Shown here: positions 1 to 64,000 of the stretch, piece by piece
Layout of the letters: every line of letters starts with the position of its first letter
Numbering within the stretch: the stretch's first letter is position 1
NCBI GenBank assembly: GCA_028386065.3
Contig: JAKUCV010001701.1
Span: 1-64,000, forward strand
Direction of reading: 5' to 3'
Source: Turnera subulata
Taxonomy: Eukaryota > Streptophyta > Magnoliopsida > Malpighiales > Passifloraceae
DNA length: 64,000 nucleotides
The notes under the pieces: generated by a model
What the model saw: only the letters and a program-made list of their open reading frames with translations
What the model was told of the DNA's origin: nothing
The model's database searches: none
Program-made: the position numbers and the translations under genes

Positions 1-197
1 GTAATTTGTTGCATAAATGTTCATTGATTTTGTTGTTGACATTGTATCCCGGGTAGAAGGGCATTTTGGTCACTTCACATGATGTATATTCTTTAATGAA
101 TAATTTGGGATACAGGTGTCCCGAGAATGATAAGGACAATTTGGTCAATTTATAATTAATTTGTAATTTATATTAATAAATTGGGACACGGGCGTTT
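1..197 (+). repeat. 3' end of a G-type long LTR
   Basis: This stretch matches 40816-40988, the last part of solo LTR G. Both share the core gtatcccgggt(t)agaagggca and the terminal sequence ggcgtttca. It ends at about 197, where Tat LTR sequence begins, so it is an LTR terminus abutting element A. The rest of this copy lies outside the window. It contains no coding sequence. Confidence 0.7.
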
Positions 198-212
198 CAA
201 GTCAAGTAGTGG

Positions 213-236
213 ATGACCGCCGGCAACGGCGGTCAT
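213..236 (+). promoter_or_regulatory. Perfect GC-rich inverted repeat in U3
   Basis: A 10-bp arm ATGACCGCCG (213-222) is followed by GCAA and the exact inverted arm CGGCGGTCAT (227-236), about 125 bp upstream of the TATA box. Related GACCGCC/GGCGGTC blocks occur in every Tat LTR of the window. As U3 lies in the 3' end of the genomic RNA, it could act as DNA or as an RNA hairpin with a GNRA-type loop. Its function is unknown. Confidence 0.7.
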
Positions 237-360
237 GTCCTCCCAGATTCGCCCAAATCTCCGATTTTATTTCTAATTCGATCCTACGCGGTTTTGAACC
301 AGATTTTTGGGCATAATCTTCACCATTTAGCAGGTCCAGGCCCCTAGGCCTCCCAGAGCA

Positions 361-370
361 CTATAAATAG
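361..370 (+). promoter_or_regulatory. TATA box of element A 5' LTR
   Basis: The sequence ctataaatag is followed about 30 bp later by a C/A-rich start region. The 3' LTR has the same box at 16760-16769. It marks the U3/R boundary region. Confidence 0.75.
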
Positions 371-435
371 GACTCCTCACGCACATTTCAAAGGATCACA
401 AACTTTTCTCACATATACACCTATAAGCCTTGAGT

Positions 436-462
436 GCTTGGAGAAACTCTACTTCTCCAAGC
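436..462 (+). promoter_or_regulatory. Stem-loop near the start of R
   Basis: The arms GCTTGGAGAA (436-445) and TTCTCCAAGC (453-462) form a perfect 10-bp stem around a 7-nt loop, about 70 bp after the TATA box. The same hairpin is intact in the 3' LTR (about 16835-16861). The left arm is partly conserved in the LTRs of B, C and M. It would be at the 5' end of the transcript. Confidence 0.65.
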
Positions 463-1107
463 CTAGAAATATATTCTTTAGGCAAAAACACAGCAGGAAT
501 TTCGTGGGAGGCCTTAGTAGTAGTCCAGCAAGGAGAGGTCAAGAAGAGGATCAACCATAGAGCTTAGAAGCGACAAGAAGATGGGTGTAGAACTCAACCC
601 AATGCAAGGAGCTAGAAGAGGGATACAAGAGGTAACACTAAACCCTCTTTTGATTGATTTTTGTTGATTATATGCTGATGCTTTTGATGATGTAAGTGGC
701 CGGTTTGTGCCATGTTTAGAACTACGTGGCTTTGACCCCGATCACTCGGGTACGTAGGTAGTCTCGGTCTTACAACGGGAAGCAAGCCAAATCCTCTTCT
801 TCTCCCCTTCTCTTTATTTTCCACACATGCACACTTGCACTAGGCACACTGGCATTTTATAATTGCACGTAGTCTCGACCCAACACGGATGGGTGCCTAA
901 CACCTTCCCATCTGTGGCGAACCCCCGATCCCTTAACTTTGGTTCGCCATGACCATGTAGCCTAAAGGAGTCATATTAAGGTTTTTCCCAAGTTTTGTCC
1001 TTAATAAAACTTGAGTGGCGACTCCAATGTTATGGGATTTACCCGGGGAAGAAGGTAAAAGGACTAGGTGAATAGGCCCAAGTGATTTTGGGTCGGGTAT
1101 TCACAGT

Positions 1108-1124
1108 TGGCGACTCCGCTGGGG
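1108..1124 (+). other. Primer-binding site, tRNA-Arg type
   Basis: TGGCGACTCCGCTGGGG is complementary, with one mismatch, to the 3' end of plant tRNA-Arg(ACG) (...CCCCAGTGGAGTCG plus CCA). It lies two bases after the LTR end ...ttcaca, where minus-strand synthesis would be primed. Confidence 0.85.
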
Positions 1125-1615
1125 AAGTAGTGGGTTCAAGAGACTTTGTGCAATTTTTGAAATCTTGTGTGCCTTTTACTTCTCATCATAAGTGCCTTGC
1201 ATTCATGACAGTTGATGTGAAGCCTTTACCTTAAGAGGGCAAGGGAATCCAAATCCGCTACATGCTTTCCTTAAGCGATAGTGGTTTGAGTGAATCCCTT
1301 TCTCGATGCTTAGCTATGATGGGGATTAGTTGGCCTAGGACCTCACATGATATCCTTTATCACATGTGAGTAGGTCAGCCTATTCCCTAGCGAAAATCTT
1401 TTGGCCCCCAACCAGCTGCATACCCTGAGCATCTCATGCATTATAAATCAATAAATGGTATGTGCATTTGAGTGATTAATTGTTGTGAATTCAAGTAAGT
1501 GTAAATAGTTTTGCCCCTTATTCTCACATACCCCAAAACCCAATGAGTTAGTATATACCAGGAAGTCTATGGGACACCGAGTCTCTGACTCCTATGCTTC
1601 AAATGATAGGGCAAG
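1125..1615 (+). other. Untranslated leader of element A with conserved block
   Basis: There is no reading frame of note. The segment at about 1310-1440 (cctaggacctcacatgat..., cacatgtgagtaggt..., tggcccccaaccagct...) matches, on the element-sense strand, the leaders of B (14753-14945), C (18420-18605) and M (60285-60490). This conservation outside coding sequence suggests a cis-acting RNA function such as packaging; that is inference. Confidence 0.6.
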
Positions 1616-4167
1616 ATGAGTCAGGACAACAGTGCTAAAGTGGCTGAGGAATCCAAGGACCTGTTGAAAGATCCGGTGGGTAGGGATGCACTTTTGGCAT
1701 TACAGAAGGGGAAGATGGTGTCCCCTAGGAGTGATGGGGGACAAGTATCGAAGTCAGGCGATGAGAACAAGGTGGTGGTCATCCAAGATAAAGACTCATC
1801 GACACAAGAATCCAAGGGGGATGAGAAAAGGCTTGAGAGAGTGGAATAGTTATTGAAGGCCATGAAGAGAAAAGAAGATGACTGGAATTTAGACCGTTTG
1901 TCCCTATTCCCTGGTGCCCCGCTACCCGAAAAGTTCAAGATGCCTGATATTGAAAAGTTCAACGGAACGGGATGCCTTACAACACACCTAAAGATCTATG
2001 TGAGGATGTTGCAGCCTATGGGAATAGGACCAGAGCTGATGGTTCAACTATTTCAAAGGACTTTATCGGGAGCGGCCTTGAAATGGTTCATGACCTTGGA
2101 TGAAAGCAAGGTGAGCAAGTGGGATGATATCTGTAAGGTATAAATCAGTATAGTTACAATACCGAAGTAGATGTAACCAATAGGGATCTTGAGACAACTA
2201 AGTAGGAGGCCCAGGAGACCTTTTCTGCCTACAACTCGAAATGGCGTAGTAAAGCATCATTGATGGTAAGTAGGCCCACTGAAGAGGACCAAATGCAAAT
2301 GGTGATCAAGAATCTTCAACCAGCTTATTATGATCGCATGGTTGGAAACTATTATGCAAACTTCAAGGCCCTTATCGAAGCTGGGATACAATGGGAAGAC
2401 GCTATCAGCTCTGGGAAAATCGAGGTCTCTATGGACGCTCTCATGTCCAGAAGGAACATAATGTGTCTCAAGGGAAAAGGTCAGCTGAGGTGAACCATGA
2501 TGCCATCCAGGCACCACTATAGATCGGATCAAAGCTCAGGAACTTTACTCCTCTCCCTATGTCCTTGGGAAAGATGCTCAAGAAGTGTATGGAGAAAGGT
2601 TTACTGCAACCTTTGGACCCAAGACCCAATTCGCCCCTTAAGGGAGACCCTAATAAGTTCTGTGAATTCCATCAGATGGCTAGACATATTACCGATAATT
2701 GCTCTCGACTCTGCCATGAGATCCAGGACATGATAGAGAGGAATGAAATAATCCTGCCCAAAAGGCCAAACACCAAGCTGAATCCATAGATTGATGTGAT
2801 AGAAGCGGAACCCAAGCTTGAGTACGAATGCTTGGTGCTTGACCTTAGTGAGTATGTGGATTCAGATGAAGAAGTTGATGTCATCACCAGATCTAGGAGG
2901 ATAGCAAGGAGAGCTCCTCTCCGTTTAGACAAACATGAGTAAGTAACGGAATCCTGAAGAAGATGTGATAGTTAAACAACTGAAGAAGACTCAAGCAAAC
3001 ATCTCGATCTGGGTTCTGCAGATGGCTTCAGGCCCACATCGAGAGAAGGTGCTTCAAACCATAAACAAGGCCCATGTTCCTATCGACACTACACCAGAAA
3101 CATTGGCCAACATGATAGTCTCTATGGAAATCGATAATCAAATATCCTTTTCTGATAAGGATTTGCGCTCGGACAGGGGAGTTCATGTTGAAGCATTGTA
3201 CATGACCATCGAGGTCAAAGACAACCAAGTAGCATTGGTTTTGATAGACAACGGATTGGCTTTGAATGTATGCCTTCTGAAAACTGCAAGCTTGTTAGGA
3301 TTTGGGGCCACAGATTTCTTGCCATCTTGAACAATGGTCAAGGCATATGATAATGCTCAAAGGGAAGTCTTAGGGATGATAATGTTAGAAGCAACCATCG
3401 GACCTGCTCCTTTTGTGATAGAATTCCAACTGCTGGACATCACGTCCAGCTTTAACTTACTTATTGGGAGACTCTGGTTGCATCAAGCTCGAGCTGTGGC
3501 ATCCACTTTACATCAAATGTTGCGGTTTCCTTCCCAAGGAGGGGTAGTTACATTCAAAGGGGAAACTACCGAGAAGAATATCAAGCCAGTATTTGGAATT
3601 GAAGGAGACGAGGAAGTATCTTTTTCAGGTTTTGTCTTTGAATCCGTCGTCGCTATAATGACAGACAAGCTGGCTTGTAAGCCACCTTAATATGACCCTT
3701 TTGGTAATGTGGTGGTCATAGGGATCATGGAAAAGATGAGGTATTTCCCAGTCATGGGGCTAGGGAATAAACAACAAAGGATGTTAGAAGTTCCTCGGGT
3801 TCATACCGCTAAACCACCCTTTGGTTTGGGATATGTCCCAACCGAGACAGAGATTTAGAGGCAGAAGGAAAAAGACCAAGCAAGGGCATTGGCTCAAAAG
3901 AAGAAGCAAGAATGAGACTTTGTCATGTCTCCCTATTTCAAGACATTAATTGACTACTTTGTGAAGGAGGGAAAAGACTTTCCTTTCTGTGGTTTCCTGG
4001 AACAATGGGTGTGCACCATCACGAAGAATAAGAAATCAGGATTTGAGCTGTTCTTCGACTGTTATCCGGAGGAGGAAGAAGAGGTAGGAGTAAAGGAAGA
4101 AGCTGAGAATGTAGAGGGCGAAGACTTTGGCTGTAGGACACTTTTTGAAGAAATGGAGGTTGCTTAA
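1616..4167 (+). pseudogene. gag: Gag-protease polyprotein remnant, element A (Tat)
   Basis: The true ATG is at 1616. The N-terminal gag runs 1616-2143, with the motif KFKMPDIEKFNGTGCLTTHL and the capsid signature GAALKWFM. It continues in other frames at 2260-2496 and 2559-2789, where a gag zinc-knuckle-like motif C-x2-H reads CEFHQMARHITDNC (the usual second His context is altered). The retroviral-type aspartic protease follows at 2965-3690, with active-site context LIDNGLALNV and the downstream SSFNLLIGR. A protease-RT linker is at 3691-4167 (MSPYFKTL, DFPFCGF). Breaks include a TAG at 1847-1849, frameshifts in gag, a TGA at 3328-3330 and two stops near 3856-3915. RT, RNase H and integrase are missing. 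It is not functional as it stands. Confidence 0.85.
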
Positions 4168-4360
4168 AAGACCCCTGCAGTAGTTTATATTGAGTGCCTA
4201 GGTCATGGTTCAAATGAAAAGGGGTGGGGTGGGGGGTCGATGAGGGCAAGTTGTTTTGTTGTTCTCTTTAAGTAGAAATGTTGTTTTTGGCATGATTTAG
4301 TATGAAATCGGCATTAAGGTGTAATTAATCTGTTATGGAATGATTTAGGCGGAGTGATAA
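4168..4360 (+). mobile_element. 3' end of A internal region, purine tract and first part of 3' LTR
   Basis: A purine-rich run (gaaaaggggtggggtggggg, from about 4217) followed by gatgagggcaag is a good polypurine tract. The 3' LTR should begin at about 4252 with TGTTTTGTTG. It continues to 4360, where element B interrupts it, and resumes at 16412. The exact LTR start is inferred because the 5' LTR has lost this part. Confidence 0.5.
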
Positions 4361-4362
4361 AG

Positions 4363-5687
4363 TGAGAATCTGGAACTTTCTCACCTCGTGACAGAGAAAT
4401 CGATGGAGCCGCCACCCAAGTTTTATTAGAATGGAAAAATTCAGGAAAAACCAAAGATAACTCCTTTATGCCCACAAAGCGACCAAATTTGCGTTCCAAA
4501 GATACCGGACTCGGGGGTTCATCATGGATAGGAAGGTATGAGGCACCCCATCCATGCTGGGGCGAAATAATATGCTATTTAAACGAATACTTGTGCTTTG
4601 GTGCGAGTGTGCATGTGTGTAAACCAGATTTCCAGCTGCAAATAAACAACAATATATACATAAAAAATTGAAATTAAAAGAAAAAGAGAGGGGGAAAAGA
4701 AGATTGAGCTTGCGTCTCCACCACTAGAGACATCCTACGTACCCCGGTTGGGTTCAAAGCTCACGTAGTTCTGAGATTACAGACAACACTCAAGCAAACA
4801 TCTTAGTATCAACATATATCAGAGACAAAAATCACAGCAGCAGAGAGAAATCAAAGGGAAAGAGACTAAGTTACCACCAAGGGCGTGTTCTTCGTCGTTC
4901 TTCGTGTTGGAGGGTTGTGGATTGCTTCTACCCTCTTTCCGTTCCTTAGTTCCACCTTGATTGGCTCTGGAACTACTGCAGAGACAAAACTAAACAACAA
5001 AACACATGAAATCTGGCAGAGAAAAGTAAAGAAATTGAATTGAAAAGAAAATAGAAGAGTTTTCCCAAGCAAAGAGCTTAATGGCCAACCTCCCAAACTT
5101 GTGTTATGAGGGTTCTATTTATAGTGTTTAGGGTCTGAGGAGGCGTGGTTTTGATCCTATGGTTGAGAGGAAAAACTAAAAAAATTGCCAAACTGGAGCA
5201 CACGACCGCCATCTGGTGGCGGTCATGTCGTGATGACCGCCGCCGCCGGCCTGTCGGTTACTGTTCACGGCTTTTCCTATTTTGACCCAGTTTTCCTTAT
5301 TTTGACTCCAATTCGATTCTTGCACGCAAAGTATGGATTCTTGGACCAGAAAATCTCCCTATTCTTGAGAAAAACTCTATACTCTTTCCATGTAAACTCA
5401 ATTACTTAACCTTCACTCCAAGGATTAAGAATTATTCCTTTTTTATTCCATAAATTAGGCAAAAAAATAAACTAACTTAATTGGGCCTCTAATTTGAAGA
5501 AAATCAGAGACAAATAAGCTAGAAAATTCGTGTTAAGCCTGGGCCTAATTATAAGTATAGTCCACTGATTTATTTATTGGGTTCCTGAGCCAAATGAAAG
5601 ACCAAAAATTAATAAAATTAACCTTGGACTCAAAAACACAGTTATAATCCAATGTAATAAATGGGTGGCTAAATTTGGGTGTTCACA
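4363..5687 (-). mobile_element. 3' LTR of element B
   Basis: This 1325-bp LTR pairs with 15070-16406. On the element strand it starts TGTGAACACCCAAAT and ends ATTCTCA. TATA is at 5113-5124 (minus strand CTATAAATAGAAC). The GACCGCC/GGCGGTC block is at 5204-5250, including an 8-bp stem at 5204-5224. The CTACGT/ACGTAG dyad is at 4735-4768. No coding sequence is seen. Confidence 0.9.
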
Positions 5688-5712
5688 GATACCCTCGTTG
5701 ATGAGGGTCTAA
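5688..5712 (-). other. Polypurine tract of element B
   Basis: On the minus strand, the sequence CATCAACGAGGGTATC directly precedes the 3' LTR start TGTGAACA. The same site in element M reads CATCAACGAGGGGCATC. It is the expected primer site for plus-strand synthesis. Confidence 0.65.
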
Positions 5713-5861
5713 GAAAGGGTGAAACACTAGTCATTAGTTTACTTAAAGAGACGATTTCAACATTATGAAAGGGTGAAACACTAACCATTAGTTTACTTAA
5801 AGAGACGATGTCAATGTTATGAAAGGGTGAAGCCCTAACCATTAGTTTACATTCAAAGGGG
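5713..5861. repeat. 54-bp tandem repeat, about 2.8 copies
   Basis: Copies start at 5713, 5767 and 5821, each beginning gaaagggtgaa and containing ccattagtttac. A related array of slightly longer units is at 55655-55808 in element M. Confidence 0.85.
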
Positions 5862-5962
5862 ATTGAGACAAAAAGCTTGAGACTAAAGGTCGGGACTAAA
5901 GGGTTGAGACTAAAAGGTTGAGAGGGACTAAAGGTTGAGACTAAAGGTTGGGACTAAAGGTA
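5862..5962. repeat. Tandem repeat TTGAGACTAAAGG, about 8 units
   Basis: Imperfect 13-15-bp units (ttgagactaaagg, ttgggactaaagg) follow the 54-bp array. The homologous array in element M (55810-56078) has about 19 units, so copy number differs between relatives. Confidence 0.9.
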
Positions 5963-6290
5963 TTGCCTCTGGCATCCAATGGGGAATAAAAATTTTGAGA
6001 CGAACCAGGAATTTAAGACTAAAGGGACCAAGCCCGTGACGATCCACTTGGGGAGTTTTTTTTTTTTTTTTAGCCAAGTAAAGATTATGAGTGTTCGTTG
6101 TGATTGAATCATTGGATGCCCCTAATGTGGGCGTTGGGACTATTTTCTAATAGTGGATCCAGAAAATAAGTTGAAAAAGAGTTATGGAGGGTTGTGCCAA
6201 ACACTTATGCATGAAAAGAAAACAAATTTGAGACCTTAGTCAAGTCATAATTTCCGGAAAGAAAAACATTTACTGAGTGGATCGAGTGGT
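5963..6290. other. Non-coding 3' region of element B
   Basis: It contains a poly-T run (about 6056-6072) and a ggatgcccctaatg motif at 6115, which recurs in the 3' region of M. No reading frame or known domain is visible. Confidence 0.5.
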
Positions 6291-6533
6291 GAGACAAGAT
6301 AACGAACAGTGGCTGGAAGGCGGTGCTGGCGGTCATGTGATGGTTGCCTCCTAGAGGCTTGGCCGCCAGCTGGCGGCGGTCATGACTCTCAGTTCCGATT
6401 CCTACTCGGTTTTGGAGTCTAATTCTTGATGAGAGACGGGTTTAGCCGACTTTTAACATCTATGAAAGGAACCAGAGACCTATGGAGAGGTGCATAAACA
6501 TTTGAGAGCAGAGGATTGAGTACTCTAAACACC
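6291..6533 (+). promoter_or_regulatory. LTR-like promoter region upstream of the antisense gene
   Basis: Two GGCGGTCATG decamers (6319-6328 and 6374-6383) lie in GC-rich inverted repeats (ggccgccagctggcgg, 6360-6375). They are followed by ccgattcctactcggttttgg, which resembles sequence beside the same block in the LTRs of A and C. The coding sequence starts 150 bp downstream. tgcataaaca (6491-6500) is a weak TATA candidate. The similarity suggests a captured or co-evolved U3-like promoter; promoter activity is inferred. Confidence 0.5.
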
Positions 6534-7802
6534 ATGGGTGACAATTTTCATGCTAGAGTGCAAGCTTGGATGAAGAGTATTTCCAAAGCCATCCAATATG
6601 ATTTCCTGGCTCTAAAGAGGCTATTCAATCTGAGGATTGTGCAAGTCCAACCAGAGTTATTAAGGGCCGCAGTGACGTTTTGGGATAGAGAGAATCATGT
6701 GTTTCGCTTTGGAAGCGATATGATGGAGCTCTGCCCGACAGTGGAAGAGTTCGATGCTCTCCGTGGAGTAACGACAAGTGACACCGAAAATCAGCTCACC
6801 AGGGAGATAAGGAACAGGAAAATTATTGCTGCGTCGTACAATGCCCCTTATGCAAGGAGTGTTTGCCCCTACTTATCAATATCCAAGGATTGGTGGGACG
6901 CTCTCTTGATGGACAAAGATTATATCGACTTGGGACCATTGATCTCTTTGTATCATGTAGATGGAGACGAGACACTTGGAAGCAACTGGAGAGAGAAGAG
7001 CAAACGGGTCCTATCAATTGTCATGATGAATGAGTTCTTGCTAAAGACGCGTCATGGCATGGGTCACGTTATTCTTGGAGAATACGTCGAACAGCTATAC
7101 AAAGGAAATAGCATTGTACCACTAGTAGTTGGCAAAACCCTTAATGCGCTAGACGCCCTTGCGGATGACTTGAATTGTCCAATTGGCGGTTCTCCATTGC
7201 TACTGCAAATGTGGCGGTGTGAACATCTCAAGATCATTGAATGACCGGTATCATTGAAGTACCTGTCAGCGAGCTATTCAACAAGGTGTCGACTCCAGAA
7301 CTTTGTGACTATGAGAGAGTGGGTCACCTATATGCATCATCTGACTTCCAATGATATAATGTGGCATTGTGTTTGGCTGAAGGTTATACGCATGGCGAGA
7401 GACACATTCGGCAATGAAGTAGTGCTACTACCCAGTATCAAGCAGTTTACCTATTACAACACCACGCGGTTTATGGGACAAATTGGTCAAGCTCAACCTG
7501 TTCCTTGTATGATCACCCCTCCTATCGAAGGGACTATGGATGGTAAACTCGTGGGGATTATTTTTAGTAATTGGACTCTCTTGACTTGGATTGGCGTAGG
7601 AACGCGTGCGTTGGAGCCTCCTATTCCACGGAATAAGGAGTGGCTAAGGGACACAACTAAGCCATTCGAGAAATTGCTGCGCGCGAGACGAAAGAAGATC
7701 ATGGATAGTCCTAAGCCATCTAGAGCTGAGTCTGTGGGACATACTGAGTCAGAGGAAGAAGATAATGACAAGATTTGGAGGCATAAACGCCCTAGGCATT
7801 AG
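6534..7802 (+). pseudogene. Antisense accessory gene of element B, DUF7745-like protein, one in-frame stop
   Basis: This frame is on the strand opposite gag-pol, between pol and the 3' LTR. The likely start is ATG 6534 in a good plant context (aacaccATGggt). A single frame of 423 codons runs to TAG 7800-7802, broken only by a TGA at 7242-7244 that looks like a mutated CGA. Near the N terminus the pattern TFWDRENHVFRFGS...PTVEEFDALRG matches my recollection of the plant DUF7745 family found in many retrotransposon-linked proteins. The middle has GGSPLLLQMWRCEHL; the second half has W...L...I.W....L and VVLLPSIKQFTYYN. The C terminus (about residues 385-422) is charged, with SEEEDNDK and KRPRH, possibly nuclear. 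Extra antisense genes are known in Tat elements (maize Grande gene23, for example). The biochemical function is unknown. Confidence 0.75.
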
Positions 7803-8031
7803 AGACTTATGACAAAGAATGTTATTTTCATTTACGAGTATGCAAAATAACAACAAGACCAAATAAATTCCAATTTTTAGTCAACTTGGGAACTTTTATT
7901 AATGTAATAATAAGAGACCAGACCTTTGCAGGCTTCCTACGTATCTGCGCTTCGTGACTATTTACTGTGTTGTTATGATTGTGTTTGCACAGAATCAGGT
8001 CTACGTAGTTTTTTGAACAGTGTTTTGAGCG
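7803..8031. other. Intergenic spacer between convergent genes, with CTACGT/ACGTAG dyad
   Basis: It lies between the ends of the convergent antisense gene and pol. A dyad (tcctacgtatctgcg, 7937-7951, with caggtctacgtagtt, 7998-8012) resembles the one found in the R/U5 part of all Tat LTRs here. It may mark a shared RNA 3'-end signal; this is inference. Confidence 0.45.
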
Positions 8032-11000
8032 CTACACATAGTATTTCTTGAGTTGATCCATTTTGACTGGGTCCTTGAACTCGTTGCTGTCTAGATCTCG
8101 GATTCTTGTTGCCCCTCCAAGAAGGATTTCCTTGATAATGTACGGTCCACACGAATTGATCTTGAATTTGCCCATAGGATCATGCACCGGTTGCCGTATC
8201 TCTTTGAGCACTAGGTCGCCTTCTTTCAGCCCTCGAGACTTAACTTTTTTGTTGAATGCATGCACCATACGCCTTTGATAACCTTGGACATGGTATAGAG
8301 CTTGCAAACACTTTTCATCGAGCAGTGTGAGTTGATCTAGGCGTTCTTGAACCCATTGTGTCTCAGGAATCATACTTTTGTGGGCCACCCTCTAAGATTG
8401 GACCTCAAGTTCAACGGGGAGCACAACCTCCATGCCATATAAAAGAGAGTACGGTGTAGCGCCAGTGGATGAACGGAAAGTGGTGCGATATCCCCTTAGT
8501 GCTAATGGTAGCTTTTCTGACCACTCTTGATGTGTAATAAGCATCTTTTTTATGATTGTCTTGAGGTTATTATTAGCAGCTTCCACATCTCCATTAGTTT
8601 GAGGTCAATAAGGCGACGACTTGTGATGCTAGATGGCGTAGAGGGCGCTTAACCTTTCCACATTGGCTGTGAAGTGAATACCATTGTCAGATATCAGCTC
8701 AAAAGGAACACCATATTGGCAGATGAGGTTGTTGTGGATGAATTTGGCGACTTTCTTGGCATTAAGGACGGTGAAGGACTCGGCTTCAACCCATTTGGTG
8801 AAATAGTCGATAGCCACTAGGATGTATTCGTGCCCGTTAGATGACTTAGGAGAGACCTTTCCGATCATATCAATACCCCATGTAGAGAATGGCCAAGGCG
8901 ACGACAGAGGCGTAAAAGGAGACGGTGGAAGATGTTGCGACTTGGCGTGCACTTGACATGTGTGGCAAGATCTAACATGTTTGGCACAATCAGCTTCCAT
9001 GGTAGACCAAAAGTATCCCAATCGTAGGATTTTTCGAGCTAGCATTTTTCCAACCATGTGTGGGCCTTGGTCTTCTCCACGCACCTTTTCCATAATTCGC
9101 TGAGCTTCATTGGTATCGACACAGAGTAAATGAACCCAACTGGCAAGTCTTTTGTACAACTTGCAACCGCATAGAATGTATCCGGTGGCGAGTTGTTTCA
9201 GAGTTTTGCTTTCTTTATTAGTTGCATGCTCAGGATAAGATCCATCATATAAGAGATTGTATATATCGGTGTACCAATGTTGCCCCACGGCATTTAGATT
9301 GCTCAAGGTGTAAGAGGTTCGATTTTTTTCGGCCACAGTGATACCCATAATTGCCTCTTGGTCGGTGTAAATGGCATGAATGAGATTCTTGAACCATGGC
9401 TTCGGCATTGTAGATTCTCGGTGGAAAGACGGCTCGACATTCTTTTGAATTCCAATAGGCAGGATGATGACATTCTTAGGCATGCCGATCATGGAGGCTA
9501 AGATGGCAAGTGCATTGGCGAATTGGTTATTTTTCCTGGGGACAGAGTAGAAAGCTATTTCCTCGAATGTAGCGGCTAGCCTTTGTAGATATTCATGATA
9601 AGGCATAAGCTTGTCTTCTTTGATCTTCCATTCACCCATGACTTGTGAAATTACCAGAGCAGAGTCACCATATACTCGGATTCGCCGTATACCAAGGTTA
9701 AGCGCAGTTTCGAGCCCAATAGTACATGCTTCATATTTGGCTATATTGTTCGTGGCTTCAAACTCTAGCTTGCAAGACAGAGGATAAGTGACTTTGTCGG
9801 GTGAAATGAGGATAATACCGGCGCCGAAACTGCTTCCGTTTGCCGCACCGTCGAAGTACATCTCCCATATTGGGATGGTGATTGTCAAGATACCTTCATC
9901 GGGGAATTGAGCCTCGAATCTTTCGTCATGGATCACCGGTTGAGAGGCCAAAAAATCAGAAATGGCGCTTCCTTTAATAGCCTTTTGGGACACAAATCGG
10001 ATGTCGAATTGAGATAAAATTGCGACCCAGCGAGCCGTTTTACTACTTGGCACCGGTTTCTCTAGGAGGTATTTAATAGGATCTATTCGGGAGATGAGCA
10101 GCACCTCATGTGTCACAAAGTAATGTCTTAATTTTCGGCAAACCCATGTTAGTACGACACATGTCTTCTCAATCATGTTGTACTTGGCTTCATAATCAGT
10201 CAACTTCTTGCTCAAGTAGTAGATAGCATTCTCGATGCGAGAGTCAGGCAAATATTGCGCGAGCATTGCACCCATGGCATTGTCAGTCACAGTGAGATAT
10301 AGAAGAAGTGGTTGACCCGATCTAGGCAGTTGTAAGACTGGTGGAGTGAATAGGTACTCTTTTATTCGATCGAAGGCATGTTGGCAGTCATCATTCCATT
10401 CGGGTGATACCCCTTTCTTCAGGAGTCGGTGAATAGGCGTGCAAATACTGGATAATTGTGCAATGAATCTACTAATGTATTGTACACGGCCGAGGAAGCT
10501 TCTAATCTCCGTCTCGGTTCTTGGAATTGGAATCTCTTGAATTGCCTTGATCTTGCTGGGGTCGACCTCGATTCCTCTTTCACTGACCATGAAACCGTGT
10601 AGCTTACCTGCCTTTAAGCCGAAGACACATTTTTGCGGAATAATCCTCATGCCAAATTTCCTACATCTCTCAAAGAATCGCCGTGGATTGGGCATGTGTG
10701 ACTCATTGGTTTGTGACTTAACGATCATGTCATCGACGTATACTTCCACTATGTCATGCATCATGCCGTGAGTAAGAGTAGTGGCCAGTCGCTGGTAAGT
10801 GGTGCCAGTATTAATGAGTCCAAAGGGCATTACCTTGTAGCAGAAAGTACCCCATTCCGTGCGGAAAGCCGTCTTATGCCTATCCACGGGTGCCATTAGT
10901 ACTTGGTTGTACCCAGAGAATCCATCCATGAATGATAAAAGTGTGTGACCAGCAGTAGCGTCAACTAGTAGATCGATATGTGGCAATGGAAACTCATCCT

Positions 11001-12315
11001 TAGGACATGCTTTGTTCAAATCTCGATAATCGAGACACATGCGGACCTTACCATCCTTTTTTAGCACAGGGACGATATTGGCTAACCATTCAGGGTTGTC
11101 TATCACTTCTAGGAATCCGGCTTGGAGTTGCTTTTCCACTTCCTCTTTTACCTTGAGTGCCCATTGTGGTTGGAGGCGGCGCGCCTTTTGCTTGACAGGT
11201 TTGGCACTCGGAAAAGTCAGGATATGGTGTTGGGAGATTTCTGGATCGATACCGGGCATATCTTTGTAGGACCATGCAAAAACGTCCACATATTCTCGGA
11301 TCAAGGCAGGGAGTTCTTCTTTAATACTATCGGGTAATGTAGCGCTCATTTTGGTGACTTTAGGTTCAGTTTTGGTTCCCAAGTTATTCTCAATTGATTC
11401 ACCCTCATTAGATTCAGGTAGAGTGGGTGTTTCATGGACTTTATTTAGTTCATCATCATTATGCACATCATCCATGCAAACAACATTATCATCACAAACA
11501 CCAATGTAAGGGAATGTAAGCTTCATATTATTCTTTGAAAAATGCAAAACATCATTATCCTCGAAAGTGTTAGATGACTTCAATTGAAAATCGGGAGGGC
11601 GACATGGTTGCTCCTCTTTATTATCCAAAGAAAACGCGGACTTAGACTCAGGCTCGAACTCGTCTACACCACTAGATGGCTTGCTCCACTCCCATTGCTT
11701 CAATGGTCCTAGAATAGGGGTAATCATGCTCCTCTCATGCGTGACTCCATACTCCAAGCGCATATTTCCAAATAAATCTCCGAGGCCAAAATCTTCGCAT
11801 TCGCCATCTTGAGTATGTATGACCTTATCAAGCCTACAATCAAAGAATATCTCAAAACCGGGTAGTAGAGACCTAATGATGGGTGAGTACCAAGGTTCGG
11901 GAAAGCCACAATAGGGGAAATCATCACCTTCCTTCACAAATTGTCCATTTAGAGTCTTGAAGTAGGGATCCATTTCGAAGTCCAAAGTTCGGTTCTCCTT
12001 CTTGGCGCGGGCTCGCTCCCTATTTCTAGCTTCCATTCTCTTCATGTCCTCGGGTGTAGGTTGGTTTCCCAAGCCAAAGGGTGCGGTGATGGTTGGAGTC
12101 AGTGGAGGCTCAAGAATCCCTTGTTGGTGGCGTCCAAGCCCCATGAAAGGTAAGAAGTCCATCTTCTTCATGATGCCCATGATCCTTGTGTTGCTAAACG
12201 GGTCATAGTATAGAGGAAAGTTCTCTTGATGCTCCAATCCCCAAGTTAGAGTGTTGACCTCTTCGAATACAAAGCCAGAAAGGAAGATCTCTTTATCCTC
12301 GTCTAGTTCATGCAC
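8032..12315 (-). pseudogene. pol: Pol region of element B: RT, RNase H, second RNase H, integrase
   Basis: One long frame of 1228 codons (8629-12315) continues in the same frame to 8032 through stops at 8629-8631, 8605-8607 and 8392-8394. Approximate residues, in order: protease-RT linker 1-340; RT 380-560 with the active site YVDD at 526-529 (10729-10740) and PFGL upstream; first RNase H 600-720, where the usual acidic motif is altered to TVTDNAMG; second (archaeal-like) RNase H from about 815 with MYFDGAANG, the Tat-clade hallmark; integrase zinc region with CHTC; and the catalytic core with WGIDMIG and LISDNGIHF. The third catalytic acid falls after the stops, in GDVEAANNN. The integrase C-terminal part ends at DQLKKYYV. 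Transcription is convergent with the accessory gene. At least three nonsense mutations make it inactive. Confidence 0.9.
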
Positions 12316-14343
12316 TTACTTGGCAGGTAGGTCCAATGCCCCTCCTCGGATAGTCACAATGCCACCATTGTGTGGGAATTTGAGCAATTGATGCAAGGTA
12401 GATGGTACGGCTTTAGCTTGATGCAACTAAGGTCTTCCAAGTAGTAGATTGAAGCTCGATGCGATATCAAGGGCTTAAAACACGATAAGGAAGGCTACCG
12501 GGCCGAAATTGACTTCAAGGGTAATGGTACCAAGGACTTCTCTCTTTGCATTATCATAAGCACAGACGGTTTGCCTTGAAGGAGTGAAGTCATCCAATCC
12601 TAACCCAAGGACACTTGCAACTTTTAAGGGACACACATTAAGGGCCAATTCGTTATCGATTAGGACCATAGGGACTTGATTTCCTTTGACATGCACCGTG
12701 ATGTAGAGTGCATCCATGTGCTTGCCTTTGCTTGATATTAGGTCCTTATCAGAAAAGGTGATAGCAATTTCGTTGCTTGTGATGGCCATAATTTCTCCCA
12801 AATCATTCGGTGTAGTGTCAATGGGTACTTGTGTGTTTCCCAAAAGTTGTAGCATTTTCTCCCTATGTGGTCGTGAAGTCATGAGCAATCCCCATATGGT
12901 GATGTTTGCTTGAGTCTTCTTCAATTGCTTCAAGAGTGGATCCTCCTCGGGTTCATTAGGGACTTTGGGTGTCATAATGGGATTGTCAGCTTCAAGGTCA
13001 ATTGGCTTGGCAACATGCCCGAACCGAGTGATGGCGTCCACATCCTCTTCTTTGAGGTTCACGAAGTCATTCAATTCGATGAGCATCATACACTCTAATT
13101 TCTCCATGGGACGGATAAGTTCAGAAGCATCCAAGAGTCCTTCGTCAAAGATGGCACTAATGGTATTGTGTGGAGGCAAAGGATTTGTCTTGGTGTCGGC
13201 TTTGTTCGAGAAACGAGCTTCCCCTGGTCAATCAAGTCTTGCACCACATGGCGTAGTCGAATGCAATCATCGGTCTTGCGCCTATAGACTTGGTGGAACT
13301 CACAATGCTTACTCTGATCCAGATTGGGACTTGGATCGGTTGGCGGTGCTAACGGTGTGATGGCATTTTGTGCCATGCATAACTTTATAACAGTGCAAAG
13401 TGGCATAGACAATCGAGTGAATTGCCTTTTTGTCTCACCAAGTTGAATTGGCGCATTGACCTCCACGTTATTCACATCCACCCATCTCTTGTTGTTGCTT
13501 GTCCCAAAATTCTTTCTTTGAAAAGAGTTATCTTGAGGAGTCTTGTTCTTACCGGATGCAATGGCATCTTCCAATTGAGTTCCCGTGCCAATTAGGGCCT
13601 TGAAATAGCATAATAGATGCTCACCATGCGATCATAGTAGATTGGTTGCAAGTTCTTGATTACCATTTGGACTTGATCTTCTTCGGATGGACGCTTCACC
13701 GTTGGGGATACCTTTTGATGAACTCAGAAAATGTCTCTTGAGCTTGTTGCTTGGTAGTTTCGAGATCTCTTTTGGTGACATCAACGGTAGTGTTATACTT
13801 GTAGTGCTCAACGAACTCCTTGCAAATGTCCTCCCATTTGGAAACACAGTCGTTGTCCAATGACATGAACCAAGATAAGGCCGCCCCGCCTAGGGAGCGT
13901 TGGAAAAGTTGCGCCATTAAATCAGAACCAATCCCCATAGGTAAGAGAGTGCGGACATAGATCATCAAGTGCGTATGTGGACAACCCGTTCCATCAAATT
14001 TGTCAAAGTCAGGCATCTTGAATTTGTCAGGAAACCGAGCCTCGGGTAAGAGAGCTAATCGATCAAGGTTATAGTCGTCCTCCTTCCGCTTTAGATCCTT
14101 GAGAATTCCATCAATCTTGTCAACCTTATCCTCTAGACGAGGTGCCGGAGCGTCCATGTCTTCATCAATCGTGATTGGCCGCTTACCATCGGCTTTGCTA
14201 GTGTTCTTCTCTGAGGATTGGGCGGTACCCTCATCACCCTTTGCTACCTTTAGTGCCTCGAGAAATTGGGCCATGTTAACACCCAGCAACTTCTCCATCA
14301 ACTTACCCACCACGGTCGGATCATTCACTTGGATAGTGTCGTC
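12316..14343 (-). pseudogene. gag: Gag-protease of element B (Tat)
   Basis: Gag N terminus (13696-14343) and protease (12319-13179) are in the pol frame, so gag-pol was one polyprotein. The middle (13095-13574) is displaced by frameshifts. Visible parts are: a Lys/Glu-rich N region; the capsid segment with KFKMPDFDKFDGTGCPHTHL and GAALSWFM; a zinc-knuckle region CEFHQVYRRKTDDC in which the usual GH is replaced by RR; and a protease with LIDNELALNV (the usual S or G next to N is E) and SSFNLLLGRP. Stops interrupt the protease at about 12475, 12427 and 12316-12318. No ATG is seen at the start: the frame opens after a TAG near 14355 and its first codons read DTISDDTIQ. Confidence 0.85.
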
Positions 14344-15049
14344 ACTAATGGTGTCCTAAGGATAAACGCACGCGTATAAAAAACTTTTCATTGCTTGTGA
14401 CACCACTCAAATGCACAGAGAAAAATACTTTTATTTGAAAATGAAAATAAAGAAAGATTTAGAGCCGAAGTTTTTATTTGAAAACATGAGATTTTAGGCA
14501 CAAAGACAATTAATTTTTTCTGATTTTTTTGTTTTTTTGGAAAATTAATTTTAGGAAAAATATAAATCGGCTCGTTAAATGGAAAACAATTTAAAAAGAA
14601 AAAAATTTTGAAAAAGAGACTCGACTAGGGTTTTGTTTTGAAAAGGTAGATATGAATGCACAATTAATTCGGATCCATGAAAGGCAGGCATAATCATACA
14701 ACATATTTCCACACAAGGCAAGTACCCCTAGGGTTTCGTTCGACTATATTCAAGGGTATAAGCTGGTTGGGGGCCAAGAAACTGCTTTTATGGGAGGTTC
14801 AACCTACTCACATATGACACAAGGATGCCGCGTGAGGTCGAAGGCCAAGGTTCCCAATCATCGCTCGCGGCGGGTAATGGACAAATCGCATGCCATATCA
14901 CCACGAATGATGGTATGTATGGGCAAGGACTCGTCGAGCCCCCTTAAGGTAGAAGTTAACACACAATCATAACACAAACATGCAAGTGACAAGTAACAAA
15001 GCACAAAACTCAAGCGAAAATTGCACATTATTTCTTAAACCCACGAATT
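14344..15049 (-). other. Untranslated leader of element B
   Basis: An A/T-rich low-complexity stretch (14440-14620) is followed upstream by the conserved leader block (14753-14945: tggttgggggcc, gccgcgtgaggtcgaaggcc, caatcatcgctcgcgg). Elements A, C and M share this block. No coding capacity is seen. Confidence 0.65.
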
Positions 15050-15065
15050 CCCAGTGGAGTCGCCA
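15050..15065 (-). other. Primer-binding site of element B, tRNA-Arg(ACG)
   Basis: The plus strand reads CCCAGTGGAGTCGCCA, identical to the last 16 bases of plant tRNA-Arg(ACG) including CCA. The site is four bases inside the 5' LTR. It fixes the element as minus-strand oriented. Confidence 0.9.
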
Positions 15066-15069
15066 GCCG

Positions 15070-16406
15070 TGAGAACCCGGAACTTTCTCACCTCGTGATA
15101 GAGAAATCGATGGATTCGCCACCCAAGTTTTATTAGAATGGAAAAACTCAGGAAAAACCAGAGATAACTCCTTTATGCCCACAAAGCGACCAGAATTGCG
15201 CTCCAAAGATACCGAACTCGGGGGTTCGTCATGGATAGGAAGGTATGAGGCACCCCATCCATGCCTGGGCGAAATAATATGAAATTTAAACGAATACTTG
15301 TGCTTTGGTGCGAGTGTGCATGTGTGTAAACCAGATTTCCAGCAGCAAATAAACAACAATAGATACATATAAAATCGAAATTAAAAGAAAAGGAGAGGGG
15401 AAGAAGAAGATTGTGCTTGCGTCTCCACCACTAGAGACATCCTACGTACCCCGGTTGGGTTCAAAGCTCATGTAGTTCTGAGATTACAGACAATACCCAA
15501 GCAAACAAGTCAGTATCAGCATATATCAGAGACAAAAATCGCAGCAGCAGAGAGAAATCAGAGGGAAAGAGACTAAGTTACCACAAGGGGTTGTTCTTTG
15601 TCGTTCTTCGCGTTGGAGGGTTGTAGATTGCTTCTACCCTCTTTTCGTTCCTTTGTTCCACCTTGATTGGCTCTGGAACTACTGCAGAGACAAAACTAAA
15701 TGACAAACCATGTGAAATCTGGCAGAGAAAAGTAAAAAAATTGAATTGAAAAGAAAATAGAAGAGTTTTCCCAAGCAAAGAGCTTAATGGCCAACCTCCC
15801 AAACTTGTGTTATGAGGGTTCTATTTATAGTGTTCAGGGTCTGAGGAGGCATGGTTTTGATCCTAGGGTCGAGATTAAACCCCTAAATCCAATCGCTGAG
15901 TTTAGAAATAAAAAAAAAGGAAACACTAAAAAAATTGCCGAAATTGGAACACACAACCGCCATCTGGTGGCGGTCATGTCGTGATGACCACCGGCATGAC
16001 CGCCGGCCTGTCGGTTACTGTTCACGGCTTTTCCTATTTTGACCCGGTTTTCCTTATTTTGACTCCAATTCGATTCTTGCGTGCAAAGTATGGATTCTAG
16101 GACCAGAAAATCTCCATATTCTTGAGGAAAACTCCATACTCTTTCCATGTAAACTCAATCACTTAACCTTCCCTCCAAAGATTAAGAATTATTCCTCTTT
16201 TATTCCATAAAATAGGCAAAAAAATAAACTAACTTAATTGGGCCTCTAATTTGATGAAAATCAGAGACAAATAAGCCACAAAATTCGTGCTAAGCCTGGG
16301 CCTAATTATAAGAATTGTCCACTGATTTATTTATTGGGTTCCTGAGCCAAATTAAAGAACAAAAATTAATAAAATTAACCTTGGGCTCTAAATTTGGGTG
16401 TTCACA
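15070..16406 (-). mobile_element. 5' LTR of element B
   Basis: This 1337-bp LTR pairs with 4363-5687. TATA on the minus strand is at 15821-15830. The GACCGCC/GGCGGTC block is at 15956-16010, upstream of TATA in element sense, and the CTACGT dyad is at 15441-15477. It ends at 16406 and is followed by GATAA, then the rest of A's 3' LTR. Confidence 0.9.
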
Positions 16407-16411
16407 GATAA

Positions 16412-17504
16412 TCAAGTAATGGAGTGATTCTGGGTTGATTAGGGGTTAATTACGCGGTAGGATCAAATCAGGGCAGAATTAGGGGGATTGGGGGTCCGAA
16501 AATGGAAAGAACGGGTGACACGCAGGGCAACTGGCGGTCCTCTTGCGATGACCGCCAGGTGCTGGCGGGCATCCACTCAAGACCGCCGACACTGGCAGTC
16601 AAGCAGTGGATGACCGCAGTCAGCGGCCATAATGTCCTCCCAGATTCGTCCAAATCTCCGATTTTTGTTTCTAATTTCGATCCTACGCAGTTTTGGACTA
16701 GATTTTCGGGCATATTCTTCACCATTAAATAGGTCCATGCCCCTAGGCTTCCCAGAGGACTATAAATAGAACCCCTCACACACATTTCAAAGGAACACAA
16801 ACTTTTCTCACATATACACCTATAAGCCTTGAGTGCTTGGAGAAACTCTACTTCTCCAAGCCTAGAAATACATTCTTTAGGCAGAAACTCTGGAGGAATT
16901 TCGTGAGAGGCTTTAGCAGTAGTCCTACAGGGAGAGGTCAAGAAGAGGATCAACCATAGAGCTTAGAAACGGCAAGAAGGTGGGTGTAGAACTCAACCCA
17001 TTGCAAGGAGCTAGAGGATGGCTACAAGAGGTAACACTAAACCCTCTTTTGATTGTTCTTTGTTGATTATATGCTGATGCTTTTGATGATGTAAGTGGCT
17101 GATTTGTTCCATGTTTAGAACTGCGTGGCTTTGACCCCGATCACTCGGGTACGTAGGTAGTCTCGGTCTTACAACGGGATGCAAGGCAAATCCTCTTCTT
17201 CTCCCCTTCTCTTTATTTTCCACATATGCAGACTTGCACCAGGCACAATTGCATTTTATAATTGCACATACTCTCGACCCAACACAGATGGGTGCCTAAC
17301 ACCTTCCCATCTGTGACGAACCCCCGATCCCATAACTTTGGTTCGCCATGACCATGTAGCCTAAAGGAGTCATATTAAGGTTTTTCTCAAGTTTTGTCCT
17401 TAATAAAACTTGGGTGACGACTCCAATGTTATAGGACTGACCCCAGGAAGAAGGTTAAAGGATTAGGTGAATAGGCCCAAGTGATTTTAGGTTGGGTATT
17501 CACA
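16412..17504 (+). mobile_element. 3' LTR of element A, second part
   Basis: It resumes A's 3' LTR after B. 16590-17504 aligns with 198-1105. The first 180 bases (16412-16590) are U3 absent from the truncated 5' copy and hold several degenerate ggcggtc/gaccgcc repeats. TATA is at 16760-16769 and the R hairpin at about 16835-16861. It ends gggtattcaca at 17504. Confidence 0.8.
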
Positions 17505-17559
17505 GTATTCTGAGAATTGGAACCCTATTCTCCATAAAATACAGTTCCCTTACACTACC

Positions 17560-18197
17560 ATTGCTTGTGATGAGTGCCGAGAATGTCTCATGCGCTTCTT
17601 GCTTTGTAGTCTCAAGGTCCCCTTTGGTCACGTCCACCTCGGTGTTGTAGCTATATTCCTTTAGGAATTCAGCGCAAAAATCATCCCACTTGCTTATTCT
17701 TCATTCATCTATACCCATGAACCACTTAAAAGTGGCACCGGACAAGGTCCTTTGAAACAACTGGGCCATCTGCTCATGACTCACCCCCATTGGTTGCAGC
17801 ATTCTTATTTAAATTTTCAAATGAGTCCTCGGGCACCCGATTCTACTAAACTTCTCTATGTCTGGCATCTTAACTTCTTGGGCAACTGCGCACCAGGGAA
17901 TTAGGACAAATGACTTAGGTTCCAGTCGTCTTCTTTTAACTTAAAATTCTTTACCACCTCCTCCAGCAATCGGAGCCTTTCTTTATCATCCTTGGCCTCT
18001 TGTACTACTGAATCATTGTCCACAACCACCAGGTTGTTCTTCTCAGCTCCGGCCTTAGAGGTCTCTGCTCCCTCGCTCCCGATGGCGGGCATCATCTTCT
18101 TTCTTATCATCTCTAGTAATTCCACTGTTGCCGGATCTTTGAACATGGTGCGAACCTCCTAAATCTCGGCTATCTCTTCAGCACTTATCTCGGCCAT
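17560..18197 (-). pseudogene. gag: Gag N-terminal remnant of element C (Tat)
   Basis: The ATG is at 18197 on the minus strand, with a TAG twelve codons later and a reopened frame at 18146 (MFKDPATVELLEMIRKKM). A charged segment ending LKEDDWNLSHLS is followed by frame-disrupted capsid sequence. That sequence still shows SKWDDF and YNTEVDVTKGDLETTKQEA at about 17570-17690, parallel to the gag of A and B. Similarity stops near 17560, next to the end of A's 3' LTR, so the rest of C was lost. It is not functional. Confidence 0.8.
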
Positions 18198-18689
18198 GTT
18201 GTCCTAGTGTCCCAAAAGAGCGTATGTAAGGGTTCCGGGTTCCGTGGGTTTTTTCTCTCTACACTCTCACAGGGTGTTTTGGGTTTTCTCTTTTTGTTTT
18301 TTTCCTTTTTGTTTTTCAAATTAAAAGGCTCGTCGTCTACTCAAAGCTAGAAATCACAACAAACACACATATGCACGTAGCACGTATTGATTATGTATGA
18401 GATGCTCAGGGTAGATGTTGGTTGGGGGTTAAAAGACTGTCGCTAAGGGATAGCTTGGCCTACCCATATGTGACGTAGTACGCCGCGTGAGGTCGCTGGC
18501 CTATTAATCCCTATCATTGCTAAACGGAGAGAAATAGGTTCACTCTAGCCGATAACCCCGTATGACGTTATATACCGGACCTGGATCCCCGTACCCTCTT
18601 AAGATAGAAGCTTCGCACAATAATCTTGAATGCAAGACACGCATATGACAAAGAAAGAGGCACACAGTAATCAACGATTGCGTACAATT
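18198..18689 (-). other. Leader of element C; primer-binding site lost
   Basis: It contains a T-rich run (18280-18320) and the conserved leader block (about 18420-18605, with gccgcgtgaggtcgctggcc). Next to the LTR, the bases that read as a tRNA-Arg site in B and M are replaced by unrelated sequence (near 18695), so no PBS is recognisable. Confidence 0.55.
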
Positions 18690-19840
18690 TCTTGACATGT
18701 ATTCAATCGAAAACTAGTACTAAAGGAGGTTGAATCACCGTCTAGTGTCAAGAGAAAAGTCATAGAGTTTTCTCTTAGCTTTCCAAAGACACCAAGAATG
18801 TAGCAATATGATGTCTGTAGCTCGAGATATTGCAATTTTCCTGAGACTGCACAGGGAAGAACACTGCTCCCGGGTTTGCACTTTTTTCTCCATCGATTTG
18901 CTCCAATTGGCCTCCTTCTTCTATTCCTTTTGCTCTCCTCTTGCTACTAGGTTATTGCTACTCCTCTCCACGAAATCTCACCAGAAAACTAGCTCCTAAA
19001 ACAGCTCCTAAACTCAAACAACTAGGGTTTCTCCAAGCACTCTAAACTTATAGGTGTGTAGAGAGTAATTCTAATGTGTGTCCCTCTAATATGTAATGGG
19101 AGTTCTATTTATTGTGTTTAGGGGGTAAGGGGTCGCCCTATTAATCTAAGGGTCGAGATTGAACCCCTAAATCTGACGGTTGTGGACTAAGATTGCGAAA
19201 AGAATGTTCTGGAAGGAACGACCGCCACAGCCCTGGCAGTCATTCCATGACGACCGCCAAGGGCCGGCGGTCATCCCTTCTTGCCCGCCGGTGGTGGCGG
19301 TCATGTCTCCATGTCCGCAACCGACTGCACAGTGTTTACTCTTTTCTTACTTTTTCTCCTCCAAGCCGATTCCTAGTTGGTTTCCACGCTACCTAGAGTA
19401 TTCCCTGACCCAGAAAACACGACAAACTTGTCTCCTACTCCATTATTTTTCCTCTTTAGCAACCCCACATCAAATTATTTCCTTTTTCAATTAAACCTTT
19501 ATAAAAACACAAAAGAGGCAAAATACATATTTAATTTCAAATTTCCATGAAAATTAGGATTAAAATCAACTGTAGGCCATGTGTTTAAATAGGCTGTTAT
19601 CTCTAGAGGACCATATTTTATCAACCCAAACCCAATATCTATCTCTAACCCAAAATCAATCCAATAATGAAGGGCCAAACATAAATAAAAGAATTAAGCA
19701 AATAAAATACCCTCATTCTACCATAATAAATCACAAACATATTCATGCCATCAATTAAATCATCTCATCAGTCAAAGACATAAACAAATTTATAATTTAA
19801 AATAACAGAATACAGCAGGGGTCAAAATTGGGAGTTCACA
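18690..19840 (-). mobile_element. 5' LTR of element C
   Basis: It ends on the plus strand with gggagttcaca at 19840, corresponding to gggtgttcaca in B and M. Internal similarity to the M LTR includes cttagctttcc and tgtagctcgagat. A TATA-like CACAATAAATAG lies at about 19106-19117 on the minus strand. A strong GACCGCC/GGCGGTC cluster is at 19218-19306. The left boundary is approximate. Confidence 0.65.
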
Positions 19841-20065
19841 AAACCCGAACTCGATTGACTGAAAGAGGGTGTGTTCTACCCGGATTTTAATTGTTTGCAA
19901 AATGGGTTGTCTAACCCAAGAAACTTTGATTGAAATGGGTCGTCTAACCCGAAATCTTTTCTTTGCAAATGGGTGCATTCTACCCGGATTTCAAAAAAAA
20001 GAATGTGTAAGAGAGTCACGTTCGGGGTCGGGAAATTCATGGTGCCACCTAACTATTCTTTACGG
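19841..20065 (-). other. Partial leader of element N with short repeats
   Basis: Direct repeats around 19867-19995 (gttctacccggatttt, tttgcaaatggg, gtctaaccc) occur twice each. The minus-strand sequence GTTAGGTGGCACCATG at the inner LTR boundary may be a decayed PBS. It is cut by element C's LTR. Confidence 0.45.
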
Positions 20066-21575
20066 GTCCCCAAAATACAAACAAAGCACACAATTTACAT
20101 AATAAATAGTATTCGAACAAATCATTTCATCAAAATTTCGGCGTTACAACGCCTTACAAAAGCAAGCTTTTCTAGCACAAAATCATCATCACAATGCCCT
20201 AACTAGAGCACACAAAAGGGATTAGAAGCTACCTTCAAGGTTGTTCTCATTGTTCTAACCCGATGTACTAATGGAGTACGGGGTACTACCCGATTCCGTA
20301 ACTCAATCATGTTCGAATTATGTTGAGAAAAGCGAGAAGCAAGCGGGCAGAGGTAACAACCAATCCCGCTTGGAATGCTTAGGAAGATGACGACTTCACG
20401 TCCGAATTTTGATCTTAGAGGGGGACAAGAGAGATAGAATAGGGCGAATATCAAACAATTTTTTTCAACTTAGAGGTAGACGGGAGGGACATAGAAAAGT
20501 GCAAAAACGTCACTTGAGAGCGCGGCTCACAGGGTGAAGAAAATGAAGAGGGGAAACCCCTATTTATACCCTCAAGTTATGGTACTCTTGTAATTCTTCA
20601 AATCTCAAAATGTCTGGTCATTGGCTTCAGGCCAAGGCTTCGGGCCACGACTTCAGGCTACGGCTTTAGGCCATGGCTTCAGGGAAAAAAGTTCGTTTCT
20701 TTGAAACGGAGCCCGCGTAGGGCTTTGAGAACGGTGTTCTAAGGAATTTTGCAAAAAACGATGTGCAATTCTGACTAGAATTGCGTTTTCAATCAAAGTT
20801 TGAAAAATTACCTGGGACGTAGGCCACGGCTTCGCCAAAATCTTTATAAAATCAAAACAAGCCCTACCCGTGTCTCGAAAAATTCTCAAAAATTGAAGGA
20901 AGGTGTCATTTCATGCCTTCTATACTTCCACAATAAAAAACGGTTCGGAAAATGGATTTGGGAAATGTTTTCAATAAAATTCCAAAAATACCCTTGACTC
21001 GCGCATCAATTTTTAAAAATTTAAATGGCATTCTTTGGATGCCCTTAAAATTCTGAAAATATTTTTTTATCATACCTTGAAAAAGAAGAACATAGGAAAA
21101 AAGGCACTTAAATTGGAGTTCGGATGCACTTCCGACAACGAAAAGAAAAGAAGGGGGAAAATGCCCGTGACTGGCCGACCATCTACTTGGCCGGTTCGGT
21201 CTCGAGCCATTTTTCCTCCTCTCTCGATTTTTCTTCCGGAATTTATTTCGAAACCTTCCTGAACCCGAAAAATTCCAAAAAAATATGGACGCCCTCGTGA
21301 CAACGGGTAGAATTTTTAGGTACAAATATTTTTTCAAGATAATTTATAAATAAGCAAAAATACCTTTTGTTAAACTTCGCCATCTTTTGGCTTTATGGCT
21401 TTAGTTCCTGGCTTTAGGCTATTTGGGTCCTTTTTCAAAAAATTCTAAAAGAATATCCGGGATTCCGGAAACTTTTCGGCTATTTTTTACTTATTTCCGG
21501 GCATGTTCTACCATAGAGAGGCTCCTCTCTCAAAAATACTCTCGTGACTTCTAGGGCAAAATTTAAGTGCTAACA
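20066..21575 (-). mobile_element. 5' LTR of element N (gypsy-type)
   Basis: On the minus strand it begins TGTTAGCACTTAAATTTTG at 21575, a typical gypsy LTR start. It has a TATA (GGTATAAATA) at 20561-20570 and a U3 minisatellite just upstream. It sits inside the RT gene of element I, whose coding sequence resumes at 21576. The inner end (about 20066) is approximate. Confidence 0.6.
20622..20686. repeat. 13-bp minisatellite (ggcttcaggccac) in U3 of N
   Basis: Five imperfect units run in tandem about 50-115 bp upstream of the N TATA box. Further single units lie at 20818-20834 and 21383-21420. The position resembles LTR enhancer repeats; that role is inferred. Confidence 0.75.
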
Positions 21576-24379
21576 AGTTGGCAACAAGTTGTTGAGCTTC
21601 ATGGATTCTTGATATAACTAGATTCACATTGCTGTAAAGGATGTCCATAAAACGGCCTTCCGTTGCCCAGGTGCAATTGGCACTTATGAATGGCTGATGA
21701 TGCCTTTTGGTTTGATAAATGCAGGTGCCACTTACCAGCGGGCAATAAACCTGATATTCCACGATTTGATTGGCCTTCTGCTTGAAGCCTACATCGATGA
21801 CATAGTGGTGAAGTCAAAAAAGAAGGGAGACCATCTTGAGCACCTCAGGCTGGTTTTTGCCAGAATGTGTGCCTACGAGTTGAAGTTAAATCCTCTTAAA
21901 TGTGCGTTTGGCGTTCGAGCTGGTAATTTCTTGTGATACCTCGTTCATTGGAGGGGTATTGAGCTGAATAAGAACAAAGCCAGGGCGATCTTACAGGCCA
22001 AACCACCATCCACTAAAATTTAGCTTCAGCGATTGCTCAGCCAAGTCAATTTTTTGAGGAGGTTCATCTCAATTCTTGTCAGGCGAATCAGCTCCTTTAG
22101 TCGCCTATTGCGTTTAAAGGAGGGAGGTGAGTTTATATGGAGTGATGTTGACCAGGCGGCTTTTGATGACTTGAAAAGGAACATGCAGACGGCTACGAGC
22201 AAGTCGTTCACCTAAGTCGTTCATTGACTGATGTGGAGCGCAGGTATACTCCCACAGAACGACTTTGTTTATCTTTATTTTGTGCCTGCACAAAACTTGA
22301 GTAGTACTTGCTGCTAACTACTATCCATGTTATTTGCCAGACTAATATAATTAAGTATATGTTATCTAGGCCAATCATGCGGAAAAGGATTGGTCGGTGG
22401 GTTCTGGTGCTTTCGGAAATTTCCTTGAAGTATGTTCCACATAAGGCTGTCAAGGGTCAGGCTTTTGCGGATTTCTTGGCAGATCGTCCCATAGAAGAAC
22501 CAGAGCCTTTACCGATTGTTGAGATAGTGCAGATGGCTGTAGAGCCTTGGTTACTCCATTATGATGGTTCAAAGACAAGAGACGGAGTTGGTGCAGGCAT
22601 TCACGCTAGTTCACCAGACGGATGCCAAACCCAAATGTCCTTCTTCCTGGACTTTCCTTGTTCCAATAACCAGGTAGACTACAAAGCATTAATTATTGGG
22701 ATGGAGGTTTTAGCCGAGTTAGGAGCGACTCTGGTGGATGACAGAGGAAATTCTATGTTGGTAACTTCTCAGTTTTTAGGTGAATACAAGTGTGAGAATC
22801 CTGTCCTTGCTAGGTACTATCAGAGGGTCAAGGAGTTATCCTGCCAATTCCTTGGGTTCGAGCTTACTTACTGCATGGACTCTAATTCCGATGCCAACAA
22901 ATTGGCACAACATGCCTCAGGTTACAGGGAAGCTTGGGAGAATTGTAGTCTGGTGGCAATAATCAGAAGAAGTTGTCTATCGGTCTCCCTTGATGATGGG
23001 ACGAAAGAGGCCTTGGATTCTCGAGGCCAACTCGCTTTGTTTGTTTCAAGTTCAAGATTGCCTGACTGGCAGAGGGAGATCACCGAATATTTGGTAGATC
23101 CGAACTTCACGGCTGATAAGAAAACAAGAAGAAGGGCCGTGGATTATGTCTTGCCTGCCAGAATTCTCTATAAGCGAGACCGATATGGTGTTCTGCTGAG
23201 ATGCCTTGATCCGAAGGAAGCACTCCTTTTCTTAGAAGAAATTCGTGAGGGCGTGTGGGGAGGCCATCAAGCTGACAGGAAGATCGCTTGGCAGGTCCGT
23301 ACTCAAGGCTATTTTTGGCCGGCATTGATCAAGAATTGTGAAGACTATACCAAGGGATGTGAGGAGCGTCAGCGGCATGCCTCTATCTGCCATTTCCCGA
23401 TGCAGGAGATTTCATCTGTGGTTAAGCCGTGGCCTTCCAAGGATGGGCAATTGATGCCATCGGAATGATCTATCCTCCCTTTTCTAAGGGTGCCAGTATA
23501 TTTTAGTGGCCACTGATTATTTTACCAAATGGCCGAAGGCGGCTGCTATGAAGACCGTTGATCAAGATACTGTGATGAAGTTTATCAAGAACCACATATA
23601 TATCCAGGTTCGGAGTCCCAGATACTATTACTACAGATCAGGCTAAGGCCTTCACGGGGGAAAGGATCGTCCATTTTGCAAGAGAGTATGGCTTCCCTTT
23701 CCTTTGCTCATCCCCATATTATGCACAGGCTAACGGTCAAGCAGAGGAAACCAAGAAAACCTTGATTATGAATATTAAGAAGGCAATCACAGAATCCAGC
23801 CCTAAAGCTTGGCATCTGATATTGAACGAAGTTTTCTGGGCCCAGAGGACAGTAGTGAAGAGCGCAACTGGCACCTTTCCATTTCGGTTGGTGTACGGTG
23901 TTGATGTTGTTCTTCCGGTAGAGGCAACCATTCCCTCCTTCAGAAGGATTTATCAGGATTGCTTGGGCTATAGTGAGTATGCGATAGCTATGGAAACAGA
24001 GATGGACAACATCATAGAAGAGCATTTGGAAGCTTTAGACCATTTTCTTGCCCAGAAAAATAAGGTAGAACGAGCCTACAACAAGAGTGTTCGTGAGCAG
24101 ATCTTCAAGGAAGGGAACCTCATGTGGAAGGTGGTACTGCCCATTGGTAAAAAATTCACCAAACCTGGCAAGTGGTCTCCCAATTGGGAGGGCCCTTTTT
24201 TCATTCATCAGTTGTTGCCAACGGGTGCATATATGTTAAGGAATATCGAAGGCAAAGTTCACGACAATTCCACTAACGACAAATTCCTCAAGAAGTACAA
24301 GTCCTCGCCCTGGCAAGCAATCAAGGATGAAGAATATTCCGACAACAGGCTTAATAGACGCAGTTGGTGGAAAGAGTAA
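21576..24379 (+). pseudogene. pol: Pol remnant of element I (Tat): RT to integrase
   Basis: The frame opens inside RT at LLSFMDS, where element N's LTR cuts it. It continues with the RT motifs MPFGLINAGATYQR and the active site YIDD (21790-21801). After several stops (about 21934, 22020, 22213) comes a long frame (22308-23468). It carries the end of the first RNase H (VLSEISLKYVPHKAVKGQA), a second RNase H with LLHYDGSKT, and an integrase zinc region where the second Cys of the CxxC pair is Arg (GCEERQ). The integrase core is frameshifted at 23469-23760 (DYFTKWPKA readable). The integrase C-terminal region is open at 23762-24379 and ends KKYKSSPWQ. It is inactive. It is a different Tat lineage from A, B and M, judged by its LTR and 3' repeats. 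Confidence 0.85.
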
Positions 24380-24746
24380 AATTTATTATACACACCATTA
24401 GGGCGATGTAACTCTGATCATCGCTCATGAGAAATTCATCATGTGATGTGAATTAGCAAGCCAATACTTGGCTAATACCTAGAGGAACAATTTGTATGGG
24501 TTTTTGTTTCGGATGATCTTAGAAACTCTAGGGTCGGCGATTCAAGCTTCTCAAGGTGTGACGATCGAGTGGGTATTTTTCATAGAGCCTTCGTGATGTT
24601 CGGAAATTAGGCATGTGGTCGCCGCTGTTGGATTGGTTTTGTCATTAGTTGCCATTCTTTATTCAAGGCGCCTTTAATGCTCACCATTCGCTTATCATCT
24701 AATGAGGGTCGTTGGGCTGCTCTTGCTCTTTTTTTTTTTGAGTCCC
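24380..24746 (+). other. 3' untranslated region of element I
   Basis: Non-coding sequence between the pol stop and the minisatellite. It contains the repeated motif gaucatcgctcatgag-like sequence only once and no recognisable domain. A poly-T run is at 24730-24739. Confidence 0.4.
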
Positions 24747-25182
24747 CTTGTCTGATGAAGTTGACTTTGGATGGTCATTGACCGATGTGGTTGACTCTGA
24801 AGTAGACCATTGACAGATGGAGTTGACTTTGGGTCTCTCTGACTGATAGAGTTGACTTTGTGTCTCTTTGATTGATGGACTTGACTTTGGGTCTCATTGA
24901 CCAATGGAGTTGCCTTTGGGTCTCTTTGGCCGGTGGAGTTGATTTCAGGTCTTCTTGACCGATGTTGTTGACTTTGAATGACCCTTGACCGATGAGGTTG
25001 ACTTTCTGAAATTCTTGTCCGAGGAAGTTGACTCGAAGGAATCCTTGACCGACGGAGTTTTCCTTGGGTTATCCTGTCCGATGTGGCCAACTTTGGTTGG
25101 TTCTCGACTGATGGAGTTAGCTTTGGTAATCCTTGATCGACTAGGTTGGTTTTTGGGACGTCTTTGGCCGATGCAGCTCATC
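24747..25182. repeat. About 30-bp minisatellite, 14-15 degenerate units
   Basis: The consensus is roughly ttgaccgatggagttgactt followed by tgggtctct. Unit length is 28-32 bp and individual units are strongly diverged. It lies between pol and the 3' LTR of element I, the hypervariable region of Tat/Ogre-type elements. Confidence 0.9.
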
Positions 25183-25282
25183 CTTCGGCGTTTTCTTGCT
25201 ATCACTCAAGTTCGTCTTTATGTCTATGATTTTGGTTGGTCACTAAGGTAATCACCCCTTCAATTTACCCCCACCTTCAATT

Positions 25283-25301
25283 AAAGGGCTGAGGGGGGCA
25301 A
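25283..25301 (+). other. Polypurine tract of element I
   Basis: agggctgaggggggcaac lies directly upstream of the LTR start TGTTTGTACCGGGC. Confidence 0.7.
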
Positions 25302-26041
25302 CTGTTTGTACCGGGCCCAAAATCTTGGGTTTGGTAGGTGGACTCGGGAGCCATCCTGTCGAGTTTCTCTATCAAGGGGTGATTTGGGAGTCTCTCCATC
25401 TGGTGCCCGGGTTTACTGCAGGCCTTTGATTGATGCTTGGGCCTTCACTGGTCTAGGACCGATACCCAAACAATTCTCGTTGATTGAAGGTTTGGGGCCA
25501 TCACGGTCATTGGATCCCCTGATTAATGTTTGGGCTTTCACTGTTCTAGGACCGATATTTGAGTCTTTTAATTAATCGATGACTTGGGACCATCACAGGT
25601 CAGTCATTGGATCGAGGTCCAGGGTGTCTATAGGTTCTTGGTCATCAGGAGGAATATTTTCGATGACTTGATGAAGTGATCTTATTTTGAAGTAGACTGG
25701 ATATGGAGTTGACATTTGAAATTTGACATTGAAGCTTAAGGGATATATGTTTGAAATCTCTTGAAAGGTTCGGAAAAGGAATTGAGATTATCCGCCGCAG
25801 AATTGAAATTTAACCAGGTTTATCTTGGGGGATTTGTGATAGATCTTAGTTGATCTGTTTATTTTAAACGATGCTTATATAAGGCTACTGACTTCTCTTG
25901 TACCGGTTCCCAATCGTGAACACAAAAATCAATCAATTAAACAACTGATTTTTATCAAATTACCTTTACTTTATCGCACAATAGCTATCTTTTCTAGTTT
26001 AACTTAATTTAAAAAACACAAAACACCAAAACCCGGTATAA
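25302..26041 (+). mobile_element. 3' LTR of element I
   Basis: It starts TGTTTGTACCGGGCCCA and ends near acccggtata, partly inverted relative to the start. TATA (tatataag) is at 25876-25883. A roughly 91-bp direct repeat lies in U3 (ttgggccttcactggtctag at about 25438; ttgggctttcactgttctag at about 25529). The end is approximate; no partner LTR is in the window. Confidence 0.7.
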
Positions 26042-27391
26042 GGACGCGCGACACCATCCGTTCGATCCACCAGTGATCGGATTCGGTAACCAAGGGTCGC
26101 TTGCTATTCATTGAGCGAACAATTTGAATATGTAAACATGGATTGATTGCCTATATAAAGTTTCCTTTTAATAAATATAGTTACAAACATGAATAACACC
26201 GCGTATTATTTGGCAATACAAACATTGGACATTTTCTCAAGATATATGGATAAATCGCATATGTAGGGTCCGTACTATTTGAAAAGTACCATTTGAGGGG
26301 TCTATACTTTTATTTGTCCCTTTTATGGCTCCATACTCCTATTTTTTTGTCCCTCTAGGGGTCCGGGGCAGCCCCACAGATGACGTGGAGTTCCCGGCCC
26401 GAAGGTGGGATGCACGCCTCCTTTTTTCGATCAGACTGCAGTGCATGAGGTGCGTGTCATGCCACGGTGGACAGGCATGGCTTGTGGGGCCCACTGTTGC
26501 ATTTTTATTATTATAAACTCTATCAAATTTTTGTAATTAATTTTTTTTTATTAAAACCAATAAGAGAAATGTAAAACAAATTAAAGCCCCCTCCCACGAT
26601 TGAAATGAACAACTTCTGCCCCAAAAATCCTAAAATCAAAACACGGCAGACCCACCTCTCTCTCATCAAAACCCAAACGAGCAGATCAAAACTTCAAATC
26701 CCCAAATTGAATTTGACGAACCCTAAACCCCCAATTCTCCATCACTACCCATTCCCTAAATATGGAATGTTAGGAAACCAAAAGAGCAAAACTTTTACAA
26801 CAAAACCCCACTGTATAGATCCAACCATTTGGACAAACCTTTTGCCACCACTGTCAACGGGCTGTTGAACAGCCTATAGCTCATTGATGCAAAAAAGAGA
26901 GTCCCAATAAAAGGAGGCAGCAAGAAGGGTTTGGGCTATGGAGGGAAGGCGAAAAAGAGCAGATGATAGGGTTGTGATGGTGGAGAGGGTTCGGGTTGAG
27001 TCAGCAAGAAGGGTTTGGGCTGTGGAGGGAAGGAGGGAGGAATGGCGAATGGGTGGGGATTGGCTGGAGATTGAAGCCCTAAGTTGTTTGAGGGTCACGA
27101 GAGAGGTAGGGATTTCCCTGCTGGAAGTCGAGGGTGGGGGCAGTGGATGAGGGTGGAGGGATGAGGGTTTTATGGGAATTTCCCTGCTGGAAACCGAGGG
27201 TGGAGGCAGTGGATGAGCAGCGAGAGAGGTGGGAGGTTAGGAAGAGGGATGGGGCTGGAGGACAGAGGCACCTTGAGAGGAGAGCATGAGTTCCTTCTTG
27301 ATTGCTTGTTCGCCGGTGGATGACGGTTTTAGGTAGATAAGAATGGCAATTGGCACTATCGAGTGAGAAAGGAATAAAATAAGATTAGTCT
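26042..27391. other. Unassigned DNA between elements I and L
   Basis: No LTR, gag or pol similarity was recognised. 26590-26870 looks like a genic 5' region (C-rich, ctaaacccccaattctcc). 26919-27230 is G/A-rich with direct repeats. Short frames exist (for example 26605-26868) but show no recognisable domain. This is the best candidate for host or older DNA in the window. Confidence 0.4.
26919..27230. repeat. Two pairs of direct repeats
   Basis: agcaagaagggtttgggct plus tggagggaagg occurs at 26919-26949 and 27003-27033. atttccctgctggaa plus cgagggtgg and cagtggatgag occurs at about 27112-27150 and 27178-27217. The spacing is 84 and 66 bp, which suggests local tandem duplication. Confidence 0.8.
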
Positions 27392-27652
27392 TGTTAGTGT
27401 ATTTATGATCATTATTAAATGACTATTATATTATTTTGATGACTAACAAACATTTTGGTAAGCCTTGTGTGTTTTAAGTATTGGGAGAAAGATTTGGTTT
27501 CTCGTATAAACCAAAACTAGGAAGATTTGGCTTCACCGCATCGACCAAAAGTTCTAGGCAGTTGGCAATGTGGTCCCAAAAGTTGCAGCAGTGGTCCAGA
27601 AAAGTTGTTGACATTAAAGCAACTACACTAACCGTTATACTTGCTCTCCAAA
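27392..27652 (+). mobile_element. 5' LTR of copia element L, first part
   Basis: It starts TGTTAGTGTATTTATG and contains ttttgatgactaacaaa, a sequence typical of the beginning of many plant copia LTRs. It is interrupted at 27652 by solo LTR G and resumes at 40994. The two parts total about 1007 bp. Confidence 0.7.
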
Positions 27653-28023
27653 TGTAACGCCCTGAATTTTCGGTATTTAATTTTTATGCAATTTTTAGAA
27701 TTTTTGAAATTTAATTTCCAATTTTACCCTTGCATGATTTTCGGGAATGTTTGGTCAAAAAAAATATTATTATTAATTTTTTTTCCTCGAAAATATATCT
27801 TTTATAATAATCCTATATCGGATTAAGGTTTTGGAATTAATTTGTGTTTCAAGGAGAAACACATCGCTTGATGTAGTTTTGCCTGATACTACGTCGTTTT
27901 GAGGGAGCTATGGTAGAAAACTCAAGGTTTGGCTGCGTTTTGACCAAGGGAAGAGGGTTGACCGCGGCTAAGACCAAAACGACGTCGTTTTGGTCCCGGC
28001 CGAAATCAACCCTAACCCTAGGG

Positions 28024-28030
28024 TATAAAA
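28024..28030 (+). promoter_or_regulatory. TATA box of solo LTR G
   Basis: tataaaa is followed by a long CT-rich stretch (28040-28100) like a plant initiator region. It could still drive transcription into L and F sequence; that is inference. Confidence 0.6.
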
Positions 28031-29200
28031 AGTAAACTTTTCTCTCTCTCTTCTTTTCTCTTTCCCTCTCTCTTCCTTCATTCTTTTCTCTTCTCCTCTA
28101 CCCGAGCCGCCCACGAACTGCTCCGAATTTCTACTCCCCCCAAGTCATGGCCAGCAGTAATCTCTTCCCTTTCCTTCTCTTCTCTATCCAGTCCACTGAT
28201 GAAGGACGAGTAGAGGAAGACTGGAGCTGGGCTGTTTCGGCTGTGGCCGTGGCCAGGTCAGTGAGGCAGGCTGTGTTTCGCGCCGCCGCATCTTGCTTCG
28301 CCGGGTAAGCGCCTCGTTGCTACTCTCTCTTCTCTTCTCTTTTTTTCTTTCCTGTTGTGGTTGTGTGCGGGTACTAACCCGATCTGGGTTTTGTTTGTTG
28401 CTGGCGAGCCTGGGTTTGTTAACGACCAAATAATGTCAGGCTGCGTGTGAACCAGTTACCAACTGCTCTGCATTATGGAGAGGGATTGCAAAAGCTTGGC
28501 CTTGTCAGGGAATTGAATGGTGTCTTGGAGATGGACAGTGTATTAAGTTTTGGAAGGACTCTTGGCTTGGGTTGTGCTCGGCCATGGTTTCTGGTTCGGT
28601 GTGCTTGGGTGGATGTTTGCTTGTGGACGGAATCTGATGTCAGTGATTCTGGGTTCGGGCTGAGTCTTTTGTCGGGTAAGGTTTCTGGAAGCTTGATTTC
28701 TGCTTTGTCTTGTTGATCACTATTTGTGAGTGTTGTGTTTAGTAAACTATTCGGTTGGCTGTTCTTAAGTGTTCATATCCTTACTGGAAATTAATTGTTC
28801 GTTGGTTATTATTTTGGAACTTGACAGCAAGTATAGTAATGGGTTGGTTTTTGATTTCCTTAATTGTTTGGGGCTTTCGAAAACATGGTAAAAGGGTGTT
28901 ACAATTAATGTCTATTTGAATTCGGGGTTCTAAGTGTTGGACAGCATGGCTAGGAAGTCGTTTCCAAGTCTTGTGGTTTTTAATAAAGAGGTTTTAATGA
29001 AGGTAATGGAACCATGTTTTGGTTTGAGGTTTTGACTGGAATGTTTTGGGAAAATGGCCCTTGTTCTTGGGTCTGATTTTGATATGAAATCTTTAAGGCT
29101 TGCATTGACACCTAGTAGTTAGTTCACTTTAATTGTTAGTTGGCAGTTTCAGTGGCTTTAAATTTTGTTTACAATGCATGATTATAGTCAAAGTCTTACA

Positions 29201-30945
29201 TGATATGCACATATTTCACATAGTAATAAAGGCATGAAAACTTCTTTATTATGATGATTTCGAATAAAAATCATACATTCTACCTATCTTTCTTTGTTTG
29301 ACTGTTGAATAAATTTCTTGAACACTAACAATTATGCTTTCTGGTGTAAAATCGTCCCACTTCGCAACCGAAAACGATCAATTTCGGCCAAAGCTGGAAA
29401 CCGGGCAGAAACTCAAGCACAATTCACTCTTTTGCCAATTTCAGATGCCTCAGAAGTTCAATTGACGTGAAACCAGTTGGAGAAAAAAGTAGACATCCTG
29501 AGCTTTCCATTGATATAAAGTTCATAATTTTTGGCCTTGTGGATTAGGAGCAGTAATTAATTCAGTTCAGTCCAGACTTGCAGAAATCCTGCACTGGCCA
29601 CCGACCCAATCTCGGTACTTACATCATAACTCCTACTACACAAGTCCAACTCGGGAGTTCTTTATATGGAAAGAAAGATAACATAATTATCTACAACTGC
29701 ATAGAACATCCCAAAGTCCAATTTGGCCGTCTAAAGGTCGAAAATATGCTTGCAAATCTCGGGTCATGAGTTGTTAACAATGTGACCCCTTCTAGAAGAG
29801 CATCATGGCAGCCATTAGCACATGCTTATTGGACAATCTAAGTGGACAACCTGGAAGGCGTTCAAAGAGAATAAAATAGCCTGGAAACCAACATAATTTC
29901 CTGGAAAGAAAGCTCAACCACCAGCACATGCAAAAGAGAAGGAATATTCATGCTAAGCTGGAAAAGCAAGTGGCAACCCATACCTTGCAACCACTCCACC
30001 AGCAAATGCTTTCAACATTGAGGCCCATTCCAGCACGATTTTGGTGGCTAAAGGACGCTAAAATATGTCCAAGTTGTCCAACTAGTGAAGAAGCACTATA
30101 AAAGGGTGAGAGTTGAAGGGGGAGAGGAAGCAACACAAACACACACCCTGAAACCACAAATTCTGTCAAGTTGTTCCTTTCATTTTCTTTTGAGATTGTT
30201 GTGAGGAAACCATGTCTTTCCCATTTTCATTTGTTGTTTCAAGTTCATTCATGAACTAATCTTTCATTCTAGATCATAGGGATGTAGCCTACCCTAAATT
30301 TTGCTATGGTTTGATGTACCATTTGCAACAATCCATTCACAAAGTAATTTTGATTGATTGTTGTGAGCTTATTTCTTGCTTTAAAGAAGTGGCCAGCTTT
30401 ATTGCAACTTCGAGGTAATAGGTGAAGTACCGAGAGGAGAAGTCCATTATCCAAAAATCATCAATCATCTTTAATCTAAATGTTGAGAGGGTTTAGGTTA
30501 TCGTGGAATTAGTAGCAACAACAAGCTTCATTGCTCCTAGAGGTAATCTAATTGACGAAAGTGATTAGGTGACTCTTTGAGAAGAGACTAGACTAGCGAG
30601 AGCGGATAGTTTCATTATAGGTTGCTACCCATCAAAATTCATGTGTTTGGATGCAGCTTTCAATAGTACATTGATCCATGGCAAAGGAAGGGCGGTGAAT
30701 TCCCGAATGATCTAGGCCTTTTATCAGTGCTACTTTGTTTATCATTTTCATTGTCATTTCTACTTTCTCTTCTCTTTACATTCAATTCGCCATTTGCTCT
30801 CTTATCAATCTTCAATTCCGATATTGTTTCTCTTCATTTATTTTCTTTGCCATTAGATTGAATCGACTGATATCTTGCCTAGTCTCTGTGGATACGACCT
30901 TGAGTACCACGACGATTCTGTGCACTTGTAGGGTTGACCACATCA
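29201..30945 (+). mobile_element. 5' LTR of Athila F
   Basis: It starts TGATATGCACATATTTC and ends ttgaccacatca. TATA (ctataaaag) is at 30096-30104. It pairs with 37735-39483. Confidence 0.93.
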
Positions 30946-30951
30946 AATTTT

Positions 30952-30968
30952 TGGCGCCGTTGCCGGGG
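30952..30968 (+). other. Primer-binding site of F, tRNA-Asp(GTC)
   Basis: TGGCGCCGTTGCCGGGG is the exact complement of the 3' end of plant tRNA-Asp(GTC) with CCA, the usual Athila primer. It lies six bases after the LTR. Confidence 0.93.
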
Positions 30969-31052
30969 ACTAGCGTCAAGTAATTTTAGGTTCTATCTAA
31001 CTGGCCTTTTCTCTTGTTCATCTTTTCTCTAAGTTTCAGGTATTTTGGGTGC

Positions 31053-32662
31053 ATGACCCATAACACCCGAAGCAAAAGCCGAAGGCTCGAATTTACATCA
31101 GAACCCGAAAGGTTGTTCAAAGCAAATTCTAAACAACAAGAAGAACCAACAACTATCCCAACAACCATGGCGGAAGGAAATGAACTCAACACGGTGCCCA
31201 TGAACGAATTATTAGCTTGCAAGCCGGCATGTCAAGATTCGGAATAGCCCCACCAGCCATAGAATCGACTCACTATGAACTTAGACCGAGCCTAATCTCC
31301 ATGGTTCAGCAAAACACCTTTGCTGGAAGTCCATTTGAAGACCCTCACCAACACTTACATAATTTTCTCTCTTATTGTGACACTTTCAGGATTAATGGGT
31401 GTAGCGAAGATGCAAAAAGACTCCGCCCATTCCCATATTCGGTGCGAGACAAGGCTCAAAAATGGCTCTCTAGCCTTCCACCGAATAGCATCACCACTTG
31501 GGACCAACTCCAGTCCGCTTTCTTGAAGAAATTCTTCCCATCTTCTAAAGTCACTCAACTACGAGGAGAAATTCTAACCTTCAAGCAAAGGCCCGACGAG
31601 TCTCTCAAAGATGCATGGGAGAGATACCAAGACCTCATTGCAAGATGCCCAACTCACATGATCCATCCTCCCATGTTGTTAAACACATTCTATGATGGAG
31701 CTACACCAACCGAGCAGTCCACCATGAACTCTATAGCCGGAGGAAACTTCATGTCAAAACTCTATCCGGAGGCTTGCCAACTAATGGAGAAATTAGCAGA
31801 TGAAAGCACAAGCTGAAACCACCATGGAGTATTGCAAGTTGACAAGGTGCAAATGTTGGAGGCAACCATTGCTTCCTTGCAACATCAAATCAAGGAGATG
31901 AACACAAAATTTGCAAAGGCATCATCATCAAGTGCACCGGAGACAATTCTGAAATGTGAAGCTTGTAGTGGGCCTCATCACTTCAATGAGTGCCCAAAAC
32001 TCTATTCAGAGGAAGTGAATTACATCAATAGACAACCCAACTACTTCAGCCAGCAAGGAGGGAACCAATACCAACATCAATTGAAGCCATACCAACAAGC
32101 ATACCAAGGGCAGCAGCATTACCAAGGGAACCAACATAATTCTCAGCCCGATATGGTCACCATGCTCCAGACCATCAAGGAGGAGATTTCCCAAATCAAG
32201 AAACACAACAAAATTCTTGAAAATCAGATTGCACAAAATGCCCAACAATTTCAGAATGCCCAAGGGAGATTGCCAGGACAGCCGGAGATCAATCCGAAAG
32301 AGCAATGTAAGGCTATCACTTTGCGGAGTGGCAAGCAATTGACAAATCCAGCTGATAAGTCCGGTGATGTACCTAGCAAAGAAGAAGAAGAATTAGGGGC
32401 AGCAAGCAAGCAACCCAAGGATAAGGAAAACGGAGCTGAACCAGAAGTTCAACCGTACATGCCACCATTGCCATACCCGGAAGTCTATAAGAACACCAAG
32501 CTTGATGCACAATTTCGAAAATTCATTGAGATGCTAAAAAAGGTATGCATAACTCTACCATTTACAGAAGTGATCACTCAAATGCCAAGCTATTCCAAAT
32601 TCCTTAAGGACATCCTCTCGAAGAAAAGAGCAATAGAAGATGCTGAAACAATTCCAATGACG
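31053..32662 (+). pseudogene. gag: Gag of Athila F
   Basis: It starts at ATG 31053 (MTHNTRSKSRRLEF). A frameshift at about 31215-31245 moves it to the frame of 31217-31816. That frame contains the Athila capsid pattern: VQQNTFAGSPFEDPHQHLHN, KAQKWLSSLP, SITTWDQL, and a DESLKDAWERYQDLIARCP segment. A TGA at 31814-31816 interrupts the same frame, which then continues through a zinc-knuckle-like CEACSGPHHFNEC (about 31955-31995) and a Gln/Asn-rich spacer to the assembly gap. One frameshift and one stop separate it from an intact gag. Confidence 0.85.
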
Positions 32663-33564
32663 NNNNNNNNNNNNNNNNNNNNNNNNNNNNNNNNNNNNNN
32701 NNNNNNNNNNNNNNNNNNNNNNNNNNNNNNNNNNNNNNNNNNNNNNNNNNNNNNNNNNNNNNNNNNNNNNNNNNNNNNNNNNNNNNNNNNNNNNNNNNNN
32801 NNNNNNNNNNNNNNNNNNNNNNNNNNNNNNNNNNNNNNNNNNNNNNNNNNNNNNNNNNNNNNNNNNNNNNNNNNNNNNNNNNNNNNNNNNNNNNNNNNNN
32901 NNNNNNNNNNNNNNNNNNNNNNNNNNNNNNNNNNNNNNNNNNNNNNNNNNNNNNNNNNNNNNNNNNNNNNNNNNNNNNNNNNNNNNNNNNNNNNNNNNNN
33001 NNNNNNNNNNNNNNNNNNNNNNNNNNNNNNNNNNNNNNNNNNNNNNNNNNNNNNNNNNNNNNNNNNNNNNNNNNNNNNNNNNNNNNNNNNNNNNNNNNNN
33101 NNNNNNNNNNNNNNNNNNNNNNNNNNNNNNNNNNNNNNNNNNNNNNNNNNNNNNNNNNNNNNNNNNNNNNNNNNNNNNNNNNNNNNNNNNNNNNNNNNNN
33201 NNNNNNNNNNNNNNNNNNNNNNNNNNNNNNNNNNNNNNNNNNNNNNNNNNNNNNNNNNNNNNNNNNNNNNNNNNNNNNNNNNNNNNNNNNNNNNNNNNNN
33301 NNNNNNNNNNNNNNNNNNNNNNNNNNNNNNNNNNNNNNNNNNNNNNNNNNNNNNNNNNNNNNNNNNNNNNNNNNNNNNNNNNNNNNNNNNNNNNNNNNNN
33401 NNNNNNNNNNNNNNNNNNNNNNNNNNNNNNNNNNNNNNNNNNNNNNNNNNNNNNNNNNNNNNNNNNNNNNNNNNNNNNNNNNNNNNNNNNNNNNNNNNNN
33501 NNNNNNNNNNNNNNNNNNNNNNNNNNNNNNNNNNNNNNNNNNNNNNNNNNNNNNNNNNNNNNNN
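32663..33564. other. Assembly gap (902 N)
   Basis: It falls in the middle of Athila gag-pol. The reading frame before and after is the same with 902 bases. The missing piece in this family (protease and start of RT) is about 300 codons, so the gap length looks realistic. Confidence 0.95.
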
Positions 33565-36176
33565 GATTTCGGATAGTAAATGGGTAAGTCCAGTCCATGT
33601 TGTACCAAAGAAAGGAGGGATAACGGTTGTCCAAAATGAAAATAATGAACTTATCCCCACTAGGACCGTAACCGGATGGCGAATGTGCATTGATTATAGG
33701 AAACTTAACTCAGCCACTAGGAAAGATCACTTTCCCCTCCCCTTTATTGATCAAATGCTTGAAAGATTAGCTAGACATTCTTATTTTTGCTACTTGGATG
33801 GTTATTCAGGATTCTTTCAAATTCCTATTCATCCCCACGATCAAGAAAAGACAACATTTACATGTCTATATGGTACATTTGCATATAGACGCATGCCCTT
33901 TGGGCTTTGTAATGCACCTGCTACATTTCAAAGATGCATGATGGCCATATTTGATGATTTTATTGAATTGATCATGGAAGTGTTTATGGACGATTTTTCG
34001 GTTTATGGAACTTCGTTTCAGAATTGTCTTGATAACTTGTCCAAGGTTTTGCAACGTTGTGTAGAGTCTAACCTTGTTTTAAATTGGGAAAAGTGTCATT
34101 TCATGGTACAAGAAGGCATAGTACTTGGACATTTAGTTTCACACCGTGGCATTGAAGTTGATAAAGCAAAAATAGAAGTGATAGAAAAATTGCCACCACC
34201 TAATTCCGTCCGTGTCGTGAGGAGTTTTCTTGGACATGCTGGATTTTACCGACGCTTTATCAAGGACTTCTCAAAGGTTGCAAAACCATTGACGAATCTC
34301 CTTAATAAAGATGTCGAATTTGTATTTGATGAGTCTTGTCTAGATGCATTTTGCAAGTTGAAACAAGCTTTAATTTCGGCTCCAATCATGCAACCACCGA
34401 ATTGGTCACTTCCATTCGAGATCATGTGTGATGCTAGTGACTATGCCATAGGTGCTGTGCTCGGACAAAAAAAGGATGGAAAAGTTCATGCCATTTACTA
34501 TGCCATCCGGACCTTGGATGATGCTCAAGTCAACTATGCAACCACGGAGAAAGAGCTCTTGGCTGTGGTGTTTGCCATTGAGAAGTTTCGGCAATACTTA
34601 CTAGGCTCCAAAGTGATTGTGCATACCGACCATGCTGCACTCAAGTATTTGCTGACCAAGAAAGAAACCAAGCCTCGCCTACTTAGATGGATCCTACTTC
34701 TTCAAGAGTTCGATCTTGAAATTAAAGACAAAAAGGGTACCGAAAATGTAGTAGCCGATCATCTTTCCCGATTGACACAAGAGCAACAGGAGAAAGTCGG
34801 GAGCAATGAAGTTCCAATTGAGGATTACTTTCCAGACGAGAACTTGACTGCATCAGTCCATAGAGTCTTCAATAAAATTACACCATGGTTTGCATCATAT
34901 GCAAATTACTTGGCATGTGGGGCTTTACCACCCAACTTGGACTACAACCGAAAGAAGAAGTTTTTTTCAGACCTGAAGTACTACGTATGGGAAGATCCTT
35001 TGTTGTTCAAGAGATGTCGAGATGGCATGATTCGAAGATGTGTCCCTAATGAAGAATTTCGAGACATCCTTACTTGCTACCAATAATTCACCATACGGAG
35101 GACACTATAGAGCTGACAAGACAGCAGCAAAGGTTCTGCAATCTGGTTTTTATTGGCCAACACTTTTTCGGGATGCCAGGCACTTTGTTGAAGCATGCAA
35201 TCAATGCCAAAGAACCGGGAATGTTTCTCAAAGAAATGAGACGCCTCAAACCAGCATATTAGAGGTGGAAGTATTTGATGTTTGGGGAATTGATTTTATG
35301 GGCCCTTTCCCTTCTTCCTTGAAGAATGAATACATCCTAGTCGGAGTGGACTATGTCTCAAAGTGGGTGGAAGCAATCGCCTCACCAACAAACACGGCTG
35401 ATCTGGTGACTAAGTTCTTGAAAAGGAACATATTCACTACATTTGGAGTCCCAAGAGCCATTATAAGTGATGGGGGTTCCCACTTTTGCAACAAGAAGTT
35501 TGCTGACCTCTTGAAGAAAGATGGAGTCACTCATAAGGTGGCAACATCCTACCATCCCCAAACAAGTGGGCAAGTAGAGGTCTCCAACTGACAAATCAAG
35601 CAAATCTTGGAGAAGACGGTAGGACAAACTCGCAAGGATTGGGCCCTCAAACTCGATGATGCCCTTTAGGCATATAGGACAGCCTACAAAACCCCTCTTA
35701 GAGCCACTCCCTACCGACTTGTGTATGGAAAAGCATGCCACTTGCCCGTTGAACTTGAGCACAAAGCCTATTGGGCTATCAAGAACATCAATTTAGACAT
35801 GAAGGCAGCAGGAGAACAACGCTTTTTGCAGCTTAATGAGTTGGAGAAGTTGCGCCTTGCAGCTTATGAGAACTCCCGCATCTACAAGGAGAGAACAAAG
35901 AAATGGCATGACAAACATATTCTGAAGAAAGAGTTCCTTCCAAGAGAAAAAGTGCTTCTCTTCAATTCTTGAATGAAGCTCTTTCCCGAAAAACTTCGAT
36001 CCAGGTGGTCCGGACCATTCACCGTGATTCGGAGCTTTCCTCATGAAGCTGTGGAGATCACCAATCGAGAATCAGAGCCATTCAAAATCAATGGACAGCG
36101 CCTCAAGCTGTTCAAAACGTATGACAGAATTGGTGACCAAGTGATTTTGTCACTAGCAAATCCGCCTATGTCTTAA
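33565..36176 (+). pseudogene. pol: Pol of Athila F: RT, RNase H, integrase
   Basis: RT begins at [18 protein letters not shown], with [17 protein letters not shown] and the active site FMDD (33983-33994), a common Athila variant. RNase H has [15 protein letters not shown] and [10 protein letters not shown], and ends near 34790. The frame ends with TAA 35084-35086. Integrase is in another frame (35040-35591) with [24 protein letters not shown] and GQVEV, so the three catalytic acids are present. It continues in the same frame through a TGA 35589-35591, TAG 35667-35669 and TGA 35970-35972 to a stop at 36174-36176. The two TGA stops fit CGA-to-TGA changes and the TAG fits TGG-to-TAG. Three stops and one frameshift inactivate it. 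Confidence 0.9.
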
Positions 36177-37734
36177 CAAGCCTCAAGTCCAGCTAAAAGA
36201 TGTTAAAGAAGCGCTATTCGGGAGGCAACCCGAGGAAAGAGAAGGAAAGAAGATCAAGTGGCCGAAACCAAGGAGCATGATGACTTCACGTCAAATAGAG
36301 AAGCATTCCTAAACTCAAACTTTTAAATTTATATATTCAATGCTTCAAAACATAATTTGATAAGCTAGTTGTTATGCATCTTGTCATTCACCTTATCAAT
36401 CTATTCTTTCTCATTACATTTTGAATTTTTCTTTCTATTCAGAATGCATTTCAATTCATTGAGGAAATGATTGCATTTGTTGTTTGGCATTTCGTTTTAT
36501 TTTTCCATTCACGCCTTTATTCTTCTTGATCAAGTCTGAAACAATAGGACCTTGTTGATTGGATTGAATTTGTTCCTTGTATGGCTTATAAAGAGACATT
36601 GTGATAAAAGTTTTCAAGTCACCTAGCCCATAAGGGTTTGATAAAAGACAAGTTTGGATTTCTAAATAAGATCACTAGGAAGATGTCCTAAGGATTTGGT
36701 TTGCTCTTAGCTTTTTAAAAAATTAATTGAGGTTTTTCAATTGCATTTAATTGCACAGTCCTAGAACACATCCACCGTTTCTACTAAGGCGAAATTTAGA
36801 CACAACCTTGATTTGAGAAATGAGTTAGGCATTCCTTGAATTTCACCACATATAAACCTTGGCCAACCCTTGATCACATTATCCCTAGTTCACCACTTTG
36901 AGCCTAGTGTGATGGTCAAATATTTTCTTCTATACCCACATCAACCACCTTTCACCCCTTAGTAGCCAATTAAGTGACCATCATGTGCCTGATCAGCATA
37001 ATTTTCCTTGATTTATCCTACCCTTTTGTCTGTTAAGTTGATGATATCTAACCTCCTATCACAAGTATTGCTCTTTGAAAGGAAATTGACTGAACTTGTT
37101 GCAAGGAGGAGAACAAAATTTGCAGTCATGCACTTAAGCCCACCAACATACGGGGGTCTTTTGCATTTCTTCACTACATTGTGGTCATCGCTGTACTTCA
37201 TCAAAATCAAACAAATGCAGGCGTATGATCGCTATTGAAAAAAAAAAAAAGACAACATCACAATCAGTTTGAAGCAAAAGGAAACTCAAATTTAGGAGAA
37301 AATTTGATCCACAACTTCAACTGATACTTTGTTTACCTTTACCCCTTGTTGATACACCAACCATGCCCCATTATAACCCTTAAAGACCTAATGATCTTAA
37401 GTTCAAGAATTGTGTCCATTAGTGGAAGTGGAAACCTTGGATGTGCATATGGGATGTTCAAACACCTCTTATTGATCAAGAGCATACCAAAGAAGGACTG
37501 ACTAGTATAATCATGTGCGGAAATTTGATCCTCGACATCCTTGTTAAACTTAGCTGAGTAAAGTGCCTTGATTTACTTTTGATTTACATGTCTCTATTTA
37601 GTCTACGGAACAAGTTAATTATAAGCAAGTCACATTGGATCAGAGTTGAGAAAAGAAATCAGTGCATATCATTGTCACCATGGTTATCATTTGTTTTGCT
37701 TGGGGACAAGCAAGAGTTTAGGTGTGGGGGTATT
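36177..37734 (+). other. 3' internal region of Athila F and polypurine tract
   Basis: About 1.5 kb without a convincing frame. Some Athila elements carry an env-like gene here; none is recognisable. A poly-A run is at 37237-37250. The tract gtttaggtgtgggggtatt immediately precedes the 3' LTR. Confidence 0.6.
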
Positions 37735-39483
37735 TGATATGCACATATTTCACATAGTAATAAAGACATGAAAACTTCTTTATTATGATGATTTCGAATA
37801 AAAATCATACATTCTACCTATTTTTCTTTGTTTGATTGTTGAATAAATTTCTTGAACTAACAATTATGGTTTCAGGTGTAAAATCGTCCCACTTCGCAAC
37901 CGAAAACGATCAATTTCGGCCAAAGCTGGAAACCGGGTAGAAACTCGAGCACAGTTCACTCTTTTGCCGATTTCAGAAGCCTCAGAAGTTCAATTGACGT
38001 GAAACCAGTTGGAGATGAAAGTAGACATCCTGAGCTTTCCAGTGATATAAAGTTCATAATTTTTGGCCTTGTGGATTAGGAGCAGTAATTAATTCAGTTC
38101 AGTCCAGACTTGCAGGAATCCTGCGCTGGCCACCGACCCAGTCTCGGTATTAACATTATAAATCCTACTACACAAGTCCAATTTGGGAGTACTTTATATG
38201 GAGAGAAAGATAAAATAATTATCTACAACTTCTTAGAACATCCCAAAGTCCAATTAGGCCGTCTAAAGGTCGAAAATATGCTTGCAAGTCTCGGGTCATG
38301 AGTTGTTAACAATGTGACCCCTTCTAGAGGAGCATCATGGCAGCCATTAGCAAATGCTTATTGGACAATCTAAGTTGACAACCTGGAAGGCATTCAAAGA
38401 GAATAAAACAGCCTAGAAACCAACATAATTTCCTGGAAAGAAAGCTCAACCATCAGCACATGCAAAAGAGAAGGAATATTCATGCTAAGCTGGAAAAGCA
38501 AGTGGCAACCCATACCTTGCAACCACTCCACCAGCAAATGCTTTCAACATTGAGGCCCATTCCAGCACGATTTTGGTGGCTAAAGAACACTAAAATATGT
38601 CATCTCCAAGCTATACAACTAGTGAAGAAGCACTATAAAAGGGTGAGAGCTGAAGGGGGAGAGGAAACAACACAAACACACACCCTGAAACCAAAAATTC
38701 TGTCAAGTTGTTCCTTTCATTTTCTTTTGAGATTGTTGTGAGGAAACCATGTCTTTCCCATTTTCATTTGTTGTTTCAAGTTCATTCATGAACTAATCTT
38801 TCATTCTAGATCATAGGGATGTAGCCTACCCTAAATTTTGCTATGGTTTGATGTACCATTTGCTACAATCCATTCACAAAGTAATTTTGATTGATTGTTG
38901 TGAGCTTATTTCTTGCTTTAACGAAGTGGCCAGCTTTATTGCAACTTCTAGGTAATAGGTGAAGTACCGAGAGGAGAAGTCCATTATCCGAAAATCATCA
39001 ATCATCTTTAATCTAAATGCTGAGAGGGTTTAGGTTATCGTGGAATCAGTAGCAACAACAAGCTTCATTGCTCATAGAGGTAATCTAATTGACGAAAGTG
39101 ATTAGGTGACTCTTTCAGACGAGACTAGACTAGCGAGAGCGGATAGTTTCATTCTAGGTTGCTACCCATCAAAATTCATGTCTTTTGGATGCAGCTTTCA
39201 ATAGTACATTGATCCATGGCAAAGGAAGGGCGGTGAATTCCCGAATGATCTAGGCCTTTTATCATTGCTACTTTGTTTATCATTTTCATTGTCATTTCTA
39301 CTTTCTCTTCTCTTTACATTCAATTCGCCATTTGCTCTCTTATCAATCTTCAATTCCGATATTGTTTCTCTTCATTTATTTTCTTTGCCATTAGATTGAA
39401 TCGACTGATATCTTGCCTAGTCTCTGTGGATACGACCTTGAGTACCACGACGATTCTGTGCACTTGCAGGATTGACCACATCA
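37735..39483 (+). mobile_element. 3' LTR of Athila F
   Basis: A 1749-bp copy of 29201-30945. TATA is at 38632-38640. It ends gaccacatca and is followed by the duplicated TTACA. Confidence 0.93.
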
Positions 39484-40993
39484 TTACACTAGTTAAATAG
39501 ACTTGTCATGAAGTTTTATGTCATTAAATTTTGATATCTACACATCAATTTCTCGATGTTTTCCTTGATTTCTTAAAGGAAAATGATTTTTACCACATAA
39601 GCCATTTGTTTGGAATCATATTTAGTTTTTGGCCTTGAAGCCATGACTTGCACGTTTGGAATTTCTTTGGACTTATTCCTTTAATGTCTTGTTGAGGTTA
39701 AGAATCATTACTTATAAACTGAATATTGCATCATATAATGTATAGTGAAACATGTTTAAGTGATATATGCGTATATGTTTAGGCACTGGTTGTAGTCGTG
39801 GAGTTGATGGATAGAGCTCTAGCTTCTAAATGATCCAGGTGAGGACATATAAAGCTTTGTATGCGTACTGCCTACAATACTCGGTTATTTGTTATGGTTC
39901 ATTAAGTGATAACATTTGTTTGGTATTTAAAGTTTTATGCGTGTATGCCTGTTGTGTTGATATTGTTGTTGCACGGTGTATCATGATGATGATATCTTTG
40001 TTGTTGAGTGCCTGATTATGTGAACTGTGAGACTATGTGATATGGTATGCCAGTTGAGCATGATATGTTGTTATGATTAAGAAATGATTATATGACTTTG
40101 TGGTTCGTGTGGTAACTTGAGGCTGGAGGCCCTGATTTGAGAATAAGATATTAAATCCACACAATCCTGTTTGATCATAACGTAAGGCACAACTATTTAA
40201 GCATAATTGAGAATAAAGAACTATAATGATTCTACTGTGGGGCTGTTGACCGGTTGGTTCGAGCGGGAAGTGATACCCCTCGGGATTGTATGCGGGATAG
40301 CATTGTGTATGCGGTTTAGCATATGGGTCTGTGATGATCGGTTCTACCTCCCTCTTTCTATCTCCCCCTTTCTACCTCCCTCTTTCTCTCTGTCTCTCTC
40401 TCTCAGTGTTTGGATTGGGGCTTGCCCTGATTATATTAGGCTTATGCCCTAGTTGTCCCATGAGACGGCACCGAGCTTGACGCACACAGTAGAGGGCCCA
40501 AATAAAATATTCAATCCTAATAATGACTAAGTACAACCATAATAAGATGATTAAAGACAAGTGTTGGTTTGTAGTTTGATGATGAGTTTGTGTTGTGCAT
40601 TGTGACCTGTTTGTGCACTTTGCTTGCAACTGCCTGATATCGGTGTTATTGTGGTTGACTTGTATTGTATACGTTGGTTTATTTGTTATGGTGAGACAGT
40701 GGTTGGTCCCACCCCTCACATCTTTCTTAGGTTACCTGATCATCCGTCAGGAGTGCATATCAGCAGGTGGCGGTGCTTTCCTCTCTTCGGGTCGGATCCA
40801 TAGGATTGCATAACATCCATGTTTCTTATTTATTTGTCTTCCGCTGCATACTCGTTTATTATATAATTTGTGGGATAATTGTACATTGATCATGATGATT
40901 TTTATCGTATCCCGGGTTAGAAGGGCAATCTGAACATTTTACTTCTCATAATTAATTTAATGGACTATTTTGGGATACTGGCGTTTCACCAAA

Positions 40994-41739
40994 GATCAAA
41001 AAAAGTTCACAAAAATGGTCCTCACATCCTCTCTCACCTCTAGAGGATTTGGTGGTCCTCATTTTCCATTTTTTGAAATCTTTCTGAAGAAAGATAATTT
41101 CTGCCCAAGAAATATCCAGAATTGGCTCATCTACGTGGACAGTTTTATTAATAGAGCAGGAAGTCAACTCATGTGCCACCTGAAAGCCTACTACCCATTG
41201 AGAAACACTCCTTCCCATCTTTAGAATGTATAAATAGAGGATTGAAGCCTCACAGCAACTCAACCTAGCCATTCAAGAGATTCTAAGGTGTGAAAAGATG
41301 CTTATCTAGAGAGATATTCTTTGTGCTTAATTTGTGTAAGCTTTTGAGTGAGTCACTTTTGAAGCTTTGCTTTGTGATAAGTTGTAATCAGCAGGATTAG
41401 GGGTTAATCTTGTTGGGTAGCTAAAGCTAGGTTCCGCTTTGGATTAAGTTTGGCAAGTTAAGCCTATAAAAACTTGTATACCATAGGTTATTTGGCTCGC
41501 CTGCAAAAGCCAAGCTAGTGGATAGTTAGAAATCCTAAAGGGGGGACCTTTGGGTAGTGGATGTACTCCTGCGTGGGGAACCACTATAAATTGCCTATGT
41601 CCTTTACTTTTCTATCCGCATAACTGCATTTCCAATTAGTTTCACATTTGGTTTCATAGCAAGAACTAAATCTTCATAAAAGTCAAAAAGAAAGGAAACG
41701 CTAATTCAACTCTCCCTTCTTAGCATTTCTGGGCCAACA
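40994..41739 (+). mobile_element. 5' LTR of copia element L, second part
   Basis: It resumes L's LTR after solo LTR G. TATA (tgtataaatag) is at 41228-41238. U5 carries actcctgcgtggggaacca followed by ctataaatt, a pattern common in plant copia LTRs. It ends gggccaaca directly before the PBS. Confidence 0.7.
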
Positions 41740-41741
41740 AC

Positions 41742-41753
41742 TGGTAGCGGAGC
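41742..41753 (+). other. Primer-binding site of L, variant iMet type
   Basis: TGGTAGCGGAGC resembles the usual copia site TGGTATCAGAGC (initiator Met tRNA) with two changes. The same variant is in element K (48612-48624, minus). Confidence 0.65.
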
Positions 41754-41855
41754 TGCGTTCTCAATATAGTAGATTAATCTCCAGAGAAAAAGATCATGGC
41801 TTATGATAAGTGTCAACAAAGTTCCATACTTTGATGGAATACTGTTCAGACTCCC

Positions 41856-43403
41856 TGTAAGTATCCGGGCATGCAAACTTGACAATCAAAATGCACCAGA
41901 AAGACCCGGCACTCATTGAGGATCCAAGTGAAGCTAACTAAACCGAATAACAATTTTTCGTACCTTGCTTGGTTGAGGTCTTTCAGCCAACTGTAGTGTA
42001 GAATCAGTAAGAACCCGACAAGAAATCCGGCTCCTCTACGGTATCCACACGAACCGTGATGTCCAGCTAGCAATCATCTCACGATCACCAACCCGAGCAC
42101 TCCCGAACCGCAGAGCTAGCTGCCGAAAACCGAGAGCTAGAACTTGTGTTTTATGTGTTTCTTTCTTTCTCAAAGAAAGGGGGGGGGGGGGGTGTGTGTG
42201 TTCTTGCAAGTCTGAAAAACTCTCTCAAGTCTCAAAACCAGAATGAATTCACAAGCATAATCTGATTATGCATACACTAATCCCACTCAACAAAAGCATG
42301 AGCAATGGCCAACACCCTTGGCCTATCATGATTAAGATTCCACCATTATCAAGTCTAATCATGTCTCCACTTTGCATTAGTGGAAGTACACATCACAAGG
42401 CATCTAATCTGGTTCAATAATTCAGACAATTAGTGAACCAAATCAATCCAAAACGACCCTGGTCCAACCACTGTCCAACCATAGTCCAACCATTGTCCAA
42501 CCACCTGGTCGAACCACGATCCAACCATGGTTCAACCACCAGCTCGAATAAACAGTTCTGAGTGTGTGACCCTGTCGGCACTTGTAACATTTGGCAATAA
42601 TTGTAAAATCTCATTTTACAATTATAAACAATGAGCAGCGTCTAGCAACACATCATTGCTACCCAAACGACAAGATCAGTACTGATTCATTATGCCTCAG
42701 AACATGTCATCATCCTTTCGTCATATTATCAAGATTAAACACGAGACATGGAATAAGTCAATCTCGTATATGTTTATTCTAATTTTCTTGATCCCCGAGT
42801 TAACTGTGTAAAACGGATACTAATGATATCACCATATCACATAAGCCGAGCATGGCCATGCATTTACAGTTCAACTCTATCAAGAGGCCCATCTAATAAT
42901 ATATACCCGTTATAAGGGTTGGATGAATCCCATCTTGATCATACAAAACCCACTACACATTATATCATATACCCAATGATTATACTAAGGTCTACTCAGT
43001 TACGAATAGCCAAGAGTAATATCAAAGTATATGACTCATATGTTGGGAACCTTGATGTTCTCAGGTCTAAGGACAATACATATAAGAACCGATAATGACA
43101 ATCATATAACGTTCCATGTAGTGTTCTTATCTTGGGTCAGTCCAGTCCACAAGTTCTCTAACTTGTATGCGTATGTAGAATTCATATCTCATATATTTCT
43201 CAACATACGCTAGTCTTAATTTATTATTACAACCCATCCATAATAATAATCGACTAGGGACATTTAAGAATATAAAATATTCTAGGGTTATAAATTTGTG
43301 CAAGCGTTTATCTCATAAACATATTTATTGGAATAACCTTAATGTATATACATGACTATATACAATCATCCAACGATTGGCTTTTGGGCATATTACACTA
43401 ACA
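41856..43403 (-). mobile_element. 3' LTR of copia K
   Basis: 1548 bp, paired with 48625-50062 (1438 bp). It is longer because of a G run (42180-42192) followed by (GT)n and extra ccaacca-type repeats (42460-42530) that are absent or reduced in the partner. The minus-strand purine tract GCAAGTGGGAGAT abuts it at 43404-43416. Confidence 0.9.
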
Positions 43404-46103
43404 ATCTCCCACTTGCACTAAAGCCAATCATCCATGTATCTAATACCAATGGATGTAGCATGACCATCATGCTTTCGCTGTGTGAGCGGCTTAGTCAATG
43501 GATCTGCTACATTGTTCCTAAAAGGAACTATGCACAGCCTCAGTTGTAGAGTCGACAATTATTTCTTGCTTGGAACTCTTCTAGAAAACAGCACTACCTC
43601 CAAGACAAAACACATAACCTGACTGCGATCTAAAATGACCCCTGTCAGTTTGGAAGCTAGCTTCTGTGTAACCCTTTACAACAAGCTCATCAACGCTTCT
43701 GTATACAAGGAATGCATCCTTAGTCCTTCTCAAGTACTTAAGGATGTCCTTAACCGCTGTCCAGTGATTTTCACCGGGATCAGAATGATATCTGCTTGTG
43801 ACACTCAAAGCATATGTGACATCCGGTCGAGTACATAGCATGGCATACATGATAGATCCTATTGCTGATGCATAAGGAATCTTACTCATCCGCTCTCTCT
43901 CCTTAGATGTACTAGGACATTGATTCTTTGAGAGAGATATGCCATGTGACATCGGTAAGAAACCTTTCTTAGAATCTTGCATGCTAAACCTCTTTAGCAC
44001 CTTGTCAATATATGTACTTTGACTTAGCCCAAGAAGCCTTTTGGTTCTATCTCTATAGATCTTTATACCTAGCATGTAGGCAGCTTCTCCTATGTCCTTC
44101 ACTGAGAGATTCTTTCCTAACCAAGTCTTTGCAGACTGTAGTGTCGGAATATCATTCCCAATGAGTAGAATGTCGTCAACATACAATAACAAGAAAACGA
44201 TTATGCTCCCACTAACCTTCTTGTAAACACATGGCTCATCTTCATTTTTAATAAAACCAAACTGTTTGATTACTTCATCAAAACAAAGATTCCAACTCCT
44301 AGAAGCTTGCTTTAATCCATAAATGGATCTTTGCAGCTTGCATACCCTGTTAGCATTTTCTGGAGTGACAAAACCTTCAGGTTGTGTCATGTACACATCC
44401 TCTGAAAGATTTCCATTAAGGAAAGCGGTTTTGACATCCATTTGCCATATCTCATAATCATAGTATGCTGATATAGCTAATAAAATCCGGATGGATTTAA
44501 CCATGGCAACTGGTGAGAAAGTTTCATCATAGTCAATACCATGAACTTGCTTAAAACCTTTCGCAACCAATCGCCCTTTAAAGGTAATCATATTACCATT
44601 CATGTTGGTCTTTTTCTTAAAGGCCCACTTGCACCCAATAGGTTTTACCCCTTCAGGTGGATCAACCAAGGTCCATACCTTGTTTTCATACATGGATTTC
44701 ATCTCCAAATTCATGGCTTCTAGCCACTTCTTAGAGTTTGGACCCGTAATAGCCTGCTGATAGGAAGTGGGCTCATCCTCTTCTATGAGCATCACATCTC
44801 CAGTATGAGTCAAAAGAAATCCATATCTCTCAGGCTCATACCGAGTCCTATCAGACCTATGTGGTCCATGTGTTACAGGCACAGGATTTTCACCCACAAC
44901 ATCTTGTGGTTCCTGTCCTTTTTCCATCTCAGCCTCTATACCTCGAACTTCTTCGAGTTCTATTTTCCTCCCACTGATCTTTCTAGAAATAAATTCTCTT
45001 TCTTGAAAAATAGTAGTACGAGCAACAAACACTTTGTGCTCTGTGGGATTATAGAAATAATATCCTTTAGTTTCCTTAGGATATCCAATACAGAGGCACT
45101 TGACGGATTTAGGGCCGAGTTTATCTGATGCTTCTCGTCTCACGAAAGCCTCACAACCCCAAATCCTCATAAAAGACAAATTGGGACGCTTCCCAGTCCA
45201 TATCTCATATGGTGTCTTTTCAACCGATTTAGATGGAACACGGTTAAGTGTAAAGGCAACACTTAATAATGCATGACCCCAAAATGAAGAAGGAAGGTCA
45301 GCTTGACTCATCATAGAACGAACCATGTCTAACAAAGTTCTATTCCTCCTTTCGGATATACCATTCCATTGAGGTGTTCCTGGTGGAGTAAGTTGTGATA
45401 CTATACCACATTTCGTTAGATGATCCAGAAAATTTCGATCTAAGTATTCACCTCCTCGATCAGATCGAAGCATTTTAATACTCTTGCCGAGTTGATTCTG
45501 TACTTCATTCTTGAATTCTTCGAACTTTTCAAAGGATTCTGACTTGTGTTTCATTAGATACACATAGCCATATCCACCGTAATCATTAGTAAATGTAATG
45601 AAGTATTGAAATCCACCTCTAGCCTGTGTTGACATAGGTCTGCATACATCAGAATGTATAGGACCTAACAAGTCCGAAGCTCTATCACCTTTACCAGCAA
45701 GAGGAGCCTTCGTCATTTTGCCTAATAAACATGACTCACATGTCTCATATGATTCAAAATCAAATGAGTTTAAATGTCCATCTTTATGGAGTTTAGAAAT
45801 ACGAGTCTCACTTATATGGCCCAAACGACAATGCCAGAGATAGGTTTCATTAGAATCATTTAATCTAACCTTCTTCGTATTAATGTTATAAATTGGTGTT
45901 TCTAGGTTTAGAACATATAAACCATTCCTTAAATATGAACCACCATAATAAATATCATTGAAATAAATAGAACAACAATTGTTCTTTATTACAAATGAAA
46001 AACCTTTCTTGTCCAGACAAGAAACATAAATCAAATTCCTGCTTATGGTAGGTACATAATAACAATCGTCAAGTTCTAAAACCAAACCACTCGGTAAGGA
46101 CAA
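43404..46103 (-). pseudogene. pol: Pol of copia K: integrase, RT, RNase H
   Basis: The frame from 46103 to 43581 is 840 codons without a stop. The GAG-pre-integrase part has the zinc motif WHCRLGHISETRI...CESCLLGK. The integrase core has DLLGPIHSDVCRPM, FTNDYGGYG and GISERRNRTLLD. RT follows with KWAFKKKTNMNG and the active site YVDD (about 44171-44183), then copia RNase H with CTRPDVTYALS and RSQSGYVFCLGGSAV. A TAG replaces the expected Trp codon after GGSAVF. Beyond it KSSKQE and DSTTEA are readable, but the frame then jumps to NNVADPLTK-like sequence near 43500, so part of RNase H is deleted. The central pol is unusually well preserved. Confidence 0.9.
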
Positions 46104-46120
46104 ACAGTAAGTTCCTACGG

Positions 46121-47127
46121 CTAATGCAGCAACTCTTGCTCATTTCCAACGCGCAGGTCTTTCTCACCCTTTGCTAATCTTCTACTCTTTCCCAGTTCCT
46201 GCACATTTACACAAATGTGAGAACCACAACTGGTATCTAATACCCATGATGCAGAGATAGAGATATTAGCTTCTATAACAAAAATACCTGAAGCGGAAGT
46301 CTTACTTCCCTTATGTTTCTTCACCTCTTCAAGGTAAATAGGGCAGTTACACTTCCAATGGCCAGGTTTGTTACAATGGAAACATTGCCCTTCCTTTGCA
46401 ATACCACCTTTGGGTTTCAGCACTTGCGAAGAAGATGAACCAAATTTTTTGGCAGATTTCTTCTTCTTGCTTTTCCCCTTTCCTTTGTTATTTCCAAGCA
46501 CCAATATGTTGTTGGATTTATTTGCCTTCATCTGTTGCTCAACTGTTCCTAACATGTTAAGCAACTCAGACAAGGATTTGTCAAGATGGTTCATATTGAA
46601 ATTCATGACAAATTGGCTGTAACTATCCGACAACGATTGAAGGACTAGAACAACAACCAACTCCTTCTGAAAGGAAAACCCAGACCCTCAAGGCTCTCAA
46701 TGTATCCAATCATCTTGAGCACATGAGGCCTGACTGGTGATGACTCATCCATCTTGCATTGAAACAATACCTTTGAGGTCTCATACCTCTCATGCCTAGC
46801 TTGCTCTTCAAAGAGCATTTTCAGGTGTTCGATCATATCAAAAGCACCCAATTTCATATGTTGCTTCTCAAGCTCAAAGTCCATGTTAACCAGTATAAGG
46901 CAAACGACATCCAATGCATCATCGACATGCTTCTTGTAAGCATCTCTTTTTACCCTAGTAGCATTAGGAGCCGGTTTAATAGGAACAGGCCCTTCAAGGA
47001 CATACAATTTCTTTTCTTGTTTGAGGACTATCCTCAAATTGCGATGCCACTTTAGGAAGTTATTCCCATTCAGGTTTTCCTTCTCAAGGACCGATCGCAG
47101 AGATTGTGTACTAGTATTTTGTGGCAT
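46121..47127 (-). pseudogene. gag: Gag and protease of copia K
   Basis: The ATG is at 47127 (MPQNTSTQSLRSVLEKENLN). The frame runs to 46645 with the copia gag pattern FLKWHRNLRIVLKQEKKLY and ARHERYETSKVLFQCKM. A frameshift at about 46650 leads to the next frame (46121-46660): LSELLNMLGTVEQQM, a Lys-rich stretch, the zinc knuckle CFHCNKPGHWKCNC, and the protease active site WVLDTSCGSHIC, where the usual DTG or DSG reads DTS. A second frameshift near 46110 separates it from pol. It is a decayed copy. Confidence 0.88.
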
Positions 47128-48610
47128 GATAACTCTACAACATTGATCAAATCACACAAATAAGAGTCATATATACATAAATCATTTAACAAGGAATTCT
47201 ATTAATTGATGCTCTTACTACATAAATCAAGATAATTATAAGTAGACCAAGATCCGTATTTCACTACAAGATAAGTCAGCTTTGGCTGAACACTTATATC
47301 ATAGTTATTTAGGTAGACAACTCTTGTCAATTACATCTCATGTAACTATTGGATAGTTGAATGAACAACACTTGTTCTTGTCTATCTCATAGACTTAGCC
47401 CAACTCCTTGCCTCTAAGTCCTCAATCCTATTGAGATGACCTAGTTAAGTTCAACCCATAACAAGCAGTTCGGATATTACAATTATCCCGTCGCACCATG
47501 CTAGGATAAATATTGGCACCTTGCTTTGGCAAAACCTACCAAGTATTGATCTAAGCAATGATGAGTGCTTATCATGGAAGGCAACACAAGACATCAACAT
47601 ATTATTCCTGTACATCACATGCATGTTCTTGATAAATCATATATTGATGTTTTTGTAAATTTGGAAACCAAAAATACATAAGAACATCGATGTCTAACAC
47701 TGAACATCGATGTTGTGAGAATCTGATTCTCCCAACTACTTGGCAGTGTTCAAGAACATCGATGTTTAACTCTTGAACATCGATGTCTGACTCTTGAACA
47801 TTGATGTCTGACTCTTGAACATCGATGTTTAACTCTTAAATATCGATGTTTGAGATTTCTGGAACTCGAAACCTTTCGGTAGAGCCCATGAACATCGATG
47901 TTTAAAACACGAACTTCGATGTTTTTGAGAATCTAGAACTCCAAACTATTTGGCAGAACTCAAGAACATCGATGTTTAACTTGTGAACAACGATGTCTAG
48001 GAGTTTCTGGAAGTTCAAGATTTCTGGCAGTAGTTTTAAACATCGATGTCTAACTTTTAAACATTCGATGTTTGAGAATTCTGGAATCTCAAAACTAATT
48101 TGGCAGTGCTCCAGAACATCGATGTTTAACTCTTGAACATCGATGTTCGAAGTGTTCTGCCAAGGCCAATCGTCATGAGAACATCGATGTTTAACTCTTG
48201 AACATCGATGTTTTTGAGATTCGGCCAAAGCCAGTCTTCATTAGAACATCGATGTTTGTCACACAACATCGACGTTTGGAAGATCCGGCCAAGGCAAAAC
48301 TCATGTGAACATCGCTCTTTGTCTCACAAACATCGATGTTTTGGCCTTGCTGCACTAGAACGACAATCGTTCCATACAAAAACCGACAATCGATTTTTCC
48401 TTGTCGAACTCATTCGACTTACTGCCATAAACACCTTGATTGATATCACATACCAATCAAGCATTCATTGTCAGTACACTTTTGACAAACATCAATCTAA
48501 ACATGTATCATGTATACAAAATTGAAATTCAACATATCACATACGCAAATGAATTCAGCATATCACATATACTAAGATGAACATCTAATTCGGTTTAGCG
48601 TTTCACAAGA
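47128..48610 (-). other. Long leader of copia K
   Basis: 1.48 kb between PBS and gag. 47140-47670 shows no recognisable features. 47681-48342 is a palindrome-rich repeat array. Reading frames across the array are repeat artefacts. Confidence 0.7.
47681..48342. repeat. Array of AACATCGATGTT palindromes
   Basis: 14 exact CATCGATG cores and about 7 one- or two-base variants occur in 660 bp. They are often paired at about 21-bp spacing (aacatcgatgtttaactctt, then gaacatcgatg) within longer units that also contain tttggcag and tctggaa. Each core with its flanks is a perfect or near-perfect 12-bp palindrome. Confidence 0.92.
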
Positions 48611-48624
48611 GGCTCCGCTACCAC
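48611..48624 (-). other. Primer-binding site of K, variant iMet type
   Basis: The minus strand reads GTGGTAGCGGAGCC directly after the LTR end ...CTTACA. It shares with L the change from TATCAG to TAGCGG. Confidence 0.7.
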
Positions 48625-50062
48625 TGTAAGTATCCGGACATGCAAACTTGATAATCAAACATGCAATAGAAAAACCCAGTACTCATGGAGGATCCAAGTG
48701 AACCCGACAAGAACCCGACAAGAAATCCGGCTCCTCTACGGTATCCTAACGAGCCGACGATGCCCAGCTAGCAATCGTCTCACGATCACCAACCCGAGCA
48801 CTTCCGAACTGCAGTGCTAGCTGCAGAAAACCGAGAGCTAGAACTTGTGTTTGATGTGTTTCTTTCTTTCTCAAAGAAAGGTGTGCGTGTGTGTTCTTGC
48901 AACTCTGAAAAACTCTCTCAAGTCTTAAAACCAGAATGAATTCACAAGCATCATCTGATTATGCATACACTAATCCCACTCAACAAAAGCATGAGATAAT
49001 TGCCAACACCCTTGGCCCATCATGATTAAGATTCCACCATTATCAAGTCTAATCATGTCTCCACTTTGCATTATTGGAATTACACATCACAAGGCATCTA
49101 ATTTGGTTGAATAATTCAGACAATTAGTGAACCAAATCAATCCAAAATGACCCTGGTCCAAACACCTAGTCGAATCACGGTCCAACAATGGTTCAACCAC
49201 CAGCTCGAATCAACAGTTCTAAGTGTGTGACCCTGTAGGCACTTGTAACGTTTGGAAATAATTGTAAAATCTCATTTTACAATTATAAATAATGAGCAGC
49301 GTCTAGCAACACATCATTGCTACCCAAACGACAAGATCAGTACTGATTCATTATGCCTCGGAACATGTCATCGTCCTTTCGTCACATTATCAAGATTAAT
49401 CACGAGACATGGAATAAATCAATCTCGTATATGTTTAATCTCATTTTTTTGATCCCTGAGTTAACTGTGTAGAACGGATACTAATGATATCACCATATCA
49501 CATAATCCGAGCGTGGCCATGCATTTACAGTTCAACTCTATCAAGAGGCCCATCTGATAATATATACCCGTTATAAGGGTTGGACGAATCCCATCTTGAT
49601 CATACAAAACGCACTACACATTATATCATATACCCAACGATTACACTAAAGTCTTCTCAATTACGAAAAGCCAAGAGTAATATCAAAGTATATGACTCAT
49701 ATGTTGGGAACCTTGGTGATCTCAGGTCTAAGGATAATACATAAGAACCCCTAATGACAATCATATAACGTTCCATGTAGTGTTCTTATGTTGGTTCGGT
49801 CCAGTCCACAAGTTCTATAACTTGTACCCATATGTAGGATTCATATCTCATATAATTCTCAACATACGCTAGTGTTAATTTACTATTATAACCCATCCAT
49901 AATAATAATCGACTAGGGACATTTAAGAATATAAAATATTCTAGGGTTATAAATATGTGCAAGCGTTTTTCTCATAAACATATTTATTGGAATAACCTTA
50001 ATGTATATACATGACTATATACAGTCATCCAATGATTGGTTTTTGGGCATATTACACTAACA
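48625..50062 (-). mobile_element. 5' LTR of copia K
   Basis: A 1438-bp partner of 41856-43403, with start and end as given for element K. It lacks the long G run and most of the ccaacca repeats of the 3' copy. Confidence 0.9.
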
Positions 50063-50112
50063 GTCCCTATGCCAGACCTAAAAAAGATATGCAATTTTGG
50101 TCTGAAGATGAG

Positions 50113-51940
50113 TGATAACTTCTAAATGTTTGTGTTTTTATGATGGTTTTGAATGACGTTTACTATGTATTCTTGGTCGATTATGTATATAATCTTTATT
50201 TTATTGTGTGTTTTCATGAATTGTGTCAATTAGTACTTCAATTTTGCTGATTAGGTGTTTTTACCAGGAATTTATCGTTTTTATTGAAGAATGAATGCTT
50301 TTTAGCCATGTTTGGAAACCAGGCCCAATTTAGGAAACTTTCTGCAGTGAGAACAACCGACTATTTTGATGATTTTGTGTGTTCTAGGCACTGAAATTAA
50401 GTGAGACTAATTGGAGATGAAACTAGACTTCCAGAGCTTTCTATGGATTAAATTTTTGGAAGTGTCTACAAGGAGCAGTAATTATTTTAATCCAGCCCCG
50501 GATGCAGAGTTTTCTATGCCAACCCAGGCCCAGTGTTTCAACGACATCTTGAGCTACCGAAGTCCAATTGAAGAGTTCTTTTTCATAGAAAGAAAGCTGA
50601 GAGAATTATCTAGAAATGTTTAGAAGAGCCCAACGCCCAGTTCGGACGTCTTCTAGGAGTTAAGTGGCGTGCAAGTTTCGGGTCAGAAAGCACGCAAAAG
50701 TCCAACTTGGAGTGCAAGTGAAGAATTCAATTTCCATTCAAAGAAGGAGAGCCCCACCAACTTCAAGCAGCTAAATACAGTATAAAAGGACCCCCTAGGT
50801 CGACATATTCAGGAGGCAGAAGTCAGAGGGCGAAGCTCTGCCGAATTGGTTAGTGATTAGGTCACACAAACTAGTAGGGTTAGGGTTTTCACTCTTTTGG
50901 ATCCTCTAGGTGGTGCCGAATTTCTTATCCAATTTCAAAGGTTATTCCCCACAACAATTCAATGTTTTTCCAGCAAGATTTGAAGGTTCAAAGTCACAAA
51001 ATCACCAGTCCAATTGCAGCAGAAGTTGTCACCAGAGGAGCACAAGTCGTCGCCATCATCACCAACACAAATCGGCTACCCGACTTCACTACTCTCTCTT
51101 TTATTCGATTTTCTTTCTGTTTAATTGTTTACTTGATGAATTATCATGATAATATGTTTGATTACTATTTTATTATGATGAACTAATTCTCTATTCTAGG
51201 ATTAGGGATGTAGCCAATGACTTCTTTGGTTTTATTATATATGGTTTGATGTTTATTCAATTGATTGTGTTGATTGTTCAATCTATGTGTGCCGAATTTA
51301 TTATCTACTTTGGATTGATTCTTATTGATTGCAACATGCAAGAGCTGCGTGATTTATATGATGATACGTAGAAGAACATAGATTGATTGATGCTAAAATA
51401 TGCGAGAGCTGATAGTTTCTTAGGGTTTGATTGATTGTTTTGTGCTTAATGAGTTTAGTATTGATGCTAGGCTATGCAAGAGCTAGGTAGTAATCTTCGC
51501 TAAATAATTGATTCAACATGAGAGAGTTGAGGATTAAGACATTAGAAACAATTGCCCACAATCACAAATCAATAGGAGATATCGATTCCACGCATAATAA
51601 ACCTAGATAGTAATTGTGTGAACCCCGATTTCCTAGATTGCTTTAGATATTGATAGAACTACACTTTAGATTAAGACAGCGATTTTATTTCTTTTTATTT
51701 GTTAATTTCGACATCACTCTTTTATTTGATTTGCCTAGATAATCGTAAGTTGTGACATTATGTAGTACTTATTTCCCTTGTTCCGTGGATCGACCTTGAT
51801 TAGACTACTACACTACATAGTACACTGTGCGCTTGCAGTTAACAATTGTTGCGTTTACTCGTGAGTTATTTGTGTGTCGTGTTGTGAATTGATCAAGAAT
51901 TATAAATTTGAAAAATCACGCGTAAATAAAATGCTTCAAG
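50113..51940 (+). mobile_element. 5' LTR of Athila H
   Basis: It starts TGATAACTTCTAAATG. TATA (tataaaagg) is at 50781-50789. The right end is uncertain (between about 51845 and 51945) because no partner is present. Motifs such as agttcttttt and ggaaccaggccca parallel F's LTR in layout but not in sequence. Confidence 0.65.
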
Positions 51941-51946
51941 CTTTTC

Positions 51947-51963
51947 TGGCGCCGTTGCCGGGG
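51947..51963 (+). other. Primer-binding site of H, tRNA-Asp(GTC)
   Basis: TGGCGCCGTTGCCGGGG is identical to the site of F at 30952-30968. Confidence 0.92.
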
Positions 51964-52092
51964 AACAAACGGTTTTAACACTATTGAGATTGCAGCTAGA
52001 TTACTTTAGGTTTTATTTTTCGCATTAGTTTCTTCTTATTTTATTTAATCGATTTTTGCTTTTTTTTTATACAGTGTTGTCGATTTTGGTTG

Positions 52093-53649
52093 ATGCCCAA
52101 GACAAGACGCGGTGCTTCATCGAGTCCAATTCCTGAGACCAATCCGGAGATCGAGAGAACATTACACAAGCAACTACGTGCGAACAAGCGAAAGCAGAAG
52201 CAAGTCGTAGAGCCTGTGGAGTTTCTTCAAGACACTGAAATAGAAGCAGAAGCAGAAGTTGTAGCAGATAATTTTGAGACAGACATCATGGCAGAAGAAG
52301 GAAACAAGACATTGCATGACTACGCAACACCGGTTTCGTGTAGTCGAGCATTGCAAGGCCAGCAATCAATGCCAACAATTTCGAACTGAAGACAACACTC
52401 ATTCACATGGTGCAACAGGAACAATTTGGAGGCTTGGATAGTGAGGACCCGAATCAACATCTACAGACGTTTACGGAGATTTGTGATTTGATCAAGATCA
52501 ATGGGGCGACTGATGATGTAATTTGACTTCGATTATTCCCGTTTTTTTAGCAAGGCAAGGCTAAGAAGTGGTTGAAGTCAGGAGCAACTGGAACATACAA
52601 GACATGGGAGGAGCTTTCAAAGGCTTTTCTTGCCAAATATTATCCACCTAATAAAGCAGCACGTATCCGGAGCAAGATTACATCATTCACTCAATACGAT
52701 GGAGAAAGTTTTTGTGAAGCGTGGGAACGTTACAAGGATCTTATTCAAGGACGCCCACAACATGGATTACCCGAATGGCTTGTAGTTCAATCGTTCTTTA
52801 ATGGTTTAAATGAGCCTTTGCGCATGAGTTTGGACGCAGCTTCAGGAGGGGCTTTCACGGCGCAAGCACCCGATGTGGCATATCAGAAGATGGAGACGAT
52901 GGCGAGTAATAGTTACTAGAGCTCTTCACGATCAAACAACAATCGAGTAGTTGGAATTCTGGAAGTGGAGACAGTGACAATGCTTAATTCGAAGCTAGAT
53001 TCTTTGAGTCAGTAGGTGAAATCATGTGTTGCTGCTATTATGCTGAGTTTAATATGTGATAAATGTGCAGGTGTTGGACACAATTCAATGAATTGTCCAA
53101 CCGGAGACGACTTGACGGTTGAGCAGATGAACTACATTCATCAACACCAACAACAACGAGGACCCTACACCAACACATACAATCCAGAATGGAGGAATCA
53201 TCCTAATTTTTCATGGAGGGAGAGCAACCCGAACCAGGAAGGCAACTATCAAAGGAACGATTATGGGCAGAAGAGTTCAAGCATGCAAATTCCAAAGAAT
53301 CAAGACATGGATCTTACATCTATGATGAAAGCCATAATGGAGATTCAACGTATACAAATGGAGATGATGCAAGGATTCAACAATCGGATGGCGAATATGG
53401 AGACTCACTCGAAGACGCTTGAGACACAACTTGCACAGCAAGCAGAGGCGATCATGAGGACACTTGGAAACCTACTGAACAGCCCACAGTTAATCCGAGA
53501 GAGCAAGACAAGGCTATAGCACTTAAAAGCGGAAAGAAATTAGACAATCCCTATCAACCTAAAGAAGATGAAGCCGACACCATCATTAAGCAAGAAGAAG
53601 AAGATGAGCAACCGAAAGTAGAGAAGCAGTTACCTGAAAAGGGAGCACG
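52093..53649 (+). pseudogene. gag: Gag of Athila H, truncated
   Basis: It starts at ATG 52093 (MPKTRRGASSS), with an N-terminal basic/acidic region to about 52360. A frameshift leads into MVQQEQFGGLDSEDPNQHLQ. Two stops follow (about 52525 and 52548), then a clear Athila capsid segment at 52572-52919: GTYKTWEELSKAFLAKYYPP, GESFCEAWERYKDLI, LDAASGGAF. After a TAG the zinc knuckle CDKCAGVGHNSMNC appears at about 53057-53100. Gln/Asn-rich sequence follows, and another frameshift near 53500. The last frame (REQDKAIALKSGKKLDNP) is cut at 53649 by element M. Protease and pol are missing. Confidence 0.85.
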
Positions 53650-55480
53650 TGAGAACCCGGAATTTTCTCACCTCCGTGACAATCGATGGAGTCGCCACCC
53701 AAGTTTTATTACCGTGGAAAAACTCAGGAAAAACCAAAGAATAACTCCATATACCCACAAAGCAACCAGATTAGCAAACCAGAAACGCCAGACTCGGGGG
53801 TTCGTCATGAATAGGAAGGTATGAGGCACCCCATCCATGCTTGGGCGAAATAATATGCAATTTAAGCGAATACTTGTGTTTTAGTGCTTGTGTGCGAGTG
53901 TGTAAACCAGATTTACAACAGCATATAATCATCAAAACAGCATGCAAAGCAGAGAATTAAAAGAACAAAAGAGAAGAGAAAAGGTTAAAACATAATTTGG
54001 CTTGCGTCTCCGCCACTAGAGACATCCTACGTACCCTGGCGACCGGGTTCAAAGCTCACGTAGTTCTTAGATTGAAAACAAACACTCAAGCAAACATTTC
54101 AGCATCGCCATAGCATCAAATCAGCAGCAAACATGGCGATTTAGAATCAAATAGAGTTTAGAACACTTACCATGAGTTTCTGGACAGAAACTAGAGTCGA
54201 CTTGCACCTGCTATTAAGCGAGACAAACGATCGATTCAGCCTCCAAGCTCAGCATAACAGTCATAGATCTCCCTCTTAGCTTTCCATAGAGTCCAAGATC
54301 GCAGAAATCGGAGGTCTAGAACTCTAGATATGAATTAATTACCTGGACTGCACGCTGCAAGAGCCTCTACGCGAGTTCTTCACGTTCTTGACCTCGGGAT
54401 TGCGAGTGATTGCCCCTAAGCCCTTGAATTAGACTCCTTCTATGTAAAGACTAATAATAAAACACAACAAGAACAAAACCACGTGAGATCTCAGAGAGAA
54501 AAGCAATAGGAATTGAAGAATAAATCAAATCTAAAGAGTATCTCCAAGCTAATGCGCTTTAGGGTGTGTGTTGAGAGAAAATTCGATAAATTGAGTGCTT
54601 TACCACTACTCAACGTTGCCTCCCCTTCTCTATAAACCATAGGGACTAATATATAGTGTATAATTCGTCCATAGGTGGGTTTAAGACTCCTAGATCAGAC
54701 TGGAAGCAAAATCCTTGACTTGCTCACCAAGTTGGTGCTTTACCTGTTTTCTAACTTGTAATTTGCACGCCGATTTCCACCATGTAGACGACGAAATAAA
54801 ACTCTGTGCCCTGCTTAAAAGTTCTAGATAATTCTTCTATCTTTCTGACCATATAAAGAAATCCTAAAATGGAATTCTGTAGCTCGAGATATCGCAAAAC
54901 TAGTGGGCCTAGGTCGGTGATAGATTTCTGAACGGCTGGGCCAAATTTAATCAATTACTGCTCTTAATCTACTGGATCAAAAATTATGTAATTTATATCC
55001 AAGAAATCCCTATGAGTCTACTTTTGTCTCCAACTAGTTTCATGTCGATTGGACCGCGGAAGCTCCCGGAATCGTTAATTAAGTGGGTTGTGCCCGCTGC
55101 AGAGAAAGTTGCCAAAATAGGACCACTTAACCGACATGGCGCGGCGGTCGTCACGACATGACCGCTGTGTCATGGCGGTCTTCCAAGGATGTCCGCCCGG
55201 ACCTGGCGGTCGTTGCGAGAGGTCCGCTGGGTCCGGGTTACTGTTCACATTATTCCTATTTTGTCCAGTTTTTCTATGAATTCCGATTTTTGTGCGCAAA
55301 GTCAGGATTCTATTCCTTTTCCTTAATTCCATTGCTTACACTCTATTATTCCTCTTGTTTCCACAAAATTAGGTTTCTAAGGCAAATTAAAGTCCAAAAA
55401 TTAGTAAAATTAACCTTGGGCTCTAAAATACAGTAAAAACCAATAGAATAAAATTTGGTGGCGAAATTTGGGTGTTCACA
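53650..55480 (-). mobile_element. 3' LTR of element M (left)
   Basis: 1831 bp, plus-strand ends TGAGAACCCGGAATT and gggtgttcaca. A TATA-like CACTATATATTAG lies at 54645-54657 (minus). The GGCGGTC/GACCGC block is at 55141-55225 and the CTACGT/ACGTAG dyad at 54029-54063. About 105 bp (around 54075-54175) are absent from the right LTR. Confidence 0.85.
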
Positions 55481-55654
55481 GATGCCCCTCGTTGATGAGG
55501 GTCTAAGAATTTAGGCACGAAACAACGCAATTGAACACACAAATTTAGAAAAAAAATAATACACGTGGACGTGCTCTTGATTGTGATACCATGATGCCTG
55601 ACAATGCTTACTTGAGGTTTTTCCATTGGGGATGGAAGATTTCAGTGTTTAGAG
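55481..55654 (-). other. Polypurine tract and adjoining 3' sequence of M
   Basis: The minus-strand sequence CATCAACGAGGGGCATC abuts the 3' LTR start. It is followed by unique sequence. Confidence 0.6.
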
Positions 55655-56078
55655 AGGATGCTTGGATCCTAACTATTAACTTACTTTCTGAAACGATGAT
55701 TTCAACGTTATGAGAGGGAGAATCCCTAACCATTAGCTTACTTTTCCAAAAAGATGATTTCAACGTTATGAGAGGGAGATTCCCTAACCATTAGCATACT
55801 TTCTAAAGAGGTTGAGACAAAAAACTTGAGACTAAAGGGTTGAAACTAAAGGATTGAGACTAAAGGGTTGAGACTAAAGGTGTTGAGACTAAAAGGTTGT
55901 GACTAAAGGGTTAAAGCTAAAGGGTTGAGACTAAAAGGTTGAGTCTAAAGGGTTGAGACTAAAGGGTTGAGACTAAAGGTTGGGACTAAAGGTTGAGACT
56001 AAAAGGTTAATACTAAAGGTTGAGACTAAAGGTTGAGACTAAAAGGTTGAGGCTAAAGGTTTGAGACTAAAGGGGTTG
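55655..56078. repeat. Tandem arrays in the 3' region of M
   Basis: 55655-55808 holds about 2.5 copies of a roughly 60-bp unit (ccctaaccattag, gatgatttcaacgtt). 55810-56078 holds about 19 units of 13-15 bp (ttgagactaaaggg). The same two arrays, in the same order but shorter, are in element B (5713-5962). Confidence 0.92.
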
Positions 56079-57420
56079 CATGGAATCCTTCGCCCTAAGG
56101 AAACCGCCTTCCTAAAAGAGAAAAGGACGTCTTCGTCCTAAGGTTTAAGGATACTTCCATCCTAAAAGAGACGAGGGCACCTCCGTCCTAAGGTTTGATA
56201 TTAGATTTGTCATTGAAACATCATGATTTAGGGGTAGCATGCCCCATATTTTGATGAAGTTCATAGGGTACCATGCCCTATTGCATAATCTATGAGTGAA
56301 ATATCTAGGGGCATGACCCATTCGAATATTTAACAAATCATATGATTACGAAAGGGCATTGACAATAGTTTGTATGATGCATCTGAATGCAAAGGGAATG
56401 CCCGTAGGATGATGCATGTGTATGCATGAGGAAAATGGATCCTAATTTCTATAATGAACGCTTAATGGTTATGAATGAGTTGTAACCTAGAGGGTATTGT
56501 CAAGAGGAGAGATCCTAATGGTCGGAAAGAACGTAAAGATGTAACCTAGAGGGTATAGCCTAGTGATTGGGCGACGGATAAGCATTCAAGAGCTAAAGAG
56601 CTAAATGATAAAACTCGTGGGGGGATGCCCCTAGTTTCTAGACGATGCTTGAGGATGCTCCTATTTATGCATGATGAGGCTATTGGCATGTCAATGCCCC
56701 TAATCTCTACATGATGAGTGTGGATGCACAAGAGAAGTTTCTTTCTTTTATGATGCATGAAAATACCAAAGGGGAATGCTCCTATTCTTATGATGCAAGA
56801 AAATACAAAAGGGGATGCCCCTAGCAAGATGCATGAATGTCATGAGATTTTGAAAAAGAAACAAGCGAAAGTGCATTTTAAAGAATGAGGCGAGTTTATT
56901 CCATGAAAATAATGTATTTCATTTGAAGAGTTTCTCAAGAATGAAATATAGAATCTTTGACAACTGTGAATGCAGGTTTCAAATTCGACAAGGATCCCAT
57001 GGGTGGGAATAACTTCTAAGCATAATCAAAGGTAGATGAGGATTTGACTATTCAAATGATTGTGACCAGATGTTCAGGAGCTTCTTGATTTGAGCAAGGT
57101 GCGCTTGGAGCAATATCAGAGAGAGCCGGGGGCCATTTAAGCATGATGAATCTTGGTGGAATGTCAGAAGAAATCGAGAACCGTTGGAAGCGAATTGACT
57201 TGGGAGCGATCTCAGGAAAGCAAGTGGATGGAGAGCAAAATGGTAAGCGTCGATGCCGAATCTTAGAAGCTTCTTGAACATATCACGACCGTAGGATGTT
57301 TGAAGAAGAAGGAGCAATGATTGATCGCTTGTCACCTTGTAGAGATATGTGCCCCATAAGGGAGATGATAACACTCTAAAGAGTCCAAATAAATCTAGCA
57401 TTTGAGTGTTTTTGTGGCAT
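56079..57420. repeat. Repeat-rich non-coding segment of M
   Basis: 56090-56200 has about four degenerate units with cgtcctaaggtt and cctaaaagagac. 56600-56830 has recurrent near-palindromes of the type aggggatgcccct, with atgatgcat and gaaaatacaaaa. The rest is unremarkable. Short frames here show no known domain. Confidence 0.7.
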
Positions 57421-59000
57421 AATTAACGTGAGATGCAAGCACAAACTCCATTCTTGTCCATTGAACCAACCTAAGAACCGATTAGACCGGGCCCGTTATT
57501 GGGTTGCCTATGTACCCGTGAATATAGGGTGTGAAGTGTTTGGTTTTGAAGCGACGATGATGTATGGGAGGCTAAAGGTGATGATTTTAATTATATGGGT
57601 TGAGTGTTTGGTGAAATGGTAGGATGGTGTTTAGAGATGAATACTTGTCCTTTTTATGAGGCTTGTGGTCATTGGATATTTGTCTCGTTAATTAAGTCCG
57701 GCTAGATGAGTTGATATGTGGAGATCACTTCCTCGTTTTTTCTCCTTTATTTTTCGATTTTCTTTTTCTCTTTTTTTGCGTATGGCGCTAAACATGCTTG
57801 AAACAAGTGAAAGTGCAAACATTTTGTAATGCATTGATTTTATTGGAAGTATTGAAAATGAAGTACAATTGCACTTATCATAGAAAAGTCCTTTGATGGA
57901 AACAAAATTTCATAAGGAATCTTGGAAGAGGGAATGGTAATGGAAGGAAAAAAGTATTGATAGCCCTAGAGGTTTGAAAGAGTTGAAGGTAGGTAGAAGC
58001 GGGTAAACAAAGAAGAATAGGCTATCATAGGCTCAAAGGAGTTATGCAAGGAATAACGATAGAAGGTAGGCTCTTTGTTGGCTTGTTGGTTTAAACAAAG
58101 ACGGCCTAGATCATCTCTTTCATTGAGTGTCCATTAAAATTCATTTTGAAAAGTTCTGAAAATTTGTTCTAGGACATATCATGTTGACATTGAGTGTTTG
58201 AAAATAGTGTTTAGAATGTGTCGACAAATCCCAAGTAAGAAATACTTAGACAAATTTGAAAAAAAAAGTCTCATAAGCAAATTCCAGAACTTAACTCCAC
58301 TATTATAAGTAGACGTTCTTAGAAAGATCAATAGGTCTTTACAAAGAGTTGTGATGGGGCTTGGGGTAATGTTTGATCAAGAAAAGATATATAAGGATTC
58401 AAAGTTCAAAGATTCACTTAAGAGAGAAATGCGATGAGCATTAGGACAGAAAATTCTCAAAGTGCACGTTTTGAAATGACATCCATATTGTGATCATGAA
58501 AAGGAATTCGTCTTGTTTCAAGCCAACTTGATTGCGCACATATTTTTTTTTTTGAATTTCGTTTTTTTTTCTTGTTGTTTCGAGGAATGTGACCTTCAGT
58601 GTGATGTAGTTATGGGGTGCCAGATCTATTTTTGGGAACAATTTAACGAGACTATAATTTGGATTGGACAAGTGCTTGAATTGATTTGGTAATTTGGACA
58701 AGTATTCAAGATGGGTGAGGTGAGGAAAGGATTATATTCACGGGAACAAGTCTCCGTAGTTCGTTGGAAAGGATTCCCGGGTTGGGCCAATGGACTTTCA
58801 TGAAGTTTGTCAAATGCGTATTCACACATAAATGAGGGAATGTAGATTTGATTATTCTTGAAAAGATAAAAAATACATTTATTCAAATGCTTGAAAATAA
58901 AGTACGTCTAACATGATTAAATTGCTACTTTAATGAATTTCGGACTCTAAAGATGATAGATAAAATTTTTCTCTCAAGGACATGACCTTTGATTCTTTCA
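57421..59000. other. Non-coding 3' segment of M
   Basis: About 1.6 kb without a convincing frame or recognised similarity. A T-rich run is at 58543-58570. Confidence 0.4.
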
Positions 59001-59846
59001 TCAATACAAACGCTTAGTCGCGATGATTATCCCCATGTCAATCAAGTTCTGAATGGCGTGGCGCAAACGGATACAATCGTCAGTGATATGCCCATAGATT
59101 TGATGAAATTCACAGTACTTGTTTTGGTCAAGATTCGGGTTCGGATTGGTTGGTGGCTCCAAAGGTTTCAGCAACCCACTTTCTTTGCATATCTTGAATG
59201 CTTTTCCCCTTGACACATATAACAGAGGGAACTTCTCTTTTGCTAGAGGCACAATCTCTTTCTTTGATACTTTAAAATTGTGGGGTGGCTCTAACTTGAG
59301 AGATGGAAGTGCAGCATTGGCGGTGCAAGTCGGTTTGCCCCCAAGATTAGAGAAGAGTGTCGGTCGGTACAAATCACCCTTTTGAGCTTCATCCTCAAAT
59401 ACCTCTTCGGGCCTCTTGCATTTAGCGTCTTCCTTCTCGGATGGTGGCATCCTTGCATTTTCCTCCATTGGTGTGGCTACATTGGTATGCTCGAGTTTAA
59501 ACTCCTTAGTGTCTTGCCCCTCTACTGTGGCCATATCCCCCGTCAAGTCTTCTAGTTCACGCACCCGCTGTTCATTCACCTTGTGACATAGGAATTCTTG
59601 TTCCATTGGCTCCTTGGAGCATCCATCAATGATGCGCGACTTCTCATCGTCTTGTCTCCTCGGCTTAATCACCAAGTCATTCAGGTTCATGTTCGTGAGT
59701 GCAAATTCCAAAAGTTGCCTCTTGAAGGTTGACGAAAATTCCGAATGGATGGGTCCCTAAGCACCTAGCTCACTAGCCTTGGGCACATTCACAGTTTCGG
59801 TCAAAGTCTTCACCATCTCGTTCCAACTAAAGTACATGTCACCCAT
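59001..59846 (-). pseudogene. Atypical M-encoded protein with gag-type zinc knuckle, one in-frame stop
   Basis: The likely ATG is at 59846 (MGDMYFSWNEM, context accATGggt). The frame is open except for a TAG at 59757-59759, consistent with a mutated CAG, and ends at 59001: about 281 codons. The N-terminal half is charged (Glu/Lys-rich) with no Tat capsid motifs (no KFKMPD..., no GAALxWFM). The middle has LYVSRGKAFKICKESGLLKP, and the last 50 residues contain CEFHQIYGHITDDC, a C-x2-H-x4-H-x4-C knuckle like that at the end of Tat gag, followed by IRLRHAIQNLID. It looks like a novel N-terminal region joined to the gag zinc-binding end. It might bind element RNA; function is inferred. A decayed gag with a large internal replacement is the alternative. 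Confidence 0.65.
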
Positions 59847-60588
59847 GGTTTCCGAGGGAATTCAAGTTTCAAAGATTTAACGGTCGTCAAAGATCCTAGA
59901 TACAAGCCTTGAGTTGTTTTTTTGAAAACATCGTGAGGGAAAAAAAATATGGGAAAAGGCGATGATGGAACAAACTCGCAAAACAAAATGTTTTTTTTTT
60001 CAAAATATTTTTCAATTTTTTTAAAAAAAATCAATTTTTTTATTTTTTTCGATTTTTGGAAAATAAATAAATAAAAAAAAAGTTGTTAGAAGACTACTTT
60101 GGCTCGACTTTTGTTTTGTTTTGAAAATATGCAATGTGATATGATGTTAATGATGATTGATGCATGCAAACATGGATTCCCAGAGCAAATAAGACATGTA
60201 AAACATTCACATAGCATAGGCATAGCAATAATAATAGTCCATCATCAAAATTTCAGCGCAATATAGTTTATATGCATGATATACTAGGGTATGCAGGTTG
60301 GTTGGGGGCTAAGAAACCGCTGCTATGGGATGTTCAACCTACTAACATGTGACACAAGGATGTCGCGTGAGGTCGAAGGCCAGGGTTCCCAATCATCGCG
60401 CGCGGCGGGTAACGGACAAATCGCATGCCATATCACCACGAATGATGGTATGTATGGGCAAGGACTCGTCGTGCCCCCTTAAGGTAAAGGTTTAACACAC
60501 AATCATAATGAATGCAAGCATGCAAGTGACAAATAACAAAACTCAAAACTCAAGCAAAAATTGCACATTATTTCTTAAACCCACGAAT
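59847..60588 (-). other. Leader of element M
   Basis: Contains an A/T low-complexity stretch (59985-60085) next to the coding start, as in B, and the conserved leader block (60285-60490) with gtcgcgtgaggtcgaaggcc and caatcatcgcgcgcggcg. Confidence 0.65.
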
Positions 60589-60605
60589 CCCCAGTGGAGT
60601 CGCCA
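60589..60605 (-). other. Primer-binding site of M, tRNA-Arg(ACG)
   Basis: The plus strand CCCCAGTGGAGTCGCCA is identical over 17 bases to the 3' end of plant tRNA-Arg(ACG) with CCA. Four bases separate it from the LTR. Confidence 0.92.
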
Positions 60606-60609
60606 TCTG

Positions 60610-62330
60610 TGAGAACCCGGAACATTCTCACCTCGTGACCGATCGATGGAGTCGCCACCCAAGTTTTATTACCACGGAAAAACTCAGGAAAAACCAAAGA
60701 ATAACTCCTTATACCCACAAAGCAACCAGATTAGTGAACCAAAGACGCCAGACTCGGGGGTTCGTCATGAATAGGAAGGTATGAGGCACCCCATCCATGC
60801 TTGGGCGAAATAATTTGCAATTTAAGCAAATACTTGTGTTTTAGTGCTTGTGTGCGTGTGTGTAAACCAGATTTCCAACAGCATATAATCATCAAAACAG
60901 CATGCAAAGCAGAGAATTAAAAGAACAAAAGAGAAGTGAAAAGGTTAAAACATAATTTGGCTTGCGTCTCCACCGCTAGAGACATCCTATGTACCCTGAC
61001 GGCCGGGTTCAAAGCTCACGTAGTTCTTAGATTGAAATTATCTTGAGTTTCTGGACAAAAACTATAGTGTAATTGCAGCTGGTTTTAAGCGAGCCAAAAG
61101 ATCGTTTCAGCCTCTGAGCACACCATAAACGTCGTAGATCATCCTCTTAGCTTTCCAGAGAGTCCAAGATCGCAGAAATCGGAGGTCTAGAACTCTAGAT
61201 ATGAATTAATTACCGAGACTGCGCAATGCAGCAGCCTCTACGCGAGTTCTTCACGTTCTTGACCTCGGGATTGCGAGTGATTGCTCCTAAGCCCTTGAAT
61301 TAGACTCCTTCTCTGTAAAGACTAATAAGAAAACACAATTAGAACAAAACCACGTGAGATCTGAGAGAGAAAAGCAATAGGAACTGAAGAATAAATCAAA
61401 TCTAAAGAGTTTCTCCAAGCTAATGCGCTTTAGGGTGTGTGTCGAGAGAAAATTCTATAAATTGAGTGCTTTACCACTACTCAACATTGGCGCCCCTTCT
61501 TTGTAAACCCTAGGGACCTATATACAGTGTACAATTCGTCCATAGGTCGCTTAAGACTCCTAGATCAGAATGGAAACAAAATCCTTGACTTGCTCAACAA
61601 GTCGGTGCTTTACCTGTTTTGTAACCCGTAACTTGCACGCCAGTTTCCACCTTGTCGACGAAGAAATCAAACTTCTATATAATTCCTCTAGCTTTCTGAC
61701 CATATAAAGAAATCCTAAATTGGAATTTTGTAGCTCGAGATATCAGAAAACTAGTGGGCCTAGGTCGGTGCTAGATTTCTGCACGGCTGGGCCAAATTTA
61801 ATCAATTAGTGCTCTTAATCTACGTGGCCAAAAATTATGTAATTTATATCCATGAAAGCCCTATGAGTCTAGTTTCATCTCCAACTGGTTTCATGTCGAT
61901 TGGACCCTGAAGCTCCCGAAATTGTTAATTAAGTGGGCTGTGCTCGCTGCAGAGAAAGTTGCCAAATTAGGACCACTTAACCGACATGGCGCGGCGGTCA
62001 ACACGACATGCCTGCTGTGTCATGGCGGTCTCCCAAGGATGTCCGCTCGGGCCTGGCGGTCGTTGCGAGAAGTTTGCTGGGATCGGGTTACTGTTCACAT
62101 TATTCGTATTTTGTCCGGGTTTTCTATGAATTCCGATTTTTGTGCTCAAAGTCAGGATTCTATTCCTTTTCCTTAATTCCATAGCTTACACTCTATTATT
62201 CCTCTTGTTTCCACAAAATTAGGTTTCTAAGGCAAATTAAAGTCCAACAATTAATAAAATTAACCTTGGGCTCTAAAATACAATAAAAACCAATAGAGTA
62301 AAAGTTGGTGGCTAAATTTGGGTGTTCACA
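60610..62330 (-). mobile_element. 5' LTR of element M (right)
   Basis: 1721 bp, paired with 53650-55480 but lacking about 105 bp. The GGCGGTC block is at 61991-62065 and the CTACGT/ACGTAG dyad at 60987-61023. It ends gggtgttcaca at 62330 and abuts G-type LTR sequence. Confidence 0.85.
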
Positions 62331-63999
62331 GAGTTAAACAGCCCCGCAGTAGTATTCTTTTAAGTATGTTATTCTTAGTTACGTTAAATAGTTATGTGTG
62401 CCATACGTTATGATTATCCAGGATTGTGTGGATTTACTATTTTATACTTAAGTCTGGGCTTCCAGCCCATAGTTCACCACACAACCCACAAAACCACATA
62501 ACATGTTATTAAATCGAAGAAAAACGAATCATGCTCTACTGGCGTATCACATGACTCAGGCACACAATTCACATTATCAAGCATACTGCACCAAAGGCAT
62601 CATCATTTAGATACAAAGAGCAAACAAGGACTTCTGCACAACAAGCAGACATACATTTGGCATTCAATGTCATCCAATAATTACCATGTCAATTAACCGA
62701 GTATTGTAGGCAGTACGCATACAAAGGTTTATAAGTCCTCACCTGGTCCAATAGAAAGGCAGCATCCAAAACTTTCTCAACATAAAATCTTGACGCTCGT
62801 AAGGTATCACCGATGCCTAAGCATTGACACTTGTATCAAGTATAGCATATAGACGTAATATGAAACGCATACTTAGTATTTCATAAGTTGTGATAGAAAT
62901 CCTTCTATGGCAAGAATTCTTATCCAGCATGAGGCGTAACGAGGAAGGACTCATCTCTCAGTCAAATTGATTGTGTGAAACTCATTTGAAACTAGAAATC
63001 CCTTTGGAAACAAAATGCACAGACACCAAGGTTTCATGGCTCAACACCTCATGGCAAAAACTATTAGACTGATAAAAACTTTTGAATTTAGAAATTTTGC
63101 GTTGAAAACAAGTTAAAAGCCACTATAGTTGTCACCCCCCATTTACAATATGTGTCAAAATTTCAGTTTAAACAGTGCCCATAAACACGATTTGATAACA
63201 AGGAATTTCAAAAAACCATATAAACCCATGTGAGACGCGCTAAGCTAAAGTTGATACCAAGCCCCACAAATGCTATGCTAAATCTTTGTGCTTTAATGTA
63301 TAAGTATCAACCTTTACTCCATGTGTTCTTCTAGCCAACATAGACAAGTACTTAAATGCATATTCACGTCGTTAAATAACCAATTCTTGCCCGCAAGACA
63401 CTTTGCCACATGTATCAAACTAGAGTTTGGTATTCTGTAAGTAAGAACCAAGCACGTATTTGCATTGCTTTCTCTAAAAACTCTTTTATAAATTTACCAG
63501 GACTTGAAACGACTTCCTAATCATGTTGGGAAGCACTATGAACCCCAAAACAAAAACAGAATTATTATCATTATCTACTTGAAAACCCGAAATAATTTTA
63601 TTGCATTTTCATGACAGATTCAACGCAGCATTTACAAAGGATTAGTATGGTTCCTTACCTAGTAAAAATCCAAATGAATTCATATGCACAAGTATTAACC
63701 AAACAACCGAGCCAACACCAAAACACCAATAATAAATGTAACCCAACACATGCTTCAAAGGAAAGAATCGCCGGAGCACTTACCGGAACCAAAACTCGAA
63801 GGCCTGAACCTGATTGAACTACGATGCCGAGCTCTGCAACCCACTGCCCGGAATCCTCTACCAATGTCCCGGCCACCATTCCTTGCCAAGAACACAAACC
63901 CGACCACTCACTGTCGGATACCATACCCGCGTTAGCCCCGACAGCAACCATAGAAACAGTCGCCGCCAGAACGACCACGAGCCACCGAACAACATCCAC
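62331..63999 (-). repeat. G-type long LTR, reverse copy, partial
   Basis: On the minus strand it matches solo LTR G: 62336-62480 corresponds to about 40100-40250, 62690-62760 to 39830-39900, and 63460-63560 to 28915-29000, showing the uninterrupted order without Athila F. It starts inside the LTR at M's end and runs out of the window. Frames in it (for example 63655-63999) coincide with non-coding LTR sequence in copy G. Confidence 0.8.
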
Positions 64000-64000
64000 T

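Follow-up and report, generated by a model that had tools for sequence, protein, structure and literature searches.

An antisense DUF7745-like gene of a Tat retrotransposon in Turnera subulata: purifying selection, decamer arrays in common with LTRs and a predicted VANC21-like fold

A Tat retrotransposon of Turnera subulata carries a long frame opposite to gag-pol, which raises the question of whether this frame is a functional gene of the element and what its product might do there. It is already known that Tat elements can carry antisense ORFs, Ogre elements PMD and VANDAL elements VANC proteins. We analysed the window, that is, the whole stretch of 64,000 nucleotides in which the element lies, together with further copies of the antisense gene from the same genome.

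Element B and its antisense frame

Element B is a Tat-type Ty3/gypsy LTR retrotransposon of about 12 kb on the minus strand, apparently nested inside another element, A (Table 1). The upper end of both LTRs was set by reading TGTGAACACCC in each copy. Tat elements are defined by an extra RNase H, which stands after the usual one and before integrase, and the same source gives the order of pol domains in flowering plants (PMC6317226). In element B, RVT_3 was found at pol residues 826-937, between 668-770 and 1095-1124, and the order RT, RNase H, second RNase H, integrase is that of flowering-plant Tat elements. The first-pass annotation had given pol several stops; one of its frames runs open over 1228 codons and terminates within the integrase core match. 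A G-patch match at pol residues 47-70 was weak, at 15.1 bits for a cut-off of 22. Within Tat, Ogre elements are recognised by a tRNA-Arg primer binding site and by RT phylogeny, and the stretch at 15049-15065 looks Ogre-like. Tandem repeats adjoin the 3' LTRs of element B (5710-5961) and of a related element (55668-56078); the latter has LTRs at 53649-55482 and 60609-62332 with a degenerate site array, and the frame between them at 59004-59756 was without a Pfam match.

Table 1. Coordinates of the features of element B and its antisense gene within the window
Feature	Positions	Strand	Remarks
3' LTR of element B	4362..5687	-	repeat pair with 15069-16392, 93-94% identity
Site module in 3' LTR U3, forward-4-reverse-7-forward	5201..5241	-	TATAAATA next at 5123-5116
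Site array before antisense gene	6319..6384	+	forward 6319 (2 mismatches), 6328, 6375; degenerate reverse 6358
Second conserved promoter block (CCGATTCCTA... type)	6395..6420	+	17-copy alignment
TATA box position	6461..6468	+	altered in window copy
Antisense gene, DUF7745-like, one stop at codon 237	6534..7802	+
Region with predicted structure like VANC21 (9lnj_A)	6534..7241	+	model comparison
DUF7745 match, residues 29-86	6618..6791	+
Pol frame: RT, RNase H, second RNase H (RVT_3), integrase	8629..12315	-
Gag part	13696..14355	-	Retrotrans_gag 39 bits, cut-off 24.1
5' LTR of element B	15069..16406	-	repeat pair with 3' LTR, 93-94% identity
Site array in 5' LTR U3	15969..16004	-

The first-pass annotation had described a long frame, opposite to gag-pol and between pol and the 3' LTR, that is broken by a single TGA, and this description held: the frame comprises 422 sense codons and a stop, with one in-frame stop on the way. 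The same annotation had called the protein DUF7745-like. Scored against Pfam DUF7745 (PF24924, curated cut-off 26 bits), the window copy reached 21.4 bits up to the internal stop and 25.3-25.5 bits when read through it, just below the cut-off. The cut-off is exceeded in three other copies of the family, C7121 (26.9 bits), C6333 (31.6 bits) and C4153 (39.2 bits). Stronger DUF7745 matches, of up to 177.6 bits, belong to another kind of frame without pol in reach (G000 C541, C2766 and C1942; L009-L013).

Membership of the wider family was borne out by protein relatives, 21 of which were found at E <= 0.001 among the 7995 candidates scored, with 24-34% identity; those named are all from plants (Rhododendron, Vaccinium, Camellia and spinach). 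DUF7745 was present in all 22 alignment members at E <= 0.01 and PMD in 11 of the 22. The window protein gave no match to PMD (PF10536) at E <= 10 with HMMER filters on, though relatives match it, and P0053 lies above the cut-offs of both DUF7745 and PMD over overlapping residues, an overlap which suggests that the two form one superfamily. No match to TRP28 (PF04195) was obtained at E <= 10 before the stop or at E <= 1 when read through, and none by sequence to DUF1985 or DUF287 at E <= 10.

Purifying selection on the antisense gene

We compared 41 copies of the gene, the window copy and 40 from the same genome. Half of the fetched copies were the next best DNA matches (from 40 listed), and the other 20 came from 103 protein matches, selected to be full-length and, for the most part, divergent. 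The ATG is kept in 39 of the 41 copies. Relative to the window, 21 copies are free of indels and another five have only indels of multiples of three. A stop or an indel is present in 38 copies, the window among them, and neither in three; the stop at codon 237 was found again, in 6 of the 41.

Pairwise dN/dS was calculated by the Nei-Gojobori method and binned by divergence, and the figures are descriptive medians, since the pairs are not independent in ancestry. The median was 0.52 for pairs less than 6% apart, 0.48 at 6-9%, 0.19 at 9-15%, 0.13 at 15-20% and 0.14 at 20-40%. At 15-20% and 20-40% the other two plus frames, used as controls, gave 1.24-1.67 and two of the minus frames 1.20-1.79; the third minus frame gave 0.24-0.25, a low value that we attribute to its silent positions coinciding with the same third positions.

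The integrase served for comparison in 33 of the 41 copies, after exclusion of L020 and L053 (no match), L030 and L033 (short matches) and L049, L052, L055 and L056 (without downstream sequence). For an antisense-gene dS of 0.5-0.9 (104 pairs), dN/dS was 0.134 in the antisense gene versus 0.166 in the integrase; above 0.9 (184 pairs) it was 0.122 versus 0.162, and in close pairs (155) 0.503 versus 0.484. Low values in divergent pairs and high ones in close pairs indicate that the gene is maintained while the element transposes and that copies decay once inserted. Purifying selection across copies, on which the proposal of a gene had been made to depend, is thus confirmed by divergent-pair medians of 0.12-0.14: in the transposing lineage the antisense gene is kept about as strictly as the integrase. 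Among the copies examined for its position, 15 of 16 divergent ones and 19 of 20 close ones have the integrase downstream of the gene and antisense to it.

Decamer arrays before the antisense gene and in LTRs

Two decamers had been noted before the ATG, and both copies of GGCGGTCATG, at 6328 and 6375, are exact. At up to one mismatch the decamer matched 15 places in the window versus 1.54 expected, a number that 0 of 100 shuffles reached. At the same tolerance GGCGGTCATG was found at -132 to -242 in all 41 upstream regions, with two or more sites in 39. The spacings between forward sites were 31 (22 times), 52 (17 times), 20 (13 times), 21 (12 times) and 30 (3 times), more rarely 83 and 41 (twice each) and 32, 42, 47, 46 and 19 (once each); the array is helically phased, with 73 of the 76 neighbouring forward spacings at most one base off a multiple of 10.4, and spacer lengths vary by subfamily. 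Many antisense promoters contain the arrangement forward-4-reverse-7-forward, in which a degenerate reverse site stands between two forward ones, and the window copy retains its reverse-7-forward part only. The promoter alignment, which took in 17 of the 41 copies, contained the second block, after the array, and then, in 15 of the 17, a TATA box about 70 bases upstream of the ATG, the exceptions being the window copy, where this box is altered, and L044, where it is deleted. No signal of CpG protection was detected.

Across the genome the forward-reverse dyad occurred 563 times, with both strands included and palindromic spacers entered twice, and its reversed pattern 0 times; forward-forward pairs occurred 476 times versus 1 and reverse-forward pairs at 239 places versus 0. 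These are not independent events, because family members have common ancestry. The forward-forward spacing was 30-31 in 93 of the first 100 listed (21, 22, 40, 41 or 42 in the other seven), and the reverse-forward gap was 6 at 44 of the first 50 listed places. Requiring TATAAATA 105-135 bases past the dyad left 13 versus 0, a minor fraction of the 563.

The U3 module of element B is oriented in the gag-pol sense, with TATAAATA downstream. LTR-side sequence was available for 37 of the 41 copies (all but L043, L052, L055 and L056), and in 23 of these the LTR U3 has two or more clustered sites. The 14 copies without a cluster were L017 and L027, which hold a single site, five with a site-free U3 (L042, L045, L046, L047 and L050), three in which the LTR-side stretch did not resemble U3 (L037, L040 and L054), and L023, L024, L029 and L031. 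Of the 25 copies that have an LTR site at all, 20 have TATAAA 79-227 bases past the reference site; four have none, and one has it only at 901.

The first-pass annotation had suggested that the gene is driven by a copied or co-evolved U3-like promoter, which should then be like LTRs in more than the short decamers. Forward-4-reverse-7-forward is indeed present both in the U3 of the window element's LTR and in the antisense promoters of other copies. One antisense promoter aligned with the LTR of another copy over 106 bases with a score of 80 (460 shuffles, at most 28). Median scores of promoters against the LTR of their own copy were 38 in the same sense and 46 in the opposite one (shuffles at most 28), and such array alignments are blind to sense, since sites of the two orientations alternate. 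The stretch that comes next after the array had a weak likeness to the element's own LTR (22 of 2000 permutations equal it). A ccgattccta-type likeness to LTRs, also proposed, did not hold for CCGATTCCTA alone, whose five matches at up to one mismatch were not significant, being equalled by 13 of 100 shuffles; it did hold for the wider second block (-150 to -85 relative to the ATG), which resembles the LTR of element A in the same sense. Over the 41 copies the medians against the two LTR copies of element A were 32.5 and 30.5, versus 18.0 and 17.0 in the opposite sense, and shuffles gave means of 18.1 and 18.5 with maxima of 35.5 and 32.5 (1025 shuffles for the first). The 19-kb region and element E, compared in the same way, gave unconvincing medians of 24.0 and 20.0. 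Arrays in common with LTRs argue for a putative U3-like promoter before the gene, of copied or convergent origin.

Sites occur in other elements of the window as well. The LTRs of element A (190-420 and 16533-16760) have decamer sites at 212-237 and 16533-16618 and the second block, the left copy also having TATAAATA at 362. The stretch at 19217-19400, a decamer array (19217-19318) followed by an exact CCGATTCCTA, is probably the LTR of a degraded plus-strand element with RVT_3 and integrase matches at 22305-24379. The decamer sites of element E are degenerate.

Two divergent relatives, L014 and L015, have antisense genes with 33% and 35% identity to the window protein. Both retain the forward-4-reverse dyad, at a distance to the gene similar to that in the family copies; of its 20 bases, 3 are mismatched in L014 and 2 in L015, a likeness reached by 0 of 1000 shuffles in either case. 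TATAAA stands at -74 in L014, and L015 has only a variant. Within 1.3-1.5 kb downstream, pol was matched solely, and in antisense, by residues 1-160 in L014 and 34-160 in L015, with no other pol match in the 0.9-1.1 kb that separates it from the gene. The two look like elements that have lost RT and integrase and retained the antisense gene. The dyad was absent from L009 and L010, which are DUF7745 frames without pol in reach.

Predicted fold and possible roles of the protein

The predicted fold of the N-terminal 236 residues resembles that of VANC21 (9lnj_A). VANC21 surfaced only on a second look, a re-alignment of Foldseek's own candidates; Foldseek gave no match at E <= 0.001 against its pdb and viral sets, and sequence searches of the PDB gave none. 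The full-length prediction, with a mean pLDDT of 43.9, was unusable by itself. VANC21 binds a nine-base motif arrayed in the non-coding parts of its element, with loss of methylation (PMC5735166, PMC10398659); it counteracts silencing, motif arrays lie also upstream of genes, and DUF1985 and DUF287 are domains named for VANC (PMC5735166). The antisense protein is like VANC21 and VANC6 of Arabidopsis VANDAL elements in its predicted N-terminal fold and in the arrays of short sites in non-coding parts of the element. It differs in that its carrier is an LTR retrotransposon with LTRs, gag and pol and not a VANDAL MULE, in the site itself, in the presence of sites in LTRs and in lacking DUF1985 and DUF287, and here binding and anti-silencing are putative.

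Other known systems share single features with the locus. TRP28 is encoded by 97% of Retand clusters (PMC11963269), and gene23 of maize Grande has a promoter to itself and a product that is nuclear (PMC7264820; PMC11963269). The antisense position between pol and the 3' LTR is the same, but the gene here is of the DUF7745 type and lacks TRP28. PMD is present in 57% of Ogre elements (PMC6317226), and the host PMD proteins MAIN and MAIL1 are required for TE silencing (PMC7156037, PMC5418596). DUF7745 and PMD overlap in P0053; a difference is that the window protein itself gave no PMD match and that the host proteins silence TEs. The DOWN motif of MAIN/MAIL1 targets (CATGCAGTTT, PMC9899485) was considered for the decamer and is a different sequence. 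HBZ of HTLV-1 is an antisense nuclear regulator of an LTR element (PMC11963269), an analogy only; its promoter sits inside the 3' LTR (PMC7264820). A 2021 review suggests that TEs may produce PMD proteins against silencing (PMC8616336). The literature searched contained no demonstration of this action, no VANC-like system in LTR elements by title and no match for DUF7745, and the matches listed for decamer strings were unrelated by title. Within that literature, two things are new: that an antisense protein of the DUF7745 type is predicted to have a VANC-like fold, and that LTRs and an antisense promoter have a phased array in common.

By analogy, the antisense protein may work like VANC, and the predicted fold together with the site layout makes a VANC21-like action the most likely one. 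We give an even chance to the reading that the locus is a functional Tat accessory gene with its own promoter, whose PMD/DUF7745 protein of predicted VANC21 fold binds the arrays and keeps promoters active or unsilenced. Purifying selection, promoter architecture and arrays in common with LTRs are the observations behind it; nuclear entry, binding to GGCGGTCATG and activation rather than repression we infer. The protein would enter the nucleus, would bind the helically phased arrays, both those of LTR U3s and the one in its own promoter, and would keep both promoters active or without silencing marks; elements with sites but without the gene could be served in trans. The five copies with a site-free U3 and the lack of a CpG trace stand against a VANC-like mechanism. 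A broader proposal is tentative: PMD, DUF7745 and VANC would be one transposon-encoded superfamily that binds DNA sequence-specifically, its antisense member in LTR retrotransposons would be an anti-silencing activator reading one and the same phased decamer array in LTRs and before its own gene, and MAIN and MAIL1 would be tamed members.

The main rival, which we regard as somewhat unlikely, is that a host transcription factor binds the arrays and is needed by the LTRs and the antisense promoter, the protein having another task such as nuclear import, integration or acting as a decoy of PMD-type silencing proteins. Sites in the LTRs of element A and the 19-kb region, degenerate in E, are expected on this account, and the site-free U3s uncouple LTR from gene. 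The decamer also contains GCCGCC/GGCGG, which we take to be GC-box-like. Against a host factor stand the conservation of the array before the gene even where protein identity is only 33-35%, its absence from two DUF7745 frames outside such a setting, and the predicted fold match, which is to a transposon protein that binds DNA and has the same type of site layout.

It is improbable, in our judgement, that the protein binds the arrays and represses, as negative feedback limiting copy number. Sites upstream of both TATA boxes fit either sign, and the requirement of MAIN and MAIL1 for silencing favours repression, but the closest predicted fold, VANC21, belongs to a protein that counteracts silencing, and the spread of the gene through all sampled subfamilies would be harder to square with self-repression. 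That the antisense RNA alone matters, through double-stranded RNA or interference, or that the frame is the relic of a captured host gene, is very improbable: antisense transcripts have been discussed as regulators (PMC7264820) and most copies carry a stop or an indel, but the selection data, with the low dN/dS of deep comparisons, the kept ATG and the copies with no indels or only multiples of three, contradict it.

The preferred reading, of an activator acting like VANC21, gives a testable answer to a question raised in PMC7264820, PMC11963269 and PMC8616336, namely the role of Tat antisense ORFs and PMD, in the form of a fold, a ten-base site, a spacing and target promoters. If true, it would extend sequence-specific anti-silencing from VANDAL DNA transposons to LTR retrotransposons, and it would help to explain the presence of PMD in plant silencing proteins.
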